From Nakamurella multipartita DSM 44233 (GTDB lineage Bacteria; Actinomycetota; Actinomycetes; Mycobacteriales; Nakamurellaceae): a DNA stretch of 64,000 nt. A model generated the notes under the pieces. The model ran no database searches. It had not been told where the DNA came from and was given only the letters and a program-made list of their open reading frames with translations. Position numbers and translations under genes: made by a program. The stretch's first letter is position 1; each line of letters begins with the position of its first letter. Where the stretch lies: assembly GCF_000024365.1 (NCBI RefSeq), contig NC_013235.1, positions 3,720,001-3,784,000 of the forward strand. Reading direction: 5' to 3'. Shown here piece by piece: positions 1 through 64,000 of the stretch.

Positions 1-1219
1 CGATCACCGTGGTGTGCAGCGACTGGTACACCCCGTACCGGGGCTGGGCGATGTAGTCCTTGAACCGGCCCGGCATCGGCGCCCACAGCGCGTGCACCAC
101 GCCCATCGCCGCGTAACACTCGCGCACGCTGCCGACCAGGATGCGGACCGCGACCAGGTCGTGGATCTCGTCGAACTCGCGGCCGCGGGCCTTCATCTTC
201 TGGTAGATCGAGTAGTAGTGCTTGCCCCGGCCGACCACCTGGCCGGGGATCTTCGCGGCGGTGAGCTCGGCCTCCAACTGCTGGGTGACCGCCGCCAGGT
301 AGGTGTCCCGGGACGGGGCCCGGTCGGCCACCAGCCGCACGATCTCGTCGTAGCGCTTGGAATGCAGGATGGAGAACGCCAGGTCCTCCAGCTCCCACTT
401 GATGGTCGCCATGCCCAGCCGGTGGGCCAGCGGCGCCAGCACCTCCAGGGTCTCGCGGGCCTTGCGGGCCTGCTTGTCCGGCGGCAGGAACCGCATGGTG
501 CGCATGTTGTGCAGCCGGTCGGCCAGCTTGACCACCAGCACCCGCGGGTCCTCGGCCATCGCGATGATCATCTTGCGGATGGTCTCGGCCTCGGTCGCGT
601 CGCCGAAGCGGACCTTGTCCAGCTTGGTGACCCCGTCGACCAGGTGCGCGACCTCGTCGCCGAAGTCGGCGGTGACCTTCTCCAGGGTGTATTCGGTGTC
701 CTCCACCGTGTCGTGCAGCAGGGCGGCGACCAGCGTGGTGGTGTCCATGCCCAGGTCGGCCAGGATGGTGGCGACCGCCAGCGGGTGGGTGATGTACGGG
801 TCCCCGGAGCGGCGGAACTGGCCGGCGTGGGCCTGCTCGGCGACCTCGTAGGCCCGCTGCAACTCCTTCAGGTCGGCCTTGGGATGCAGGCTGCGGTGCA
901 CCGCGAACAGCGGCTCAAGCACGGTGCGGGTGGGCGACGCGGTCGGCCGCTGCCCGCTCATCCGGCGGGCGATGCGGGCCCGGACCCGTCGGGTGGCCGA
1001 AGGAATCGGTACCTCGGGGGCGAGATCGGCCTCGGCCGGCACGGTGCCGACGACGGCGGCGCCGGCCGGCGGGCGGGCCGGCGTGAGCGGCTCGGTCAGG
1101 GTGGCCAGGGGGCGGGCGGCGGCCTCACCGGTGGCGCCGGTGTGCGCAGATCCGGCGTCGGGCACCCCGGTGCTCGGGACGACGGCCTGCGTCGTGCGGC
1201 TGTCGGCGTCCGGACTCAT
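1..1219 (-). CDS. relA: RelA/SpoT-family (p)ppGpp synthetase/hydrolase, partial (C-terminal half outside window)
   Basis: This is the bifunctional stringent-response enzyme that makes and degrades (p)ppGpp. The first 406 residues are present; the gene runs off the left edge, so the TGS and ACT regions are not visible. A disordered N-terminus of about 100 residues is followed by the HD hydrolase domain (HDTVEDT; then [12 protein letters not shown]) and the start of the synthetase domain ([22 protein letters not shown]). The RxKD-type motif GRFKDYI is the form known from bifunctional Rel enzymes, whereas synthetase-only RelA carries an acidic version. The ATG at 1219 opens the frame. In many actinomycetes relA directly follows apt; here about 6 kb of other genes lie between them. 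Confidence 0.96.
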
Positions 1220-1410
1220 GGCACCCCCCTTGCGGCGGTGAGGCTGTCGATGACCTGGTGGATGACCTCATGGATGACCTGGTCACTGAGCATAACGCCG
1301 GAGCCGGAGCGGACCTTCCGCCGCGGGCCGCCGCCGGCCGCGGGGGCCCGCGCCTTACCATCGCACTTCGGCCGTCCCGCTGGACGGTTTCGCGCAACGA
1401 GGAGGCAACC

Positions 1411-1620
1411 GTGAGCTCGAATGTGTACGGCGTGACGGAGATCGTCGGAACCTCGACCAACGGGATCGAGGACGCCATCGACAACGGCATCGCCCGCGCG
1501 TCGACGACGCTGCGGGGGCTCAACTGGTTCGAGGTGACCGAGGTCCGCGGCCACATCGCCGACGGGCAGGTGGCGCACTACCAGGTCGGCATGAAGGTCG
1601 GCTTCCGGATGGACGCCTGA
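1411..1620 (+). CDS. dodecin family flavin-binding protein
   Basis: A 69-residue protein that matches dodecin along its full length. Dodecins form hollow 12-mers that store or buffer flavins such as riboflavin, FMN or CoA-linked ligands. Family signatures are VTEIVGTS near the N-terminus, the NGIARAS helix, LNWFEVTEVRGHI with the flavin-stacking Trp, and the C-terminal VAHYQVGMKVGF strand. The GTG start is fixed by a strong GAGGAGG Shine-Dalgarno five bases upstream. An in-frame extension to an earlier start exists but has no family similarity. The gene diverges from relA with a gap of about 190 bases. Confidence 0.93.
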   Translation: MSSNVYGVTEIVGTSTNGIEDAIDNGIARASTTLRGLNWFEVTEVRGHIADGQVAHYQVGMKVGFRMDA

Positions 1621-1667
1621 ACCGGCGCGCGGGTCCCACTGTCGGACCCGCGTCCTACCCTGCTGCC

Positions 1668-2033
1668 ATGACGATGACCCTGGCTATGGTGACCACCGAT
1701 TCCACCGACCCCGGGCCGCTGGCGGCCTGGTGGGCCGAGCAGCTCGGCGGCACGATCGTGGCGGACAATGACGGCTTCTACTACATGGTGCAGGTGCCGG
1801 CCGGGCCGATGCTGGCCTTCCAGCAGGTCGAGGCGACCAGCCCCGGCAAGAACCGGCTGCACCTGGATCTGGTCTCCGCCGACCGGCCGGCCCAGGTCGA
1901 GCAGTTGGTGGCGGCCGGGGCCAGCAAGATCGCCGACCGCGACGGCGGCGGGTTCTGGTGGACGACCCTGGCCGATCCACAGGGCAACGAGTTCTGTGTG
2001 GCCGACAGCGGTGCCGACGGAACCGGCCACTAA
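1668..2033 (+). CDS. VOC (glyoxalase-like) superfamily protein
   Basis: A 121-residue single-module vicinal-oxygen-chelate protein. It shows the typical beta-alpha-beta-beta-beta arrangement: AMVTTDSTDPGPLAAWWAEQ at the start, a central HLDLVSAD strand, and the closing DPQGNEFCV motif typical of glyoxalase/bleomycin-resistance relatives. The family includes dioxygenases, isomerases and antibiotic-binding proteins, and the sequence does not identify the substrate. It lies 47 bases after dodecin in the same direction. Its stop overlaps that of the convergent phosphatase by two bases, so transcription of the pair meets here with no room for a separate terminator. Confidence 0.85.
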   Translation: MTMTLAMVTTDSTDPGPLAAWWAEQLGGTIVADNDGFYYMVQVPAGPMLAFQQVEATSPGKNRLHLDLVSADRPAQVEQLVAAGASKIADRDGGGFWWTTLADPQGNEFCVADSGADGTGH

Positions 2034-2782
2034 CGATCGAGCAGGCGGGCCCGGATCGCCTCCTGGACGTCCGGGCCCACGCCGATCGCCGCCAGGTAGC
2101 CGTCGAAGGAACCGAAGTTGCGCTCCACCGACGACCATCCGGCGTGCAGGAAGCTGGGGTCGACCCCGAGCAACGCGTCGTCGCTGTCGAAGTCGTCGCC
2201 GTACTTGACCCGCAGCCAGTCCCGCAGGCTGCCGATGGCGGCGTTACTGAGCAGGTACTCGGCCATGATCGAGTCCCGGTCGGCGCCCAGGATGCTCAGC
2301 AGGGTGGCGATGGTCCAGCCGGTGCGGTCCTTGCCGGCCGCACAGTGCACCAGCACGCTGCCGTCGGTGTCGGCCACCGCCCGCAGGATGGTGGCCACCG
2401 AGCGCTGAGCCGGTCCGAAGACCGGGATCGCCGCGTAGTAGCGACGGCTGCGCTCCAGCGGGGTGGCCGCGTCGGCGTGGTCGGCGGCCGCCGCGTGCAC
2501 CGGCATGGTGCCGTCCTCGGGGTGGAACGGGGTCACCGAGACCGAGATGGACGCGGGCACCCGGTCGCGCCCTTCCCGCTCGATCTCCAGCTCGCCGCGC
2601 AGGTCGAACACGTCGGTGACGCCCAGCTTGACCAGCGCCTCCTGCCCGGCCGGGTCCAGCCCCGACAGCACCGCGCAGCGGTACACCAGGCCGTGGCGGA
2701 CCGGTCCGTCCGGCGTCGGCGTGCCGCCGATGTCACGGAAGTTCCAGGTGCCGGACACGACGTCGGCGTGGGTCGGAATCAC
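2030..2782 (-). CDS. tyrosine-protein phosphatase (Y_phosphatase3, PtpB-like)
   Basis: A 250-residue protein of the dual-specificity/tyrosine phosphatase family related to mycobacterial PtpB. The CX5R active-site loop is HCAAGKDRTG (nucleophile Cys, phosphate-binding Arg). The N-terminus reads GTWNFRDIGG and is followed by FDLRGELEIE, a region typical of this family. The GTG start at 2782 has GAAAGG upstream. A much longer in-frame extension lacks homology and coding character. The substrate could be a phosphotyrosine protein or a phosphoinositide, and context does not decide. It converges on the VOC gene. Confidence 0.88.
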   Translation of the reverse strand: MIPTHADVVSGTWNFRDIGGTPTPDGPVRHGLVYRCAVLSGLDPAGQEALVKLGVTDVFDLRGELEIEREGRDRVPASISVSVTPFHPEDGTMPVHAAAADHADAATPLERSRRYYAAIPVFGPAQRSVATILRAVADTDGSVLVHCAAGKDRTGWTIATLLSILGADRDSIMAEYLLSNAAIGSLRDWLRVKYGDDFDSDDALLGVDPSFLHAGWSSVERNFGSFDGYLAAIGVGPDVQEAIRARLLDR

Positions 2783-3079
2783 AATCGGTCCTTTCGGTGG
2801 GGGGCGGGCCCAGCACCGATCATGCCCTGACCGATCTCCCTGCGGTGCCTGCCGGGTAGATGCCGGGTGGACGGCCGGCGTCCACGAGCCGTCGAACACG
2901 GCCCTGCCGACCTCGGCTCGAAGTTCCACCTTCTGAAGCGGGACCGCGGGCCCGACCGGGTAGCGGCCGAGTAGCGATGGCCTGCTGATCGGACGGGCGG
3001 CCCCAGCCGGGCCCGAGCCCATCCCGGTGATCGCGCCGGTTGACCGGATCCGCTCCGAAGTTTCGGCGCGCTGATCGCC

Positions 3080-3308
3080 ATGACGATCACGGCCGCCCTG
3101 TTCGGGCTCCCGCGGCACCACCGATGTCCTGGCCAACGTGCTGGCCTCGGAGTGCGACGGGTTCGGTCTGGCCGCCTTCCACTACTGGTTCGCGTGGATG
3201 AGCCCGCTCATCGTGCTGCACGGGCTCGCCGACTTCCCCACGCTGCTGGCCAGCAACTCCTTCGGCGACCCGGTGGTCGCCGCCACCTCGATCATGTACG
3301 TCGGCTAG
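3080..3308 (+). pseudogene. possible remnant of a membrane-protein gene
   Basis: The stretch 2783-3345 has no intact gene. Within it an ATG at 3080 opens MTITAALFGLP. A shift of one frame then gives a hydrophobic, protein-like run (TDVLANVLASEC, FHYWFAWMSPLIVLHGL, FGDPVVAATSIMYVG) ending in TAG at 3306-3308. Even after that stop the frame reads GLLTVRPLIRDRLRR. The pattern suggests a decayed integral-membrane gene with a frameshift and a nonsense codon. No family was recognised, and chance reading of GC-rich sequence cannot be excluded. Confidence 0.25.
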
Positions 3309-3345
3309 GGCCTGCTGACCGTCCGTCCCCTGATCCGGGACCGGC

Positions 3346-4227
3346 TCAGGCGTCCCGGCGAACCAGCGTCACGACCGCCCCGACCACGGCCAGCACCACC
3401 CAGCCAGTGAAGACCGCGAAGCCCTGCCACGGAGTCAGCACGTCACCGGTGGTGGTCAACGCGCTGAACGCGTTGCCGGCGTTCGACGGCAGGTATTTGA
3501 GCACCGCGCTCCAGTCCGACGGCAGCAGGGCGGTGGCCAGCGCCGGCAGGAACAGCACCGCGCCGATGGTGGTGCCGATCGCGGCGGCCGTGCCGCGCAG
3601 CATCACGCCCAGCGCCAGACCGATGACGCCCAGCCCGACCAGGTAGTAGGCGTGCCCGAAGAGGGTGCGCACCACCCCGTCGTCCGACCACGTCAAGGTC
3701 GCGGCGCCGGCCCGGTCCAGGACGGCCATCCCGGCGAAGAACACCGCGATCAGGCCGACGAGCGTCACCGGCAGCACGACCGCGACGAACGTCAGCAGCT
3801 TGCTCCACAGCACCGGCAGCCGGCGCGGGACGGCGGCGAAGGTGGTGCGGATCATTCCGGAGGCGAACTCACGGGCGCCGACCACCGAGCCGTAGACGGC
3901 CACCAGCAGCACCGCGACATTGGCCCCGGCCAGGACGGTGTTCATCGGGCCGCCACGGCCGGCCACCGCGGGCGGGCCGCCGGTGGGTGTGGTGATGTCG
4001 CCGCCGGCGGCCATCGCGGCCAACACCCCGAACCCGACGATGACCACCGCCAGGGCGGCCAGGGTGAACCAGGTCGAGCGCAGCGAGCGGGTCTTGATCC
4101 ACTCGGTGGACAGCACCCGCCCCAGGCTCGTCCGCTTCGCCGGGACCGCCTGCCGGTGATCCCCGGCAGGCGTGCGGGTGGTGGTGGACGTCGTGGTCGA
4201 CGCAGTGGTGGTCCCGGTGGTTGCCAT
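3346..4227 (-). CDS. ABC-2 type transporter permease
   Basis: A 293-residue integral-membrane protein with six predicted membrane segments. It starts with a Thr-rich cytoplasmic tail (about 15 Thr in the first 20 residues) and a motif typical of these permeases (LSTEWIKTRSLRSTWFTLAALA), then EFASGMIRTTFAAVPRR between the second and third segments. It forms the membrane channel of a drug or lipid-type exporter with the ATPase encoded immediately upstream; the ATPase stop and this start share one base (TGATG). The operon lies next to a two-component system on the same strand, so induction by membrane or antibiotic stress is likely but inferred. Confidence 0.88.
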   Translation of the reverse strand: MATTGTTTASTTTSTTTRTPAGDHRQAVPAKRTSLGRVLSTEWIKTRSLRSTWFTLAALAVVIVGFGVLAAMAAGGDITTPTGGPPAVAGRGGPMNTVLAGANVAVLLVAVYGSVVGAREFASGMIRTTFAAVPRRLPVLWSKLLTFVAVVLPVTLVGLIAVFFAGMAVLDRAGAATLTWSDDGVVRTLFGHAYYLVGLGVIGLALGVMLRGTAAAIGTTIGAVLFLPALATALLPSDWSAVLKYLPSNAGNAFSALTTTGDVLTPWQGFAVFTGWVVLAVVGAVVTLVRRDA

Positions 4228-5168
4228 CAGGCGGCCCTCCTCTCGGGTTGGGCGACCGAACCGTGGTAGCTGACGGTGTCGCGGGTCAGTTCCATGAACG
4301 CCTCCTCCAGGGAGGGGACGACGTCGACGAGCTCGTACAGGACGACCCCGTTCGCGGCGGCCAGAATGCCGACGTCACGCGCGGACGCGCCCTCGATCTC
4401 CAGCCGCTGCGGGTCGTCGGAGGTGATGGCCACCTCGGGCCCGGCGAGCAGGTCCCGCAACCGGGTCGCGTCCGGTGTGACGACCCGCACCCGGTGCTGC
4501 GAGGACTGCCTGATGAAGTCGGCCATCGGCAGGTCGACCATGATCCGGCCCTGCCCGATCACGATGAGATGCTCCGCGGTGAGCTGCATCTCGCTCATCA
4601 GGTGGGACGACACGAAAACGGTCCGGCCCTGCGCCGCGAGCTCCTTGAGCAGGTTGCGGATCCACAGGATGCCGTCCGGGTCGAGGCCGTTCACCGGCTC
4701 GTCGAGCATGATCGTCTGCGGGTCGCCGAGCAGCGAGCCGGCGATGCCGAGCCGCTGGCCCATGCCGAGGGAGAACCCGCCGGCCCGTTTGCGGGCCACG
4801 TCGGTGAGCCCGACCAGGTCGAGCACCTCGTCGACCCGGCGCCCGCCGACCCCGATCGTGGCGGCGAGGGCGAGCAGGTGGTTGCGGGCGGACCGACCCT
4901 TGTCGATCGCCTTGGCCTCGAGCAACGCACCCAGCTCGGACAGCGGGGCCGGGGCGTCGCGGAACAGGTGCCCGTTGACGGTGGCCGTCCCGGACGTCGG
5001 CTTGTCCAGACCGAGGATCGACCGCATGGTGGTCGACTTGCCCGCCCCGTTCGGGCCCAGGAACCCGGTCACCACACCGGGCCGGACGGTGAAGGAGACG
5101 TGGTCGACGGCCGTGACCGTCTTGTCCCCCGACCCGTACTTCTTGGTCAGCTCATGTACTTCGATCAT
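4227..5168 (-). CDS. ABC transporter ATP-binding protein (exporter type)
   Basis: A 313-residue ATPase of the CcmA/BcrA-like class that powers ABC-2 exporters. Visible motifs are Walker A GPNGAGKST (residues 38-46), the signature FSLGMGQ (132-138), Walker B IMLDEP (about 153-158) and the H-loop SSHLMSEM. The ATG at 5168 begins the family-typical MIEVHELTKKYG; an earlier in-frame ATG would add 41 low-quality residues reaching into an inverted repeat. It forms one unit with the downstream permease. The response regulator and kinase genes upstream are separated from it by 234 bases. Confidence 0.92.
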   Translation of the reverse strand: MIEVHELTKKYGSGDKTVTAVDHVSFTVRPGVVTGFLGPNGAGKSTTMRSILGLDKPTSGTATVNGHLFRDAPAPLSELGALLEAKAIDKGRSARNHLLALAATIGVGGRRVDEVLDLVGLTDVARKRAGGFSLGMGQRLGIAGSLLGDPQTIMLDEPVNGLDPDGILWIRNLLKELAAQGRTVFVSSHLMSEMQLTAEHLIVIGQGRIMVDLPMADFIRQSSQHRVRVVTPDATRLRDLLAGPEVAITSDDPQRLEIEGASARDVGILAAANGVVLYELVDVVPSLEEAFMELTRDTVSYHGSVAQPERRAA

Positions 5169-5280
5169 GCTGACCAGCCTTCCGCCGACCGGCCCGCCGC
5201 ACATCGTCCGGGCGCAGGCTCCTGGGATACCGCGGATGCAGCAGGGCCCGCTCCCGCGGGGTCTCCCCCACCCCCACTCG

Positions 5281-5356
5281 GAGTTGATCATGGCGTTGGC
5301 TGCCGCGGATTCGGCGTGTCGTCGGCGTGTCGCGCAGCGTTCGCCATGATCAACTC
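5281..5356. repeat. inverted repeat between regulator and ABC operon
   Basis: Fifteen-base perfect arms (5281-5295 GAGTTGATCATGGCG; 5342-5356 its reverse complement) enclose a 46-base spacer that itself contains short GGCGTGTCG-like direct repeats. One further base pair block follows if a single-base bulge is allowed. It lies in the 234-base gap between the response regulator and the ABC ATPase on the minus strand, so it may act as a terminator or attenuator between them, or be a dispersed palindromic element. Confidence 0.6.
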
Positions 5357-5402
5357 GAGGCGGGCGAGGTGGCGTCGGGGTGCGGCGCGGGGTCGGCCCG
5401 GC

Positions 5403-6074
5403 TCAGCGGGGCCGGACCAGGCCGGCGCGGTAGGCCAGGACGACGAGCTGGGCGCGGTCTCGGGCGCCGAGCTTGGTCATCGCCCGGTTGACGTGGGTCT
5501 TGGCGGTCAGCGGCGACAGGTAGAGCCGGGCGGCGATCTCGTCGTTGGACAGGCCCTGCGCGACCAGTCCGACGATCTCCCGCTCCCGCTCGGTCAGCAC
5601 GGACAGGTCCGGGCCGGCGGCCTCGTCCGGCGTGGCCGCCCCCGGTGCGGCCAGCGCCCGCTCGATCACCACCCGGGTCGCCCGCGGGGACAGTAGCGAC
5701 TCGCCGCGGGCGATCACCCGGATCGCGTCGAGCAGCTGGGTCGGCGAGGCGCCCTTGCCCAGGAAGCCGCTGGCCCCGGCCTGCAGCGCGGCCAGGATGT
5801 AGTCGTCCTGCTCGAACGTGGTCAGCACCAACACCTTGACCTGCGCCAGCGCCGGGTCCCCGGTGATCTGCGCGCACGCGGCGACCCCGTCCAGGCCGGG
5901 CATCCGCACGTCCATCAGCACGACGTCGGGCCGCAGGGCGCGGGCCTGCCGGACCGCGTCCGCGCCGTCGATGGCCTCCCCGGCGACGGCCAGGTCGTCG
6001 GCACTGTCGATCAGCGCGGCGAACCCGCCCCGGATCAACGCCTGGTCGTCGGCCAACAGGACCCGGACGGTCAC
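5403..6074 (-). CDS. NarL/LuxR-family response regulator
   Basis: A 223-residue two-component response regulator. The receiver domain starts VRVLLADDQ and carries the phosphoacceptor Asp55 (VVLMDVRMPG), with conserved Thr and Lys later (LVLTTFEQDD, FLGKGAS). The C-terminal LuxR helix-turn-helix spans about residues 155-215 (LTEREREIVGLVAQGLSNDEIA). The GTG start overlaps the kinase stop by four bases (GTGA). It probably controls the neighbouring ABC exporter, the usual arrangement for such kinase-regulator-ABC clusters; the target is inferred from position only. Confidence 0.93.
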   Translation of the reverse strand: MTVRVLLADDQALIRGGFAALIDSADDLAVAGEAIDGADAVRQARALRPDVVLMDVRMPGLDGVAACAQITGDPALAQVKVLVLTTFEQDDYILAALQAGASGFLGKGASPTQLLDAIRVIARGESLLSPRATRVVIERALAAPGAATPDEAAGPDLSVLTEREREIVGLVAQGLSNDEIAARLYLSPLTAKTHVNRAMTKLGARDRAQLVVLAYRAGLVRPR

Positions 6075-7279
6075 GACGGCACCGCCTCGACCGCCGGCCC
6101 GGTGACGGCCGGCCGGCCCGCGGCGGGCAGCTCCGCGCGGACGGTGAACCGGTCGCGGCCGGCCGGCCCGGCCCGGAGGCCGCCGCCGATGGCGGCGACC
6201 CGCTCGTACATGCCAGCCAGCCCCCGCCCGGAACCGGCGGCCCGGGAAAGGCCGGGCTCGACCGGGTTGTCCACCTCGACGACCAGCCCGGGCGGCCGGA
6301 AGGCAAACAGCAGGCGCGCAGTGCCGGCCCCGTGCTTGTGGGCGTTGGTCAGTGCCTCCTCGACGATCCGGTACGCGGTGACGTCGACCAACGGGCCCAG
6401 CGGAACGGGCGTTCCCTCCTGCCGGAAGACGATCTGCAGTCCGGTGCGGCGCAGCGACGCCACCAGCTGATCCAGCTCGGCCAGCCCGCGCGCTGGCTCC
6501 CGATCCGCCTCGTCGGAATCGGCACCGCGGAGCACGCCCAGCAGCGTGCCCATCTCGGTCAGCACCTGGGAGCTGGCCTCCCGGACGTGCCGCAGGGCCT
6601 CCGCGGCCCGCTCGGGATTCACCGGCAGCAGGTGTTCGGCGACCCCGGACTGCACGTTGATCACCGCGATCTGGTGGGCCACCACGTCGTGCAGCTCGCG
6701 GGCGATCCGCAGCCGTTCCTCGGTCACCCGGCGCTGCGCCTCCTCCTCACGGGACTCCTCGGCCACCCGGGCCCGCTCGCGCGCCTGGGCCAGGGCCAGT
6801 CGCTGTTGCCGCACTGAGATACCGACCACGGCCGACAGGACGCACCAGGTCGCAACGACGTAGGTCGTCGGCCGATCCCAGCGGTCGGCCGTGGCGAAAC
6901 CCTGGGCGAGCAGCAGCAGTCCGGCCGACCCCGCGGCCGCCAGCAGCGCCCGCGCCACCGGCCAGCGGGTCGCCACCGTGTACAGGGCGACGAGCAGCGG
7001 CAGCAGGGCCGGCGACGGGCCCTGCTGCAGCAGGATCACCGCGACACCCGCCGTCAGGGTGACCAGCCAGACCGGCACCGGCCAGCGCCGGCGGACCGTC
7101 AGGGCCAGGCAGGCGACGACCACCAGCACCTGGGACACCGCGGTCGGGGTGATCGGCGTTCCGGGGAGCACGTTCACCCGGCCGGCGAAGGCCGGCCCCA
7201 TGACCAGCAGCGCCAGCAACCCGTCCAGCAGGGTGGGGTGGGCGCGCAGCCAGCTGCCTGCCCTCGGCCACCACGTCAT
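6071..7279 (-). CDS. NarL-type sensor histidine kinase (HisKA_3)
   Basis: A 402-residue sensor kinase. About five or six membrane segments fill residues 18-160, with no extended extracellular sensor. A coiled region rich in Arg/Glu leads to the HisKA_3 phosphoacceptor box (ARELHDVVAHQ, His197) and a C-terminal HATPase domain (EEALTNAHKHG, GRGLAGMYERV). The ATG at 7279 gives the normal family length; longer in-frame reading adds unrelated residues. It overlaps the response regulator. Kinases that sense within the membrane beside ABC exporters often respond to envelope-active compounds; that role is inferred here. Confidence 0.91.
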   Translation of the reverse strand: MTWWPRAGSWLRAHPTLLDGLLALLVMGPAFAGRVNVLPGTPITPTAVSQVLVVVACLALTVRRRWPVPVWLVTLTAGVAVILLQQGPSPALLPLLVALYTVATRWPVARALLAAAGSAGLLLLAQGFATADRWDRPTTYVVATWCVLSAVVGISVRQQRLALAQARERARVAEESREEEAQRRVTEERLRIARELHDVVAHQIAVINVQSGVAEHLLPVNPERAAEALRHVREASSQVLTEMGTLLGVLRGADSDEADREPARGLAELDQLVASLRRTGLQIVFRQEGTPVPLGPLVDVTAYRIVEEALTNAHKHGAGTARLLFAFRPPGLVVEVDNPVEPGLSRAAGSGRGLAGMYERVAAIGGGLRAGPAGRDRFTVRAELPAAGRPAVTGPAVEAVPS

Positions 7280-7409
7280 GCCAGCGACTGTAGGGCGACG
7301 GCCGGGCCCGCGTCGTGCGCCCCGCGCAGGCACCGACTCTCGCCGTCTACCGCGTCCGCAGTACCCCGCGGCCGACGTGCCCCGGCCGGACCTCGTGTGG
7401 CTTTGCGGG

Positions 7410-7961
7410 TCACCAGCTCCGCAGCGCGGTGACCGGCAGGCCGGGCAACGCGGCCCGGCCGCCCAGGGCGAGCAGCTCGGCGGCCACGGCGACCCCGACC
7501 ACCTGCGCGCCGGCCCGGCGGAGCAGCCGGGTGGCCGCGGCCGCGGTGCCACCGGTGGCCAGCACGTCGTCGATCACCAGCACCCGGGCGCCCGGCGGCA
7601 CGTCGTCCGGGTGCAGGTCGAGCCGGGCGGTGCCGTATTCGAGGGCGTACTCCTCGGACAGGATCCGGCCGGGCAGCTTGCCGGGCTTGCGGATGGCCAG
7701 CACGCCGGTGCCGGCCACCATCGCGGCGGCCGCGCCGAGCAGGAACCCGCGAGAGTCCAGGCCGGCGATCAGCGTCGCCTCCGGGGCGGCGCCGGCCAGC
7801 GCGACGGCGACCGCCCGCAGCGCGGGCCCGTCGGCCAGCACCGGGGTCAGGTCCCGGAACAGCACCCCCGGTTGCGGGAAGTCGGGCTGGATCCGGACCA
7901 GCCGATCCAGCGCGGCACCGGCCGCGCGGAGCGCCGCCGGATCCGCGGAGTCGGCGGGCAC
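7410..7961 (-). CDS. apt: adenine phosphoribosyltransferase
   Basis: A 183-residue purine-salvage enzyme that converts adenine and PRPP to AMP and pyrophosphate in the cytoplasm. Family markers are PDFPQPGVLFRDLTP near residue 30, SRGFLLGAA, the KPGKLPG loop and the PRPP-binding motif VLVIDDVLATGGTA (127-140). The GTG start lies five bases after the secF stop, so the gene is probably translated from the yajC-secD-secF transcript. This secDF-apt order is conserved in actinomycetes, where relA normally follows directly. Confidence 0.94.
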   Translation of the reverse strand: MPADSADPAALRAAGAALDRLVRIQPDFPQPGVLFRDLTPVLADGPALRAVAVALAGAAPEATLIAGLDSRGFLLGAAAAMVAGTGVLAIRKPGKLPGRILSEEYALEYGTARLDLHPDDVPPGARVLVIDDVLATGGTAAAATRLLRRAGAQVVGVAVAAELLALGGRAALPGLPVTALRSW

Positions 7962-7966
7962 CCGGT

Positions 7967-9265
7967 TCAGCGGCTGCGCTTGCCGGACGGCTTGGGCCCG
8001 GAGCCCGATTTGCCGCGCGGACCGGTCTTGCCGGTGGGCCGCACCGGCTTGACCCCGGGCTTGGGCGCCGCCCCCGGCTTCGCATCCGGCCGGACGGCGG
8101 TGGCCGTCGAGGTGGCCGTCGAGCTGGCTGTCGCGGTGGCGACCGGCGAGCTCGCGGCCGCGGCGGCCACACGGGCCGGCCCTCCGGTCCGGGCGATCGG
8201 GTCGCCGTCGGCGTCCACGACCAACCCCTCGGCCTTGCGCTTGGCCAGCACCCGCGCGGTGTGGGCCTTGATCGCCGGATCGCGCAGCTTGAGGTCCACC
8301 GCGAACGGCACCGCGACGAACACCGACGAGTAGGCGCCGATGAGCATGCCGATCAGCATGACCAGCGAGAGGTCCTTGAGGGTGCCCGAGCCCAGGATGA
8401 CCACGCCGGCGACCAGCAGCCCGGCCACCGGCAGCAGCGCGATCAGCGAGGTGTTGATCGAGCGCATCAGCGTCTGGTTGATCGCCAGGTTCGCCGCTTC
8501 CGGGTAGGTGCGCCGGTTGAGCGAGGTCAGGCCCTTGGTGTTCTCCTGCACCTTGTCGTAGACCACGACGGTGTCGTAGAGGGAGAAACCCAGGATCGTC
8601 AGCAGGCCGATCACGGTCGCCGGGGTCACCTCGAACCCGACCAGCGAGTAGATGCCGGCCGTGATGATCAGGTCGTGCAGCACCGAGACCACCGCGCCGG
8701 CGGCCATCCGTTTTTCGTACCGGATCCACAGGAACGCGGCCACCGCGACCAGGAAGACCAGCACCGCGAGCAGCGCCCGCTGGGAGATCTCCGATCCCCA
8801 GGTCTCGGACACCGCCGAGTCGGACACGCCGCCGGGCGGCGAGTAGGCCTGGTTGATCGCCGCCTTGGCCGCGACCACCTGGTCCACGCTCAGCGACGAG
8901 GAGGTCACCTGGATCTGGTTGCCGACCGTCTGCACCGACTCGGTCTCCACCCCGGTGGCCGAGGTGACCGTCTGCGCGATCTGCGAGTTGGACACGGACG
9001 CACTGTCGACCGGCTGGAAGGTCAGCGTGGTGCCGCCGGCGAAGTCGATCCCGTAGTGGAAGCCGCGGAACACGATCAGCAGGATCGAGGCGACCACCAG
9101 CGCCGAGGAGACGATGTAGTAGACCTTGCGCCGGCCCAGGATGTTGAAGGCGCCGGTGCCGGTGGACAGCCGGCTCAGGAACCCGGCCTGCCGGCCGTAG
9201 AGCTTGTCGCCGGTCGCGGCCGCGCTGACCGCGGCGGGCGTGTCCAGGCCGTCGTCGACACTCAT
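7967..9265 (-). CDS. secF: protein translocase subunit SecF
   Basis: A 432-residue membrane subunit that with SecD uses the proton gradient to aid late steps of Sec-dependent export. It has six membrane segments: one N-terminal, a periplasmic domain (FHYGIDFAGGTTLTF motif), then five clustered segments with the SecF signature SLYDTVVVYDKVQENT. The C-terminus is a long Ala/Thr-rich then basic tail (about residues 370-432, ending with a Lys/Arg-rich stretch), longer than in E. coli and common in actinomycetes. Its start overlaps the secD stop by four bases. Confidence 0.95.
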   Translation of the reverse strand: MSVDDGLDTPAAVSAAATGDKLYGRQAGFLSRLSTGTGAFNILGRRKVYYIVSSALVVASILLIVFRGFHYGIDFAGGTTLTFQPVDSASVSNSQIAQTVTSATGVETESVQTVGNQIQVTSSSLSVDQVVAAKAAINQAYSPPGGVSDSAVSETWGSEISQRALLAVLVFLVAVAAFLWIRYEKRMAAGAVVSVLHDLIITAGIYSLVGFEVTPATVIGLLTILGFSLYDTVVVYDKVQENTKGLTSLNRRTYPEAANLAINQTLMRSINTSLIALLPVAGLLVAGVVILGSGTLKDLSLVMLIGMLIGAYSSVFVAVPFAVDLKLRDPAIKAHTARVLAKRKAEGLVVDADGDPIARTGGPARVAAAAASSPVATATASSTATSTATAVRPDAKPGAAPKPGVKPVRPTGKTGPRGKSGSGPKPSGKRSR

Positions 9266-11286
9266 ACCGACACCTCCTTGGCGTCGAGCCGGGCGGCCGC
9301 CGCCCGTTGTCGGGCGCCGGCCTTGGCCACGCCACCCAGACCCGACCAGGTCGGCGACTGGAACAGCCGGGAGCCGGCGGCCAGGTGGACCAGCGGGTGG
9401 GTCACCAGGAACACCACGACCAGGTCCAGCACGGTGGACAGGCCCAGGGTGAAGGCGAAGCCCTTGACCTCACCGACGGCCAGGATGTACAGGATGAACG
9501 CGGACAGGAACGAGACCGCGTCGGCCGACAGGATGGTCCGTTTGGCCCGGGACCACCCGCGCGGCACCGCCGAGCGGAAGGTGCGGCCCTCGCGCACCTC
9601 GTCCTTGATGCGTTCGAAGTAGATGACGAACGAGTCGGCGGTGATGCCGATGGCGATGATCAGACCGGCGACGCCGGCCATGTCCAGCGAGTAGCCGATC
9701 CACCGGCCCAGCAGCACCAGCACCGGGTAGACCAGGCCGAAGGACAGGATCAGCGACAGGATCGTGATCAGGCCGAGCAGCCGGTAGTAGATCAGGCAGT
9801 AGACGACCACCAGCAGCAGGCCGATACCGCCGGCGATGATGCCGGCGATCAGGTACTGGTAGCCCAGCTCGGCGCTGACGTTGACCGACTCGGCCCGGTC
9901 GAAGGCCAGTGGCAGCGCGCCGAACTTGAGCGAGTTGGCCAGCGACGCCGCCGAGGCCTGGCTGAACGAGCCGGAGATCTCGGTGCCGGGGGTGGTGATG
10001 GCGCCGTCGATCCGGGGGGCGGAGATGACCTGGCCGTCCAGGGTCATCGCGGTCAGGGTCCCGACGTGCGCGGCGGTGTAGGACGACCAGGTCGAGTAGC
10101 CGTCGGACTTGAACGTCATGTTGACCACCCAGCCGGCGCCCTGGGTGCTCTGCCCGGAGCTGGCGGTCTCGATCTGGGTGCCGGAGATGATGGTCGGTTC
10201 GAGCAGGTAGATCGCGTCGCCGGTGTCCGAGCAGGCGATCAGCGGCTTGCTCGGGTCGTCCAGGCCGCGGTAGGGCTCCAGGTCGGCGCAGCTGATGGTC
10301 GGCATGACCGTCTGCGCGGAGGTCTGCCAGGCGGTGAATGCGGCCTGGTCGGTGCCCAGCGGCTGGGTCGGGTTCTCCGGGTTGCTGCCGGTCGGCCAGG
10401 TGACGGTGGACGCCGCGGTCGTGGCCGCTGTCGTGGCCGCAGTGGTGGGCGCCGCCGTCCCGGTGGCGGTCGCGGCGGCCGTATCGCTGGCCGCGGGCGT
10501 CGCGGCCGGGTCGGTCGCGTCGGTTTGGGCGGCGGCCAGGGCCGCGTCGTCGCCGCGCAACCCGGCCGGGGACGTCGCGGCCGGCGTCTCGGCGGCGGGG
10601 GTCGTCGCGGCCGCGCTGGGGGCCGCGGTGGCGGTGTCGCCGATGGCCGGCACGACCGCGGACGTCGGCGCCGGGGTGTCCCCGATGGCCGGGACGGTGG
10701 TCTGGGCCGAACCGGGGGCCGACGAGCCGGAGGCGCCGGTCTCGGTGCCGCTGGTGGCCGGGGTGGCGGTGCTGGGGGTGGTAGCCGTGCTCGCCTGCGG
10801 CGGGGTGTACCCGGCCGGGTACATCACGATCGGGTTGCCGCTGCTGTCGGCGACCACCGGCCGGATGTTCAGTTGCGCGGTCCGGGTCAGGCCGGACAGG
10901 TCCTCGTTGCCCGGAACGGTGACGACGAGTTGGTTGGCCCCGTCGATCTGCACCTGGGCGCCGACCACACCGGAGCCGTTGACCCGGCCCTCCATGATCG
11001 TGCGGGCCTGCTGCATCTGTTCGCGGGTTGGGTCGCTGCCGTCCACCGTGCGTGCGGTCAGGGTGATGCGGGTGCCGCCCTGCAGGTCGATACCGAGCTT
11101 GGGGGTGTTGCTTCCCGGAGTCAGGAACACCAACCCGTACAGCACGATGACGATGCCGACAAAGGTCCCGATCAATCTCCAGGGCCGCAAGTGCCCGGGG
11201 GGTGTTGCCACGTCGCGCCAATCCTCGTCCGTGCGGCGTCCCGACCATGAGCGTGGACTGACCTGGGCGCGGTCAGGGCCAGTCAC
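9262..11286 (-). CDS. secD: protein translocase subunit SecD with Ala/Thr-rich insert
   Basis: The SecD subunit of the SecDF translocation motor: a first membrane helix (about residues 36-56), the LGIDLQGGTRITL motif, the P1 periplasmic domain and five C-terminal helices with GITADSFVIYFERIKDE. At 674 residues it is long for the family because about 140 residues of Ala/Thr/Pro/Ser-rich sequence (roughly 161-300) interrupt the P1 region. The insert contains a VPAIGDT heptad twice. The chosen GTG at 11286 lacks a clear ribosome site. A second GTG at 11211, opening VATPPGHLRPW like many actinobacterial SecD proteins, is an equally good start. Confidence 0.93.
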   Translation of the reverse strand: MTGPDRAQVSPRSWSGRRTDEDWRDVATPPGHLRPWRLIGTFVGIVIVLYGLVFLTPGSNTPKLGIDLQGGTRITLTARTVDGSDPTREQMQQARTIMEGRVNGSGVVGAQVQIDGANQLVVTVPGNEDLSGLTRTAQLNIRPVVADSSGNPIVMYPAGYTPPQASTATTPSTATPATSGTETGASGSSAPGSAQTTVPAIGDTPAPTSAVVPAIGDTATAAPSAAATTPAAETPAATSPAGLRGDDAALAAAQTDATDPAATPAASDTAAATATGTAAPTTAATTAATTAASTVTWPTGSNPENPTQPLGTDQAAFTAWQTSAQTVMPTISCADLEPYRGLDDPSKPLIACSDTGDAIYLLEPTIISGTQIETASSGQSTQGAGWVVNMTFKSDGYSTWSSYTAAHVGTLTAMTLDGQVISAPRIDGAITTPGTEISGSFSQASAASLANSLKFGALPLAFDRAESVNVSAELGYQYLIAGIIAGGIGLLLVVVYCLIYYRLLGLITILSLILSFGLVYPVLVLLGRWIGYSLDMAGVAGLIIAIGITADSFVIYFERIKDEVREGRTFRSAVPRGWSRAKRTILSADAVSFLSAFILYILAVGEVKGFAFTLGLSTVLDLVVVFLVTHPLVHLAAGSRLFQSPTWSGLGGVAKAGARQRAAAARLDAKEVSV

Positions 11287-11331
11287 GGGCGGGCCGTCAG
11301 CGATGGCGGGCGATCCTCACGCCCACACGAT

Positions 11332-11363
11332 GATGCCCCGTCCCCTTGCGGGGCCGGGGCATC
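11332..11363 (-). terminator. stem-loop between yajC and secD
   Basis: GATGCCCCG at 11332-11340 pairs with CGGGGCATC at 11355-11363, with CCCC/GGGG pairing inside and a short TTG-containing loop. On the minus strand it lies in the 83-base gap after the yajC stop and before secD, without a clear T-run. It could lower read-through from yajC into secD, set mRNA ends, or be a processing site. Confidence 0.55.
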
Positions 11364-11369
11364 GCGAGC

Positions 11370-11753
11370 TTAGTTCAGGTCGTTGGACTTGCGGATGTTG
11401 ATCCCGCCGTTGGTGCTGCCCGTGTCCGGGTCGGCGTCCACGATCTCGGTCGACTCGTCGGTGTAGGAGTCCTCGTAGCTCTCCTCAACCGGCCCGGGCA
11501 CGACGACCTCGCGCACGGCGGCCCGCACCCAGGTGGTCCGCATGCCCGGCGCCACCTCGAGCTCGATGGTGTCGTCGGCGACGGCGGTCACCGTGCCGTG
11601 CAGGCCGGAGGTGGTCATCACCCGGGAACCGGGGACCAACTGGTTCTGCATCTCCTTGACCGCGGCGGCCTGGCGCTTCTGCTTCTTCATGCTGAAGTAC
11701 ATGAGGGCGCCGAGAGCGGCGAACATCAGGATCGGTAGCAGCATGCTTTCCAT
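11370..11753 (-). CDS. yajC: preprotein translocase subunit YajC
   Basis: A 127-residue accessory component of the SecDF-YajC complex. One N-terminal membrane helix (about residues 3-22, LLPILMFAALGALMYFSM) is followed by the basic KKQKRQ stretch and the conserved LVPGSRVMTTSGLHGTV motif, then an acidic, disordered tail. The ATG at 11753 is supported by GAGGAGA upstream and gives the usual length. It is first in the run yajC-secD-secF-apt. The 267 bases upstream of it (11754-12020) show no gene. Confidence 0.93.
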   Translation of the reverse strand: MESMLLPILMFAALGALMYFSMKKQKRQAAAVKEMQNQLVPGSRVMTTSGLHGTVTAVADDTIELEVAPGMRTTWVRAAVREVVVPGPVEESYEDSYTDESTEIVDADPDTGSTNGGINIRKSNDLN

Positions 11754-12020
11754 GACTTTGGTTCTCCTCGGTCCCGGTCTCCCGGCACTCATCTCGTCGG
11801 CGTGACCCGCGGGTGGCTCGTTGTCGCGTCGGCCGGGTCACAACCGGGCGCGGTCAGGCGTCGTCCGCGCAGTGAACGGGTCGCGGCGACCATTGGTTCC
11901 CAGGCCAAGGACCGGACGAGTCGCGGCCCGGTCGGTAGCGCCACGATACCGGACCGGGCAAGCCCGATCGGGGCCGAAACGCACGGTCGAGGGACCCGGC
12001 TCGGGCCCGCCCGGGCACGG

Positions 12021-12437
12021 TCAGTGGCGCGGCTCGCCCGGAGCCGGCGGCCGGGCGGCGAACGTCGCGGCCTGCGCGAGGTGCTCGGCCCCGGTCATCG
12101 CGGCCCGCCGCCAGGGCGGCATGCCCTCGATCTCGATCTCCAGGGAGAAGCTGAGCACGGTCCGGATGATCACGATCAGGCCCAGCACGCCGACGTTGGT
12201 CAGGGTGGGCTCGACCGCGACGGTGTGCACCAGGTCCGCGGCGACCAGCACCTCCAGCCCGAGCAGCAGCACGGCCCCGATCGAGCGGCGCAGCGTGCGG
12301 TAGGCGTGCTCGCCACCGGCCCGCCGCCACACCCGAGCCGACAGCACGGCGCACCAGATCAGGCCGACGACCAGCACCAGGGCGCCGACGACCTCGAACC
12401 CGCGGGCGACCTGCTCCATGATCTCGGCGAAGTGCAC
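12021..12437 (-). CDS. DUF1622 family membrane protein
   Basis: A 138-residue protein with three or four predicted membrane helices: VVGALVLVVGLIWCAVL, then IGAVLLLGLEVLVAADLVHTVAV, then VLGLIVIIRTVLSFSLEIEIEG. The charged motif RTVLSFSLEIE near the third helix is the hallmark of DUF1622, whose function is unknown. It lies between ruvB and yajC, reading in the same direction and starting 74 bases after ruvB; this places an uncharacterised gene in the otherwise conserved ruv-sec block. Confidence 0.8.
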   Translation of the reverse strand: MHFAEIMEQVARGFEVVGALVLVVGLIWCAVLSARVWRRAGGEHAYRTLRRSIGAVLLLGLEVLVAADLVHTVAVEPTLTNVGVLGLIVIIRTVLSFSLEIEIEGMPPWRRAAMTGAEHLAQAATFAARPPAPGEPRH

Positions 12438-12511
12438 CCCTCGATCCTGACCGGTTCACCGGCCCGGCCCCACCTCCGAGTCGGACGAGATGACGGGCGG
12501 ATCGGACGAGA

Positions 12512-13624
12512 TCACGGGCCCGGTGAGAGCCCGTCGAACAGGCTGGCCTCGGCGGTCCGGGACTCCGCCTGCAGCTGGGCCAGGCCCAGGTGGTCCCAGG
12601 CGGCCGGGGTGGCTACCCGGCCGCGAGCGGTCCGGGCCAGCATGCCGATGCGCACCAGGAACGGCTCGCACACCTCCTCGACGGTGCTGGGTTCCTCCCC
12701 CACCGCGACGGCCAGCGTGGTCAGGCCGACCGGGCCGCCGCCGAACGACCGGCACAGCACGCTCAGTACGGCCCGGTCCAGTCGGTCCAGACCCATTTCG
12801 TCGACGTCGTAGACGGCCAGTGCGGCCCGGGCGACGTCGAGGGTGATCGCCCCGTCCGCCCGGACCTGGGCGTAGTCGCGCACCCGGCGCAGCAGCCGGT
12901 TGGCGATCCGCGGGGTGCCGCGGGAGCGACGGGCGATCTCGGCCGCGCCGTCCGGCCGCAGCTCGATGCCCAGGATTGCCGCGCTGCGGCTGATCACGAT
13001 GGTCAGCTCGTCGGCCGAGTAGAACTCCATGTGCGCGGTGAAGCCGAACCGGTCGCGCAGCGGTCCGGTCAGCTGCCCGGACCGGGTGGTCGCGCCGACC
13101 AGCGTGAACGGGGCAATGTCCAGCGGGATGGAGGTCGCTCCCGGTCCCTTGCCGACCATCACGTCGACCCGGAAGTCCTCCATGGCCAGGTACAGCATCT
13201 CCTCGGCCGGGCGGGCGATGCGGTGGATCTCGTCGATGAACAGCACGTCGCCCTCGACCAGGTTGGACAGGATCGCGGCCAGGTCCCCGGCCCGCTCCAG
13301 CGCCGGACCCGAGGTCAACCGCAGCGCGGCGCCCAGCTCGGCGGCGATGATCATCGACAACGACGTCTTGCCCAGCCCGGGTGGGCCGGCCAGCAGCACG
13401 TGATCGGGCGGGGTGCCGCGCAGCTTGGCCCCGGCCAGCACCAGCTGCAGCTGCTCGCGCACCTTCTCCTGGCCGACGAACTCGTCCATCGAGCGGGGCC
13501 GCAGGGAGGCCTCGACGTCCGAATCGCCCGGCACCTGGCCGGGCGTGACGACCCCCTCCACCGACAGGTCCGGCAGTCCGTCCAGGTCCGGGTCGTGTTC
13601 GCCGCCCGGCGGCCGGCCGGTCAT
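12512..13624 (-). CDS. ruvB: Holliday junction branch-migration helicase RuvB
   Basis: The AAA+ motor of the RuvABC recombination complex, 370 residues. It has Walker [10 protein letters not shown] (residues 80-88), Walker B LFIDEIHR, sensor 1 region VGATTRSG and a C-terminal winged helix ([16 protein letters not shown]). About 35 acidic, Pro/Gly-rich residues precede the conserved core start ([16 protein letters not shown]). The start overlaps the ruvA stop by four bases, so ruvC, ruvA and ruvB form one operon. Confidence 0.97.
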
Positions 13625-14244
13625 CGGTTGCGTCCCAGCAGGGCCAGCGCCCGGCGCAGCAACACGGCGACGTCACCGTTGGCCACCGCCGGATCCTCGT
13701 GCGCGGCCACTGCGACGACCGCGTCCTCGGCCTGCTTGGCGGTGAAGCCCAACCCGACCAGCGCATCGGTCACCTGCGGCCGCCAGGCCAGCGACCCGCT
13801 GGCCGCGCCGGCCACCGGGGCGACGCCGGCGGCCGGCGAGCCGACCGGGCCCACCTTGTCCCGCAGCTCCAGCACCAGCCGTTCGGCACTCTTCTTGCCG
13901 ATGCCGGGGGCCCGGCACAGGGTGGCGGTGTCCCCGGCGGACAGGGCCCGGCGCAGCTCGTCCGGGTCGAGCACGGCCAGCAGGGCCAGGGCGATCTTGG
14001 GCCCGACCCCGGACACCGACTGGACCAGCTCGAACAGTTCCTTGCCGGCGGTGGTGGTGAACCCGAACAGGGTCAGCGAGTCCTCCCGAACCACCAGGGT
14101 CGTCCACAACCGGGCCGATTCGCCGCGGCGCAGCTCGGCCAGCGCGGCCGGGGTCGTGCGCACGGCCAGGCCGACGCCGCCCACCTCGATGACCGCATGG
14201 TCCAGATGGATGGCCAGCACCTCGCCGCGTACCGAACTGATCAC
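13621..14244 (-). CDS. ruvA: Holliday junction-binding protein RuvA
   Basis: A 207-residue protein that tetramerises on four-way DNA junctions and loads RuvB. It shows an N-terminal OB-fold ([21 protein letters not shown]), two helix-hairpin-helix motifs ([25 protein letters not shown]) and a C-terminal RuvB-contact domain ([16 protein letters not shown]) after an Ala/Gly-rich linker. The GTG start overlaps the ruvC stop by four bases, giving an N-terminus that matches the family exactly. Confidence 0.96.
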
Positions 14245-14786
14245 CGGGACATCCTGCCCCGCGGCACCGACACTGCCGGCGCCGCCGCGGCCGCGGCGGC
14301 CAACCGGGACTGCATGGGCGAGCGCCACAGATGACACAGAGCCAGCGCCAACGCGTCGGCGGCGTCCGCCGGCTTGGGCGCCTCGGGCAGCTTGAGCAGC
14401 CGGGTGATCATGGCGGTGACCTGCGCCTTGTCGGCGTTGCCGTGCCCGGAGACGGCGGCCTTGACCTCGCTCGGGGTGTGCCAGGCGACCGGGATTCCGC
14501 GGCGCGCGGCGGCCAGCGCGACCACCCCGGAGGCCTGGGCGGTGCCCATCACCGTGCGCACGTTGTGCTGGCTGAACACCCGCTCGATCGCCACGGTGTC
14601 CGGCTGGTGCCGATCCATCATCGCCTCGACCCGGACCGCAATCTGCAGCAACCGCTCGGCCAGCGGCGCGTCGGCCGGGGTCCGCACGACCATCACCTCG
14701 ACGGCCCGCGGCGGCAGACCGGGCCCGCCGTCGACCACGCCGATGCCGCACCGGGTGAGCCCGGGATCGACCCCCAGCACCCGCAC
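14241..14786 (-). CDS. ruvC: crossover junction endodeoxyribonuclease RuvC
   Basis: A 181-residue Holliday-junction resolvase with an RNase H fold. Acidic catalytic residues lie in [18 protein letters not shown] and the C-terminal [12 protein letters not shown]. The GTG at 14786 is chosen because GGGGGAGG sits five bases upstream and the protein then begins VRVLGVDPG as in the family. The last 30 residues are Ala-rich. It heads the ruvCAB operon; in many actinomycetes yebC lies directly upstream, but here a flavohemoglobin gene intervenes. Confidence 0.95.
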
Positions 14787-14831
14787 CCGGACCTCCCCCA
14801 CCGTCGAACCGGACCTGCCTGGAATCAGGAA

Positions 14832-14858
14832 CGCCGGCCGGCCCGCAGCCGGCCGGCG
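14832..14858. terminator. GC-rich stem-loop after the flavohemoglobin gene
   Basis: CGCCGGCCGG (14832-14841) and its perfect reverse complement (14849-14858) enclose a seven-base loop. It lies in the 109-base gap between the flavohemoglobin stop and the ruvC start, with no T-run. Together with the strong ribosome site of ruvC it suggests that ruvCAB is transcribed separately from the inserted gene. Confidence 0.5.
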
Positions 14859-14895
14859 AACACCTGTCCAGGACGCTACCCGGTCCGCAGCCGGA

Positions 14896-16161
14896 TCAGC
14901 CGGCGGCGCGCTCCAGGGTGGGGCCCCACAGATCGGGCCCGAACACCTCGTAGCGGATGTTCTCCGGAGCGACGCCGCGGGCCAGCAGGGTGGAGCGGAC
15001 GTGCCGCATGAACGGCAGCGGGCCGCAGGTGAACACCTGCAGGTCCGCGGGCAGGTCCAGCGTGGACAGGTCCATGTACCCGACCTGCGCACCGGTGTCG
15101 TCCGGGTCGACCTGCTCGTACCACGTGTAGGCGCTGAAGTTGTCGATGTGCCGGGCGACGTGCAGCACCGTCTCGCGCAGCGCATGGTCGCCGGCCGTCC
15201 GGTCGGCGTGCGCGATGATCACCTGGCGTTCGGGCTGGGTGCGGGCCAGGTGCTCGACGATGGGCAGCACGGTGGTGATGCCCGCGCCCGCGCTGGCCAG
15301 CAGCAGCGGCGAGTCCTCGTCGCCGATGACGAAATCACCGGCCGGGGCGCTGATGTCCAGCACGTCGCCGACCTTGGCCTGGTCGTTGAGGTAGGCCGAG
15401 ACCTGGCCGTCGGGCGCGCCGTCGACCCCCTTGACCCGGCTGACCGTGATCTGCAGGCGGGTGCCGAAGGCGGTGGAGGACACGGTGTACTGGCGCGGCT
15501 GCCGGGAGCCGTCGGGCAGGTCGACGAACACCGACACGTACTGGCCCGGCTGCATCGTCGGCAGCGGCCCGCCGTCGGCCGGTTCCAGGACCAGGGACAC
15601 CACGTCCTGGGTCTCCTCGATCCGCCGGGCGATCCGGTACGGCCGCAGCGGGCGCGTCGGGTCGACCCCGGCCTGCTGGTAGAGCTTGGCCTCCTCGGCG
15701 ATCAGGATGACCGCGAAGAGCCAGTAGACCTCGGTCCAGGCGGCCGCGATCTCCGGCGTCACCGCGTCACCGAGCACCTCGGCGACCGCCCCGATCAGGA
15801 ACTTGCCGACGATCAGATACTGCTCCGGGGTGATGCCCAACGACACGTGCTTGTAGGCGATGCGGGTCTTGACGTGGTCGAAGGAGGGCGCATCCGGGTC
15901 GATCAGGCTGACCGCGAAGGCGACGACCGAGGCGGCCAGCGCCTGGCTCTGCTCCCCCGAGGCCTGGTTGCCCTTGTTGAACACCCGCAGCAGCTCCGGG
16001 TGCGCGGCGAACATGTTCGGGTAGAACACCGCGGTGATGGCCTCCGCGTTCGCCGCGACCACCGCGGCGGTCGCCTTGACCACGGCTTCCGATTCGGGCG
16101 AGAGCAGCGGCGGGGCGGGGTGGATCGGGGCAGCGGCCGGCGAATCAGACAGAACGGACAA
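14896..16161 (-). CDS. hmp: flavohemoglobin (nitric oxide dioxygenase)
   Basis: A 421-residue globin-reductase fusion that oxidises nitric oxide to nitrate using O2 and NAD(P)H. The globin domain (about residues 15-150) includes [14 protein letters not shown] and the proximal-His region [13 protein letters not shown]. The FAD domain has RQYTVSS and the NAD domain has [12 protein letters not shown] and a terminal FTCGPLPFM. The proposed start is TTG at 16161, six bases after GGAGG; upstream GTG codons are possible. It lies between yebC and ruvC, which are normally adjacent, so it looks like a later insertion and probably has its own promoter in 16162-16306. Confidence 0.9.
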
Positions 16162-16306
16162 CGGTGGCCTCCAGAAGGCGATTACGAGCCGGCGGCGCGG
16201 CGAGCCGGACCCGACAGGCGTGAGCACAAACCCGGTCACTCTTGTCGGCGCATCGTACCGGACGGCAGGGCATTAAGTCCCGACCGGCCGAGCCAGTGCC
16301 GGCGGC

Positions 16307-17074
16307 CTACTCGTTGTCGAGCTGCTCGGCGATCTCGTCGGAGATGTCCGCATTGGTGTAGACGTTCTGCACGTCGTCCAGGTCCTCGATCGCGTCCACC
16401 AGCTTGATCACCTTGCGGGCGCCCTCCACGTCCAGGGGCACGTCGACCGAGGCGATGAAGGTGGCGTCGGCCGAGTCGTACTCCAGCCCGGCCTCGGTCA
16501 CCGCGGTCCGCACGGCGACCAGGTCGGTGGCCTCGGAGACGACCTCGAACGTCTCGCCCAGGTCGTTGATCTCCTCCGCCCCGGCGTCCAGGACGGCCAG
16601 CATCAAATCGTCCTCGGTGACGGTCGAGCCGTTGGACTGCTGCGGCACCAGCACGACGCCCTTGCGGCTGAACAGGTACGAGACGCTGCCCGGGTCGGCC
16701 ATGGTGCCGCCGTTGCGGGTGACCGCCACCCGCACCTCGGAGGCGGCCCGGTTCCGGTTGTCGGTCAGGCACTCGATCATGATCGCGACGCCGTTGGGGC
16801 CGTAGCCCTCGTAGGTGATCGACTGGTAGTCGACCCCGCCGGCCTCGGCCCCGGACCCCCGCTTGAGCGCACGGTCGATGTTCTCGTTGGGGACCGAGGA
16901 CTTCTTGGCCTTCTGGATCGCGTCGTAGAGGGTGGGGTTGCCGTCCGGGTCACCGCCCCCGGTGCGGGCCGCGACCTCGATGTTCTTGATCAGCTTGGCG
17001 AACAGCTTGCCCCGCTTGGCGTCCTTGGCCGCCTTCTGGTGCTTGGTCGTCGCCCATTTGGAGTGGCCACTCAT
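16307..17074 (-). CDS. yebC: YebC/PmpR family protein (TACO1-like)
   Basis: A 255-residue protein with the invariant YebC start [22 protein letters not shown] and the later motifs [25 protein letters not shown] and [17 protein letters not shown]. Members were first described as DNA-binding regulators; more recent work links the family to ribosome function at difficult sequences. The ATG at 17074 is set by the conserved start; an upstream in-frame ATG would add 20 unrelated residues. It follows pdxT in the same direction after 76 bases, as in other actinomycetes. Confidence 0.95.
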
Positions 17075-17150
17075 CGCTCGCCCGGAACCCCTCGATACGT
17101 CGTCGTCATGCCGTCCGGGCAGCCGTTCGGCCACTGCCCGACAGACGATC

Positions 17151-17762
17151 CTACGTCCCCGGCCGGCGCTCGCCGGACGTCACCATGGACAGGAACAGCT
17201 CGTGCAGCCGGTCGTCGCCGGCGACCTCGGGGTGGAAGGACGTGACCAGCACCCGGCCCTGGCGCACCGCGACCGGGTGCTCGCCCACCCGGGCGAGCAC
17301 CTGCACGTCCGGTCCGGTCCGCTCCACCCAGGGGGCGCGGATGAACACCGCACGCACCGGCCCGCCGTCGATGCCGGCGATGGCCAGGTCGGATTCGAAG
17401 GAGTCCACCTGACGGCCGAAGGCGTTGCGCCGCACCACGATGTCGATCGCGCCCAGCGGCACCTGATCGGGCCGGCCGTCCAGAATCTGAGAGGCCAGCA
17501 CGATCATCCCGGCGCACGAGCCGAACGCCGGCAGCCCCGCGCGCAGCCGCGCGGTCAGTGGCTCGCGCAGCTCGAAGACGTCCAGCAGCCGGCAGATGGT
17601 GGTCGATTCCCCGCCCGGGATGACGATGCCGTCCAGCTCGGCCAGTTCGCGGGCCCGGCGGATCGGCCGGGCCGTCACCCCCAGGCCGGCCAGCGCGATC
17701 AGGTGTTCGCGCACGTCGCCCTGCAGGGCAAGCACCCCGATGACCGGGTCGGCCGGGCTCAT
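17151..17762 (-). CDS. pdxT: pyridoxal 5'-phosphate synthase glutaminase subunit PdxT
   Basis: A 203-residue class I glutamine amidotransferase that feeds ammonia to PdxS for vitamin B6 synthesis. It shows [11 protein letters not shown] at the N-terminus, the PGGESTT motif, the nucleophile Cys in FGSCAGM and the His-Glu pair in FHPEVAGD. The ATG overlaps the stop of the upstream DUF2269 gene (ATGA). The synthase partner pdxS is encoded about 16 kb away at 33.8-34.7 kb, with many unrelated genes between. Confidence 0.95.
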
Positions 17763-18247
17763 CCGGGCTTCCAGGTCATCAGCACGACGATGACCACCAG
17801 CAGCAGCGAGGTGATCCCCGAGAACATCGCGACCCGCCGCCGGGCCGCGGCGACACCATCAGCGGCGCCAGCGGCGGCACCAGCGGCGGCACCAGCAGTC
17901 GACCCCGAACCGGCGCCGGCCCCGGTGAGCTGCGCGGCCGCGGTGCGCAGCGCCGGCACCACCCCGAACAGGCTCAGCCCCAGCGCGATCACATAAAGGA
18001 TCAGCGAGCTGAGCACCCAACCGGTGGTGATCGTGGTGCCGTGGGTGGAAAAGCCCAGGATGCCGAAGCCGAAGATGACCACGAGCAGCGACAGCAGCGA
18101 GAGCAGGAAGGTGGACCGGGCCAGCACGTCGACCTGCTGACCCTGGCCGGCGCGAATCGCCCGCATCGCCGTCATCGGCAGGATGGCCAGTGGCCCGACG
18201 ATGAACACCGCGGCGACGACATGCAAAGTGGCGAAGAGCGTTTCCAT
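17759..18247 (-). CDS. DUF2269-like integral membrane protein
   Basis: A 162-residue protein with four predicted membrane helices ([67 protein letters not shown]). A Gly/Ala repeat stretch ([14 protein letters not shown]) forms the loop before the last helix. The pattern resembles DUF2269 proteins, which have no known function. The gene is translationally coupled to pdxT by an ATGA overlap, but no link to B6 metabolism is evident. Confidence 0.65.
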
Positions 18248-18332
18248 GCCCAGAGCGTAACGGCGGCCCGGTCAGCGCCGGGCCGGCGCCGGCGGGGCCA
18301 GGCGGTCGCCGGTGACCAGCGCGCCCGCCGGC

Positions 18333-19058
18333 TCAGCGACCCTCGGCCTCGGTGAACGGCGCGTCGGCGACCGGGCGGGTCGGAGCGACCGGCGCGGCCG
18401 GCCCGCCGGAGGGCACGGCCACCCGCTCGGGCAGCGCCGCGGAGCGGACCTGAACCCGGGGCAGCAGCAGGTGCAGCAGCGGGCCGATGGCCACCGCGTA
18501 GACCACGGTGCCGACGCCGACCACCCCGCCGAGCAGCCAGCCGATGCCGAGCACGGACAGCTCGATCACGGTGCGGACCACCCGGACCGAGCCGACGCCG
18601 CGGGCGACCAGACCGGTCATCAGACCGTCCCGCGGGCCGGGGCCCAGGCCGGCCCCGATGTACAGGGCGCCGGCCAGCGCGTTGCCGACCACCGAGACGA
18701 CCAGCAGGCCGATCCGCACGGCCAGGTTGTCCACCGGCGGGATCAACCACAGGGTGGCGTCCACGGCAAACCCGATGATCGCGGCGTTGGCGATGGTGCC
18801 GACGCCCGGCCGTTGCCGCAGCGGGATCCACAGCAGCAGGACCAGCACCGAGACGATGGTGATCACCGCACCGTAGGACAGCGGCACCCACCGGTTGACC
18901 AGCTCGGTCAGCCCGAGGTGGAACACGTCCCACGGATCCAGGCCGAGCACGGCGCGGACCATCAGCCCCATGGTGAAGCCGTAGAGCAGTAACCCGCCCA
19001 GCAGCTGGCTGAACCGGCGGACCCGGCGGTCGGGCGGAATGGGGGTCAACACGCGCAT
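18333..19058 (-). CDS. YczE/YyaS/YitT-type membrane protein
   Basis: A 241-residue membrane protein with about five helices. The features GLDPWDVFHLGL and YIGAGLGPGPRDGLMTGL are hallmarks of YczE-like proteins. The ATG at 19058 gives the conserved beginning RRFSQLLGGLLLYGFTMGLM; the last 45 residues are a Pro/Ala-rich tail. It diverges from a MocR regulator with only 61 bases between the two starts. This pairing of a MocR regulator with a YczE transporter is common in bacteria, and the regulator probably controls it. The transported compound is unknown. Confidence 0.8.
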   Translation of the reverse strand: MRVLTPIPPDRRVRRFSQLLGGLLLYGFTMGLMVRAVLGLDPWDVFHLGLTELVNRWVPLSYGAVITIVSVLVLLLWIPLRQRPGVGTIANAAIIGFAVDATLWLIPPVDNLAVRIGLLVVSVVGNALAGALYIGAGLGPGPRDGLMTGLVARGVGSVRVVRTVIELSVLGIGWLLGGVVGVGTVVYAVAIGPLLHLLLPRVQVRSAALPERVAVPSGGPAAPVAPTRPVADAPFTEAEGR

Positions 19059-19096
19059 GCCGGCCACTGTGCGCCAATGTGGTCTGGCTTTCCAGT

Positions 19097-19132
19097 ACCA
19101 GTTGCGCAAAACTGGTCTGATGACCCAGACCA
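19097..19132. promoter_or_regulatory. tandem palindromes in the yczE/mocR divergent region
   Basis: Two perfect inverted repeats sit next to each other. ACCAGTT-6-AACTGGT spans 19097-19116, and TGGTCTG-6-CAGACCA spans 19113-19132 and overlaps the regulator start codon. A further TGGTCTGG occurs just upstream (about 19079-19086). MocR regulators bind paired sites in such intergenic regions, so these are good operator candidates; an ATG only four bases after the first palindrome also suggests a very short or absent 5' leader. Confidence 0.55.
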
Positions 19133-20667
19133 CTCGTGTGTCGGCGGCCACCCTGGCCAAGCGGCTCGGCCCCGAGCCGGACGGCCGGGAGCAGCCGGCC
19201 TACCGCTCGCTGGCCGACCGCATCCGGGCCGCGGTGCTGGACGGGCGGCTGGCCGTGGGCACCGGCCTGCCGTCCGAACGGGAGCTGTCGACCGCGTTGG
19301 GCCTGTCCCGGACGACGGTCAACGCGGCCTACGCCCAGCTGCGGGACCAGGGCTGGTTGGTCTCCCGGCGCGGCTCCGGCAGCACGGTGCGGTTGCCGGA
19401 GGATCCGGCCGCCCCGCTGCGCGCGGCCGGCGCGTCACCGGCCGGCGCGACCTACGCCGCCGGCGGGATCTTCGGCTGGCGGGACGGAGTCGGCTGGCAC
19501 GACGAGCTCGAGCGGGCGGCCGGGATGATCGACCTGACCACCGCCTGCCTGCCGGCCCCGGCCGCGCTGGCCGGCGCGGTGGCCACCGCCGCCGGCGAGC
19601 TGCTCCCCCGCTACCTGGGCACCGATGGCTACCTGCCGTTCGGCCTGCCCGAGCTGCGTGACGTCGTGGCCGCCCGCTACCGCGCGGCCGGCGTGCCGAC
19701 CACCGCCGAGCAGATCCTGATCACCTCCGGCGCCCAGCACGCGTTCACCCTGGTGCTGGACACGCTGTCCGGACCGGCCGACCGGGTGGTGATGGAGTGC
19801 CCGACCTACCCGGTGGCGCTGGACGCCGTCCGCGACCGGCGGCGCACCCCGGTGCCGATCGGGCTGGGCGAGCCACCCGACGCGGCCTGGGACATCGAGC
19901 TGATGGCCGCCACCCTGCGCCAGTCGGCGGCCCGGCTGGCCTACCTGATGCCCGACTTCCAGAACCCGACCGGGGCGTTGATGGATGCCGCCACCCGGGA
20001 GGCGGTGGTGGTGGCGGCCCGGACGGCCCGCACGCTGGTCCTGGCCGACGAGTCGTTCCGGGACATGCCGTTCGCCGGCACCGCCGCGCTGCCGCCGCCG
20101 ATGGCCGCGTTCGACATCGGGGCCGACGCGGCGGCCGGCTCGACCGTGCTCTCCCTCGGGTCGGTCTCCAAGTCGTTCTGGGGCGGGTTGCGGGTGGGCT
20201 GGGTGCGCGCCGCGCCGAGCCTGATCCAGCGACTGGCCGCGACCCGCGCGTTGGGCGACATGGCCGGCCCGGTGCTCGACCAGCTGGTGGTGGCCAGCCT
20301 GCTGGCCGATCCGGCCACGGCGCTGGCCGAGCAGCGGGGCCGGCTGGCCGCCGGCGCCGCCGCCCTGACCCAGGCGCTGGCCGTGCACCTGCCGGACTGG
20401 CAGCCGTCCCGGCCGACCGGGGGCACCTTCCTGTGGGTGCGGTTGCCCGGCCCGTTCGCCACCGACCTGGCCCTGCTCGCGCCCTCGGTCGGCGTCCGGA
20501 TCGCCCCGGGACCCCGGTTCGGCCCGGACGGGACGATGGAGTCGTTCGTCCGGCTGCCCTTCACCGTGCCGCCCGAGCAGCTGGTCACGGCGATGCGCCG
20601 GCTGGCCTCGATCGCCGGCCGGGCCGCCGCCGGTTCGCGCACCGGCTTGCCCGGTTGGGTCGCCTGA
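19120..20667 (+). CDS. MocR-family (GntR-aminotransferase) transcriptional regulator
   Basis: A 515-residue regulator. An N-terminal GntR winged helix (about residues 30-95; YRSLADRIRAAVLDG, GLPSERELSTALGLSRTTV) is fused to a fold-type I aminotransferase domain. The probable pyridoxal-phosphate lysine is in SVSKSFWGGLRVGW. Such proteins sense PLP or a small amine and regulate neighbouring genes. Because pdxT lies 1.4 kb away, a PdxR-like role in B6 control is possible, but the divergent yczE gene is the nearest target. ATG 19120 is preferred over an upstream in-frame start whose extra 27 residues would run through the operators. Confidence 0.9.
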   Translation: MTQTTRVSAATLAKRLGPEPDGREQPAYRSLADRIRAAVLDGRLAVGTGLPSERELSTALGLSRTTVNAAYAQLRDQGWLVSRRGSGSTVRLPEDPAAPLRAAGASPAGATYAAGGIFGWRDGVGWHDELERAAGMIDLTTACLPAPAALAGAVATAAGELLPRYLGTDGYLPFGLPELRDVVAARYRAAGVPTTAEQILITSGAQHAFTLVLDTLSGPADRVVMECPTYPVALDAVRDRRRTPVPIGLGEPPDAAWDIELMAATLRQSAARLAYLMPDFQNPTGALMDAATREAVVVAARTARTLVLADESFRDMPFAGTAALPPPMAAFDIGADAAAGSTVLSLGSVSKSFWGGLRVGWVRAAPSLIQRLAATRALGDMAGPVLDQLVVASLLADPATALAEQRGRLAAGAAALTQALAVHLPDWQPSRPTGGTFLWVRLPGPFATDLALLAPSVGVRIAPGPRFGPDGTMESFVRLPFTVPPEQLVTAMRRLASIAGRAAAGSRTGLPGWVA

Positions 20668-20710
20668 CCGGGCCGGCGCCGGGTGGGCCGGATCAGGCGG
20701 CCGGGCCCGA

Positions 20711-22252
20711 TCAGCCGGTGGCCGGTCGCGCCTCGTGCCGGCGCAGCAGCCACCAGCCCAGGCCGCCGACGATCAGGGTGACCAGGGCAGCCAGCAGGGT
20801 CGTCAGCGCGAACGCCTGGCCGTAGGACTGGGCCGCCTCGGCCAGCGCCTGCTGGCCCAGGGCGGTGCTGGGGCGGGTGCCGTCGGCGGCGAAGGCGGTG
20901 ACCGCGTCCAGCCCCTGCCCGGTGTCGGTCGGCGGCACGCCGGCCTGCTCCAGTCGGCGGACCACCCCGCCGGTGGTCATCGTGTTCACCAGCACCGTGG
21001 ACAGGGCCAGCCCGGCCGCGTAGAAGAACTGGCCGATGGTCGTCCGCGACGAGGTGACCGGCCCGAAGTAGCGGGCCGGGGCCTGCGCGATGATCAGCGT
21101 CCCGTACGGCAGCGAGGCGATGATGACGCCCGCGCCGAGCAGGATCGAGCCGGGCAGAAAGCCCCACAGCGAGGTCGACGAATGCAGCACGGCGAGCAGG
21201 ACGAACCCGGCCGCCGCGGCCAGCGACCCGATGGCCACCGTGCTGGCCGCGGTCAGCCCCCTGGTCATCAGCCGGCCGAACAGCACCGCGGCGGCGATGC
21301 CGGCCAGCAGGAACGGCATCTGCCACAGCGAGACCCGCAGCGTGGACAGGCCGACCACGTACTGCCACAGGTCGGTGAGCTGCAGGAAGCCGACGGCGGT
21401 GCCGAAGTTGTAGACGAAGCCGGCGCAGATGGCGGCCAGGAACAGCGGCTTGGTCAGCAGCTCCACCGGGAAGAAGCGGGCCGACGTGTGCCGCTCGCGG
21501 ACCACGAACAAGGCCAGCAGCACCAGCCCGCCCAGCAGCGGGCCGAAGGTCAGCGGCGAGGTCAACCCGTCGGCGGCGTGGCTGAACCCGTAGAGCACGC
21601 CGACCACGCCCAGGGCCAGTAGCACCTGGCCCGGATAGTCCCGCGGGCCGTCGGCGACCCGCGGCTGGGCCGGCAGCACCGCCCGCACCGCCGGCACGCA
21701 CAGCAGGGCGGCCACCGGCACCACCAGGAAGGCCAGCCGCCAGTGCACCGAGGCCAGGGCCCCGCCCAGGAACGTCATCAGCACCGTGACGCCGCCCGAG
21801 ACGGCGCCGAAAATGCCGATGGCACCGGCGATCCGATCGGGCGGGGTGATCGCCCGGATGTAGGCGAAGGCCGCCCCGTACACCGCGCCCAGGCCGATCC
21901 CGGCCACCGCCCGGCCGATCAGGAACAGCCCTGCGGTCGGGGCCAGGGCGGCGATCAGGTCGCCCGCGGCCGAGAGCGCCAACGCGGCCATCAGCACGCC
22001 GCGCCGGCCGAACCGGTCGGCCAGCAACCCGGTGGAGATGACCGTGGCGGCCAGCGCCAGGGTGGACACGCTGGCGGCCAGGGCCAGCAGGCCACCGGTC
22101 ATCTGCAGGCCGCGGCTGGCGCCGACCAGGGCGGTGCTGGCGATGTTGGGATCCGAGCCCTGGACCGCCGCCATCACCCCCAGCAGCGCGATCCCGGCGC
22201 CGCCGGCTCCGGCCCGCGGCCCGGCCGGATCGGCCCGCGGGTTCAGCAGCAT
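20711..22252 (-). CDS. MFS transporter
   Basis: A 513-residue major-facilitator transporter with 12-14 predicted helices. The loop-2 motif GLLADRFGRRGVLM and the helix 4-5 motif GRAVAGIGLGAVYG are typical of drug:proton antiporters. A long extracellular loop rich in polar residues (about 435-485) lies before the last helix. It starts within the last ten bases of the amidohydrolase gene, so the two are co-translated. The transporter may move the hydrolase substrate or product, but neither is known. Confidence 0.9.
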   Translation of the reverse strand: MLLNPRADPAGPRAGAGGAGIALLGVMAAVQGSDPNIASTALVGASRGLQMTGGLLALAASVSTLALAATVISTGLLADRFGRRGVLMAALALSAAGDLIAALAPTAGLFLIGRAVAGIGLGAVYGAAFAYIRAITPPDRIAGAIGIFGAVSGGVTVLMTFLGGALASVHWRLAFLVVPVAALLCVPAVRAVLPAQPRVADGPRDYPGQVLLALGVVGVLYGFSHAADGLTSPLTFGPLLGGLVLLALFVVRERHTSARFFPVELLTKPLFLAAICAGFVYNFGTAVGFLQLTDLWQYVVGLSTLRVSLWQMPFLLAGIAAAVLFGRLMTRGLTAASTVAIGSLAAAAGFVLLAVLHSSTSLWGFLPGSILLGAGVIIASLPYGTLIIAQAPARYFGPVTSSRTTIGQFFYAAGLALSTVLVNTMTTGGVVRRLEQAGVPPTDTGQGLDAVTAFAADGTRPSTALGQQALAEAAQSYGQAFALTTLLAALVTLIVGGLGWWLLRRHEARPATG

Positions 22253-24003
22253 TTCTGGTGCGGCACGCCCAGGTGGGCGTGCTGGCTGGGGTCGACGGCG
22301 ACGATCTCGGCCAGGAAGGCGTCCAGGTCGATCCGGCGACCGCCCCGCCAGGTGCCCAGCACCTGCACGTCCTGGGTCAGCCGGGTCGGGTCGACCGCGT
22401 AGGGGTCGGCGGACAGCTCGACGAAGTCGGCCAGCTTGCCCGGCTCGATCGAGCCGATCTCCTGCTCGCGGTGCAACGTGCGGGCGGCGTCGATGGTGTG
22501 CGCGGCCAGCGCCTGATCCAGGGTGATCGCCTGCTCGGGTCCGTGCACGGCCCCGGACGGGGTGCGCCGGGTGATCGCCGCCTGCAGGTTCAGCAGCGGC
22601 AGCGGCGGGCTGACCGAACCGTCGTTGTGGAACGACACGCACGCCCCCGATCGGACGGCGTCGCCGAAGCGCATCCACTGCGACCCGATCTCCGGGGCGA
22701 ACAGGGTGCCGTCGAGCAGGTCACCCCAGTAGATGAACTGGAACGGGCCGAGCGAGGGGTGCACGCCCAGCGCGGCCACCCGGGCGAACTGCTCGGCCCG
22801 GGCCCCGCCGCAGTGCTCGACCCGCCAGCGGTGATCGCTGCCGGCCAGGCCGTGCTCGCGCAGCGCCCGCTCGTAGGCGTCGAGCACGACGTCCAGACCG
22901 CAGTCGCCGTTGACGTGGAAGGACATCTGCCAGCCCTCGGGGGCGAACCGGTCCAGCAGGGCGTCCAGCTGGGCCCGGGTGTAGTTCATCGCCGACTCGC
23001 CGGCCGGGCCGAGCGCGATCCCGGCGTCGCGGACCCGCGGGGTGTCCAGGTACGGGTAGGACAGCGCGGCGGTGCCCACCCAGGGCGAACCGTCGGCCCA
23101 CAGCTTGATGCCCTGCTTGCGCAGCATGGTGTCCGGGATCGGGGTGGACAGCGGCTTGTCCGCGTCCGGCTCGGTGGACATGTGGTAGAGCGAGATCCGC
23201 AGCGGACAGTCCGGGACCGAGGCCAGCGCCTCGTAGCCCTTGAGGTACGCGGTGGAGTAGGTCATCTCGGACGTGCTGGTGATGCCGGCGCGGGCCATCG
23301 TGGCGTACCACTGCGCGGCCGAGTAGAGCGGGTGGGTGATGGTCGCCGCCATCAGCGGCTGCAGCACGGTCATCACCGCGGGCAGCTCGGAGGCCCGGCC
23401 GGTCGACGTGCCGTCGGCGCCGCGCCCGAAGCTGCCGCCCACCGGGTCCGGCGGGGCCTGGCGATCCGGCCAGCCGATCAGGTCGATGGCGGCGGAGTTG
23501 ACGTACGCCTCGTGGCCGGAGTTGTCCAGGATGCCCACCGGCCGGTCCGGGAAGAACCCGTCGAGCACGGTGCGGTCCAGATCGCCGACCTCCTGCAGCA
23601 GCCGGTCCAGGCCGTTGAACAGCAGCGGCGCGCCGGCCGGTTCCTGCGCCTGCAGCCGGGTGAACAACGCGGCCACGTCGTCCCAGGTCGGATACCCGAC
23701 GTAGGGCGCGATCCAGTGGGCCGGCGGCTGGGTGGCCACCCCGGACAGGAACGGGTGACTGTGCGGCTCGATGAAGCCGGGGGCCAGCACCACCCCACTC
23801 AGATCGCGTTCCTCGACGGGAGCCGGGGCCGATTCGCCCGCCCGGACCGGCCGAGCCGACTCGGCCGCCCGACGGCACTCGTCGGCGGTGCCCACGGCCA
23901 GGATCGTGCCCCGGTCGTTGTCCACCGCCACCGCTTCGGCCCGCGGCCGATCGGGTGACATTGTGAGGACGATGGCCCCGGTCAGCACCAACACACCACC
24001 CAT
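22243..24003 (-). CDS. amidohydrolase family protein (YtcJ-like)
   Basis: A 586-residue metal-dependent hydrolase of the amidohydrolase_3 (YtcJ/LAF3) type. Metal-ligand and catalytic motifs are FIEPHSHPF near residue 95, HVNGDCGLDVVL, EHCGG and SFHNDGSVSPP; the C-terminus has the usual EIGSIEPGKLADFVEL. Relatives act on N-acyl or urea-like compounds, and the substrate here is unknown. The ATG at 24003 follows GGGAGG. It is translationally coupled to an MFS transporter. Confidence 0.88.
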   Translation of the reverse strand: MGGVLVLTGAIVLTMSPDRPRAEAVAVDNDRGTILAVGTADECRRAAESARPVRAGESAPAPVEERDLSGVVLAPGFIEPHSHPFLSGVATQPPAHWIAPYVGYPTWDDVAALFTRLQAQEPAGAPLLFNGLDRLLQEVGDLDRTVLDGFFPDRPVGILDNSGHEAYVNSAAIDLIGWPDRQAPPDPVGGSFGRGADGTSTGRASELPAVMTVLQPLMAATITHPLYSAAQWYATMARAGITSTSEMTYSTAYLKGYEALASVPDCPLRISLYHMSTEPDADKPLSTPIPDTMLRKQGIKLWADGSPWVGTAALSYPYLDTPRVRDAGIALGPAGESAMNYTRAQLDALLDRFAPEGWQMSFHVNGDCGLDVVLDAYERALREHGLAGSDHRWRVEHCGGARAEQFARVAALGVHPSLGPFQFIYWGDLLDGTLFAPEIGSQWMRFGDAVRSGACVSFHNDGSVSPPLPLLNLQAAITRRTPSGAVHGPEQAITLDQALAAHTIDAARTLHREQEIGSIEPGKLADFVELSADPYAVDPTRLTQDVQVLGTWRGGRRIDLDAFLAEIVAVDPSQHAHLGVPHQKCC

Positions 24004-24075
24004 GTGGCCTCCCCCAAGTGACAGTAAGAAGCCGGAGCGTAATCCTCCGTGCACGTACTGTCATCCGGGGCGCGC

Positions 24076-24513
24076 TCAGCTCAGCAATTCCTCCGTCGCC
24101 GGGTCGGGCCGGCCGGCGTAGAAGCGGTCGAGGACCTGACCGAACACCGGTTCGCCCGGGTCGGCCCGGGCGAACAGGGTCACGCTGGAGCGCAGCTTGA
24201 GCGCGTCGATCGAGCCGAGGATCGACTCCGGCCGGGCCGCGTCGGTGGCCAGCACCGCCCGGCAGCAGTCGACCAGCCGCGGCCCGAGTACCGGGTGCTC
24301 CAGGTAGGCCCGAGCCTCGGTCAACGAGGCCAGGGCGTAGCGCTGGGCCATCGGACTCGACCCCAGGCCGGCGAGCTGCGGGAAGACGAACCACATCCAG
24401 TGCGAGGTCTTGCGGCCCCGGTGCAACTCGGCCAGCGCCTGGTCGTAGGTGCCCCCGTCGTCCTGGGCCTGCACGAACCGCTCCAGGTCGAACCGATCCT
24501 GCGCCTGGCTCAT
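24076..24513 (-). CDS. DUF1810 family protein
   Basis: A 145-residue cytoplasmic protein that matches DUF1810 along its length: DLERFVQAQDDGGTYDQALAEL at the start, then KTSHWMWFVFPQLAGLG, EARAYLEHPVLGPRL and a C-terminal DRFYAGRPDPAT. The function of the family is unknown. The ATG at 24513 gives the conserved length. It starts 43 bases after mntP on the same strand and is followed by the amidohydrolase gene on the other side of a 72-base gap, so it may be read from the mntP transcript. Confidence 0.85.
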   Translation of the reverse strand: MSQAQDRFDLERFVQAQDDGGTYDQALAELHRGRKTSHWMWFVFPQLAGLGSSPMAQRYALASLTEARAYLEHPVLGPRLVDCCRAVLATDAARPESILGSIDALKLRSSVTLFARADPGEPVFGQVLDRFYAGRPDPATEELLS

Positions 24514-24556
24514 CGCGGCCTCCCCGGGGTGTCCGACCTTCCCCACGATAGGCCGG

Positions 24557-25129
24557 TCAGAACCAGCCCAGCCCGTCCCCGAGGATCTTCACGCCGATCA
24601 GGATCAGGATGACCCCGCCGGCGATCTCGGCGGGCTTGCCGAACCGGCGGCCCACCTTGTGCCCGATCAGTACGCCGGCGAAGCTGATCACGAACGTGGT
24701 GATGCCGATGAGCAGCACGGTCCAGCCGATCGACAGATCGGGCAGGAAGGCGAACGAGATGCCGACGGCCAGCGCGTCCAGGCTGGTCGCGACGGCCAGC
24801 ACCAGCAGTTCGCGGTAGTTGATGGTGTCGACGTCGACCTCGTCGTCCTCGTCCCCCTCGGAGAACGCCTCCCAGAGCATCTTGCCGCCGACCAGCAGCA
24901 GCAGCGCGAAGGCGATCCAGTGGTCGAAACTCTCGATGGAGGAGGCGAAGGCCGAGCCCACGTAATAGCCGATCAACGGCATCAGCGCCTGGAACAGGCC
25001 GAAGGCGACCGCAATGATGGTGGCGTTGACCAGATTGAACCGGCGCAGGTGCAGGCCCTTGCCCAGGGCGACGGCGAACGCGTCGGCGGACAGGCCGACC
25101 GCGATCAGCAGCAGCGGAAAGAACGTCAT
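24557..25129 (-). CDS. mntP: manganese efflux pump MntP
   Basis: A 190-residue, six-helix membrane protein that exports Mn2+. It has the two family repeats with paired acidic residues: GLSADAFAVALGKGL near residue 15 and ATSLDALAVGISFAFLPD in the middle. An acidic loop (EGDEDDEVDVD) joins the halves. The ATG at 25129 overlaps the stop of a 14-codon leader ORF (ATGA), and a manganese riboswitch of the yybP-ykoY class lies upstream, so expression is expected to rise with Mn2+. Confidence 0.95.
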   Translation of the reverse strand: MTFFPLLLIAVGLSADAFAVALGKGLHLRRFNLVNATIIAVAFGLFQALMPLIGYYVGSAFASSIESFDHWIAFALLLLVGGKMLWEAFSEGDEDDEVDVDTINYRELLVLAVATSLDALAVGISFAFLPDLSIGWTVLLIGITTFVISFAGVLIGHKVGRRFGKPAEIAGGVILILIGVKILGDGLGWF

Positions 25130-25170
25130 GACGGCACCGCCGCAGGCGGGGTGCTGGGCATGGTGAACAT
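25126..25170 (-). CDS. 14-residue leader ORF coupled to mntP
   Basis: ATG at 25168-25170 is preceded by GAGAGGA at normal spacing and encodes MFTMPSTPPAAVPS, ending in a TGA that overlaps the mntP ATG. The mntP start itself has only a weak GGCGG site. Ribosomes entering at the leader would end directly on the mntP start, so the leader probably carries mntP translation by coupling. It is Pro-rich, which might also cause pausing. Alternatively it is chance and mntP starts independently. Confidence 0.5.
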   Translation of the reverse strand: MFTMPSTPPAAVPS

Positions 25171-25244
25171 GGGATGGATTCCTCTCGGTCGAAGCCGGCC
25201 GAGACGCTTCCTTTTCGGGGACGACGACCTCGGCCAGCGGGTAC

Positions 25245-25366
25245 TTCACTGACCGAAGGTCTCGCTCGCCGGCGTGAACCGGTGGATGACCGGGCGCCGC
25301 GGCGCCAGTATGTCGACCATCCGCACCCGGCGGTCGGTGACCGCGGGCGGAACTACTCCCCTTCAG
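25245..25366 (-). promoter_or_regulatory. yybP-ykoY manganese riboswitch upstream of mntP
   Basis: On the minus strand this leader has the three conserved blocks of the Mn2+-sensing yybP-ykoY aptamer in the right order: AAGGGGAGTAG (25363-25353), GACATAC (25314-25308) and GAGACCTTC (25263-25255), joined by strongly paired GC-rich helices. The first and last blocks close the basal stem, and the two loops form the metal site in known structures. A small CTCGG/CCGAG stem between the aptamer and the leader-ORF ribosome site could be the expression platform. Its position directly before mntP fits the known regulon. Confidence 0.88.
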
Positions 25367-25474
25367 TGCTGATGATCATCCCAACCCCGGGCCGCGCCGG
25401 TCAATCGGACCGGACGTGAGGCTGCTGACACCCGAACCGGGCGTCCGCGACGCAACCCGGACACACGACACGGC

Positions 25475-25511
25475 CCAGCGCCCCGCCCGGTCGATCCGGG
25501 CGGGGCGCTGG
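25475..25511. terminator. strong bidirectional stem-loop terminator
   Basis: A 16-base perfect stem (25475-25490 with 25496-25511) closes on a five-base TCGAT loop. It lies downstream of the minus-strand membrane protein gene ending at 25577 and upstream of the mntP riboswitch, so it would isolate the riboswitch transcript from the neighbouring gene. Confidence 0.75.
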
Positions 25512-25576
25512 TCCTTGCTATGCGGGCTGCCGAAGCAGAGTGGCGGGAACTCCAGACGGGCGGGTCGGGCGGCGGA

Positions 25577-26251
25577 TCAGGCGGTCTTGCGGGCGACCAG
25601 CACCCCCAGCACCGTGTAGCCGATCAGCAGGTGGGCGGCGGCCACGTACGGGGCGACCTGGTCGCCGAGCAGCCCGTTGACCGGCAGCACGACCACGGCC
25701 CAGCTCTCGGCGACCAGCGGCCAGAACCGGGTCAGGCCGGTCCACCGGCCGGCGATGGCGATCCGCACGCCGATGAAGAACATGCCCAGCATGGACAGCG
25801 GCCAGAACGCGTCCAGCGCCGCCCAGGCCGGCTGGTTCAGGTCGGAGAGTTGCAGGGCGTCGGCCAGGGTGGAGCCAATCGCGACGGTCACCAGCACGCT
25901 CTCCACGATCAGCGCGGCCCGGGCGATCCGGCCGGGGCCCAGCGCCCGGGTTCGCCAGAGCACCCGCAGCAGGGCCAGCAGGCCCAGTTGGAAGGTGCCC
26001 GAGCCGACGCCGAAGACGAGCTGCTCGGTTCCGCCGGACGGCGGGTCGATGCCGATCAGCACGATCGAGATCGCCCACAGCAGCGCGCCGATGGTCAGCA
26101 GGGCGCCGTGGACCAGAAACGGGTGCCGGGCCGCGCCGGTGGGCTGGTCAGTGGGCTGGTTGGTGGGCTGGTCAGGGTGCTGGTGGCCGGTGCGATCGGG
26201 TCCCGCGGCCAGGTCGGAACGGGCGGGGGCGGGGCTGGAGTGCAGGGTCAT
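25577..26251 (-). CDS. uncharacterised six-helix membrane protein
   Basis: A 224-residue protein of unknown function. The first 45 residues are hydrophilic and contain a short Pro-Thr-Asn/Asp-Gln repeat (PTNQPTDQPT). Six predicted helices follow, for example HGALLTIGALLWAISIVLIG, FQLGLLALLRVLW and AAHLLIGYTVLGVLVA at the end. The ATG at 26251 is the first reasonable start. It diverges from the two-component system at 26.4 kb, which may control it. No family was recognised with confidence. Confidence 0.75.
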   Translation of the reverse strand: MTLHSSPAPARSDLAAGPDRTGHQHPDQPTNQPTDQPTGAARHPFLVHGALLTIGALLWAISIVLIGIDPPSGGTEQLVFGVGSGTFQLGLLALLRVLWRTRALGPGRIARAALIVESVLVTVAIGSTLADALQLSDLNQPAWAALDAFWPLSMLGMFFIGVRIAIAGRWTGLTRFWPLVAESWAVVVLPVNGLLGDQVAPYVAAAHLLIGYTVLGVLVARKTA

Positions 26252-26439
26252 CTGGAGGCTCCTGGGTCGGGGTCCGGCCGGTGGTCCGGGCCGGTTCTCG
26301 GTGCTGGGATCAATCTGCTGGTCCCGGCGCCCCGGCCGGCAGGGAGCGGCGTCCCGCGCCGCGTCCCGAAAGTTGTCCCGGCCGCGACGGGACATCTGCC
26401 TCGCGACGACGGGACGGGCGGCCGGAGATACTGAGTCGC

Positions 26440-28500
26440 ATGGCGCGCACCGGCGACCCCGACCGCCGGCCCCGGTCGGCCAGTGGGACCGCGGGGGCCG
26501 TCGCCGTCGTCGTGAACGTCGTGCTGCTGGTGGGCTGCGCGTGGCTGGACCTGAGCACCCCGGCCGCCGTCCGGGACGAGGCCGGACTGGATCCCGGGGT
26601 GCTGGGCGCGTTGGTCGGCCTGGTGGTGACCACGTTCGGCGCGATCATCCTGAGCCGGGCGCCCGGTCATCGGATCGGCCGGGTGCTGATCGGCTTCGGC
26701 ACGCTGTGGGCGGTCGACGGGTTCGCCGAGTCGTGGGCCGCGCACGGGTGGACCGGCGGCGTTCCCGGCACCGGCGCCGCGCTGTGGTTCTACGAGTGGG
26801 TCGGCGCCTTCCTGCTGCTGGGGCTGCCGTTGCTACTCACGCTCTACCCGGACGGTCGGTTCCTGACCGGCCGTTGGGGGGTGATCAGCCGAGTCGGCCT
26901 GGGCCTGGCCGCACTGCTGCCGGTCGCGCTCCTGCTGGCCCCGGTTGCGGCGCTCTACCCGGACCCGGCCGACGTGCCGCCCGCGGTCGACGTCGACGCC
27001 CCGGCCCTGCCGCTGCCGGCCGGCGTCTGGATCGTCGTGCTCACCGTCGCCCGGGCGCTGACCTTCGTCGCCCTGCTGATCCCGGTGGCCGTCGTGGTCG
27101 TGCGTCAGCACCGGGCCGACGGCCAGGACCGGACCCGGCTGCGCTGGCTGTGGTGGGCCGCGCTGATCTGCGTGCTGGTGGTCGTGGTCAGCCTGCTGGT
27201 GCCCGGCAGCACCATGGCCTACCTCGCCCTGGTGCTCGCGGTGACGGTGACCGCCGCGTCGGTCACCGTCGGGATCGTCCGGCCGGACCTGGTCGACATC
27301 GACGCCCTGCTGGCCGGCACCCTGGTCTCGGCGGCCGTCGCGGCGGTGGTCATCGCGCTGGACCTGGCCCTGCTGGCCGCCGGGACCGCGCTGCTGGGCG
27401 AGCAGCTGGACCAGCGCAGCGTCACCGTCGTCGTGTTGATTGTCGCCGTGGTGCTCTACGGCCCGCTGCGGCACTGGCTCGGCGGCTGGGTGCGGCGGCT
27501 GCTGGTCGGCCGGCGCGCCGACCGGTACACGGTGGTCTCCTCCCTGGCCCAGCGGCTGGAGTCCTCCGGCGGCGTCGACGACCAGCTGCCGGCGCTGGCC
27601 GCGGCCGTGGCCGAGGCGTTCAAGGTGACCTACGTCGGGGTGGAGGTGATCCGGCCGGGCGGGGAGAGCCTGCTGGCCGAGCACGGCCGGGCCCCGGCCG
27701 CCACCACCGAGCTGCCGATCACCTACCAGGGCGCCCGGATCGGCCGGCTGTTGTTGCCGGCGCAGGGTTTTCGCGCCCTGATGTCGCGGCGCGATCAGGC
27801 CCTGCTGCTGGATGTGGTGCGGCAGGCGGCGATCGCGGTGCGCACCGCCACCCTGGCCCGGGAGCTGCAGCTGTCCCGGGAACGGCTGGTGCTGGGCCGC
27901 GAGGAGGACCGACGGCGGATCCGCCGGGACCTGCACGACGGCCTGGGGCCGGTGCTCGGCGGGGTGGCGCTGCGGTTGGATGCCGCCGGCAACGCGATCG
28001 CCGCCGACCCGGACCGCGGCCGCCGGCTGGTCGCGCAGTCCCGGCAGGACGTCACCGACGCGTTGGCCGATGTGCGCCGCCTCGTGCACGGCCTGCGGCC
28101 GCCGGCGCTGGACGACTTCGGCCTGGTGGCCGCCCTGGAGCACCAGGTCGAGGCGGCGTCCTCGGCGCTGGAGGTCGACCTGTCCGCCGGCGACCTGGGC
28201 GCCCTGCCGGCCGCGGTCGAGGTGGCCGCCTTCCGGATCGTCGCCGAGGCCCTGACCAACGTGGTCCGGCACGCCGGCGCCCAGCACTGCCGGGTCACCC
28301 TGACCCGGGACGAGCAGGCGCTGCGGATCGAGGTGGCCGACGATGGGCACGGCATCGATCCGGACGTGGTCGCCGGCGTCGGGCTGCGCTCGCTGCGGGA
28401 ACGGGCCGACGAGCTGGGCGGGCAGTGCGAGGTGCGGTGCCCGCCGGCGGGCGGCACGGTGGTCCGGGCGTTGCTGCCCATCGGTGAGGAGGGGCCGTGA
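26440..28500 (+). CDS. NarL-type sensor histidine kinase, large membrane form
   Basis: A 686-residue sensor kinase. About nine or ten hydrophobic segments occupy residues 20-370, followed by a GAF-like linker (residues 390-470), the HisKA_3 box RRIRRDLHDGLGP (phosphoacceptor His499) and an HATPase domain with EALTNVVRHAG and GVGLRSLRERADELG. The long membrane part lacks a recognisable extracellular sensor, so the signal is unknown. ATG 26440 begins a plausible cytoplasmic tail. The stop overlaps the response regulator GTG. Confidence 0.9.
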   Translation: MARTGDPDRRPRSASGTAGAVAVVVNVVLLVGCAWLDLSTPAAVRDEAGLDPGVLGALVGLVVTTFGAIILSRAPGHRIGRVLIGFGTLWAVDGFAESWAAHGWTGGVPGTGAALWFYEWVGAFLLLGLPLLLTLYPDGRFLTGRWGVISRVGLGLAALLPVALLLAPVAALYPDPADVPPAVDVDAPALPLPAGVWIVVLTVARALTFVALLIPVAVVVVRQHRADGQDRTRLRWLWWAALICVLVVVVSLLVPGSTMAYLALVLAVTVTAASVTVGIVRPDLVDIDALLAGTLVSAAVAAVVIALDLALLAAGTALLGEQLDQRSVTVVVLIVAVVLYGPLRHWLGGWVRRLLVGRRADRYTVVSSLAQRLESSGGVDDQLPALAAAVAEAFKVTYVGVEVIRPGGESLLAEHGRAPAATTELPITYQGARIGRLLLPAQGFRALMSRRDQALLLDVVRQAAIAVRTATLARELQLSRERLVLGREEDRRRIRRDLHDGLGPVLGGVALRLDAAGNAIAADPDRGRRLVAQSRQDVTDALADVRRLVHGLRPPALDDFGLVAALEHQVEAASSALEVDLSAGDLGALPAAVEVAAFRIVAEALTNVVRHAGAQHCRVTLTRDEQALRIEVADDGHGIDPDVVAGVGLRSLRERADELGGQCEVRCPPAGGTVVRALLPIGEEGP

Positions 28501-29162
28501 CGGAGCCGATTCGGGTGCTGATCGTCGACGATCACCCGGTGTTCCGGGACGGCCTGGCCGCCCTGCTCGACCCGCTGGAGGGCATCACGGTGACCGGCCG
28601 GGTGGCCGACGGCGCGCAGGCGGTGGCCGCGACCGTCTCGGTGCCCGCCGACCAGCGGCCGCACGTGGTGATCATGGACATCCAGATGCCGGTGCTCAAC
28701 GGCATCGAGGCCACCCGCCGGATCGTGCAGGCCACCCCGGAGGTCGGCGTGCTGGTGGTGACCATGGGCGAGGACGACGCCACCGTGTTCAGTGCGGTGC
28801 GGGCCGGCGCCCGCGGCTACCTGCTCAAGGGCGCCGGGCAGGACGAGGTGGTGCGGGCGATCGGCACCGTGCACGCCGGCGGGGTGGTGTTCGGCGCGTC
28901 GCTGGCCGCGCGGGTGACCCGTGCGTTCGCGGCGCCGGACAACCCGCGGGCGGCCGCGTTCCCCCAGCTGACCGACCGGGAGCGGGAGGTGCTGGACCTG
29001 ATCGCGGCCGGCCGGACGAACGCCCAGATCGCCGCCGAGCTGTTCCTGTCCGGCAAGACGGTCCGCAACAACGTCTCCACCATCCTGAGCAAGCTGCAGG
29101 CCGGCGACCGGGCCAACGTGATCATCCGGGCCCGCGACGCGGGCTTCGGCCACCCGTCCTGA
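28497..29162 (+). CDS. NarL/LuxR-family response regulator
   Basis: A 221-residue response regulator paired with the preceding kinase (GTGA overlap). The receiver domain has DDHPVFRDGL, the phosphoacceptor Asp61 (VVIMDIQMPVLNG) and LLKGAGQDE; the LuxR helix-turn-helix at about residues 155-210 has LTDREREVLDLIAAGRTNAQIA. It converges with an ABC-2 permease gene, with only 23 bases between stops. Candidate targets are the divergent membrane protein gene at 25.6-26.3 kb or distant genes. Confidence 0.93.
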   Translation: MTEPIRVLIVDDHPVFRDGLAALLDPLEGITVTGRVADGAQAVAATVSVPADQRPHVVIMDIQMPVLNGIEATRRIVQATPEVGVLVVTMGEDDATVFSAVRAGARGYLLKGAGQDEVVRAIGTVHAGGVVFGASLAARVTRAFAAPDNPRAAAFPQLTDREREVLDLIAAGRTNAQIAAELFLSGKTVRNNVSTILSKLQAGDRANVIIRARDAGFGHPS

Positions 29163-29185
29163 CCCGGGCGGCCGCGGCCCGGGGA

Positions 29186-30091
29186 TCACAGATCGCGGCG
29201 CCCGAAGGCCAGGCCGGCCAATCCCAGGATCGCCAGCACCCACACCAGCGTCCAGGTCAGGTACAGCGACGAGAGCCCGGCCGGACTCAGGAACGGGAAG
29301 CCCTCGAACGCGCGCCCGAGCTGGGCCAGCACGCCCGGGTCCTGGAACGCGTGCATGGCCCCGCGCCAGAGCCCGTCGGTCGGCAGCAGCACCTGGGCGA
29401 CGGTGCCGACCCGGGCGACGCCCTCGTTGCCCAGCGCCGCCCCCACTCCCCCGACCACCCCGGCGATCCAGGCCGCCCCGAACAACCCGACCGCCACGAT
29501 GCCCGACGCCATCGGCGAGATGAGCGTGGACAGCAGCAGTCCCAGCGTCAGCAGGACGGTGGTCTGGGCGGCCAGCAGGGCCAGCCCGAGCACCGGTTGC
29601 GGCGGCCAGTACCCGACCGTCACCCACACGATGACGAACTGGGCCAGCCCGGCCACGGCCACGAACCCGGAGCCGAACACCACCAGCCCGGCCCACTTGC
29701 CCAGCAGCACGGCGAACCGGCGGACCGGCCGGGCCAGCACCGCCAGCGCCATCCCCGACTCGATCTCGCCGGCCAGGGTCGGGCCGGCCAGGAACGCGGT
29801 GCCCAGCGCGGCGATCATGCTCAGGCCGAACATGACCAGGTTCAGCAACTGGGACGCGACCAGCCGAGCTTCCCCGCTGGTCAGCTCGCCGGTGTCCGAC
29901 TCGAACCCGGCCAGTTTGGCGAAGCCCCAGGCGCTCAGGCCCAGCAGCACGACGGTCAGCACGGCCAGTGCCCGCAGCACCCGGCGGCGGGCCGCCTCCT
30001 GCAGGGTGAGCGCGCCGACCACCAGCACGGTCCGCCCGATGCCGACCGCCCGGCCCGCCGGGGCGCGCGTCGGCGTTACCGACCCGCTCAT
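29186..30091 (-). CDS. ABC-2 type transporter permease
   Basis: A 301-residue membrane protein with six predicted helices. The N-terminal motif LTLQEAARRRVLRALAVLTVVLL, the region GPTLAGEIESGMALAVLARPVRR and a terminal helix ending AFGRRDL place it among ABC-2 permeases of the NosY type. The ATG overlaps the ATPase stop by four bases. It is last in a four-gene operon: ECF sigma, anti-sigma, ATPase, permease. Confidence 0.88.
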   Translation of the reverse strand: MSGSVTPTRAPAGRAVGIGRTVLVVGALTLQEAARRRVLRALAVLTVVLLGLSAWGFAKLAGFESDTGELTSGEARLVASQLLNLVMFGLSMIAALGTAFLAGPTLAGEIESGMALAVLARPVRRFAVLLGKWAGLVVFGSGFVAVAGLAQFVIVWVTVGYWPPQPVLGLALLAAQTTVLLTLGLLLSTLISPMASGIVAVGLFGAAWIAGVVGGVGAALGNEGVARVGTVAQVLLPTDGLWRGAMHAFQDPGVLAQLGRAFEGFPFLSPAGLSSLYLTWTLVWVLAILGLAGLAFGRRDL

Positions 30092-31116
30092 GGCCGCGGC
30101 CCGCCGTCCCGGGCGCGCAGGATCCCCAGCAACCGTTCCTCCAGACTGATCCGCGCGGGTTCGACCGCGTGCACCCGCACGCCCAGCCGGACCAGGTCCT
30201 CGACCAGGGCGGGCACCTCGTCCGGACGGTCGCCGGCCAGGGCCACCGTGTACGACTCGTCGCCGTCCCGGGTGAGCCCGCCGGCCGCGGCCAACCGGGC
30301 CTGCGCGGCCGGGCCGACGCCGGTCAGCCGCAACCGCAGCTCCCGTTGCCCGAGCAGCTCGCTCAGGCTGCCGGCCGCGGCGACCCGCCCCCGGTCCAGG
30401 ATGACCACCCGGTCGCAGACCCGTTCCACCTCGCCGATCAGGTGCGAGTTGAGCAGCACGGCGACCCGGCGAGCCTTGAGCTCCAGCAGCAGGTCGCGGA
30501 CGTCGGCCCGGCCGACCGGGTCCAGGGCGCTGGTCGGCTCGTCCAGCACGACCAGCTCGGGCCGGGCGACCAGGGCGACGGCCAGACCCAGGCGCTGCTG
30601 CATGCCCTTGGAGAACCCGCCGACCCGGTCGCGGGCCCGGTCGGCCAGGCCGACCGCGGCCAGGCAGGCCCGGCGCTCGCCGTCGGGCACCGACGCCCCG
30701 GACAGCCGCACGTGCAGGGCCAGCACCTCGGCCGCGGTCAGCCACGGCTGGTAGCGGAACAGCTCGGGCAGGTAGCCGACCCGGGCCCGGGCGGCCGGGT
30801 CGCGGGCCGGACGGCCGAGCAACAGCACCTCACCGGCGTCCGGGCGGACCAGGCTGAGCAGCATCTTGATCACGCTGGTCTTGCCGGCCCCGTTGGGCCC
30901 CAGCAGGCCGACGACTTCACCGCGGCCCACGGTGAACGACACCCCGGCCACCGCGGTCCGCTTGCCGTACCGCTTGTGCAGGTCGGCGCACCAGACCGCC
31001 GGCGACTCGGGTCGGGCGGCCAACCGCCGGGCGATCTCCTCCTCGGCCGGGTCGACCGCCGGGGCGGCGGCCGCATCGACCTCCGGGGCCGCGCCCGGGC
31101 CGGCCGGCCCGGTCAC
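30088..31116 (-). CDS. ABC transporter ATP-binding protein
   Basis: A 342-residue ATPase with an N-terminal Ala/Pro/Glu-rich extension of about 40 residues before the core (VWCADLHKRYGKRTAVAGVSF). Motifs are Walker A GPNGAGKTS, signature FSKGMQQRLG, Walker B LVVLDEP and H-loop LNSHLIGEV. The C-terminal 80 residues form an extra domain typical of exporter ATPases. The GTG start overlaps the anti-sigma stop by four bases. It pairs with the downstream permease; the substrate is unknown. Confidence 0.91.
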   Translation of the reverse strand: MTGPAGPGAAPEVDAAAAPAVDPAEEEIARRLAARPESPAVWCADLHKRYGKRTAVAGVSFTVGRGEVVGLLGPNGAGKTSVIKMLLSLVRPDAGEVLLLGRPARDPAARARVGYLPELFRYQPWLTAAEVLALHVRLSGASVPDGERRACLAAVGLADRARDRVGGFSKGMQQRLGLAVALVARPELVVLDEPTSALDPVGRADVRDLLLELKARRVAVLLNSHLIGEVERVCDRVVILDRGRVAAAGSLSELLGQRELRLRLTGVGPAAQARLAAAGGLTRDGDESYTVALAGDRPDEVPALVEDLVRLGVRVHAVEPARISLEERLLGILRARDGGPRP

Positions 31117-32207
31117 CGCAGCCCGCCGGCGACGGCCAGCACCTCGTCCGCGTCGAGCGTGCCGCCCGCCGCGGTCACCAGCCCGTCCTGCACCCAGACC
31201 ACGGCGGTCATCGCGCCGTCCCGGGAGGTGAGCAGCTGACCGGCGACGCCGTCGACCTGCACGTCCGTGCTGGTGACCTGGTCGGCCGGCAGGGGCAGCG
31301 GCAGGGTCGTGCCCAGCGTGGTTCCGTCGCCGGCGAAACCACGGAGCTGGGCGACCAGGTCCGGCGGCAGGCCGGGCAGGGCCAGCAGGTAGTCCCGGGC
31401 GGTGCCGAAGTCGACCCCGGTCGAGTAACCGGTCGGGGCGACCGCGCGGGCCACCACCAGCGCCGGCAGCCCGCTGTCGGCCGGCCACAGCTGGGCCAGC
31501 CCGGGGCCGGCGACCAGCCGGAACTGGGCGCCGTCCATCCCCGGCGGGGGCGCCGGCAGCGTCGCCGGGGCGACGGCCTGCCCGGCCCGCGCAGCCGAGA
31601 AGGTGAACACCGCCTCGGCCTGGCCGCCGACCTCGAGCACCGGGGTGGCGCTGACCCCCCGCGGCAGCTCGGCCACCTGGGGCACGGTCAACCCGGTCGC
31701 CGCCTGGGCGGCCGCCGCATCGGCGACCTGATGCACGTCCGGCTCGCGGACCACCGTCAGCTCGCCGTAGGCCGACAGGTCCGGCAGCGCGACCAGGTCG
31801 GCGTCGGTGATCGCCAGCGGGGCGACCTGCTCGGTGCGGAAGATCGGCCACCAGTCGGCCGCCGCGGCGACGCCGGCCCCGGCCAGCAGCACCACGACCC
31901 CGGCCACCGCGACCACCGGGCTGCGCAGCCGCGCCGCCCACCGCGACGGGGGCGAGGTCACCGCGGTGGCCGGCGGGCGAGCCGGCTCGGCGGCGGCCAG
32001 CGCCGCGGTCAGTCGGCGCCATCCGGCGTCCACATCCGGCTCGGCCGGTCCGGCCAGGGCGGCCGCCGCGGCGGCCGCGTCCCGGTGGGCGCCGATCAGC
32101 GTGGCCCGGCAGGTCGGGCAGGTGGCGACGTGCTCGGCGTCGGCGTCGGCAACGCCGGCGGGCTCGTCGAGCAGCCGGCGCAGGGTGCCGTCAGTCGGAT
32201 GACGCAT
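31113..32207 (-). CDS. putative anti-sigma factor with periplasmic domain
   Basis: A 364-residue single-pass membrane protein. The cytoplasmic N-terminus has a zinc-finger-like HVATCPTC motif (HxxxCxxC, about residues 26-33) as in ZAS-type anti-sigma factors. One membrane helix follows (residues 95-115, SPVVAVAGVVVLLAGAGVA), then an extracellular domain of about 245 residues with no recognised family. It overlaps the ECF sigma gene by 17 bases, the usual sigma/anti-sigma order. The large external domain probably senses the signal or is cleaved; this is inferred. Confidence 0.75.
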   Translation of the reverse strand: MRHPTDGTLRRLLDEPAGVADADAEHVATCPTCRATLIGAHRDAAAAAAALAGPAEPDVDAGWRRLTAALAAAEPARPPATAVTSPPSRWAARLRSPVVAVAGVVVLLAGAGVAAAADWWPIFRTEQVAPLAITDADLVALPDLSAYGELTVVREPDVHQVADAAAAQAATGLTVPQVAELPRGVSATPVLEVGGQAEAVFTFSAARAGQAVAPATLPAPPPGMDGAQFRLVAGPGLAQLWPADSGLPALVVARAVAPTGYSTGVDFGTARDYLLALPGLPPDLVAQLRGFAGDGTTLGTTLPLPLPADQVTSTDVQVDGVAGQLLTSRDGAMTAVVWVQDGLVTAAGGTLDADEVLAVAGGLR

Positions 32208-32721
32208 CGTGGTTCAACTCCTTGCGCAGGGCGGATTCGGCGCGGCGCACGGTGGTGCCGACGCTGCCGAGCGACAGGCCAAGGGCGGCCGCGACCTCGG
32301 CGTAGCTCAGGCCGCTGTGCCGCAGCACCAGGGCGATCGCCTGTTTGCGGGGAAGCCGGGCGAGCGCGTCCCGGACCCGGCGGCGTTCCTCGCGGGCCAG
32401 GACGGCCTCGGCCGCGTCCGGGGCGGCGCCGCCGCGGGCGGGGTCGGTCCGCACATGGGCGACCTCCCGGGCCACCCGCCGGCGCCGCGTGCGCTGCTGA
32501 TTCAGCGCGGTGTGGGCGGCGGCGACACAGAGCCACCCGTCGGCCTCACCGGCGGGCACCGTGGAGCGTCCGAAGCTCAGGAACACCTCCTGGGCGACGT
32601 CCTCGGCTTCGTCCCGGGAGCCGAGCACGCGCGCGGCCACCCCGACGACCCGGGGGTAGCTGGCCCGGAAGACCGGTTCCAGGTCGGCCCGGACACCCGG
32701 CGGCGGGGGCGGCATGGGCAC
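32191..32721 (-). CDS. ECF-family RNA polymerase sigma factor
   Basis: A 176-residue extracytoplasmic-function sigma factor. Region 2 has FRASYPRVVGVAARVLGSRDEAEDVAQEVFL; region 4 has LARLPRKQAIALVLRHSGLSYAEVAAALGLSLGSV with the helix-turn-helix. The GTG at 32721 is chosen because AAGGG sits eight bases upstream. An ATG two codons later, and a GTG at 32814 behind GGGGGAG, are alternatives. It is the first gene of an operon with its anti-sigma factor and an ABC exporter, and probably regulates its own operon. Confidence 0.88.
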   Translation of the reverse strand: MPMPPPPPGVRADLEPVFRASYPRVVGVAARVLGSRDEAEDVAQEVFLSFGRSTVPAGEADGWLCVAAAHTALNQQRTRRRRVAREVAHVRTDPARGGAAPDAAEAVLAREERRRVRDALARLPRKQAIALVLRHSGLSYAEVAAALGLSLGSVGTTVRRAESALRKELNHDASSD

Positions 32722-32908
32722 GGCCACCGCCCTTCGTGCTCGACTGCGGTCGACGGGCCGGTCGTCGCGCACCGCCACGACCGACCCGGCCCGCCCGTTC
32801 CCGATGAACTCCACACTCCCCCAAGCACCGCCGCGACCGGAATTGTGACGCCAGGCGGCCGCGATTCGTGCCGACGGCTGATCCCGATCATGTGCCAGGC
32901 TCACCGCC

Positions 32909-33700
32909 GTGGACTGGAGCCTGCGCACCTGCGGCCGTCGGGGGCACGAGACCTTCGCGCCGGACGAGCCGGACCTGCGGGCCCGGCTGACCGCGCCGAC
33001 CCCGGCCGGGACCGCCTGGCGCTGCCTGCGCTGTGGGGACTTCGTCGTCGGCGCGCCCCGGCGGTCGGGGCCGGCCGGCCAGGCCCCGGAGGTGCCGCGC
33101 GGCCGGCTGCTGCGGGACCGGGTGATCATGCGGCTGCTGGCCGCCGAGCGGGTCGCCCGGGCCCTGCTGATCGTGCTGGTCGGGGTGCTCGCCCTGCACC
33201 TGCGCGACTCGCGCGCCGAACTGCGACGAGCCTTCGACAACGAGCTCACCCTGCTGCGCCCGGTCGCCGACCAGCTCGGCTGGGACATCGAGGGCTCGGA
33301 GCTGACCCGCGGCATCAACCGCATCCTGGGCCTGTCCGGCACGACGATCAACTGGGTGGCAGTCGCCCTGTTCGCCTACGCCGTGCTGCTGCTGATCGAG
33401 TCCTACGGCCTGTGGCGGATCCGGCGCTGGGGCGAGTACTTCTCGGTCGTGGTCACCAGCGTGTTCCTGCCGCTGGAGATCTGGGAGCTGACCGAGAAGT
33501 TCACCTGGTTCAAGGTCGTGCTGACCGCCGTGAACGTCGCCGCCGTGGCCTGGCTGGTCTGGTCCAAGCGCCTGTTCGGCGTCCGCGGCGGTGACGCCGC
33601 CTACCGGGCCGAGCACAGCGAGGAGAGCCTGCTCACGGTCGAGCGAGCGGCCCTGACCACGGCCGCGGGGGCCGGCGCACCGCCGGCCCCGGCGCCGTGA
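32909..33700 (+). CDS. DUF2127 family membrane protein
   Basis: A 263-residue membrane protein. An N-terminal segment carries one CxxC pair (WRCLRCGDF, residues 38-46) plus an earlier CGRRGHE, suggestive of a small metal-binding unit. The DUF2127 part follows: RVARALLIVLVGVLALHLRD, WVAVALFAYAVLLLIESYGLW, EYFSVVVTSVFLPLEIWEL and a last helix near residue 215. The function is unknown. The GTG start diverges from the sigma operon. The 3' end is caught up in a 23-base tandem repeat encoding the terminal PAPAP residues. Confidence 0.8.
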   Translation: MDWSLRTCGRRGHETFAPDEPDLRARLTAPTPAGTAWRCLRCGDFVVGAPRRSGPAGQAPEVPRGRLLRDRVIMRLLAAERVARALLIVLVGVLALHLRDSRAELRRAFDNELTLLRPVADQLGWDIEGSELTRGINRILGLSGTTINWVAVALFAYAVLLLIESYGLWRIRRWGEYFSVVVTSVFLPLEIWELTEKFTWFKVVLTAVNVAAVAWLVWSKRLFGVRGGDAAYRAEHSEESLLTVERAALTTAAGAGAPPAPAP

Positions 33701-33748
33701 ACCCGCCGGCCCCGGCGCCGTGAACCCGCCGGCCCCGGCGCCGTGACC
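33680..33748. repeat. three 23-base tandem repeats at a gene end
   Basis: Units at 33680-33702, 33703-33725 and 33726-33748 are identical except near the last bases. Each begins CCGCCGGCCCCGGCGCCGTG. The first unit contains the TGA stop of the DUF2127 gene, so the repeats are duplicated copies of the gene's 3' end. They fill the gap up to the convergent pdxS stop and could fold into GC-rich stems that end transcription. Confidence 0.85.
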
Positions 33749-33755
33749 CGGCGGT

Positions 33756-34694
33756 CTACCAGCCGCGTTCGGCCAGCCGGTGCGGGACGGGAATGTCGTC
33801 GACGTTGATGCCGACCATGGCCTCGCCCAGACCGCGGGAGACCTTGGCGATGACGTCGGGGTCGTCGTAGAACGTGGTGGCCTTGACGATGGCCTCGGCC
33901 CGGGCCGCCGGGTTGCCGGACTTGAAGATGCCCGAGCCGACGAACACGCCCTCGGCGCCCAGCTGCATCATCATGGCCGCGTCGGCGGGGGTGGCGATGC
34001 CGCCCGCGGTGAACAGGACCACCGGCAGCTTGCCGGCCGCGGCCACCTCGGCGACCAGGTCGTAGGGCGCCTGCAGCTCCTTGGCCTCGGTGAACAGCTC
34101 GTCCGGGGACAGCGAGGTGAGCCGGCGGATCTGCCCGCCGATGGTGCGCATGTGGGTCACCGCGTTGGACACGTCGCCGGTGCCGGCCTCGCCCTTGGAG
34201 CGGATCATCGCCGCGCCCTCGGTGATCCGGCGCAGCGCCTCGCCCAGGTTGGTCGCCCCGCACACGAACGGCACGGTGAAGGCCCACTTGTCGATGTGGT
34301 TGCGGTAGTCGGCCGGGGTGAGCACCTCGGACTCGTCGATGTAGTCGACGCCGAGCGACTGCAGCACCTGGGCCTCGACGAAGTGCCCGATCCGGGCCTT
34401 GGCCATCACCGGAATGGACACCGCGGAGATGATGCTCTCGATCATGTCCGGATCGCTCATCCGGGAGACGCCGCCCTGCGCGCGGATGTCGGCCGGCACC
34501 CGTTCCAGCGCCATCACCGCGACCGCGCCGGCGTCCTCGGCGATCTTGGCCTGCTCGGCGGTGACCACGTCCATGATCACGCCGCCCTTGAGCATCTCGG
34601 CCATGCCCCGCTTGACCCGCGCCGTGCCGGTGGCGGTCAGCGAGTCGGCGGCGGTGGACTCGGCGGCGAAGTCGGGGGAAGAAGGGGCGGACAC
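33756..34694 (-). CDS. pdxS: pyridoxal 5'-phosphate synthase lyase subunit PdxS
   Basis: A 312-residue (beta-alpha)8-barrel enzyme that makes PLP from ribose 5-phosphate, glyceraldehyde 3-phosphate and ammonia. It shows [21 protein letters not shown], the catalytic Lys99 in [27 protein letters not shown] with the second-site region, and phosphate-binding [11 protein letters not shown] near the end. It assembles with PdxT, encoded far away at 17.2 kb. The ATG at 34694 has a short disordered extension before the core. Confidence 0.97.
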
Positions 34695-34785
34695 AGCAAG
34701 ACTCCTACCTGCGGGGAGAGACCGGGCACCGGTGAGCAGGCGCCCGAATCCGGACGGGGCCGATCCTACTGCGCGCCCGCGAAGA

Positions 34786-35865
34786 TCAGGACTGCTCGAC
34801 GCTGGCCGACCCCGGCACCAGGGCGACCCAGGTCTGCCCGGGCTTGAACGGCACCGGCTGCCCGGCCCCGTCCAGGAACTGGAACGGCTGGTCCAGCGCG
34901 GGCCGGCTCCAGGTCCCGGTGAGCGCCTTGCCGTCCCGGAACAGGGTGAACGAGCCGGAACCGATGGTGTGCGAGATGTAGGACGGCGAGCCGACCGAGT
35001 CGAACTCCCCGTCCGGCTCGAAGTCCACGTTCTGGATCAGCACGTTGTCGGCGACCACCGGGGTCCCGCCGGCGTCCTCGAGCGGGGTGCCCTGCCGGAT
35101 CACCCGGTAGTTCGAGCCGGTCCAGGAAAAGCCCATCCGGGCGGCCTGGAACTGCACGTCCACCCCGCCGGCCGACGGCGCGGCGTCGACCCGGGGGTCG
35201 GTGGCGGCAAAGGCGAAGCCGATGCTGCGGGCCGGGCTCAGGCCCGAGGTGTTGGCCAGCACCTGGGTCAGGTTGCTGTGCAGGTTGAACGGGGCGTTGC
35301 TGCCCGACCGCCAGAACCCGCCGGCCCCCTGCTCCTCGGCGACCTGGATCACCGGGGTGTTGGCGATCGCCTCCAGCGGGACCCCGCCGCCGCCGGAGAA
35401 GACCAGGGCGGGCACCCCGAACGCGGGCAACAGCTCGGCGTCGGTGGTGCGCACGCTGCGCACCGGGCCCACGTTGTCCGGCAGGGTGGTGTGGAACACC
35501 GGCATCAACCGGGTCAGGCCGCCCTCGACCTGCTCGACGTAGGTGATGTCGGCGCTGGCGATGCCGTACTGGGGCAGCCCGGCCGAGGTGTTGTCGATCT
35601 TGACGGCGATCACCGGGCCCTCGTTGACCGCGCCGCCGGTCAGCGCGTCGACCGGCGGCGGGGCCGGCGGTGGCTCCGGGGTCGGCGTGGGCGTCGGCGT
35701 CGGGGTCGGGCTGGGGGTCGGCGACGGGCTGGGGCTCGGCGACGCGGACGAACTCGGGGGCGAGGAGCTGGGTTCGGCCAGCGACCCGGTCGAGCAACCG
35801 GCCAGCACGGCGGCGCTGAGCAGCGCCGCCGACGCCAGGGCAATGATCCGCGTCGATCGGCCCAC
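34786..35865 (-). CDS. DUF3048-type lipoprotein
   Basis: A 359-residue secreted lipoprotein. The signal peptide ([20 protein letters not shown]) ends in the lipobox LAGC. A Ser/Pro then Thr/Pro-repeat linker (about residues 30-65) follows, and then the DUF3048 domain ([46 protein letters not shown]). Members resemble the YerB family, with no defined activity. GTG 35865 is preferred because GGAAGGAAG lies just upstream and the signal peptide is then of normal size; an earlier GTG would add 21 residues. The 260 bases upstream (35866-36125) contain no evident gene. Confidence 0.87.
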
Positions 35866-36125
35866 AGTCTTCCTTCCGGTTCGTCCCGGTCTGCGCCGCG
35901 CGCGTGCCCCCATCGGCCCGGTGGTCACGTCGTCGGCCAGCCTGGCTCACGGTAGGACCCGACGACCCCGAACGGCGGACGGACCCGCCGACGCAGCGAA
36001 ATTCCCGCGCCGCCCCGGCCCACCCCGGCCCACCCCCGGCCGGGCTGATCATCTCGGCGATTCTATGCCCGATTTGCCCGGTTGACCGCCGAGTTCATCC
36101 GCCCGTGCGGGAGGAGCGGCCCGGT

Positions 36126-37151
36126 TCAGTCGACGTCGACGGTCCCGACGTCGTCGCAGCCCTGCAGCGCCGCGACGACGTCGGGCAGGCGGGTGGCCAG
36201 CTGGCGGGGGTAGACGTCCTCGCCGGTGCTGCGCAGCTCCTCGCCGGTCCACCAGCGCTGGCCGGTCAGGGTGAGCCGCTCGTCGTTGGTGTGGCCGGAC
36301 GCGTCGAACGCGGGCGGGGATCGGTCGGCCCCACCCGGCGCGGCGGTGACAAAGGACGCCGCGAAGTAGAACTCGGTCTGCTCGTAGTCCACGCCGGTGA
36401 AGTGGAACCGGGCGACCCGCCGCCACACCGGTCCGATCAGCTCGGCCGGCTGCAGCTGCAGGCCGGTCTCCTCGGCCAGTTCACGGACCGCCGTCTGCAC
36501 CAACGGTTCCTGACCCTCGACGCCGCCGCCGGGGGTGATCCACCAGCGGGAGCCGACCTTGGGGTCGGTGCCCGAGAGCAGCAGCACCCGCGCCCGGTCG
36601 TCGACCAGCAGCACCCGCGCGGCCGTGCGCCGCACCGGGGCGGCGACCGCGCCGGGTTCGGCCTTGGCGCTGGACTCGGTGATCTCGAAGTAGTCGGGCA
36701 GCGCGGCCCGGCCGGCCAGCCCGAAGATCCGGGTGAACCAGACCGAGCGCAGCGCCCGGGTGTCGCGGACCGCGTCGTTGTAGAAACGGCGGGCCAGCAG
36801 CACCCGCTCGTTGGCGTCGGCCAGCTCGGCGGCCAGATGTTCCTCGTTCGGCGGCGGGAGCAGGCTGAGCACCCGGGCCAGATCGTTCTCCGCGTCCGCC
36901 CGGTGCGCGCGATCGGCGCGGTCGGCGGCGTCGGCGACCCGGCGCAGCTCGTCGGCCTGTGCGGGCGGCAGTCCCCCGGTCGCGGCGACCGCGCGGGCGG
37001 CCACCACCCGCCGGGACAGCGCCCCCTCCAGGGCCGACCAGGCGGCCTCGGTGCGCACGTGCAGGCGGTCCAGCCGGTTCGCGGTGAGCCACAGGCGCAG
37101 CGCGGCGATGAGCAGCAGCACCACCAGCAACACCACGATCGTGGTCGTCAC
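36126..37151 (-). CDS. LemA-like domain fused to NUDIX hydrolase
   Basis: A 341-residue membrane-anchored protein. An N-terminal helix (residues 3-22, TTTIVVLLVVLLLIAALRLW) leads into an Ala/Arg/Glu-rich helical region ending in RRFYNDAVRDTRAL and ALPDYFEI, which resembles LemA. A C-terminal NUDIX domain has the box GGGVEGQEPLVQTAVRELAEETG. NUDIX enzymes hydrolyse nucleoside-diphosphate-linked compounds; a GDP-mannose-related substrate would fit the location but is a guess. The GTG at 37151 follows GGGAGG. It is downstream of pimA on the same strand, matching the position of Rv2609c in M. tuberculosis. Confidence 0.82.
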   Translation of the reverse strand: MTTTIVVLLVVLLLIAALRLWLTANRLDRLHVRTEAAWSALEGALSRRVVAARAVAATGGLPPAQADELRRVADAADRADRAHRADAENDLARVLSLLPPPNEEHLAAELADANERVLLARRFYNDAVRDTRALRSVWFTRIFGLAGRAALPDYFEITESSAKAEPGAVAAPVRRTAARVLLVDDRARVLLLSGTDPKVGSRWWITPGGGVEGQEPLVQTAVRELAEETGLQLQPAELIGPVWRRVARFHFTGVDYEQTEFYFAASFVTAAPGGADRSPPAFDASGHTNDERLTLTGQRWWTGEELRSTGEDVYPRQLATRLPDVVAALQGCDDVGTVDVD

Positions 37152-37283
37152 CGCACCTCCCTTCACCAGATCCGGCCGGGTCGCCGCTGCGGTCCGGCCG
37201 CATCACATCGGCTCACAGGGTCCCATGCGGGCCGGGCGCCATCGGACCGATGCCCCGGGGTCGGACTGTGAAATCGGTCGGGC

Positions 37284-38420
37284 TCAGTCGGCCTCGACGA
37301 CCGCCCGCGGGTCGGCGGCGATCACCGTCTCGTAGACCTTGACCACGGTCGCGGCGACCACCGGCCAGTCGTAGGAGGCCACCACCCGGCGGCCCTGGGC
37401 GGCCAGCACGGCCCGCCGGCCCGGGTCGTCGAGCACCCGGGACAGCGCCCCGGCCAGCGCGACCGGGTCGCCGACCGGGCTGAGCACGCCGGCGATCCCG
37501 CCGTCCAGAACCCGTTCGAACGCGTCCAGGTCGCTGGCCACCACCGGGGTGCCGGCGCTCATCGCCTCGGTCAGGATGATGCCGAAGCTCTCGCCGCCGA
37601 TGTTGGGCGCGCAGTAGATGTCCAGCGACCGCAGCATGGCCGCCTTGTCCGGGTCGCTGACCCGGCCGAGCAACCGCAGGTGCGGGGCCAGCTCGGGGCC
37701 GGCGTCCTGGAGCAGCTCCTTCTCGTCGCCGCCGCCGGCCACCAGCAGCTGCAGGTCGGGCCGGGTCGGCACCATCAGCCGCAGTGCCTCCAGCAGCACC
37801 GGCATGCCCTTGCGCGGCTCGTCGTACCGGCCGACGAACCCGATCGTGCCGCCGGCCCGCGGGTACCCCGGCAGCGGCTCCGACTGGGCGAAGAACTGCA
37901 CGTCGACGCCGTTGGGGATGATCACCGCGTCCCCGCCCAGGTGCTCGACCTGCACCTGCCGGGCCGGTTCGCTGACCGCGATCCGCCCGGTGATCTTCTC
38001 CAGGAACGGCTGCAGCACCCCCTGGAACGCGACCAGCATCCGCGAGCGCGGGTTCGCGGTGTGGAAGGTGGCCACGATCGGGCCGTCGGCGACCATCAGC
38101 GCCAGCATGGACAGGCTGGGGGCGACCGGCTCGTGCACGTGCAGCACGTCGAAGTGGCCGGCCCGGATCCAGCGCCGGACCCGGGTGTAGGACATCGGCC
38201 CGAAGGACAGCCGGGCGACCGAGCCGTTGTACTTGATCGGCATGCTGCGCCCGGCCGGGACCAGGAACTCGGGCAGCTCGGTCGGCGCGTCGTCATCCCC
38301 GGGGGCCAGCACGCTGACCTGGTGCCCCAGGCCGATCAGGGTCCGGGCCAGGTCGGCCACGTGGGCCTGCACCCCGCCGGGGATGTCGAAGGAGTAGGGG
38401 CAGACCAGGCCGACCTTCAT
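37284..38420 (-). CDS. pimA: phosphatidylinositol alpha-mannosyltransferase PimA
   Basis: A 378-residue GT4-family, GT-B fold enzyme that transfers the first mannose from GDP-mannose to phosphatidylinositol on the cytoplasmic face of the membrane. It begins MKVGLVCPYSFDIPGGVQ with the acceptor-site Gly-Gly loop. The C-terminal donor domain has FVGRYDEPRKGM and the EX7E motif (ESFGIILTEA). The gene overlaps patA by four bases, giving the order pgsA-patA-pimA found in mycobacteria. This operon is strong evidence that the host makes phosphatidylinositol mannosides. Confidence 0.95.
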   Translation of the reverse strand: MKVGLVCPYSFDIPGGVQAHVADLARTLIGLGHQVSVLAPGDDDAPTELPEFLVPAGRSMPIKYNGSVARLSFGPMSYTRVRRWIRAGHFDVLHVHEPVAPSLSMLALMVADGPIVATFHTANPRSRMLVAFQGVLQPFLEKITGRIAVSEPARQVQVEHLGGDAVIIPNGVDVQFFAQSEPLPGYPRAGGTIGFVGRYDEPRKGMPVLLEALRLMVPTRPDLQLLVAGGGDEKELLQDAGPELAPHLRLLGRVSDPDKAAMLRSLDIYCAPNIGGESFGIILTEAMSAGTPVVASDLDAFERVLDGGIAGVLSPVGDPVALAGALSRVLDDPGRRAVLAAQGRRVVASYDWPVVAATVVKVYETVIAADPRAVVEAD

Positions 38421-39445
38421 CGGCGCGCCGCCGTCGGCACCGATGCGGTCGCGGGCGGGTTCTTGATCGGGACGCCGGCCGGGTGACCGGCCGGGAAGTC
38501 GCCCGGCCAGAACGGCTGCAGCATGTGCCAGTCGGTCGGGTGGGCGCCGATCCCGCGTTCGAAGACGTCGGCGATCTGCTGGGCTCCCGAGCGCACCTGG
38601 GCGGCCAGCCGGGTGCCGGCCAGCTCCAGCGGCGGATGAATGTGCTGGGCCCAGCCGTCGGCGGTGAATCGCAGGTCGGTCGGGCACAGGTAGGAGTCGG
38701 TCAGGGCGGCCAGCATGGCCGGCCCGGCCGGAAACCGGGCCGGCTCGCCGAAGAAGGTGACCGGAATGCCGTTGGCCGACAGGTCCCGGTCGCCGACGAG
38801 CGCGATGATGCCGCCCGCGGTGAGCCGTTCCCGCAGCGTGGCCGACGGCGGGGCACCCCCGGTCAACGGCAGGATCTCCATGCCCAGCGATTCCCGGTAG
38901 GCGACGAACTTGTCGTAGAGGGACTCGGGCCGCAGCCGTTCGACGACGGTGGTCATCCGGCCGAAATGGTGGGTCACCCACAGCCCGGCGATGTCCCAGT
39001 TGCCGGCGTGCGGGACGGTCAGCACGATGCCCCGTCCCTCGCGTTGGGCCCGTTCGATGTGCTCGCGGCCCACGGTCGCGGCGTCCACCTGCGCGGCGAC
39101 GGCGTCCCGGTCCATCGCCGGCAGCCGGAAGGTCTCCTGCCAGTAGCGGGCATACGAGCGCATCCCCGCCTGCACCGTCGCGGCCAGCAGTTCGGGGGTG
39201 GACCGCGGACCCAGCACCCGGTGCAGGTTGCGGGCCAGCTGGCGCACCGCCGGCCCGCGCCGGCGGAACGCGGTGTCCGCGGCCACCCGGAACGCCCCGT
39301 CGGCGGCCCATTGCGGGACGGCCTTGACCAGCGACCACCCGGCCGCGAAGCCCAGGTCGGTCAGCCGGTCCAGGGTCCCGGGAGCGGCGTCCGGCTCCCG
39401 GGCGGGCTCTCCGGCTGGCGGCGGGGCGGCGGGCGGCTGGCTCAC
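38417..39445 (-). CDS. phosphatidylinositol mannoside acyltransferase (PatA-like)
   Basis: A 342-residue LpxL/HtrB-superfamily acyltransferase that acylates the mannose of PIM1 or PIM2. The core includes the His/Asp-type signature TVPHAGNWDIAGLW, ERLRPESLYDKFVAYR and GDRDLSANGIPVTFFGEP. A Pro-rich leader of about 25 residues precedes it. The GTG start overlaps the pgsA stop and the stop overlaps the pimA start, so the three genes are tightly co-expressed. Confidence 0.93.
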   Translation of the reverse strand: MSQPPAAPPPAGEPAREPDAAPGTLDRLTDLGFAAGWSLVKAVPQWAADGAFRVAADTAFRRRGPAVRQLARNLHRVLGPRSTPELLAATVQAGMRSYARYWQETFRLPAMDRDAVAAQVDAATVGREHIERAQREGRGIVLTVPHAGNWDIAGLWVTHHFGRMTTVVERLRPESLYDKFVAYRESLGMEILPLTGGAPPSATLRERLTAGGIIALVGDRDLSANGIPVTFFGEPARFPAGPAMLAALTDSYLCPTDLRFTADGWAQHIHPPLELAGTRLAAQVRSGAQQIADVFERGIGAHPTDWHMLQPFWPGDFPAGHPAGVPIKNPPATASVPTAARR

Positions 39446-40086
39446 AGCGCGGGACGCCCGGTGCTGCGGTGCCCCGGCTCGGCGGCCGCCTTGACCGCGG
39501 CCCGCCGGACCTGGACCAGCCGCTGCACGACCGTGACCAGCCCGGCGACGGCCAGCAGCCACAGGGCCACGTCCAATGCGTAGGGCACGCCGAGCCCGGC
39601 CAGCCCGGCACCGACCAGGCCGAGCACGTTGCGTTCGGCCCGCTCGGCCAGGGCGCCGCCGATGGCCAGCGCGACGCTGTCCGCCCGGGCCTTGACGTAG
39701 GAGATGACCTGCCCGGCAACCAGGCAGATCAGCGCGGCGATGCCCAGCAGCCGCTGGTCGGTGGCAAAGGCGTAGTAGGCCAGGGCGCCGAACAGGGCGC
39801 CGTCGGCGATGCGGTCGCAGGACGCGTCGAGCACGACCCCGAAGTCGGTGCCGTAGCCCCGGGCCCGGGCCATCGCCCCGTCGACCAGATCGCACAGCAC
39901 GAAGAAGGTGACGACCATGGTGCCGGCGAACAGGTACCCGGTGGCCAGCAGGCCGACCGAGCCGGCCACCACGCCGGCCGTGCCGACGACGGTGACCAGG
40001 TCCGGACTGAGGCCGGCCTTGAGCAGCCCGCGCCCGATCGGGTCCATCACCTTGGACACCGAGGACCGCGCCAGGGAGTTCAGCAT
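39442..40086 (-). CDS. pgsA: phosphatidylinositol phosphate synthase (CDP-alcohol phosphatidyltransferase)
   Basis: A 214-residue, six-helix membrane enzyme. The CDP-alcohol signature is complete: D66, D69, D87 and D91 in CDLVDGAMARARG and DFGVVLDASCDRIAD. By position next to patA and pimA it is the actinobacterial enzyme that joins CDP-diacylglycerol and inositol 1-phosphate, not the phosphatidylglycerophosphate synthase. The ATG at 40086 has no better alternative. In mycobacteria a HIT-protein gene lies directly upstream; here that gene is about 23 kb away at 63 kb. Confidence 0.93.
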   Translation of the reverse strand: MLNSLARSSVSKVMDPIGRGLLKAGLSPDLVTVVGTAGVVAGSVGLLATGYLFAGTMVVTFFVLCDLVDGAMARARGYGTDFGVVLDASCDRIADGALFGALAYYAFATDQRLLGIAALICLVAGQVISYVKARADSVALAIGGALAERAERNVLGLVGAGLAGLGVPYALDVALWLLAVAGLVTVVQRLVQVRRAAVKAAAEPGHRSTGRPAL

Positions 40087-40272
40087 CAGGGTCCGTTCAG
40101 CAGCTGGGTCGATCCGGTGAGAATGTCGGGCGGGTCCCCACGATAGCGGGGTCCGGGCGCGGGCCAACCGCAAGCGCGGTGCCGCGTCCTGTCCAGGACG
40201 GTAGGGACGGGCCCGACCGGTGTGTGAGATTCGCCGCCACCGGCGCACGGACCCGGCGACGATGGCGGGAGA

Positions 40273-41437
<1,165 letters not shown>

Positions 41438-41448
<11 letters not shown>

Positions 41449-42433
41449 CGGCCGCCGCCTCGCCCGGTCCGGCCGCGACCAGCCAATCGGCCGTCGCCGT
41501 GTCCACCACCAGCGTGTCCACCCAGTGGCCGAGCAGGGCCGCCCGGATCACCCGGTACTTGGCCGGCCCGCCGGCGGCCGCGCACCGGTGGGCGGCGACC
41601 CGCAGCTGATCCAGGCTCACCCCGATCACCAGGTCGTCGAACTCGGTAGCCACCTCGTGGCCGTGCTCGTCCAGGAACCGTAGGCAGATCTGCCCGACCG
41701 CGCCCAGCTCCCGGGCCCGGTCGAACTGCTCCTGGGTGAAGAAGTTGTCGCCGGGGCGCAGCGGGGCCACCACGTCGCACTCGCCGACGCCGACCAGGGC
41801 GACGTCCATCCGGTCCAGCAGGGCCAGCGTCTCCCGGGCGTGCCGGTCCTGGTCGAGGATGGCCGCGCGCATCTGCGGCGTCGAGCTCACCCCGGGCGTG
41901 CGCAGGTAGACCGGCTCGGCCCCGGTCAGCGCGGCCAGCCGCTGGGTGGACCGGGCCGCCTCGTGCTGCAGCGCGGGCGGCCCGATGTCGCCGAGCATCT
42001 CGACCACCCGGCCGGCGCCGCCGCGGATCGGTTGCAGCGCGGCCACCATCGCCTGCAGGGTGCGGCTCCACGAGTTGTAGCCGACGACCGAGGTCGAGGA
42101 GGTCAGGATGCCGCCGCCACCGACGATGGCGGCCATCGCCTGGCCGAGGTCCTCGGCCAGCTCGTCCTCGCCCTCGGCCACCGCGTCGACCACGTGGCAC
42201 TGGCGGACCCCGTAGAGGTGCTCGATCTCGTCTTCCAGCTCGCTGTTCAGGCCGGGCGGCAGGACCACGACGGTCCGCACGATGCCCAGGTCCTCGGCCT
42301 GCTGCAGCAAACGGGACACCCGGGCCTGCGAGATGCGCAGCCGTTCGGCGATCTCACTTTGCCGAAGTCCCCGCCCGTGGTAGAGCCGCGCGACCTTGAC
42401 CAGCAGCCGAGGCGGGTCGGCACGATCCGGCAT
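41438..42433 (-). CDS. SorC/DeoR-type sugar-responsive transcriptional regulator (1)
   Basis: A 331-residue regulator with an N-terminal helix-turn-helix (about residues 22-45, GLRQSEIAERLRISQARVSRLLQQA) and a C-terminal sugar-phosphate-binding domain of the SorC family (TSSTSVVGYNSWSRTL, PVYLRTPGV, VALVGVGECD). ATG 42433 has AGGAG four bases upstream. It diverges from the truncated sugar-binding lipoprotein gene at 42.7 kb and probably controlled it. It is a clear paralogue of the regulator at 45.5 kb. Confidence 0.9.
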
Positions 42434-42564
42434 CGCTCCTGGCCCTCCTGCCTGCACCCGCCCCCCGCGGCACGAACGTGCGGCGCACATCGTAAGACGC
42501 CGGCGCCGGCCGCCGTGCGCAAGGGCGGGCAAACCGGGCATCGGAACCGGTTTGCGTCAAGTCC

Positions 42565-42631
42565 TTGACAGCACCCGAGGCGGTACGCCAACCTAGTCCC
42601 GCATGGCGATCCAGTCCTCGCATAAATATGC
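42565..42631 (+). promoter_or_regulatory. promoter/operator region of the truncated binding-protein gene
   Basis: A TTGACA -35-like box at 42565-42570 sits in the 245-base divergent region. Downstream is the palindrome GCATAaaTATGC (42620-42631). Similar CTTGACA boxes precede the epoxide hydrolase (46567-46573) and second binding-protein gene (48064-48070), and a CGCATA half-site recurs near the second SorC gene. The -10 box is weak. The site is a candidate operator for a SorC regulator. Confidence 0.4.
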
Positions 42632-42678
42632 TGAGAGACTCGCCCCTCATTCCAACGGTGCAATGCAAGGAGAGCTCC

Positions 42679-43279
42679 ATGAGTCAGCTCGTCCGTCGCG
42701 GTCTGGCTATCGCCGGTGTCGCGGCGCTGGGTTTTGGTCTGGTCGCCTGCGGGTCCGGCACGTCCGCCTCCGGTGGCACGACCGGCGGCTCGGCGGGCGG
42801 TTCGGCCTCCGGCTCGGCCGCGGCCGGCGCCGGTTGTCAGAAGCCGATCGGGGTGTCGGTGGCCGACCAGAAGTCGCTGTTCTACGTGGCCGCCGTCCAG
42901 GGCATGCAGGCCGCGGCCGACAAGGCCGGCTGCCAGCTCAAGATCACCTCGGCCAACAACAACTCCTCCCAGCAGGTCGAGCAGGTCAACGACCTGCTCA
43001 GCCAGGACATCGGTGCCCTGGTCTTCATCTCGCAGGACTCGACCGCCGCGGCGGCCGGGGTGCGCGCGGCCAACCAGTCCGACGTCCCGGTGATCGCGGT
43101 CGATCAGCGGCCGGAGTCCGGTAGCGGCGAGCTGGCCACCTACATCGCCACCGACAGCGTCAAGGCGGCCCACCAGCTGTGCACCTGGCTGTTCGAGCAG
43201 ATGGGCGGCTCGGGCGAGTTGGCCATCCTGCACGGCGTTCTCGGCTCCACCGCGGAGATCCAGCGGACCCAGGCCGCGG
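42679..43279 (+). pseudogene. 5' part of a sugar-binding lipoprotein gene, truncated by fusion
   Basis: An AAGGAGAG-preceded ATG starts a normal lipoprotein signal (MSQLVRRGLAIAGVAALGFG, lipobox VACG). A Gly/Ser linker and the N-terminal lobe of an RbsB-like periplasmic sugar-binding protein follow (IGVSVADQKSLFYVAAVQGM; VIAVDQRPESGSGELATY). Similarity ends after EIQRTQ near 43273. From there the frame runs out of register through a sugar-kinase gene until TGA at 43512. The C-terminal lobe is therefore absent and the product could not bind sugar normally. Confidence 0.85.
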
Positions 43280-44671
43280 CATGGCTGGGCCGAACAGAAC
43301 CCGCAGGACTGGTGGACGGCCACCCGGGAGGCGGTCCGCCGGGCTGCCCAGGGCGTGGATTCCCGGCGCCTGGTGGCCATCTCGATCACCCACCAGCGGG
43401 AGACGTTCGCCTGCCTGACCGAGGACGGCCATTCGCTGCGCCCGGCCATGCTCTGGCTGGACACCCGCGCCGTGGCCGAGGTGGCCGAGTTCGGCACTCC
43501 GGAGGTCCATGAGATCACCGGCAAGCCGCCGAACCCGACGCCCGCCTGGTACAAGCTGCTCTGGCTCAAGGAGCACGAGCCGGACACCCTGGTGCGGACC
43601 GGCCGGATCGCCGACGTGCAGGCCTACCTGGTGCACCAGCTCACCGGCAGCTGGCACACCAGCTGGGCCAGCGCCGATCCGCTCGGCCTGGTCGACATGC
43701 GGACCTTCGACTACAGCGACGATCTGGTCAAGCAGGCCGGCCTGCAACCCAGCCAGCTGCCCACCCTGTTCGCCCCCGGCGCGGTGCTCGGCCACATCCG
43801 GGCCGACGTCGCCGCCGACCTGAACCTGCCGCCCGATCTGCCGGTGGTGGCCGGCGTCGGCGACGGCCAGTCCGCCGGCCTGGGCTGCGGGGTGGTCCGG
43901 CCCGGCACCGCCTACCTGAACCTGGGCACCGGCATGATCTCGGGCAGTTACAGCGACGAGTACTCGTTCGCCAAGGAGTTCCGGGTGCTGGCCGGGGCGA
44001 TCCCCCGCTCGTACGCGTTCGAGACCTTCATCGGCGGCGGCACCTACAACATCAGCTGGTTCGTGGAGAAGTTCGCCGGCGTCGACTCCCGCGCGCTGGG
44101 CCTGGACCTGACCGCCGAACAAATCCTGGAGACGGCGGCGGCGCAGATCCCGCCGGGCGCGGAGGGGCTGCTCTGCCTGCCCTACTGGGCCGGCGCGCTC
44201 ACCCCGTACTGGGACCCGCACGCCCGCGGCTCGCTGGTCGGGCTGACCGGCCGGCACGGCAAATCCCACGTCTACCGGGCGATTCTGGAGGGCCTGGCCT
44301 TCGAGCAGCGACTGCTCACCGACGGCCAGGCGCGGGTGCTCGGCGAGCCGATCACCGACATCATCGCCCTGGGCGGCGGGTCCCGCAGCGCGCTGTGGTG
44401 CTCGATCCTGGCCGACGTGCTGCAACGACCGGTGCGGTTGGCCGGCGAGGCCGAGAGCACCTGCCTGGGCTCGGGCATGCTGGCCGCCGCCGCCGTCGGC
44501 CTGCAGCCGGGCATTCGCCAGGCCGGCGAGTCGATGAGCTCGACCACCCGGGTCTACGAGCCCGACGACGCCCGGCGCACCACCTACGACGGGCTGTACC
44601 GCACCTACCGGCAGCTCTACCCCCGACTGCGTGAGGTGTTCCACGAGCTCAGCACGGCCGGTGCGCCGTGA
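43280..44671 (+). pseudogene. FGGY carbohydrate kinase lacking its N-terminus
   Basis: From about 43280 the frame gives HGWAEQNPQDWW, where FGGY kinases usually have PGWAEQDPEDWW at about residue 45. It continues through ISITHQRETF, GVGDGQSAGLGCG and GGGSRSALWCSILADV to the end at 44671. The first 40-45 residues, including the DxGT phosphate-binding loop, are missing and replaced out of frame by a binding-protein gene. The first in-frame start (GTG 43355) has no ribosome site. It probably encodes no active kinase, although the rest is intact. The following HAD gene overlaps its stop (GTGA). Confidence 0.85.
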
Positions 44672-45543
44672 CCACCGCCCCGGCGACCCGGCCGGCCGAC
44701 CTGATCCGGGCCCCGGATCGCTGGTACCGCAACTACATCTTCGACCTGGACGGGACGGTCTACCTGGGCGATGAGCTGCTGCCCGGGGCCGCCGAGGTGA
44801 TCACCGCCATCCGGGCGGCCGGCGCGCGCACCGTGTTCCTGTCCAACAACCAGACCCGGGACCGGCAGATGTACGCCGACAAGCTGGCCAAGCTGGGCCT
44901 GCCCACCCCGGTGCAGGACATCGTCAACCCGGTGATCACCATGCGGGACTGGCTGCTCCGGCACCACCGGCAGGCCGGCATCTTCGTCATCGGCGAACCG
45001 CCACTGGTCGACGAGCTGGCCCGGGCCGGCCTGCGCCTGACCACCGACCCGTCCGAGATCGACGTGGTGGTCGCCAGTTTCGACCGGACCTTCGAGTACT
45101 GGAAGCTGCAGACGGCGTTCGACGCGCTCTGGCGCCGGGACCGGGCGATCCTGGTCACCACCAACCCGGACGCCTACTGCCCGATGCCGGGCGAGCGTGG
45201 CCAACCCGACGCGGCCGCGATCGTGGCCGCCATCGAGGCCAGCACCGGGGCCCGCTGCCAGCACAACGCCGGCAAACCCGGGCCGATCATGATCGAGGCC
45301 CTGCTGCACATCCTGCAGGCCGGGGTCCAGGATTGCCTGATGATCGGGGATCGGGTGGGCACCGACATCGCCATGGCCCGGGCAGCCGGCATGGACTCGG
45401 CCCTGGTGCTGACCGGCGACACGACCGTGGCCGCGGCCACCGCGCTGGGGCCGGCGGACGAGCCGACCTGGCTGATCGCCGGCATCGACGCCCTGCTGCC
45501 GGCCGGCGCGCACCCGCGGCCCGATCGGGCCGACCGGCCATGA
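44668..45543 (+). CDS. HAD-IIA family sugar-phosphate phosphatase
   Basis: A 291-residue haloacid-dehalogenase phosphatase of the NagD/AraL type. Motif I is IFDLDGTVYLGD, motif II is FLSNNQTRD, Lys lies in AGKPGPIM, and motif IV is MIGDRVGTDIAMARAAG, with a type IIA cap in the middle. Such enzymes remove phosphate from sugar phosphates that accumulate in catabolism. It is coupled to the broken kinase gene upstream (GTGA) and overlaps the second SorC gene downstream (ATGA). Confidence 0.9.
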   Translation: MTTAPATRPADLIRAPDRWYRNYIFDLDGTVYLGDELLPGAAEVITAIRAAGARTVFLSNNQTRDRQMYADKLAKLGLPTPVQDIVNPVITMRDWLLRHHRQAGIFVIGEPPLVDELARAGLRLTTDPSEIDVVVASFDRTFEYWKLQTAFDALWRRDRAILVTTNPDAYCPMPGERGQPDAAAIVAAIEASTGARCQHNAGKPGPIMIEALLHILQAGVQDCLMIGDRVGTDIAMARAAGMDSALVLTGDTTVAAATALGPADEPTWLIAGIDALLPAGAHPRPDRADRP

Positions 45544-46550
45544 CCAGCCCGGTCGGCCAGCGGCGCCCCGCCGGCGCCTCGACCCAGCTCCGGCTGGTCT
45601 CCCAGGTGGCCCGGCTCTACCACGGCCGGCACCTGCGCCAGCGGGAGATCGCCGAGCGGTTGCACATGTCGCAGGCCAGGGTCTCCCGCCTGCTGGCGAT
45701 GGCCCAGGACGAGGGCATCGTGCGCACCGTGGTCGCGGTGCCCGAGGGCCTGTACCCCGAACTGGAGACCGCCGTCGAGCTGGCCTACGGGGTGGCCGAG
45801 GTGCACGTGGTCGAGGTGACCGAGGACAAGGCGATCCCGTACGAGCTGGGATCGGTGGCCGCCCAGTACTTCTCGGACTCACCGCTGGACGGCCGGGTGA
45901 TCGGCTTCACCTCCTGGTCGAGCACGCTGCGGGTGATGGCGCGCGAGCTGGCCACCGGCCGCGGGGTCCGCGGCCGCACCGTGGTCGAGATGCTCGGCGA
46001 TCTGGGCTCTCCCGATCTGCAGCACGACGCCGCCCGGGCCACCCAACGGCTCTCCGCCGCGCTGGGCGCCGACCCGGTGTACCTGCGCACGCCCGGGGTC
46101 GTCCCCGACGCGGCCCGGCGCGCGGCCGTGCTGCACGACCCGTACGTGGCCCGCACCATCGAGCTGCTGGGCCGGTTGGACGTGGCCTTCGTCGGGGTCG
46201 GCCCGGCCGACACCCACGGCCCGCTGCGCGCGGGCGACAACTTCTTCAGCGCCGACCAGCTGCGCGCGGTGCGGGCGGCCGGCGCGGCCGGCCAGCTGCT
46301 CCAGCGGTTCGTGGACGCGGACGGCCGGGCGGTGCGGACCGACCTGGACGAGCTCGTCGTGGGCATCACCCTGCCCCAGCTGCGGGCCGCCGGCCGGCGC
46401 ATCGTGGTGGCCGGTGGGGCCAGCAAGCACGCCGCCCTGGCCGCCTGCCTGCGCGGCGGCTGGATCGACCTGCTGATCACCGATCTGGCCAGCGCCCGGC
46501 ACCTGGCGGCCACCGCCGGCCAGCCTGATGAATCACGATTCGCATACTGA
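45540..46550 (+). CDS. SorC/DeoR-type sugar-responsive transcriptional regulator (2)
   Basis: A 336-residue regulator with helix-turn-helix HLRQREIAERLHMSQARVSRLL (about residues 33-55) and a SorC sugar-binding domain (GFTSWSSTLRVM, PVYLRTPGVVPD, VVAGGASKHAALAACL). It resembles the regulator at 41.4-42.4 kb over its full length, so the pair arose by duplication or the two control two related operons. The stop codon lies inside one arm of an inverted repeat that flanks the next promoter. EryD, the erythritol regulator of Brucella, belongs to the same broad family. Confidence 0.92.
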   Translation: MTSPVGQRRPAGASTQLRLVSQVARLYHGRHLRQREIAERLHMSQARVSRLLAMAQDEGIVRTVVAVPEGLYPELETAVELAYGVAEVHVVEVTEDKAIPYELGSVAAQYFSDSPLDGRVIGFTSWSSTLRVMARELATGRGVRGRTVVEMLGDLGSPDLQHDAARATQRLSAALGADPVYLRTPGVVPDAARRAAVLHDPYVARTIELLGRLDVAFVGVGPADTHGPLRAGDNFFSADQLRAVRAAGAAGQLLQRFVDADGRAVRTDLDELVVGITLPQLRAAGRRIVVAGGASKHAALAACLRGGWIDLLITDLASARHLAATAGQPDESRFAY

Positions 46551-46601
46551 TTGGTCATGCAAGGGTCTTGACAGGCCCCCTCGCCGTGCACCATCAGTAT
46601 G
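46543..46601 (+). promoter_or_regulatory. promoter flanked by inverted repeat before epoxide hydrolase
   Basis: CATACTGAT (46543-46551, overlapping the SorC stop) and its reverse complement ATCAGTATG (46593-46601) bracket a TTGACA -35-like box at 46568-46573. Downstream, TGCGAG/CTCGCA form a second shorter repeat near 46613-46642. The layout fits a SorC operator controlling the catabolic operon that follows; the -10 element is not clear. Confidence 0.5.
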
Positions 46602-46686
46602 AATGTAGATGCGAGCCACGAATTTTTACTCGCAAGGCCGCGAGGCCACTACCCCGACAGTGCGGCAACCGGACAAGGAGGTCTTT

Positions 46687-47940
46687 GTGCCCGCGACTTC
46701 GAGTGGCGAGGTGAAGGATTTCACCATCGCGATCGACGACGATGCCCTCAAGGACATGAACGAGCGGCTGCGCCGCACCCGCTTTCCCCAGGATTTCGGC
46801 AACGACGACTGGCGGTACGGCTACAACACCGCCTACCACCGCCAGCTGATCGACTACTGGATCAACGAGTACGACTGGCGTGACGTCGAGCGCCGGATGA
46901 ACGAGCTGCCCCATTACAAGATCGACCTGATGGGCGTGCCGCTGCACTTCATCCACGTCCGGGGCAAGCAGGTGCCCGGCGGCCCCGCCCCGATGCCGCT
47001 GCTGATCCACCATGGCTGGCCGTGGACGTTCTGGGACCTGCGCAAGGTGATCGGCCCGCTGACCGACCCGGCCGCCTACGGCGGGAACGCCGCGGATTCC
47101 TTCGACGTCGTGCTGATCTCGCTGCCCGGATACGGCTTCTCCTCACCGCTGACCGAGACCGGCTGGAACTGGTGGCACACCGCCGACCTCGAGAACACCC
47201 TGATGAAGCAGGTTCTGGGGTACGAGAAGTACGCCGTCGCCGGCGGCGACTGGGGCGCTCTGGTCACCCAGCAGCACGGTCACAAGTACGAGGAAGATGT
47301 CTTCGGGATCTACACCCACTTCCCGGCCCAGATGAGCCACTACCTGTTCGAGCACCCGGACAAGCCGGCCGACGTCGACTTCGACCCGGTGCTCGGGCTG
47401 CCGGCCGCCGACCAGTACGGCGAGGGCGAGGAGGGCTGGTTCGAGCGCGGCAAGCTGTTCGTGGGGAACGAGTCCGGGTACGGCGAGATGCAGCTGACCA
47501 AGCCGCAGACGCTGGCCTCGTTGTTCGCCGACTCACCGGCCGGGCAGCTGGCCTGGATCACCGAGAAGCGCTACTTCTGGGGTCTGGCCGAGCGCGGGGT
47601 GGGCACGGCGGCCTTCGAGCAGGTCTGGCCGAAGGAGGACCTGGTCACCACCGCGGCGGTGTACTTCCTGACCAACACCGGCGGCACCTCGTCCCGGTAC
47701 TACTGGGAGTGCCGCAACAACCCCTGGAAGCCCTCGCACAGCAACTTCCCCGTGGTCGGCGCCCCCACCGCGGTGGCCATCTACCCCGGTGAGATCTACA
47801 AGCCGCCGATCAAGTGGACCAAGCAGTACTTCAACCTCCAGCAGTACCGGGTGCACGACCAGGGCGGGCATTTCGCCCCGCTGGAAGTGCCGTCCATCTA
47901 CGTCGACGACGTGGCCACGTTCTTCCGCCAGTTCCGCTGA
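46687..47940 (+). CDS. epoxide hydrolase (EHN domain, alpha/beta hydrolase)
   Basis: A 417-residue enzyme with the epoxide-hydrolase N-terminal domain (FTIAIDDDALKDMNERLRRTR, WINEYDWRDVERRMNELPHY) and an alpha/beta-hydrolase core. Visible are the oxyanion HHGWPWTFWD, the nucleophile Asp in GGDWGALVTQ, and the catalytic His in DQGGHFAPLE. The family opens epoxides to diols. GTG 46687 is set by AAGGAGG five bases upstream; an earlier ATG lacks a ribosome site. A link between epoxide opening and the sugar operon is unexplained. It might detoxify, or act on a cyclic ether or lactone substrate. Confidence 0.9.
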   Translation: MPATSSGEVKDFTIAIDDDALKDMNERLRRTRFPQDFGNDDWRYGYNTAYHRQLIDYWINEYDWRDVERRMNELPHYKIDLMGVPLHFIHVRGKQVPGGPAPMPLLIHHGWPWTFWDLRKVIGPLTDPAAYGGNAADSFDVVLISLPGYGFSSPLTETGWNWWHTADLENTLMKQVLGYEKYAVAGGDWGALVTQQHGHKYEEDVFGIYTHFPAQMSHYLFEHPDKPADVDFDPVLGLPAADQYGEGEEGWFERGKLFVGNESGYGEMQLTKPQTLASLFADSPAGQLAWITEKRYFWGLAERGVGTAAFEQVWPKEDLVTTAAVYFLTNTGGTSSRYYWECRNNPWKPSHSNFPVVGAPTAVAIYPGEIYKPPIKWTKQYFNLQQYRVHDQGGHFAPLEVPSIYVDDVATFFRQFR

Positions 47941-47957
47941 GCCATCCCCGCCGCGGT

Positions 47958-47993
47958 ACCGGGCGCGGCACACGACATGTCGCCGCGCCCGGT
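47958..47993 (+). terminator. stem-loop after epoxide hydrolase
   Basis: A 12-base perfect stem (47958-47969 ACCGGGCGCGGC with 47982-47993) and a 12-base loop start 17 bases after the stop codon. No T-run follows. It would separate the epoxide hydrolase transcript from the ABC operon, which has its own TTGACA-like box at 48065. Confidence 0.6.
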
Positions 47994-48164
47994 CCACCGG
48001 CGGCCCGCCACGAGTGCGGCCGCCGGGCCTGATGCGCATCGCCGCATCCTGTCCTGCCTGACGTCTTGACACCCCCTCCCCATCCCCCTGCCGGGGGACC
48101 CGCCCGCTGGCGCGCCCGCATCCGCCCCAGCACGGTTCCGCCGGCGCGCACAGAAGGTAGTCAC

Positions 48165-49298
48165 ATGATCAGAAAGCGCAAGACCAAGGTCCTGGCCGCC
48201 TTGGTCGCCGCCGCCGCCATCGCGCTGAGCGGCTGCACCTCCACCGCCGCCGGCGGTGGGTCCGGCAGCCAGGAGGCGATCGACCCGAACAACCTGGTTC
48301 TGGTCGCCTCGGTCATCAACACCACCAACCCCTACATGGCCTCGATGATCGAGGGCGCCCAGGCGCTGGGCAAGAAGCTCGGCGTCGAGGTCCAGATCGT
48401 CGACTCCGCCGGCAGCAGCCAGACCGAGATCTCCAAGATCCAGGCCATTCTCGCCCAGGGCAAGAAGGTCGCGCTGATGGTGAACACGGTCGCCAGCTCG
48501 GACGCCCCGACCATCGTCGATGCGGTCAAGCAGGCCGGCGGCTACGTGGTGGTCTGGTGGAACAAGCCGGACAACCTCGAGCCGTGGGACGTCGGCAACA
48601 ACTTCGTCGCCTTCCAGAAGTACTCCGGCGTCGAGAGCGGGGAGTGCACGGGCAAGGCGTTGGCCGAAAGTCTCGGCGGCAAGGGCAATGTCATCGGTCT
48701 GGCGGGCGTCGAGGACAGCACCACCTCGCAGACCCGGGTGGCCGGCTTCAAGGAGGCCCTCAAGGCCTACCCGGACATCAAGCTGCTGGACGTGCAGTCG
48801 GCCAACTGGGATCCGCAGCAGGGACTCTCGGTCACCCAGAGCCTGCTGACCAAGTACCCGGACCAGGTCGACGGCATCTGGGCGGCGGACGACGCCATGA
48901 TCATCGGCGCCACCAACGCGGCCAAGAACGCCGGCCAGTACAACGACATCAAGTTCGTCTCGGACGGGCTGTACCCGCCGGTGGTGGACATGATGAAGGA
49001 GCCGAACTCCCCGGTCGTGGGTGAGACCTTCCACCGCGGCTTCATGGCCTCCTCCATCGGCCTGTACACCGCCTACCTGGCTGCCACCGGGAAGATCGAC
49101 CCGTCGACGCTGCCGCAGGAGAAGCGGGACAGCCTGTTCAAGCTGCAGTGCGTCGGCCCGAACGATTTCGAGCAGTACACCAAGTGGGACAACGACGTCG
49201 ACGGCTGGGTGAGCCAGCTGGTGGACGGCGGCGACCCGTGGAACGTGCAGCCCACCCCGCTGGTCGGCCAGGGCCCGGAGCAGCTGCCCGCCGGCTGA
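48165..49298 (+). CDS. sugar ABC transporter substrate-binding lipoprotein
   Basis: A 377-residue lipoprotein with signal peptide KRKTKVLAALVAAAAIALSG and lipobox LSGC, then a type I (RbsB-like) periplasmic-binding fold: VLVASVINTTNPYMASMIEG, LAQGKKVALMVNTVA, GVEDSTTSQTRVAGFKEAL, DGIWAADDAMIIGA. Two aromatic-rich stretches (VVVWWNKPDNLEPWD and DNDVDGWVSQLVDGGDPW) could stack on a sugar ring. ATG 48165 follows AGAAGG. It is the first gene of the importer and is longer than typical pentose-binding proteins by a C-terminal extension. Confidence 0.92.
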   Translation: MIRKRKTKVLAALVAAAAIALSGCTSTAAGGGSGSQEAIDPNNLVLVASVINTTNPYMASMIEGAQALGKKLGVEVQIVDSAGSSQTEISKIQAILAQGKKVALMVNTVASSDAPTIVDAVKQAGGYVVVWWNKPDNLEPWDVGNNFVAFQKYSGVESGECTGKALAESLGGKGNVIGLAGVEDSTTSQTRVAGFKEALKAYPDIKLLDVQSANWDPQQGLSVTQSLLTKYPDQVDGIWAADDAMIIGATNAAKNAGQYNDIKFVSDGLYPPVVDMMKEPNSPVVGETFHRGFMASSIGLYTAYLAATGKIDPSTLPQEKRDSLFKLQCVGPNDFEQYTKWDNDVDGWVSQLVDGGDPWNVQPTPLVGQGPEQLPAG

Positions 49299-49447
49299 CG
49301 CACGGCCCCGCTTTCCCGCCCGTCGGTCTCGCGCCCAGGTCTGACCCAGGCCACGCGCGCAGGCGTCCGGCTGCGGGCCGGTGATGCACTCACCGGCCCG
49401 CGGCCGGGCCGAACACCGCTGACCTGTCAACAGATTCGGAGAGTTCC

Positions 49448-50479
49448 GTGGCGAACCCGGTCACCCAACAGCCGCCCGGCAGCAGCCTGGGCACCCCTTC
49501 GCCGGCCGCGACCAGACACCGCCGGTTCGAGCTACGCAGCCTGGGCGAGGTCGGCGCCCTGGTCGTCCTGATCGTCGTGTTCGCCGCGCTGAACCCCAGC
49601 ACGTTCCTGACTATCGACAACGTCCGCACGATCCTGGATCAGTCGGCGACCCCGCTGATCGTCGGCGTCGGCGCCACCCTGGTCATCCTGATGGGATCGA
49701 TCGACCTGTCGGTGGAAGGCCTGATGGGGGCCGGCGGCATGGCCTTCATCCTGGCCACCGAGAACAGCCGCGGCTCCACCGATCTGGGCGCCGCCGCGTT
49801 CGTGATCGGCATCCTGGTCGGCGCGCTGCTGGGCATGCTGGCCGGCCTGATCCACACCCGGCTCAAGGTGCCCACGTTCATCGTGACCATCGGTTTCTGG
49901 TTCATCGGGCTGGGCATCGCCACCGTGCTCTTCGGCACCGACAGCATCCCGCTGCTGCCCGACGGCGGCCTCAAGACCTGGCCCAACACCGTCTTCCTGG
50001 GCCTGCCGTTCTCGTTCTGGCTCGCGGGGCTGATCGTCGCGCTCGGCTGGGTGATCACCCGCTACACCAAGTTGGGCCGGTTCACCTACGCCATCGGCAA
50101 CAACGAGGAAGTCGCCCGCAGCAACGGGGTCTCGGTGAGCCGGATCAAGGTGTTCGTGTTCGCCTTCGCCGGTGCCTGCAGCGGCCTGGCCGGCATCCTG
50201 GCCACCCTGCGGCTGGGCGCCGGCTCCCCCACCGTCGGCGGCGGCATCCTGTTCGTCACCGTGGCCGCGGTCGTCATCGGCGGCACCTCGCTGTCCGGCG
50301 GCAAGGGCGGCGTCCTGCGCACCATGCTCGGCGTGATGATCCTGACCGTGCTCAACAACGGGCTGATCCTGAGCGGGGTCAGCTCCAGCATCCAGTCCGG
50401 CGTCTCCGGCGCCATCCTGATCGTGGCCATCATCGTGGCGGCCTGGCCGCTGCGCAGTCGTCTGAGGATCACGAAATGA
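49448..50479 (+). CDS. sugar ABC transporter permease (RbsC-like) 1
   Basis: A 343-residue BPD_transp_2 permease with eight to ten helices. Marker regions are TIDNVRTILDQSATPLIVGVG, the conserved GSIDLSVEG, VARSNGVSVSRIKVFVFAFAG and GGTSLSGGKGGVLRTMLG. The GTG start has GGAGAG upstream. It overlaps the ATPase gene by four bases and, with the second permease, forms the membrane channel. Confidence 0.92.
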   Translation: MANPVTQQPPGSSLGTPSPAATRHRRFELRSLGEVGALVVLIVVFAALNPSTFLTIDNVRTILDQSATPLIVGVGATLVILMGSIDLSVEGLMGAGGMAFILATENSRGSTDLGAAAFVIGILVGALLGMLAGLIHTRLKVPTFIVTIGFWFIGLGIATVLFGTDSIPLLPDGGLKTWPNTVFLGLPFSFWLAGLIVALGWVITRYTKLGRFTYAIGNNEEVARSNGVSVSRIKVFVFAFAGACSGLAGILATLRLGAGSPTVGGGILFVTVAAVVIGGTSLSGGKGGVLRTMLGVMILTVLNNGLILSGVSSSIQSGVSGAILIVAIIVAAWPLRSRLRITK

Positions 50480-52023
50480 CCAAGGCCGTCTCGCGGACCG
50501 ACCCCGCCCCGGCGGGCACCCCCGCCCTCAAGCTCACCGGTATCACCAAGACCTTCGGGTCGGTGACCGCCGTGAAGAACGTCTCGCTGGAGATCCCCCG
50601 CAACCAGGTGATCGGCCTGATCGGGGAGAACGGCGCCGGCAAGTCCACCCTGCTCAAGATCCTGTCCGGGCTGCACGAGCCGGACGCCGGGGTGATGGAG
50701 GTGCACGGCGCGGCGGTGAAGTTCCGCCGCCCGCAGGACGCGGTCGCCGCCGGCTTCGGGGTGGTGCACCAGGAGCAGTCGTTGCTGACCAACCTCTCGG
50801 TCGCCGAGAACATCGCGATGAACGCCCTGTCCTCCAAGGACAATGCCACCCGCGGCGGCTGGTACCGGTGGGGCCAGCTGAACAAGGAGGCCGAAAAGAT
50901 CCTGGCCAAGGTCGGCGCCACGGTCGACCCGCGGGCCATCATCGGGGATCTGTCGTTCGTCGACCGGCAGATGGTGGAGATCGCCCGGGCCCTGCGGGTG
51001 GACGAGATGACCCACACCGCCCCGATCGTCATCCTCGACGAGCCGACCTCGGTGCTCGAGCGCAACGAGACCGCCATCCTGGAGCGGGAGATCGCCGAGC
51101 TCAAGCATGTCGGCTCGGTCATCTTCGTCTCGCACCGGCTGGACGAGGTGCGCCGGATCTGTGACCGCATCATCGTCATGCGCAGCGGCGAGATCGTCGC
51201 CGACCGCGCGACCGAGGGCGTCACCGAGGACGAGCTGTTCCAGCTGATGATCGGACACGCGGCCAAGGCCCGCAAACACGAGGTGCAGAACCGGCAGGGC
51301 GGTGAACCGCTGCTCGAGGTCTCCGGGCTGAGCGCCAAGGGGCAGTTCAAGGACGTGTCCTTCGCGGTGCCGCCCGGCCATTGCCTGGCCATCGTCGGCA
51401 CCATCGGCTCCGGCCGGGAAGAGTTGGTCCGGGCGTTGTTCGGCGCCGAGCCGTTCGATGCCGGCACCATCACCTACCAGGGCAGCCGCCTGCAGTCCTG
51501 GTCCGCGGCCCGGGCCACCCGGGCCGGCATCGGCTACGTGCCGGCCGAGCGCAAGACCGAGGGCATGGTCGGCGGGTTCAACGGGCCGGAGAACATGGCC
51601 ATCGCCCGCACCGGTACCCGCAAGCTGTTCGTCAACCCCTGGCGCGAGCGCAAGGACGGCGCGCAGTGGTTCGAGACCATGGACGTGCGCCCGCGTGACG
51701 TCAAGCTGCACCTGAGCCGGTTCTCCGGCGGCAACCAGCAGAAGGTCGTCATGGCCAAGTGGCTCAAGTCGGAAACGCTCAAGCTGCTGATCCTGGACCA
51801 TCCGCTGCGCGGCCTGGACCCGGGCGCCGCGGAGACGGTCAACGAGAAGATCCGCGAGGCCCGGGATTCGGGGACCGCGATCGTGCTGCTGGCCGACACG
51901 CTGGAGGAAGCCCTGGACATGGGCGACACCGTCCTGGTGATGCGTGACGGCGAGATCACCGCGCACTTCGACCTGACCGTCGACACCCCCACGACCCTCG
52001 ACCTGCTCGAAAAGATGGTGTGA
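50476..52023 (+). CDS. sugar ABC transporter double ATPase (RbsA-like)
   Basis: A 515-residue ATPase with two nucleotide-binding domains. The first has Walker A GENGAGKST and Walker B IVILDEPTSVL. The second has the usual degenerate Walker A GTIGSGREE and the signature FSGGNQQKV. Its Walker B reads LLILDHPLRGLD, so the catalytic Glu is replaced by His442; most relatives have LDEPTRG. The second site is therefore likely inactive and only the first hydrolyses ATP. It lies between two permease genes. Confidence 0.94.
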   Translation: MTKAVSRTDPAPAGTPALKLTGITKTFGSVTAVKNVSLEIPRNQVIGLIGENGAGKSTLLKILSGLHEPDAGVMEVHGAAVKFRRPQDAVAAGFGVVHQEQSLLTNLSVAENIAMNALSSKDNATRGGWYRWGQLNKEAEKILAKVGATVDPRAIIGDLSFVDRQMVEIARALRVDEMTHTAPIVILDEPTSVLERNETAILEREIAELKHVGSVIFVSHRLDEVRRICDRIIVMRSGEIVADRATEGVTEDELFQLMIGHAAKARKHEVQNRQGGEPLLEVSGLSAKGQFKDVSFAVPPGHCLAIVGTIGSGREELVRALFGAEPFDAGTITYQGSRLQSWSAARATRAGIGYVPAERKTEGMVGGFNGPENMAIARTGTRKLFVNPWRERKDGAQWFETMDVRPRDVKLHLSRFSGGNQQKVVMAKWLKSETLKLLILDHPLRGLDPGAAETVNEKIREARDSGTAIVLLADTLEEALDMGDTVLVMRDGEITAHFDLTVDTPTTLDLLEKMV

Positions 52024-52024
52024 C

Positions 52025-53062
52025 ATGTCCGATCGAACCGCGACCGATCAATCCGCCCGCCCCGAGAACTCCGTCCGCAGCGTCGATGTGGCTCCGGCGC
52101 CGGCCGCCGACCGCCGACGCTGGCGGGTCATCGACCTGTGGGCCACCGTCGGCCCGCTGACCGTGTTCGTCATCCTGTTCGCGCTGGTGGCGATCCTGCG
52201 GCCGGCCTTCCTCGGCGGCGGCGGCCTGTCCATCGTGGCCACCCAGTGCACCGCGATCCTGCTGGTCGCCCTGGGCCAGTGCCTGGTGCTCAACGTGGGC
52301 TCGATCGACCTGTCCAACGCGGCGATCGCGCTGTTCTCGGCGATCCTGCTGGCCAAGACGATCGGCCCGGCCGGGGCCGGCGGGCTGGTCCTGGTGATCG
52401 TGCTCGGCGCGGCCATCGGTGCGCTCAACGGGTTCCTGGTCTCGTTCTTCCAGGTGCCCAGCTTCGCCCTGACCCTGGGCACGCTGGGCATCCTGCAGAC
52501 CGCGTCGCTGATCATCAGCGACAAGACCACCGTCTACGCGGCCAAGAGCGCCCTGCTCACCCCGATGTTCGGCTCGGCGATCGGCGGGCTGGTCACCGCC
52601 TTCTGGACCGCGGTGATCATCGCCATCGTGCTCTGGGCGATGCTGCGTTTCACCACCCTGGGCCAGAGCATGACGGCGGTCGGGCTGAACGAGACCGGCG
52701 CCCTGTTCTCGGGCATCCGGACCCGGGCCACCAAGATCATCGCCTTCATGTTCTCCGGACTGCTGGCCTCCATCGCCGGCGTCATGATCATCGCCCAGGC
52801 GGGATCGGCGTCCAGCACCGGCCTGGGCAGCGACCTGCTGTTGCCCGGGATCACCGCGGCGATCGTGGGCGGCACGGCGATCACCGGCGGCATCACCAAT
52901 CCCATCAACGTCGTCTTCGGCGCCCTGACGGTCACCCTGATTCCCGTCGGCACCGCGGCGATCGGCATCCCGTCCGAGGCGCAGAGCCTGGTCTACGGCC
53001 TGGTGATCATCATCGCCGTGGCCCTGACCATCAGCCGCAAGCGCGTCGGCGTCGTGAAGTAA
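52025..53062 (+). CDS. sugar ABC transporter permease (RbsC-like) 2
   Basis: A 345-residue BPD_transp_2 permease with about nine helices after a hydrophilic N-terminus of 35 residues. Conserved regions are GQCLVLNVGSIDLSNAAIAL, VPSFALTLGTLGIL, GIRTRATKIIAFMFSG and GGTAITGGITNPINVVFG. It starts one base after the ATPase stop. Having two different permease genes implies a heterodimeric channel, as in some AI-2, erythritol or pentose importers. Confidence 0.92.
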   Translation: MSDRTATDQSARPENSVRSVDVAPAPAADRRRWRVIDLWATVGPLTVFVILFALVAILRPAFLGGGGLSIVATQCTAILLVALGQCLVLNVGSIDLSNAAIALFSAILLAKTIGPAGAGGLVLVIVLGAAIGALNGFLVSFFQVPSFALTLGTLGILQTASLIISDKTTVYAAKSALLTPMFGSAIGGLVTAFWTAVIIAIVLWAMLRFTTLGQSMTAVGLNETGALFSGIRTRATKIIAFMFSGLLASIAGVMIIAQAGSASSTGLGSDLLLPGITAAIVGGTAITGGITNPINVVFGALTVTLIPVGTAAIGIPSEAQSLVYGLVIIIAVALTISRKRVGVVK

Positions 53063-53113
53063 GTCCCGAACGATCCCCCACTTCCTCATTTCGACAGTCC
53101 AAGGAGCACAAGC

Positions 53114-54577
53114 ATGGCCGTCCTCGAAGCACTGGAACCCCAGGAAGTACTGGGCTACTTCGAGAAACTGTGCAGTTACCCGCGCGGCTCGGAGAACGAG
53201 AAGCAGGTGGCCGACTGGGTGATCGCGTTCGCCCGGGAACGCGGCCTGGAGGCGTTCCAGGACGAGCGGCACTGCGTCGTGGTGCGCAAGCCCGGCCAGG
53301 GCGGCCTGGAGAACGCGCCCGGCCTGATCCTGCACGGTCACCTGGACATGGTCTGCGCCAAGCAGGAAGGCGTGAAGATCGACTTCCTGAACGAGCCGAT
53401 CACCCTCGTCGTCGACGGTGACTTCATCAAGGCCGACGGCACGTCGCTGGGCGCCGACAACGGCATCGGCTGCTCCTACATCCTGGCCCTGCTGGCCTCC
53501 ACCGACATCCCGCACCCCCCGCTGGAAGCGGTGATGACCGCGATGGAGGAAAAGGGCAAGGTCGGGGCCGGGCACTTCGACACCTCGGTGCTCACCGGCA
53601 CCCGGATGATCGACTTCAACTGGATCACCGACCACGAGATCCTGGCCGGCTGCAGCGGTGACGTCACCTTCCTGGTCGACGTGCCGGGCGAGTTCGAGCC
53701 GGTCCCCGCCGAATTGTCGGTCACCCGGTCGCTGCGGGTGCGGGGCCTGATGGGCGGGCACTGCGAGTTCGACATCCACCTGGAGCGGGCCAACGCGATC
53801 CTGGTGCTGGCCCGGGTGCTCAACGCCGTGCTGGATGCGTACGACGTGCGGATCAGCGGGCTGACCGGCGGCACCCAGAACAGTGCCATTCCGGCCGACG
53901 CCGAGGTGGTGCTGTCGGTCCGCCCGCAGGACGTCGCCGGCATCGAGGCCCTGGTCGCCGACCTGGCGCAGACCGTGCACGAGGAGTACCGGCGCGCCGG
54001 CGACACCATCCGGCTCGAGGTCGACGAGGCCCCGGCGCCGCAGCGGGCGTTCTCCAAGGCGGCCGGCGAGCGGTTCGCCCGGCTCACCGCGCTGATCCCC
54101 AACGGCGTGCTGAGCTGGAGCCTGCTGACCCGCGGCGTGGTCGAGAGCTCCAACAACCTGGGCACCCTGCGCCCGACCGAGGACGGGGTGCGGCTGGCCT
54201 CCACCATCACCGCCCAGGTCACCTCCCGCAAGCACGAGATCCTGGACCGGGTCAGGGCGCTCGCCGCGCTGGCCGGGGGCGGCGTCACCGTGCAGCAGTA
54301 CGGGCTGGACGCCCCGGAGTTCCCCTACCAGGAGAACTCCGTCCTGCTCAAGACCGCCGCCGAGGCCTACCGCGACGTCATCGGTGCGGAGCCGGACATC
54401 CACGTGTCGCAGTGCAGCCTCGAGTTGGGCATGTTCAGCCGCAAGATCCCGGGGCTGGAGATCATCTCGATCGGCACCGAGCTGCATGCCCTGCACTCGC
54501 CGCTGGAATCGGTCAACCACACATCGGTGGCCAAGGTGTGGCCCCTGGTCAAGGAGGTCGTCGGCCGGCTCAGCTGA
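53114..54577 (+). CDS. PepD-like aminoacyl-histidine/non-specific dipeptidase (M20)
   Basis: A 487-residue metallo-dipeptidase of the M20 PepD type. Zinc-site motifs are HGHLDMVC (His76, Asp78), GADNGIG (Asp115) and the catalytic-base region TAMEEKGKVGAG (Glu145-Glu146), where relatives have DEE-G. A lid domain with GGHCEFDIHLERANA and a C-terminal GTELHALHSPLESV complete the fold. A peptidase inside a sugar operon is unusual. It may process a peptide-linked or gamma-glutamyl conjugate of the substrate, or simply share the promoter. Confidence 0.9.
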   Translation: MAVLEALEPQEVLGYFEKLCSYPRGSENEKQVADWVIAFARERGLEAFQDERHCVVVRKPGQGGLENAPGLILHGHLDMVCAKQEGVKIDFLNEPITLVVDGDFIKADGTSLGADNGIGCSYILALLASTDIPHPPLEAVMTAMEEKGKVGAGHFDTSVLTGTRMIDFNWITDHEILAGCSGDVTFLVDVPGEFEPVPAELSVTRSLRVRGLMGGHCEFDIHLERANAILVLARVLNAVLDAYDVRISGLTGGTQNSAIPADAEVVLSVRPQDVAGIEALVADLAQTVHEEYRRAGDTIRLEVDEAPAPQRAFSKAAGERFARLTALIPNGVLSWSLLTRGVVESSNNLGTLRPTEDGVRLASTITAQVTSRKHEILDRVRALAALAGGGVTVQQYGLDAPEFPYQENSVLLKTAAEAYRDVIGAEPDIHVSQCSLELGMFSRKIPGLEIISIGTELHALHSPLESVNHTSVAKVWPLVKEVVGRLS

Positions 54578-54633
54578 CCGATCCCTCCCCCACCCCACGG
54601 GCCCACCGCCCACCCCCATTTCGAAGGAGTGAG

Positions 54634-55653
54634 ATGAACCAGAAACTGGATCCCGAGTTCCTGGTGGAGATGCAGCGGCGCATGCTGCGGATCCGCCGGT
54701 TCGACGAGCGGGCGTCGAAAATGGTGAAGCGGGGCGCGATCCCGGGCACCGTGCACACCAGCATCGGCCAGGAGGCGCAGGTCGTGGGCGCGACCATGGC
54801 CCTGGGCGAGCACGACTACATGACCGGCAACCACCGCAGCCACGGCCACCCGATCGGCAAGGGCTCGCCACTGGGCCCGCTGATGGCCGAGCTGGTCGGC
54901 AAGGCCGGCGGCGTCTGCGGCGGCAAGGGCGGTTCGCTGCACCTGGCCGACTTCAACGTCGGCAGCCTGGGCGAGTCCGGCATCGTCGGTAGCTCCATCC
55001 CGATCGCCACCGGCGCCGCGCTGTCGTCGAAGGTGCTGGGCAACGGCAAGGTCTCGCTGGCCTTCTTCGGTGACGGGGCCGCCAACCAGGGCTGCCTGTA
55101 CGAGTCGCTGAACATCGCCGGCGTGTGGAAGCTGCCGGTCATCTTCCTGTGCGAGAACAACCAGTACGCCCTGTCCACCCAGGCCTGGACCGTGACCTCC
55201 GGCGTGATCGCCGACCGGGCCGCCGGTTTCGGCATCCCCGGGGTCCGGGTGGAGAACGGGCAGGACATCATGGCCGTCTACGACGCGGTCAGCACCGCCG
55301 TCGATCGGGCCCGGGCGGGCGAGGGGCCGACCCTGGTCGAGGTCGTCACCTACCGGTACAACGAGCATTCCGAGGGCCTGCGGCTGGCCACCGACTACCG
55401 CAACGCGGACGAGAAGGCGGACTGGCTGGCCCGCGACCCCATCGTCTTGCACCGGCAGTACCTGATCGACAACTGGATCGCCACCACCGAGGAGCTCGAC
55501 CAGCTGGAGGCCGACGTCCTGGCCGAGGTCGAGGACGCGGTGACCTTCACCAACGACAGTCCCTTCCCCGAGCCGTCGATCGCGTTCGCCGATCTGTACA
55601 CCGAACCAATCACCCCGTCCAAGTACCTGGATCCGATCGGAGCACGACCGTGA
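54634..55653 (+). CDS. 2-oxoacid/acetoin dehydrogenase E1 component, alpha subunit
   Basis: A 339-residue thiamine-diphosphate enzyme subunit closest in pattern to acetoin dehydrogenase AcoA. Markers are RRMLRIRRFDERA, GNHRSHGHPIGKG, GGKGGSLHLADF and the ThDP/Mg motif GDGAANQG-(20)-ENN (146-176). It decarboxylates or cleaves a 2-oxo acid or acyloin and passes the acyl group to a lipoyl carrier. It is followed by the beta subunit (GTGA overlap) and a separate lipoyl protein. No E3 gene is seen in the window. Confidence 0.92.
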   Translation: MNQKLDPEFLVEMQRRMLRIRRFDERASKMVKRGAIPGTVHTSIGQEAQVVGATMALGEHDYMTGNHRSHGHPIGKGSPLGPLMAELVGKAGGVCGGKGGSLHLADFNVGSLGESGIVGSSIPIATGAALSSKVLGNGKVSLAFFGDGAANQGCLYESLNIAGVWKLPVIFLCENNQYALSTQAWTVTSGVIADRAAGFGIPGVRVENGQDIMAVYDAVSTAVDRARAGEGPTLVEVVTYRYNEHSEGLRLATDYRNADEKADWLARDPIVLHRQYLIDNWIATTEELDQLEADVLAEVEDAVTFTNDSPFPEPSIAFADLYTEPITPSKYLDPIGARP

Positions 55654-56711
55654 GCGTGATGAGCTACCTGGGCGCGATCGGCGCCGCCCAGCTGGAGGCG
55701 ATGGAGGCCGACGAGCGCGTCGTCATCATCGGCGAGGACGTCGAGGCCAACGTCTACGGCACCACCGGCGGCAAGTCCCGCTCCGACAAGGGCGACTTCC
55801 TGCAGAAGTTCGGCGCCAACCGGATCCGCAACACCCCGATCTCCGAGGAGATCATCGTGGGCGCCGCCGCCGGCGCGGCGATGACCGGGCTGCGCCCGAT
55901 CGTCGACCTGTCCTACTCCAGCTTCATGTACATGGCCATGGACCAGTTCGTGAACCAGGTCGCCAAGAACCGCTACATGTTCGGCGGCCAGGCCTCCATG
56001 CCGGTGGTCTTCCGCTCGGCCATGTTCTACGGCCTGAACACCGGTGCGCACCACAGCGACCGCCCGTACCCGATGTTCATGAACGTGCCCGGCATCAAGA
56101 TCATGGCCCCGGCCTCCCCCGCCGACGCCAAGGGTCTGCTGCGCACCGCGATCGACATGGACGACCCGGTCCTGAGTTTCGAGGCCTGCCTGCTCTGGGG
56201 CCGCAAGGAGGAGGTGCCCGACGAGGAGTACCGCATCCCCTTCGGCGTGGCCCGAACCCTGCGCACCGGCAGCGATGTCACCGTCGTCGCCATCTCCAGC
56301 GCCGTGCCGGAGGCCGAGGCGGCCGCCGACGCGCTGGCCGAGGAGGGTCTGTCGGTCGAGGTGATCGACCCGCGCACGCTGGTGCCGCTGGACATCGACA
56401 CCGTCATCGAGTCCGTCCGCAAGACCGGCCGGCTGGTCGTCGCCGATCCGGCCCACCGCACCTGCTCGGCCGCCGCGGAGATCTCCGCGCTGGTGGTCGA
56501 GGAGGCGTTCGAATCGCTGCAGGCGCCGATCGTCCGGGTCACCACCCCGGACACCCAGATCCCGTTCAGCCCGGCCCTGGAGAAGCAGCTCTACCCCAAC
56601 CGGGCCACCATCACCGAGGCGATTTGCCGGGTGACCGGCGAGCGGGGACCCGTCCCCGCGGCCCCGGATCCGGCCGCCCACAACGGCGCCCGGGTCGGCG
56701 CCCCGCGCTAG
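55650..56711 (+). CDS. 2-oxoacid/acetoin dehydrogenase E1 component, beta subunit
   Basis: A 353-residue transketolase-like subunit that pairs with E1 alpha. Visible are VVIIGEDVEANVYG, the conserved TPISEEIIVGAAAGAAMTGL, EACLLWGRKEEVPDEEY and the C-terminal VVADPAHRTCSAAAEIS. The region SSFMYMAMDQFVNQVAKNRY matches the family's cofactor-contact helix. The GTG start overlaps the alpha stop. The C-terminal 20 residues are low-complexity and dispensable-looking. Confidence 0.92.
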   Translation: MSVMSYLGAIGAAQLEAMEADERVVIIGEDVEANVYGTTGGKSRSDKGDFLQKFGANRIRNTPISEEIIVGAAAGAAMTGLRPIVDLSYSSFMYMAMDQFVNQVAKNRYMFGGQASMPVVFRSAMFYGLNTGAHHSDRPYPMFMNVPGIKIMAPASPADAKGLLRTAIDMDDPVLSFEACLLWGRKEEVPDEEYRIPFGVARTLRTGSDVTVVAISSAVPEAEAAADALAEEGLSVEVIDPRTLVPLDIDTVIESVRKTGRLVVADPAHRTCSAAAEISALVVEEAFESLQAPIVRVTTPDTQIPFSPALEKQLYPNRATITEAICRVTGERGPVPAAPDPAAHNGARVGAPR

Positions 56712-56753
56712 TCGACATCAACTCCCTGCACAACATTTCGGAAAGGCATACAG

Positions 56754-56999
56754 ATGGCACGCATTGAGGTCCTGCTTCCCCAGTGGGGCATGGGCATGAG
56801 CGAGGGCACCATCATCGAGTGGCACAAGGCGGTCGGCGACAGCGTCACCGAGGACGAGCCGCTGGCCGAGGTGGAGGCCGAGAAGGTCGAGGAGACCCTG
56901 GAGGCCCCGGCCACCGGCACCCTCACCGAGATCCTGATCCCGGCCGACCAGACGGTCGAGGTGCGCACCGTCGTCGCCATCATCGAAACGACGGACTGA
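56754..56999 (+). CDS. stand-alone lipoyl carrier protein (E2 lipoyl domain)
   Basis: An 81-residue protein that is a complete biotinyl/lipoyl domain and nothing else: VLLPQWGMGMSEGTIIEWHK, then the lipoylated Lys44 in AEVEAEKVEETLEAP, then DQTVEVRTVVAIIETTD. The usual ETDKA motif is EAEKVEE here. The E2 catalytic domain is encoded separately at 61.0-61.7 kb, so E2 is split. The lipoyl protein would shuttle acyl groups between E1 and that domain without a tethered arm. Confidence 0.93.
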   Translation: MARIEVLLPQWGMGMSEGTIIEWHKAVGDSVTEDEPLAEVEAEKVEETLEAPATGTLTEILIPADQTVEVRTVVAIIETTD

Positions 57000-57000
57000 C

Positions 57001-58611
57001 ATGTTGGACGCGCTGTCGTCGACCTTCGACGTCGTGGTGATCGGGGCAGGCATCAACGGCGTCGCCATCGCCCGCGACGCCGCCCTGCGCGGCCTGCGCG
57101 TCGTCCTGCTCGAGCAGGACGACATCTGCAGCGGCGTGTCCGCCTGGTCCGGCCGGCTCATCCACGGCGGCCTGCGCTACCTGGAACACCGCGACTTCGC
57201 GCTGGTGCGCGAGTCGCTGCGGGAGCGGGAGCGGCTGTTCGTGCAGGCGCCGCACCTGGTCAAGCCGGTCCGGCTGCTGATGCCGTTCTACGCGCACAAC
57301 CGCCGGCCCGGCTGGATGATCCGTTTCGGCATGATCGCCTACGACGTGCTCTCGTTCGACAAGAAGTCGGCCCGGCACGAGATCCTGTCCGAACCCGAGA
57401 CCCGGCAACGCTTCACCGGGATCGGCACGGACGGCCTGTCCGGCGCGGCGGTCTTCACCGACGGGCAGGTCGAGTACGCCGAGCGGCTCTGCGTGGAGCT
57501 CGCGGTGGCCGCCGCCGGCGACGGCGCGGTCATCCGCACGCACGCCCGGGTGGAGGAGCCCATCGTCGAGCACGGTCGGCTGGTGGGCGTGCGATTCCGG
57601 GACACCGACAGCGGCCAGCTGCAGGAGGTCCGCGGCTCGGTGATCATGAACGTGGCCGGTCCGTGGATCGACCGCATCTTCACCACCGGGGCCGCGGGTC
57701 AGCCGCGACTCAACGGCGGCACCAAGGGCAGCCACCTGGTCGTGGACCCGTTCCCGGGTGCGCCGACCGACGTCGTGTACTACGAGTCCCGGCGGGACGG
57801 CCGGCTGGTCCTGGTGATTCCCTGGATGGGCCGGTACATGTTGGGCACCACCGATATCCGCTTCGATGACGACCCGGATGACGCCCGCTGCGACGCGGAC
57901 GAGATGCAGTACATCCTGGACGAGGTCAACGGCCTGGTGCCGGAGGCGAACCTGACCAAGGACGACGTGCTGTACACGCTGTCCGGGGTGCGGCCGCTGC
58001 CCTACGCCCCGGGCGTGGCCGAGTCCTCGGTCCCCCGCACCCACGTGCTGCACGAGCACGAGGGGACGGTGAACGGGCTGATCACGGTGGTCGGCGGCAA
58101 GCTGACCACGCACCGGCAGTTGGCCCAGGACGCGGTCGATCTGGCCTTCGACAAGCTCGGCCGCCCGGCCCCCAAGTGCGTCACCAAGTACCTGCCCTTC
58201 CCGGGCGCGGTCGGCGACGTCGCGGAGGTGGGCCGGGAGCTGGCCGGCGCCGGGCTCTCGCCGGCGTCGGTGCAGCGGCTGGTCGGCATCTACGGGGGCC
58301 GGGCCCTGGACGTGGCCGCCCTGGCCGCGCAGGACCCCGAACTGCTCGCGGTGGTGCACGAACCGACCGGCGCGATCGGCGCCGAGCTGGTGTTCGCGGT
58401 CCGGGTCGAGTTCGCCCGCACCCTGGCCGATGTGCTGGCCCGGCGCACCCTGCTCGCGTTCGAACCCGGGCACGCCCTGGAATCGGTGGACAAGATCGCC
58501 GCCGTGCTGGGCGATCGGCTCGGCTGGGACGAGGACCGGCGCGAGGCCGAGATCGCCGGCTACAAGCACTGGTTGGACCACCTGGCGGTACCGACTGAGG
58601 AGCCGGCATGA
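57001..58611 (+). CDS. GlpD-like FAD-dependent polyol-phosphate dehydrogenase
   Basis: A 536-residue flavoprotein of the glycerol-3-phosphate dehydrogenase family. The dinucleotide motif is GAGINGVAIARDAA (residues 15-28), with LIHGGLRYLEHRDFALVRE, MNVAGPWIDR and the C-terminal DAO_C domain. The segment before LIHGG reads SGVSAWSGR rather than the usual TSSRSSK, so the substrate pocket may differ. Relatives include EryB for erythritol phosphate. It probably oxidises a polyol phosphate to a ketose phosphate and passes electrons to quinone. It overlaps the next kinase gene (ATGA). Confidence 0.9.
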   Translation: MLDALSSTFDVVVIGAGINGVAIARDAALRGLRVVLLEQDDICSGVSAWSGRLIHGGLRYLEHRDFALVRESLRERERLFVQAPHLVKPVRLLMPFYAHNRRPGWMIRFGMIAYDVLSFDKKSARHEILSEPETRQRFTGIGTDGLSGAAVFTDGQVEYAERLCVELAVAAAGDGAVIRTHARVEEPIVEHGRLVGVRFRDTDSGQLQEVRGSVIMNVAGPWIDRIFTTGAAGQPRLNGGTKGSHLVVDPFPGAPTDVVYYESRRDGRLVLVIPWMGRYMLGTTDIRFDDDPDDARCDADEMQYILDEVNGLVPEANLTKDDVLYTLSGVRPLPYAPGVAESSVPRTHVLHEHEGTVNGLITVVGGKLTTHRQLAQDAVDLAFDKLGRPAPKCVTKYLPFPGAVGDVAEVGRELAGAGLSPASVQRLVGIYGGRALDVAALAAQDPELLAVVHEPTGAIGAELVFAVRVEFARTLADVLARRTLLAFEPGHALESVDKIAAVLGDRLGWDEDRREAEIAGYKHWLDHLAVPTEEPA

Positions 58612-60104
58612 CCAGCTACGTGCTGACCCTGGACGAGGGCACCTCCAGCGCGCGGGCCGTGCTGATCGATCCCGATGGCCAGATCGTCAGCGAGGCCCGG
58701 CGGCCGGTGGTGCCGGTGTTCCCGCACCCCGGCTGGGTCGAGCTGGACCCGGTCCGGGTCTGGCAGTCCCAGCGGGACGCCATGCTGGAGGCCATGTCCC
58801 GGGTCGGCGCCACCGCCCGGGACCTGGTCGCGATCGGCATCACGACCTCCCGGGAGACGGTCGTGCTCTGGGACCGGCGCACCGGTGAGCCGATCCACCG
58901 GGCCATTTCCTGGATGTCGAACCAGACCGAGCCGATCGTCACCCGCTGGCGGGAAGCCGGCTGGGACGACGACATCCGGGCCCGGACCGGCGTCTACAAC
59001 AACCCGTTCTTCAGCGCCTCCAAGCTCACCTGGCTGCTGGAGAACGTGCCTGGCGCCCGCGAGCGCGCCGAGCGCGGGGAGCTGGCCGCCGGCACCCTGG
59101 ACACCTGGTTGCTCTGGCAGCTGACCGCCGGCCGCTCGCACCGCACCGACCACAGCGAGGCGTCCCGGACCGGGCTGTTCAACCTGCACACCCTGGCCTG
59201 GGACGAGCAGCTGTGCGCCCGGGCCGGCGTGCCGCTGGCCCTGCTGCCGGAGGCGGTGCCGTCCGACGCCGCGTTCGGCGACGCCGACCCCACTGTGTTC
59301 GGTGACCTGGCCGCCGGCTCCCGGGGCGTGCCGGTGACCGCGATCCTGGGCGACCAGCAGGCCGGCATGTTCGGCCAGGCCTGCTTCGAGCCCGGCTCGG
59401 CCAAGAACACCTACGGCACGGCCGGGGTCCTCACCGTGAACAGCGGCGCGGACCCGATGCTGGTGGATGGCCAGATCGCCAGCGTGGCCTGGACGGTGGC
59501 CGGCCGCACCGCCTTCGAGGTCGAGGGCACGGTCTTCTCCAGCGGCCAGACCCTGGGCTGGCTGCGCGACCGGATGAAGATGTTCAGCACCGGGAACGAC
59601 ATCGAGCGGCTGGCCCGGCTGGCCGACGACAACGGCGGCGTCTACTTCGTGCCCGCCTTCAACGGTCTCGGCTCGCCCTACTGGGATCGCGGGGCCACCG
59701 CGACGATCTCCGGGCTCACCCTGGAATCCGGGGCCGAGCACGTGGTCCGGGCCGCCGTCGAGGCCATGGCCTACCAGACCCGGGACAACATCGACCGGCT
59801 CGGCGCGGCCGGCCTGGCCGTGGCCTCGCTCAAGGTGGACGGCGGCGCGGCCGGCAACGACCTGCTCTGCCAGTTCCAGGCCGACCTGTGCGGCATTCCC
59901 GTCCTGCGGGCCAGCCAGCGCGAGATGACCGCACTGGGCGTCGGTTTCCTGGCCGGTATCGGCGTCGGGGTGTGGAAGTCGCCCGACGACCTGGCCGCCG
60001 GCTGGACCGCGGACCTCACGTTCGAACCCGGCCCGGACGCCGCCCGCGCCGACCACCTGTACGAGGGCTGGCGCCGCGCGGTCGCGGCCGCCCGCGCCGC
60101 CTGA
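58608..60104 (+). CDS. glycerol-kinase-like FGGY polyol kinase
   Basis: A 498-residue FGGY kinase near glycerol kinase: DEGTSSARA (9-17), SRETVVLWD with Arg82-Glu83, ILGDQQAGMFGQ with Asp249, YGTAGVLTVNSG and DGGAAGNDLLCQFQAD. Two polyol-contact features differ from glycerol kinase: the usual DPYFS is NPFFS (Tyr to Phe134), and the QDRRT stretch is MSNQT (103-107). A substrate other than glycerol is therefore likely. It is coupled to the FAD dehydrogenase upstream and is the intact counterpart of the truncated kinase at 43.3 kb. Confidence 0.9.
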   Translation: MTSYVLTLDEGTSSARAVLIDPDGQIVSEARRPVVPVFPHPGWVELDPVRVWQSQRDAMLEAMSRVGATARDLVAIGITTSRETVVLWDRRTGEPIHRAISWMSNQTEPIVTRWREAGWDDDIRARTGVYNNPFFSASKLTWLLENVPGARERAERGELAAGTLDTWLLWQLTAGRSHRTDHSEASRTGLFNLHTLAWDEQLCARAGVPLALLPEAVPSDAAFGDADPTVFGDLAAGSRGVPVTAILGDQQAGMFGQACFEPGSAKNTYGTAGVLTVNSGADPMLVDGQIASVAWTVAGRTAFEVEGTVFSSGQTLGWLRDRMKMFSTGNDIERLARLADDNGGVYFVPAFNGLGSPYWDRGATATISGLTLESGAEHVVRAAVEAMAYQTRDNIDRLGAAGLAVASLKVDGGAAGNDLLCQFQADLCGIPVLRASQREMTALGVGFLAGIGVGVWKSPDDLAAGWTADLTFEPGPDAARADHLYEGWRRAVAAARAA

Positions 60105-60168
60105 TCAAGCTTGCCGATTCACCCACCTTGCTGTCCCCGCCCGTCGCTTCGCAGATGAGGAGTTCGCC

Positions 60169-61014
60169 ATGCCCTACGTCGATCCGGCCAAGCTGGTCGC
60201 CGACGCCCGCTCCGGCGGTTACGCCGTCGGTGCCTTCAACATGCACAACGTGGAGACCACCCAGGCCCTGGTGCTGGCCGCCGAGGAGGCCAAGGCACCG
60301 GTCTTCCTGCAGGTCGGCCGGGCCATCGTGCCGCACATGGGCCTGCGAGCGGCCTACGAGATGACCAAGCGGGTCGCCGAGGAGTCCGGCGCCGACGTCG
60401 TCATCCACCTGGACCACGGCCCCGAGGACGAGGTGCTGGAAGCGATCAAGCTCGGCTTCGGCTCCGTCATGTACGACGGCGCGCACCTGCCGTTCGAGGA
60501 GAACATCCGCAGCACCCGCCGGCTGGTCGAGATCGCCCACGCCTTCGGCCTTCCCGTGGAGGCCGAGCTGGGCAAGATCCCCGACGCCGACGAGGACGTC
60601 GACTGGTCCGCCTACTACACCGATGTCGCCGAGGCCGAGCGCTTCGTCAAGGAGACCGGCGTGGACTGGCTGGCCATCTCGGTGGGCATCATGCACGGCG
60701 TGCCGATGACCACGCCGGCCCCGCTGGACATCGATCGGATCGCCCAGATCCGGGACGCCACCGGGATCCCGCTGGTCCTGCACGGCGCCTCCGGCGTGCC
60801 CGAGGACGAGATCCGGGCCGCGGTGGAGAACGGCGTGCACAAGTTCAACGCCGACACCGACCTGCGGCACGCCTTCCGCTCCGGCATCGAGGCCGTCTGG
60901 TCGCAGGGCGACCGGCAGCTGGAGACCGCGATGGCCGAGGGTCGCAAGCGGATGGTCGCCGCCACCATCGGCAAGATGGAGCTCTACGGCTGCTCCGGCA
61001 AGGCCGGGCTGTGA
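60169..61014 (+). CDS. class II ketose-bisphosphate/phosphate aldolase
   Basis: A 281-residue zinc aldolase of the FbaA/GatY type. Expected residues are present: the LDHG motif (His and Asp), EAELGKI, MHGVP and LHGAS zinc-site histidines, and KFNADTDLR for phosphate. Several positions deviate from standard fructose- and tagatose-bisphosphate aldolases: GIMHGVPMTT replaces the GTSHGAY type, YDGAHLP the DGSHLP, and GASGVP the GSSGIP. It would cleave a ketose phosphate to DHAP plus an aldehyde. It overlaps the E2 gene by four bases (GTGA). Confidence 0.9.
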   Translation: MPYVDPAKLVADARSGGYAVGAFNMHNVETTQALVLAAEEAKAPVFLQVGRAIVPHMGLRAAYEMTKRVAEESGADVVIHLDHGPEDEVLEAIKLGFGSVMYDGAHLPFEENIRSTRRLVEIAHAFGLPVEAELGKIPDADEDVDWSAYYTDVAEAERFVKETGVDWLAISVGIMHGVPMTTPAPLDIDRIAQIRDATGIPLVLHGASGVPEDEIRAAVENGVHKFNADTDLRHAFRSGIEAVWSQGDRQLETAMAEGRKRMVAATIGKMELYGCSGKAGL

Positions 61015-61709
61015 CCACCACCGCTCCCCCCAGCACGGACGCGCCGGCCGGCAGCACCCAGACCAAGCTCACCGGCATCCGGCGCACCGCCGCCCGCCGG
61101 ATGATCGCCGCCTGGGCCGCCCCGGTGTTCCACCTCACCGTCGAGGTGGACATGAGCAACGCGTTGCGCACCAAGGAGTTCGAGCCCAGCGCCACCGTCA
61201 CCGACGCCCTGCTGGCCGCCTGCGCCACCGCGCTGCGGGCCCATCCGGCGCTCAACGCCCACTACGCCGACGAGGTCGTCACCACCTTCGACGCGGTGCA
61301 CCTGGGGGTGGCCGTGGCCACCGACGCCGGGCTGATGGTGCCGGTGATCCACGGCGCCGACGGCCTGGGCCTGCCCGAGTTGGCGGCCGCCCGCAAGGAC
61401 GTGGTCGCCCGGGCCCGGGCCGGCAAGCTGGCCATGGCCGACGTCAGCGGCGGCACGTTCACCGTGTCCAACCTGGGCATGATGGGCATCGACCGGTTCG
61501 ACGCCATCCTCAACGTGCCGCAGGTGGCCATCCTGGCCGTCGGCAGCACCCGGCAACGGCAGGTCTGGGTCGGCGACACGCAGACCGGCGAACCCGCGTG
61601 GCGGCCGATCGCCGAGTTCACCCTGACCTGCGACCACCGGGCCATCGACGGCGCCACCGGCGCCGCGTTCCTGGCCCGCATCCGGGACGAGGTCCAGGCC
61701 CCCCGCTAG
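61011..61709 (+). CDS. stand-alone E2 dihydrolipoamide acyltransferase catalytic domain
   Basis: A 232-residue protein matching only the C-terminal catalytic domain of E2 acyltransferases: TGIRRTAARRMIAAWAAPVFHL, AVHLGVAVATDAGLMVPVI, FTVSNLGMMGIDRFDAILN and the active-site DHRAIDG (His209 and Asp213). No lipoyl domain or peripheral-subunit-binding domain is present; the former is encoded at 56.8 kb. It would transfer the acyl group from the free lipoyl carrier to CoA. The GTG start is coupled to the aldolase stop. Confidence 0.92.
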   Translation: MTTTAPPSTDAPAGSTQTKLTGIRRTAARRMIAAWAAPVFHLTVEVDMSNALRTKEFEPSATVTDALLAACATALRAHPALNAHYADEVVTTFDAVHLGVAVATDAGLMVPVIHGADGLGLPELAAARKDVVARARAGKLAMADVSGGTFTVSNLGMMGIDRFDAILNVPQVAILAVGSTRQRQVWVGDTQTGEPAWRPIAEFTLTCDHRAIDGATGAAFLARIRDEVQAPR

Positions 61710-61766
61710 GCCCACCCTCCCCCCGGCCGCGCCGCCCTCCCCCGGCCGCGCCGCCCTCACCCCGGT

Positions 61767-61822
61767 CGAGTGTGCAGAAACGGTCCCTATCCCGCGGGAT
61801 GAGGGCGGTTTCTGCACGCTCG
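61767..61822. repeat. 56-base palindromic element, imperfect copy
   Basis: Two 28-base arms meet without a loop; 23 of 28 positions pair. The outer part reads CGAGTGTGCAGAAAC and ends GTTTCTGCACGCTCG. It lies in the 175-base gap between the E2 and BKACE genes. A perfect copy of the same element with the same length is at 62888-62943, and both are followed by the same CGGCG-CCTT sequence. Confidence 0.9.
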
Positions 61823-61884
61823 GCGGCCTTGCCACGCCCGCCTCGCCGAAACCCCGACCCGAACCCGAACCGAAGGAGGCCTCC

Positions 61885-62832
61885 ATGGCCACCGCGCTGG
61901 ACAAGTACGCCGACGCCGAACCGCACTGGGACTACCCGGTCGTCATCGAATCGCACATCAACGGTGTGCGCAGCAAGGAGATGAACCCGAACACGCCGGT
62001 CGGCTACGACGAGATCGCCGAGGACGCGATCCGGTGCTGGGAGGCCGGGGCCGGCGCGATCCACGCCCACAACACCAGCTTCGACCTGCTGGGCGAGAAC
62101 GCGTTCAAGGACTACATGCGCACGTGGGAGAAGGTGCTGGACAAGCACCCGGACATCACCTGGTATCCGACCACCTGCAACAACCTGCGGCTGATCGGCG
62201 ACGAGCACGGGCTGGAGCACGTGGCCCTGCTCAACGAGCACGCGCACGCCGAGATCGCCTGCGTGGATACCGGTCTGACCCTGTTCGCGACCCACACCGA
62301 CGACGAGGGGTACCTGGTCGGGCCCGAGTTCGGGTTCAACTACGCCCGGGTCGGCCGGCAGTGGCGGATGCTGCGCGAACGCAATGTGCCGATGGTCTAC
62401 GGCGTCTACGAGCCCGGTCACCTGCGGCACGCGATGTACTACGTCAACCAGGGCATGTCCACGCCCGGCTCGATGTGGGACTTCTACCTGATCGGCGACT
62501 ACGGCCTGACCGCCACCGAGCCGATCGGCACCAACGGCATGAAGCCGAGCCTGGAGAGCCTGTACTACTACCTGCACATGATCGAGGAGGCGAAAGTCAA
62601 GCACCCCTGGTACATCTCGATCTGGGGCCAGGGCGCGCTGGACGACACGCACATCCTGCGCCGGGCGATCGAGCTGGGCGGGCACATCAAGACCGGCCTG
62701 GAACTGTTCTACGACCCGGCCCGCAATCCGACCAACCTGGAGCTGCTGCAGCAGGCCCAGGAGATCGCCCGCGAGGTGGGCCGGCCGATCGCCACCCACG
62801 AGCAGGCCCGCGCCCTGTACCAGCTCCGCTGA
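61885..62832 (+). CDS. BKACE (DUF849) beta-keto acid cleavage family protein
   Basis: A 315-residue TIM-barrel enzyme of the BKACE family, whose characterised members react a beta-keto acid with acetyl-CoA. The zinc-binding HxH appears as AIHAHNTSFD (His60, His62), but the family-typical ARD after it is replaced by NTS. Later are YPTTCNNLRL, HGLEHVALLNEH, EPIGTNGMKPSLE and GHIKTGLELFYD. ATG 61885 follows AAGGAGG. It is the last gene of the catabolic operon, with a palindromic element on each side. The substrate is unknown. Confidence 0.88.
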   Translation: MATALDKYADAEPHWDYPVVIESHINGVRSKEMNPNTPVGYDEIAEDAIRCWEAGAGAIHAHNTSFDLLGENAFKDYMRTWEKVLDKHPDITWYPTTCNNLRLIGDEHGLEHVALLNEHAHAEIACVDTGLTLFATHTDDEGYLVGPEFGFNYARVGRQWRMLRERNVPMVYGVYEPGHLRHAMYYVNQGMSTPGSMWDFYLIGDYGLTATEPIGTNGMKPSLESLYYYLHMIEEAKVKHPWYISIWGQGALDDTHILRRAIELGGHIKTGLELFYDPARNPTNLELLQQAQEIAREVGRPIATHEQARALYQLR

Positions 62833-62887
62833 CCCCGGCCCCGCACACCACCCACCCGCGCCCCCACCCGCGCCCGCCTACCCCCGT

Positions 62888-62943
62888 CGAGTGTGCAGAA
62901 ACGGCCCTTATTCCCGGGAATAAGGGCCGTTTCTGCACACTCG
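62888..62943. repeat. 56-base perfect palindrome
   Basis: A loop-free perfect palindrome with 28-base arms (outer arm CGAGTGTGCAGAAAC, centre TTCCCGGGAA). It lies 55 bases after the BKACE stop and 29 bases before the convergent HIT stop, where a bidirectional terminator would be useful. It is a second copy of the element at 61767-61822, so it is a repeated sequence and not only a terminator. Confidence 0.93.
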
Positions 62944-62972
62944 GCGCCCTTGGGGGCGGGGGCGGGCGGGGT

Positions 62973-63521
62973 TTACCAGGCTGCGGCGAGCAGGCCCCGG
63001 GTGTCGGCCAGCAGCTGCGGCAGCACCTTGGTCTGCCCGATGACGGGCATGAAGTTGGCGTCGCCGCCCCACCGAGGCACCAGGTGCTGGTGCAGGTGCG
63101 GGGCGATGCCGGCCCCGCCGGCCGCGCCGGCGTTGATGCCGATGTTGAAGCCGTGCGGGGCGCTGACCGTCCGGATCACCGTGAGGGCGTGCCGGGTGAA
63201 CTCGCTGAACTCGGCCAGCTCGGCCGGATCCAGGTCGGTGTAGTCCGGGATGTGCCGGTAGGGCACCACCATCAGGTGGCCCGGGTTGTACGGGTACAGG
63301 TTCAGCACCGCGTACACCCGCTCGCCGCGGTCCACGATCAGCCCGTCCTCGTCGGACAGCGACGGGATGTGGCAGAACGGGCAGCCGGGGTCGGCCGGCT
63401 TGGGCGCCCCGGAACCGCCGCTGACGTAGGCCATCCGGTGCGGCGTCCACAGCCGGGCGAGCTGGTCGGGCACGCCGACACCGGCCTGCTCGACCAGCTC
63501 GGGCCCGCCGGTCTCAGCCAT
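62973..63521 (-). CDS. HIT family hydrolase/phosphorylase (Rv2613c-like)
   Basis: A 182-residue histidine-triad protein with the motif [10 protein letters not shown] and an N-terminal CPFCHIP zinc-site Cys pair. The family cleaves Ap4A or nucleotidyl compounds; mycobacterial Rv2613c, next to pgsA, is reported as an Ap4A phosphorylase. The start overlaps the thrS stop by eight bases. In mycobacteria the next gene on this strand is pgsA; here it lies 23 kb away beyond the catabolic island. Confidence 0.93.
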
Positions 63522-64000
63522 CCGCGCCGTCGGCCGGCGCGGCCGGGGCCGGCCGCAGCGCCTCGAATGCGGCGGCGGTCGGCGCGTCGTTGCGCCGCTG
63601 GCCGACCCAGTCCACGATGGCCTGCACCGCGGCCGCGGCCGGCACCCCGTTGATCTGGGTGCCGTCCCGGAACCGGAACGAGACCGCACCGGCGGCCACG
63701 TCCTTCTCCCCGGCCAGCAGCAGGAACGGGACCTTGGCGGTGGTGTGGGTGCGGATCTTCTTCTGCATCCGGTCGTCGGAATGGTCGGCTTCGGCCCGGA
63801 TCCCGCGGGCCACCAGCTGGTCGACCACGTCCTGCAGGTAATCGCCGAACGCGTCGGCGACCGGGATGCCGACCACCTGCACCGGCGAGAGCCAGGCCGG
63901 GAAGGCGCCCGCGTAGTGCTCGGTGAGCACGCCGAAGAACCGTTCCACCGAGCCGAACAGCGCCCGGTGGATCATCACCGGCCGCTGCTTGCTGCCGTCC
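63514..64000 (-). CDS. thrS: threonyl-tRNA synthetase, partial (C-terminus only)
   Basis: The last 162 residues of threonyl-tRNA synthetase; the 5' part lies beyond the right edge. The class II motif 3 end is visible ([19 protein letters not shown]), followed by the anticodon-binding domain ([48 protein letters not shown]). About 25 Ala/Pro-rich residues follow the domain. Its stop overlaps the start of the HIT gene, matching the thrS-HIT order of mycobacteria. Confidence 0.96.

Follow-up and report, generated by a model that had tools for sequence, protein, structure and literature searches.

The window analyzed here, a stretch of 64,000 nucleotides from Nakamurella multipartita DSM 44233, carries an operon in which genes for a GlpK-like kinase, a GlpD-like FAD dehydrogenase and a class II aldolase are interleaved with those of a TPP/lipoate complex: E1-alpha, E1-beta, a lipoyl carrier of 81 aa and an E2 acyltransferase core. 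The labeled genes are as follows:

43285..44671 (left edge approximate), +: FGGY0, remnant of a xylulokinase-like FGGY kinase, 5′ end missing (sequence comparison)
44668..45543, +: HAD-IIA phosphatase (TIGR01460, 122.2 bits; cut-off 100.15)
45591..46550, +: putative SorC-type regulator, start uncertain (neighbor that recurs in relatives)
46609..47940, +: epoxide-hydrolase-family alpha/beta hydrolase, second module (PF06441, PF00561)
48066..53062, +: sugar-type ABC importer (permeases and ATPase labeled by sequence), consisting of the next four genes
48066-49298, +: importer binding protein (PDB matches are sugar-binding proteins)
49448-50479, +: importer permease
50476-52023, +: importer ATPase
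52025-53062, +: second importer permease
53114..54577, +: M20-family peptidase, PepD-like (TIGR01893, 409 bits; cut-off 343.75)
54634..55653, +: E1-alpha, TPP/lipoate dehydrogenase complex (family profiles, EHSEG loop)
55659..56711, +: E1-beta, start approximate (sequence comparison)
56754..56999, +: free-standing lipoyl carrier, 81 aa, EAEKVEET (labeled by sequence and position)
57001..58611, +: GlpD-like FAD dehydrogenase of the SAWSGR clade (profiles, tree)
58608..60104, +: GlpK-like FGGY kinase with Val where E. coli has Phe270 (profiles, tree)
60169..61014, +: class II aldolase in a clade of its own (profiles, tree)
61011..61709, +: E2 acyltransferase core that lacks a lipoyl domain of its own and retains DHRxxDG (family profiles)
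61885..62832, +: BKACE-family protein, accessory (PF05853, 167.3 bits)

A preliminary description of this DNA gave the coordinates, order and quoted letters of the kinase, dehydrogenase and aldolase correctly and did not mention the E1, lipoyl and E2 genes woven among them. Upstream, the longest FGGY0 ORF with a start codon spans 43355-44671, its similarity to the full-length L024 kinase becomes convincing (as judged by eye) only from about residue 57, and its reading frame differs from that of the truncated binding protein that precedes it. The HAD-IIA phosphatase follows FGGY0 in many actinobacterial relatives, and the regulator is presumably of the SorC type. The epoxide-hydrolase-family protein is 75-80% identical in those relatives that have it, and the BKACE gene is present in only a subset. 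Comparison of two binding proteins with the PDB gave sugar-binding relatives only and indicated no ligand.

Divergence of the kinase, dehydrogenase and aldolase

The preliminary description proposed that the three enzymes act on a polyol or sugar other than glycerol, a reading that trees placing them inside standard GlpK, GlpD and FbaA would refute. In the quick trees that we ran (SH-aLRT support, no bootstrap), each instead belongs to a clade distinct from the GlpKs, GlpDs and class II aldolases used for comparison, and the reading is not refuted. For the kinase, the clade has 25 rows (SH-aLRT 93), with 37 other GlpKs on one side of a branch (SH-aLRT 98); this set omits L120 and L180, whose genomes are already represented by L024 and L125, and the fragment L133. 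The GlpD clade has 24 rows (SH-aLRT 99) in a tree with just 10 further GlpDs for comparison, in which long branches were flagged, and the aldolase clade has 37 rows (SH-aLRT 100). The GlpD and aldolase analysis omits the duplicates L146, L152-L155, L180, L175 and L035_6831 and the contig-edge fragment L037_2, and, for the aldolase, the duplicates L049 and L002.

Scores against NCBIfam profiles lie below the equivalog cut-offs. The kinase scores 544.5 against the TIGR01311 equivalog, below the cut-off of 590.35, and 559.4 against the PRK00047 subfamily, above the cut-off of 498. The GlpD-like enzyme, in which DAO/DAO_C domains are present, falls below two equivalog cut-offs (336.8 vs 360; 317.6 vs 352). 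The best bisphosphate-aldolase equivalog score of the aldolase is 268.7, under the cut-off of 343.05, and the one cut-off that it passes is that of the broad cbbA subfamily (236.7 vs 215.6). Its PF01116 score (291.8 bits) and its HLDHG, HG, LVLHG and NxDT motifs place it in the class II family.

According to the available portion of PMC3245297, the glycerol signature positions of GlpK are R83, E84, Y135, D245 and F270. The Arg, Glu and Asp of the glycerol site are conserved in all 25 clade kinases, and the window kinase departs from the signature with Phe at the Tyr135 position and Val at the Phe270 position. The latter, absent from the preliminary description, is the strongest kinase change: this glycerol-contact position is Val in 25/25 clade kinases and is Phe in 36 and Ala in one of the 37 other GlpKs. 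The change from Tyr to Phe, which had been singled out earlier, does not mark the clade, as 14 of its 25 members have Phe and 11 have Tyr. The replacement of QDRRT by MSNQT does: the Ser and Gln of xSxQ[T/S] occur in all 25 (one ending in Ser), and in the GlpKs outside the clade the first residue of the motif is Gln (37/37) and the fourth Arg (36/37). Among 25 genomes searched, 18 of the 20 that carry the clade kinase encode a further GlpK homologue (323-436 bits), and all five of these 18 that were examined have the ordinary signature; this redundancy supports a non-glycerol role for the clade kinase.

SAWSGR likewise distinguishes the GlpD clade, occurring in all 24 distinct members and in none of 13 others compared. 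The clade retains HGGLRYL, KG[S/T]H, SGVRPL and GKLTT (KGSH and GGKLTT in the window), which we take to be active-site stretches. Among the aldolases, HLDHG is found in all 36 clade rows that cover it, and the His at 176 and NxDT in 37/37. Of the variant motifs pointed out before, GASG holds up as a clade mark (33/37, the rest being three GISG and one GAWG; 0/65 others), and DGAH fails, with only 20/37 (13 DGSH, 3 DAAH, 1 DFAH) and also 4/65 others. Loss of the Tyr that follows HG is uniform within the clade (37/37) but is seen in 28/65 others too. The best PDB matches, 8q57 and 8q58 (KbaY, ketose-bisphosphate aldolase), have a QxG stretch in common with the clade. For L060, a Vibrio aldolase with 39% identity, predicting the surrounding genes revealed no useful context.

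Conservation of the TPP/lipoate genes and a second kinase/dehydrogenase pair

E1-alpha, E1-beta, lipoyl and E2 parts of a 2-oxo acid/acetoin dehydrogenase complex are all present in the operon, the lipoyl protein by sequence only. The E1 and E2 proteins belong to the families of PDH and BCKDH, whose E1 and E2 are also their nearest solved structures. The E1-alpha loop reads EHSEG where human PDH has GHSMS, and EHSEG is found in 30 of 31 E1-alphas of relatives, with GHSKS in the other. Since the lipoyl gene and conserved E1/E2 genes lie within the operon, we dropped a reading confined to the three enzymes.

The gene set recurs in Actinobacteria and Alphaproteobacteria. In 29 of 32 loci from named genomes, E1-beta and aldolase genes share a strand and lie no more than 4 kb apart, and a lipoate-ligase-family gene is present in 29/32. 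The lipoyl gene immediately precedes the aldolase gene in 17/32 loci, five of which have GlpK and GlpD on the other strand; GlpD and GlpK sit between the lipoyl and aldolase genes in 11/32. In six loci of alphaproteobacterial type (L029-L033, L038), the neighborhood of the aldolase yielded no E2 core.

Relatives also contain a second pair, the xylulokinase-like kinase FGGY0, whose best NCBIfam match is XylB, below its cut-off, and a glycerol-1-phosphate-dehydrogenase-like Fe-ADH. Either pair is absent in some genomes that retain the aldolase. Among 29 genomes (a set that omits the records of L034, L039, L048, L056, L057, L059 and L065), 21 have both pairs, G019, G020, G021 and G025 have FGGY0/Fe-ADH alone, G000 (with truncated FGGY0), G009 and G035 have GlpK/GlpD alone, and G041 has neither pair complete.

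In three diverged clusters (L177, L178, L179), GlpK-, GlpD- and aldolase-family genes again accompany E1. The aldolase-family protein of L178 and L179 has lost HLDH and may therefore do something other than aldol cleavage next to E1 there; the E1 loop of these two reads GHSRGD instead of EHSEG.

A candidate polyol pathway and its alternatives

What might the operon do? We give roughly even odds (about 0.5) to the possibility that it breaks down a non-glycerol polyol. The GlpK-like kinase would add phosphate at a terminal hydroxyl, oxidation of the neighboring carbinol by the GlpD-like FAD enzyme would yield a ketose-1-phosphate, and the aldolase would split this into DHAP and an aldehyde. The two E1 subunits, working with the free-standing lipoyl carrier and the E2 core, would convert the remaining product to acyl-CoA. 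Phosphorylation, oxidation and cleavage in this form would fit the enzyme families and the retained aldolase residues. In relatives, the XylB-like kinase and Fe-ADH could feed the same aldolase, perhaps from a stereoisomer of opposite configuration. The trees and the GlpK redundancy thus back the non-glycerol role proposed in the preliminary description, but its account was incomplete, having overlooked the TPP/lipoate operon and the alternative pair. A four-carbon polyol would yield formaldehyde, awkward as an E1 substrate, and would count against our reading. So do the Tyr135 retained by 11 of the 25 clade kinases, the six loci that lack an E2 core by the aldolase, and the altered aldolase-family proteins and E1 loops of L178 and L179.

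A more specific version, which we advance only tentatively, is that a TPP/lipoate complex is dedicated to the DHAP aldolase and makes up a single catabolic unit with it. On this view the post-cleavage aldehyde (or ketose) is oxidized directly on E1 to acyl-CoA and the inputs come from two alternative stereospecific kinase/dehydrogenase pairs, of the sn-glycerol-3-phosphate and sn-glycerol-1-phosphate types. Against both forms of the reading, the substrates of E1 complexes are 2-oxo acids or acyloins, and we know of no E1 complex that oxidizes an aldehyde directly.

A possibility that we consider markedly less probable than the main reading is that the E1, lipoyl and E2 proteins form an acetoin-dehydrogenase-like complex and cleave a 1-deoxyketose, or its phosphate, derived from a 2-C-methyl polyol to acetyl-CoA and an aldose phosphate, with the aldolase serving a side branch. 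E. coli XylB accepts 1-deoxyxylulose, the NCBIfam model nearest FGGY0 is XylB, and a DXR-like oxidoreductase (DRL, PF21135) adjoins the operon in L032, in L058 and in G019, where DRL is at C24:28188 and Fe-ADH at C24:29209. However, a family search found DRL in just 7/29 genomes, six of alphaproteobacterial type and the window's own, where it (L176) is located elsewhere, among sugar-nucleotide-type genes. Because DRL was found in 0/21 other actinobacterial genomes, we rank this methylerythritol reading as a rival; it also leaves unexplained why the aldolase stays with E1. It is unlikely that E1 and E2 are an ordinary 2-oxo acid dehydrogenase adjoining a separate non-glycerol polyol pathway: their families and nearest structures, PDH and BCKDH, would suit such an enzyme, but the insertion of GlpD, GlpK and aldolase genes among those for the E1, lipoyl and E2 proteins, the lipoyl-aldolase junction (17/32 loci, including the five with GlpK and GlpD on the opposite strand), the frequent lipoate-ligase-family gene and the near-invariant EHSEG loop argue against it.

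That these are glycerol and fructose-bisphosphate enzymes that have drifted, and nothing more, we consider very unlikely. Despite the PRK00047 score and the three of five signature residues kept throughout the clade, there are substitutions fixed clade-wide, the trees are separate, most carriers have another GlpK homologue and the window genome encodes another class II aldolase (at 5735502, with a NIDTDTQ-type motif). Least probable of all is a sulfo- or deoxy-sugar pathway in which the aldolase cleaves a ketose-1-phosphate with a non-polyol tail; the QxG stretch shared with 8q57 and 8q58 would be consistent with it, but the GlpK and GlpD relatives indicate polyol chemistry. Our main reading assigns no role to the neighboring DRL, BKACE, epoxide hydrolase and peptidase genes.

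How does the operon compare with known systems? It resembles GlpK-GlpD glycerol catabolism in its enzyme families, in the proposed phosphorylation followed by FAD-dependent oxidation and in three kinase signature residues; unlike that system, it has separate clades marked by Val at Phe270, xSxQT and SAWSGR, and an aldolase and TPP/lipoate complex share the operon. Acetoin dehydrogenase and PDH complexes are likewise built from E1-alpha, E1-beta, lipoyl and E2 components, with DHRxxDG kept, but in the operon the lipoyl domain is a small protein of its own, the E2 has none, the loop is EHSEG and polyol enzymes are interleaved. In B. subtilis araB-araL-araM, an FGGY kinase, a HAD-IIA phosphatase and a glycerol-1-phosphate-dehydrogenase-like Fe-ADH occur together; the same trio is accompanied here by a class II aldolase and E1. 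By family label, EryB and EryD of the erythritol pathway eryABCD-tpiB can also be likened to the operon's genes, and Brucella studies, judging from titles, reportedly tie erythritol use to ordinary Fba and transaldolase or to a gluconeogenic route. As far as the available part of PMC3599248 goes, the ery pathway has an FGGY kinase (EryA) and an ABC importer and ends in DHAP, a product that we propose here too, but neither a class II aldolase nor an E1 complex is named in its core route, eryABC-tpiB. The ery pathway has EryC and TpiB-type isomerases, and no isomerase is among the genes of the window operon as labeled. Mycolicibacterium smegmatis offers another case of actinobacterial polyol use, of C4 compounds, in which, by the portion of PMC12780249 at hand, threitol and erythritol routes convert erythrulose through its 4-phosphate to D-erythrose-4-phosphate; the word "aldolase" is absent from its main text.

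In the open PMC literature, as judged by titles and the beginnings of abstracts, we recognized no paper describing the operon, which is not proof of novelty. If the E1 complex does act on the aldolase product, this would be, to our knowledge, an enzyme activity without precedent and a new route that retains polyol carbon as acyl-CoA. Given their family scores, the three enzymes would probably receive the names glycerol kinase, glycerol-3-phosphate dehydrogenase and ketose-bisphosphate aldolase, and for Actinobacteria and Alphaproteobacteria with these genes such names would lead metabolic models astray. Val at Phe270, SAWSGR and GASG are clade markers that can be used now for better annotation.

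Organization and conservation of the operon

The coordinates and motifs quoted in the preliminary description for the GlpD-like dehydrogenase, GlpK-like kinase and class II aldolase were confirmed in the window sequence. In this 6.06-Mb genome, a single contig, the three genes are interleaved with those for parts of a TPP/lipoate dehydrogenase complex.

Genes of the run, in order
54634-55653, E1-alpha, which starts the run
ending at 56711, E1-beta
56754-56999, lipoyl protein of 81 amino acids
57001-58611, GlpD-like FAD dehydrogenase
58608-60104, GlpK-like kinase
60169-61014, class II aldolase
61011-61709, E2 core without a lipoyl domain
61885-62832, BKACE protein (family of PF05853)

Located 5′ of the run are a sugar-type ABC importer, an M20 peptidase, an epoxide-hydrolase-family protein, a SorC-type regulator, a HAD phosphatase and a truncated FGGY kinase; the epoxide-hydrolase-family protein, importer and peptidase form a second conserved module (46609-54577).

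Among the best 80 loci kept from an aldolase scan of the named genomes, 32 are 63–78% identical to the window enzyme and the remaining 48 are 35–44% identical. The clade is rare, as only 3 of 396 genomes sampled from the phylum contain it at E 1e-90, the window's own among them. In 29 of the 32 loci, the aldolase and E1-beta are on the same strand and at most 4 kb apart, the other three being contigs of 4–6 kb (L034, L056 and L057). A lipoate-ligase-family gene is also present in 29 of the 32 (family match 34.6 bits, cut-off 27). The aldolase directly follows the lipoyl gene in 17 loci, GlpD and GlpK lie between them in 11, and a SorC-type gene and a piece of GlpD separate them in L058. Where GlpK/GlpD are on the opposite strand (L045, L051, L052, L053 and L055), the aldolase is still behind the lipoyl gene. 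In alphaproteobacterial relatives, the DXR-like oxidoreductase DRL (PF21135) adjoins the operon (L032, 2282-3604; L058, 3639-4958). The BKACE protein recurs at 77–85% identity near the operons of L046, L050, L054, L059 and L065.

Divergence of the three enzymes

The kinase clade was found at 51–61% identity (at least 505 bits) in 20 of 25 aldolase-clade genomes searched, all matches outside it being at most 44% identical (at most 436 bits). GlpD was found at 57–71% identity (at least 630 bits) in 24 of 29 genomes; three matches are intermediate (44–47%), and the others reach at most 39%, save a fragment in G041 at 59%. A kinase tree was built from 68 sequences: 25 clade members, 37 further GlpKs, three kinases of the parallel clusters and three outgroup sequences. 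A branch with SH-aLRT 93 sets the clade members apart from all other sequences, and one with SH-aLRT 98 does so for the 37 further GlpKs.

Of five glycerol kinase signature positions (PMC3245297), R, E and D are retained in all 25 clade kinases, and Phe270 is replaced by Val in all 25; among the 37 other GlpKs, 36 have Phe and one has Ala. Since Phe270 contacts the glycerol carbons (PMC3245297), Val should widen the pocket. The Tyr-to-Phe change previously stressed is the weaker mark, as the Tyr135 position is Phe in 14 clade kinases and Tyr in 11. Val and the xSxQ pattern also occur in all three parallel-cluster kinases.

The GlpD clade (24 rows, SH-aLRT 99) differs at SAWSGR and retains its active-site stretches. 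The aldolase clade (37 rows, SH-aLRT 100) retains the residues required by a zinc class II aldolase. Its members have no Tyr following the second His, and GASG stands in place of the usual GGSG or GSSG. DGAH, put forward earlier as an aldolase mark, is variable within the clade and also found outside it. The window GlpD and aldolase are closest to those of L029 and L030 (70–78%; L030 is labelled Pseudomonadota) versus 62–67% for genus mates, which suggests lateral transfer; E1-alpha lacks this pattern (genus mates 79–81%, alphaproteobacterial loci 75–79%).

Two input pairs and a candidate pathway

A second pair, the xylulokinase-like kinase FGGY0 and Fe-ADH, a relative of glycerol-1-phosphate dehydrogenase, accompanies GlpK/GlpD in 21 of 29 genomes. 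FGGY0/Fe-ADH occurs alone in G019, G020, G021 and G025, all labelled alphaproteobacterial; as these are mostly metagenome assemblies, the absence of GlpK/GlpD may reflect incompleteness. GlpK/GlpD occurs alone in G009, G035 and the window's genome (G000), and neither pair is complete in G041. The second pair is disrupted in the window: a binding protein stops near codon 240 and joins FGGY0 at ~43,275, from about codon 57 (junction placed by eye). This deletion scar (42496-43355), where the binding protein runs out of frame into a kinase without approximately its first 57 codons, lacks importer parts, Fe-ADH and the kinase start, all present in relatives. The best remaining Fe-ADH match (39%) is inside a parallel cluster; another is weaker (34%).

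That the aldolase and E1 persist when either pair is gone is our main ground for suggesting a shared intermediate; all 29 genomes were picked via the aldolase, making its constancy partly built in. The analysis shows the enzyme families, the separation of the clades, the substitutions fixed in them, the conservation of the operon and the absence of either input from some genomes. We infer that the substrate is a polyol, converted to a ketose-1-phosphate whose cleavage would yield DHAP and a second product on which E1 would work. GlpD-type enzymes form DHAP from one enantiomer of glycerol phosphate and G1PDH-type enzymes from the other, so we conjecture that each of the two pairs may handle a different stereoisomer of a single polyol. 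With a C4 substrate, the products would be DHAP and formaldehyde; DHAP aldolases run this reaction in the opposite direction in their side activity as erythrulose-1-phosphate synthases (PMC10733421). A C5 substrate would give glycolaldehyde and a 5-deoxy C5 substrate acetaldehyde, both of which in our judgement would suit E1 chemistry better than formaldehyde.

The bacterial erythritol/threitol routes compared here end at DHAP, via eryABC-tpiB (PMC3599248), or at D-erythrose-4-phosphate (PMC12780249). In the portions of those reports on which we draw, neither route is described as combining a class II aldolase and a TPP/lipoate complex. We treat the operon as a new variation on polyol catabolism and place it outside the glp, ery and acetoin systems.

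Parallel clusters

A diverged set in the window's own genome (L177, 3.641-3.655 Mb; G000:C1:3636000-3655000, 5577-19001) contains a GlpK (44% identical to its window counterpart), GlpD (47%), class II aldolase (31%), a 724-amino-acid E1-family protein, the Fe-ADH at 39%, another FGGY kinase and an E2-family protein whose start resembles a lipoyl domain by eye. L178 (G009) and L179 (G035) each combine GlpD, an aldolase-family protein, a GlpK-like kinase and an E1 (785 and 688 amino acids, judged by length and motifs to be alpha/beta fusions). Such repeated occurrence favours a functional link between the polyol enzymes and E1. Speaking against a simple story, the L178 (5305) and L179 (9915) aldolase-family proteins lack HLDH, with NEAE/NEAD at that place, and GHSRGD takes the place of EHSEG in their E1 loop. 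The BKACE protein (77–85% identity) also adjoins one parallel cluster, L178.
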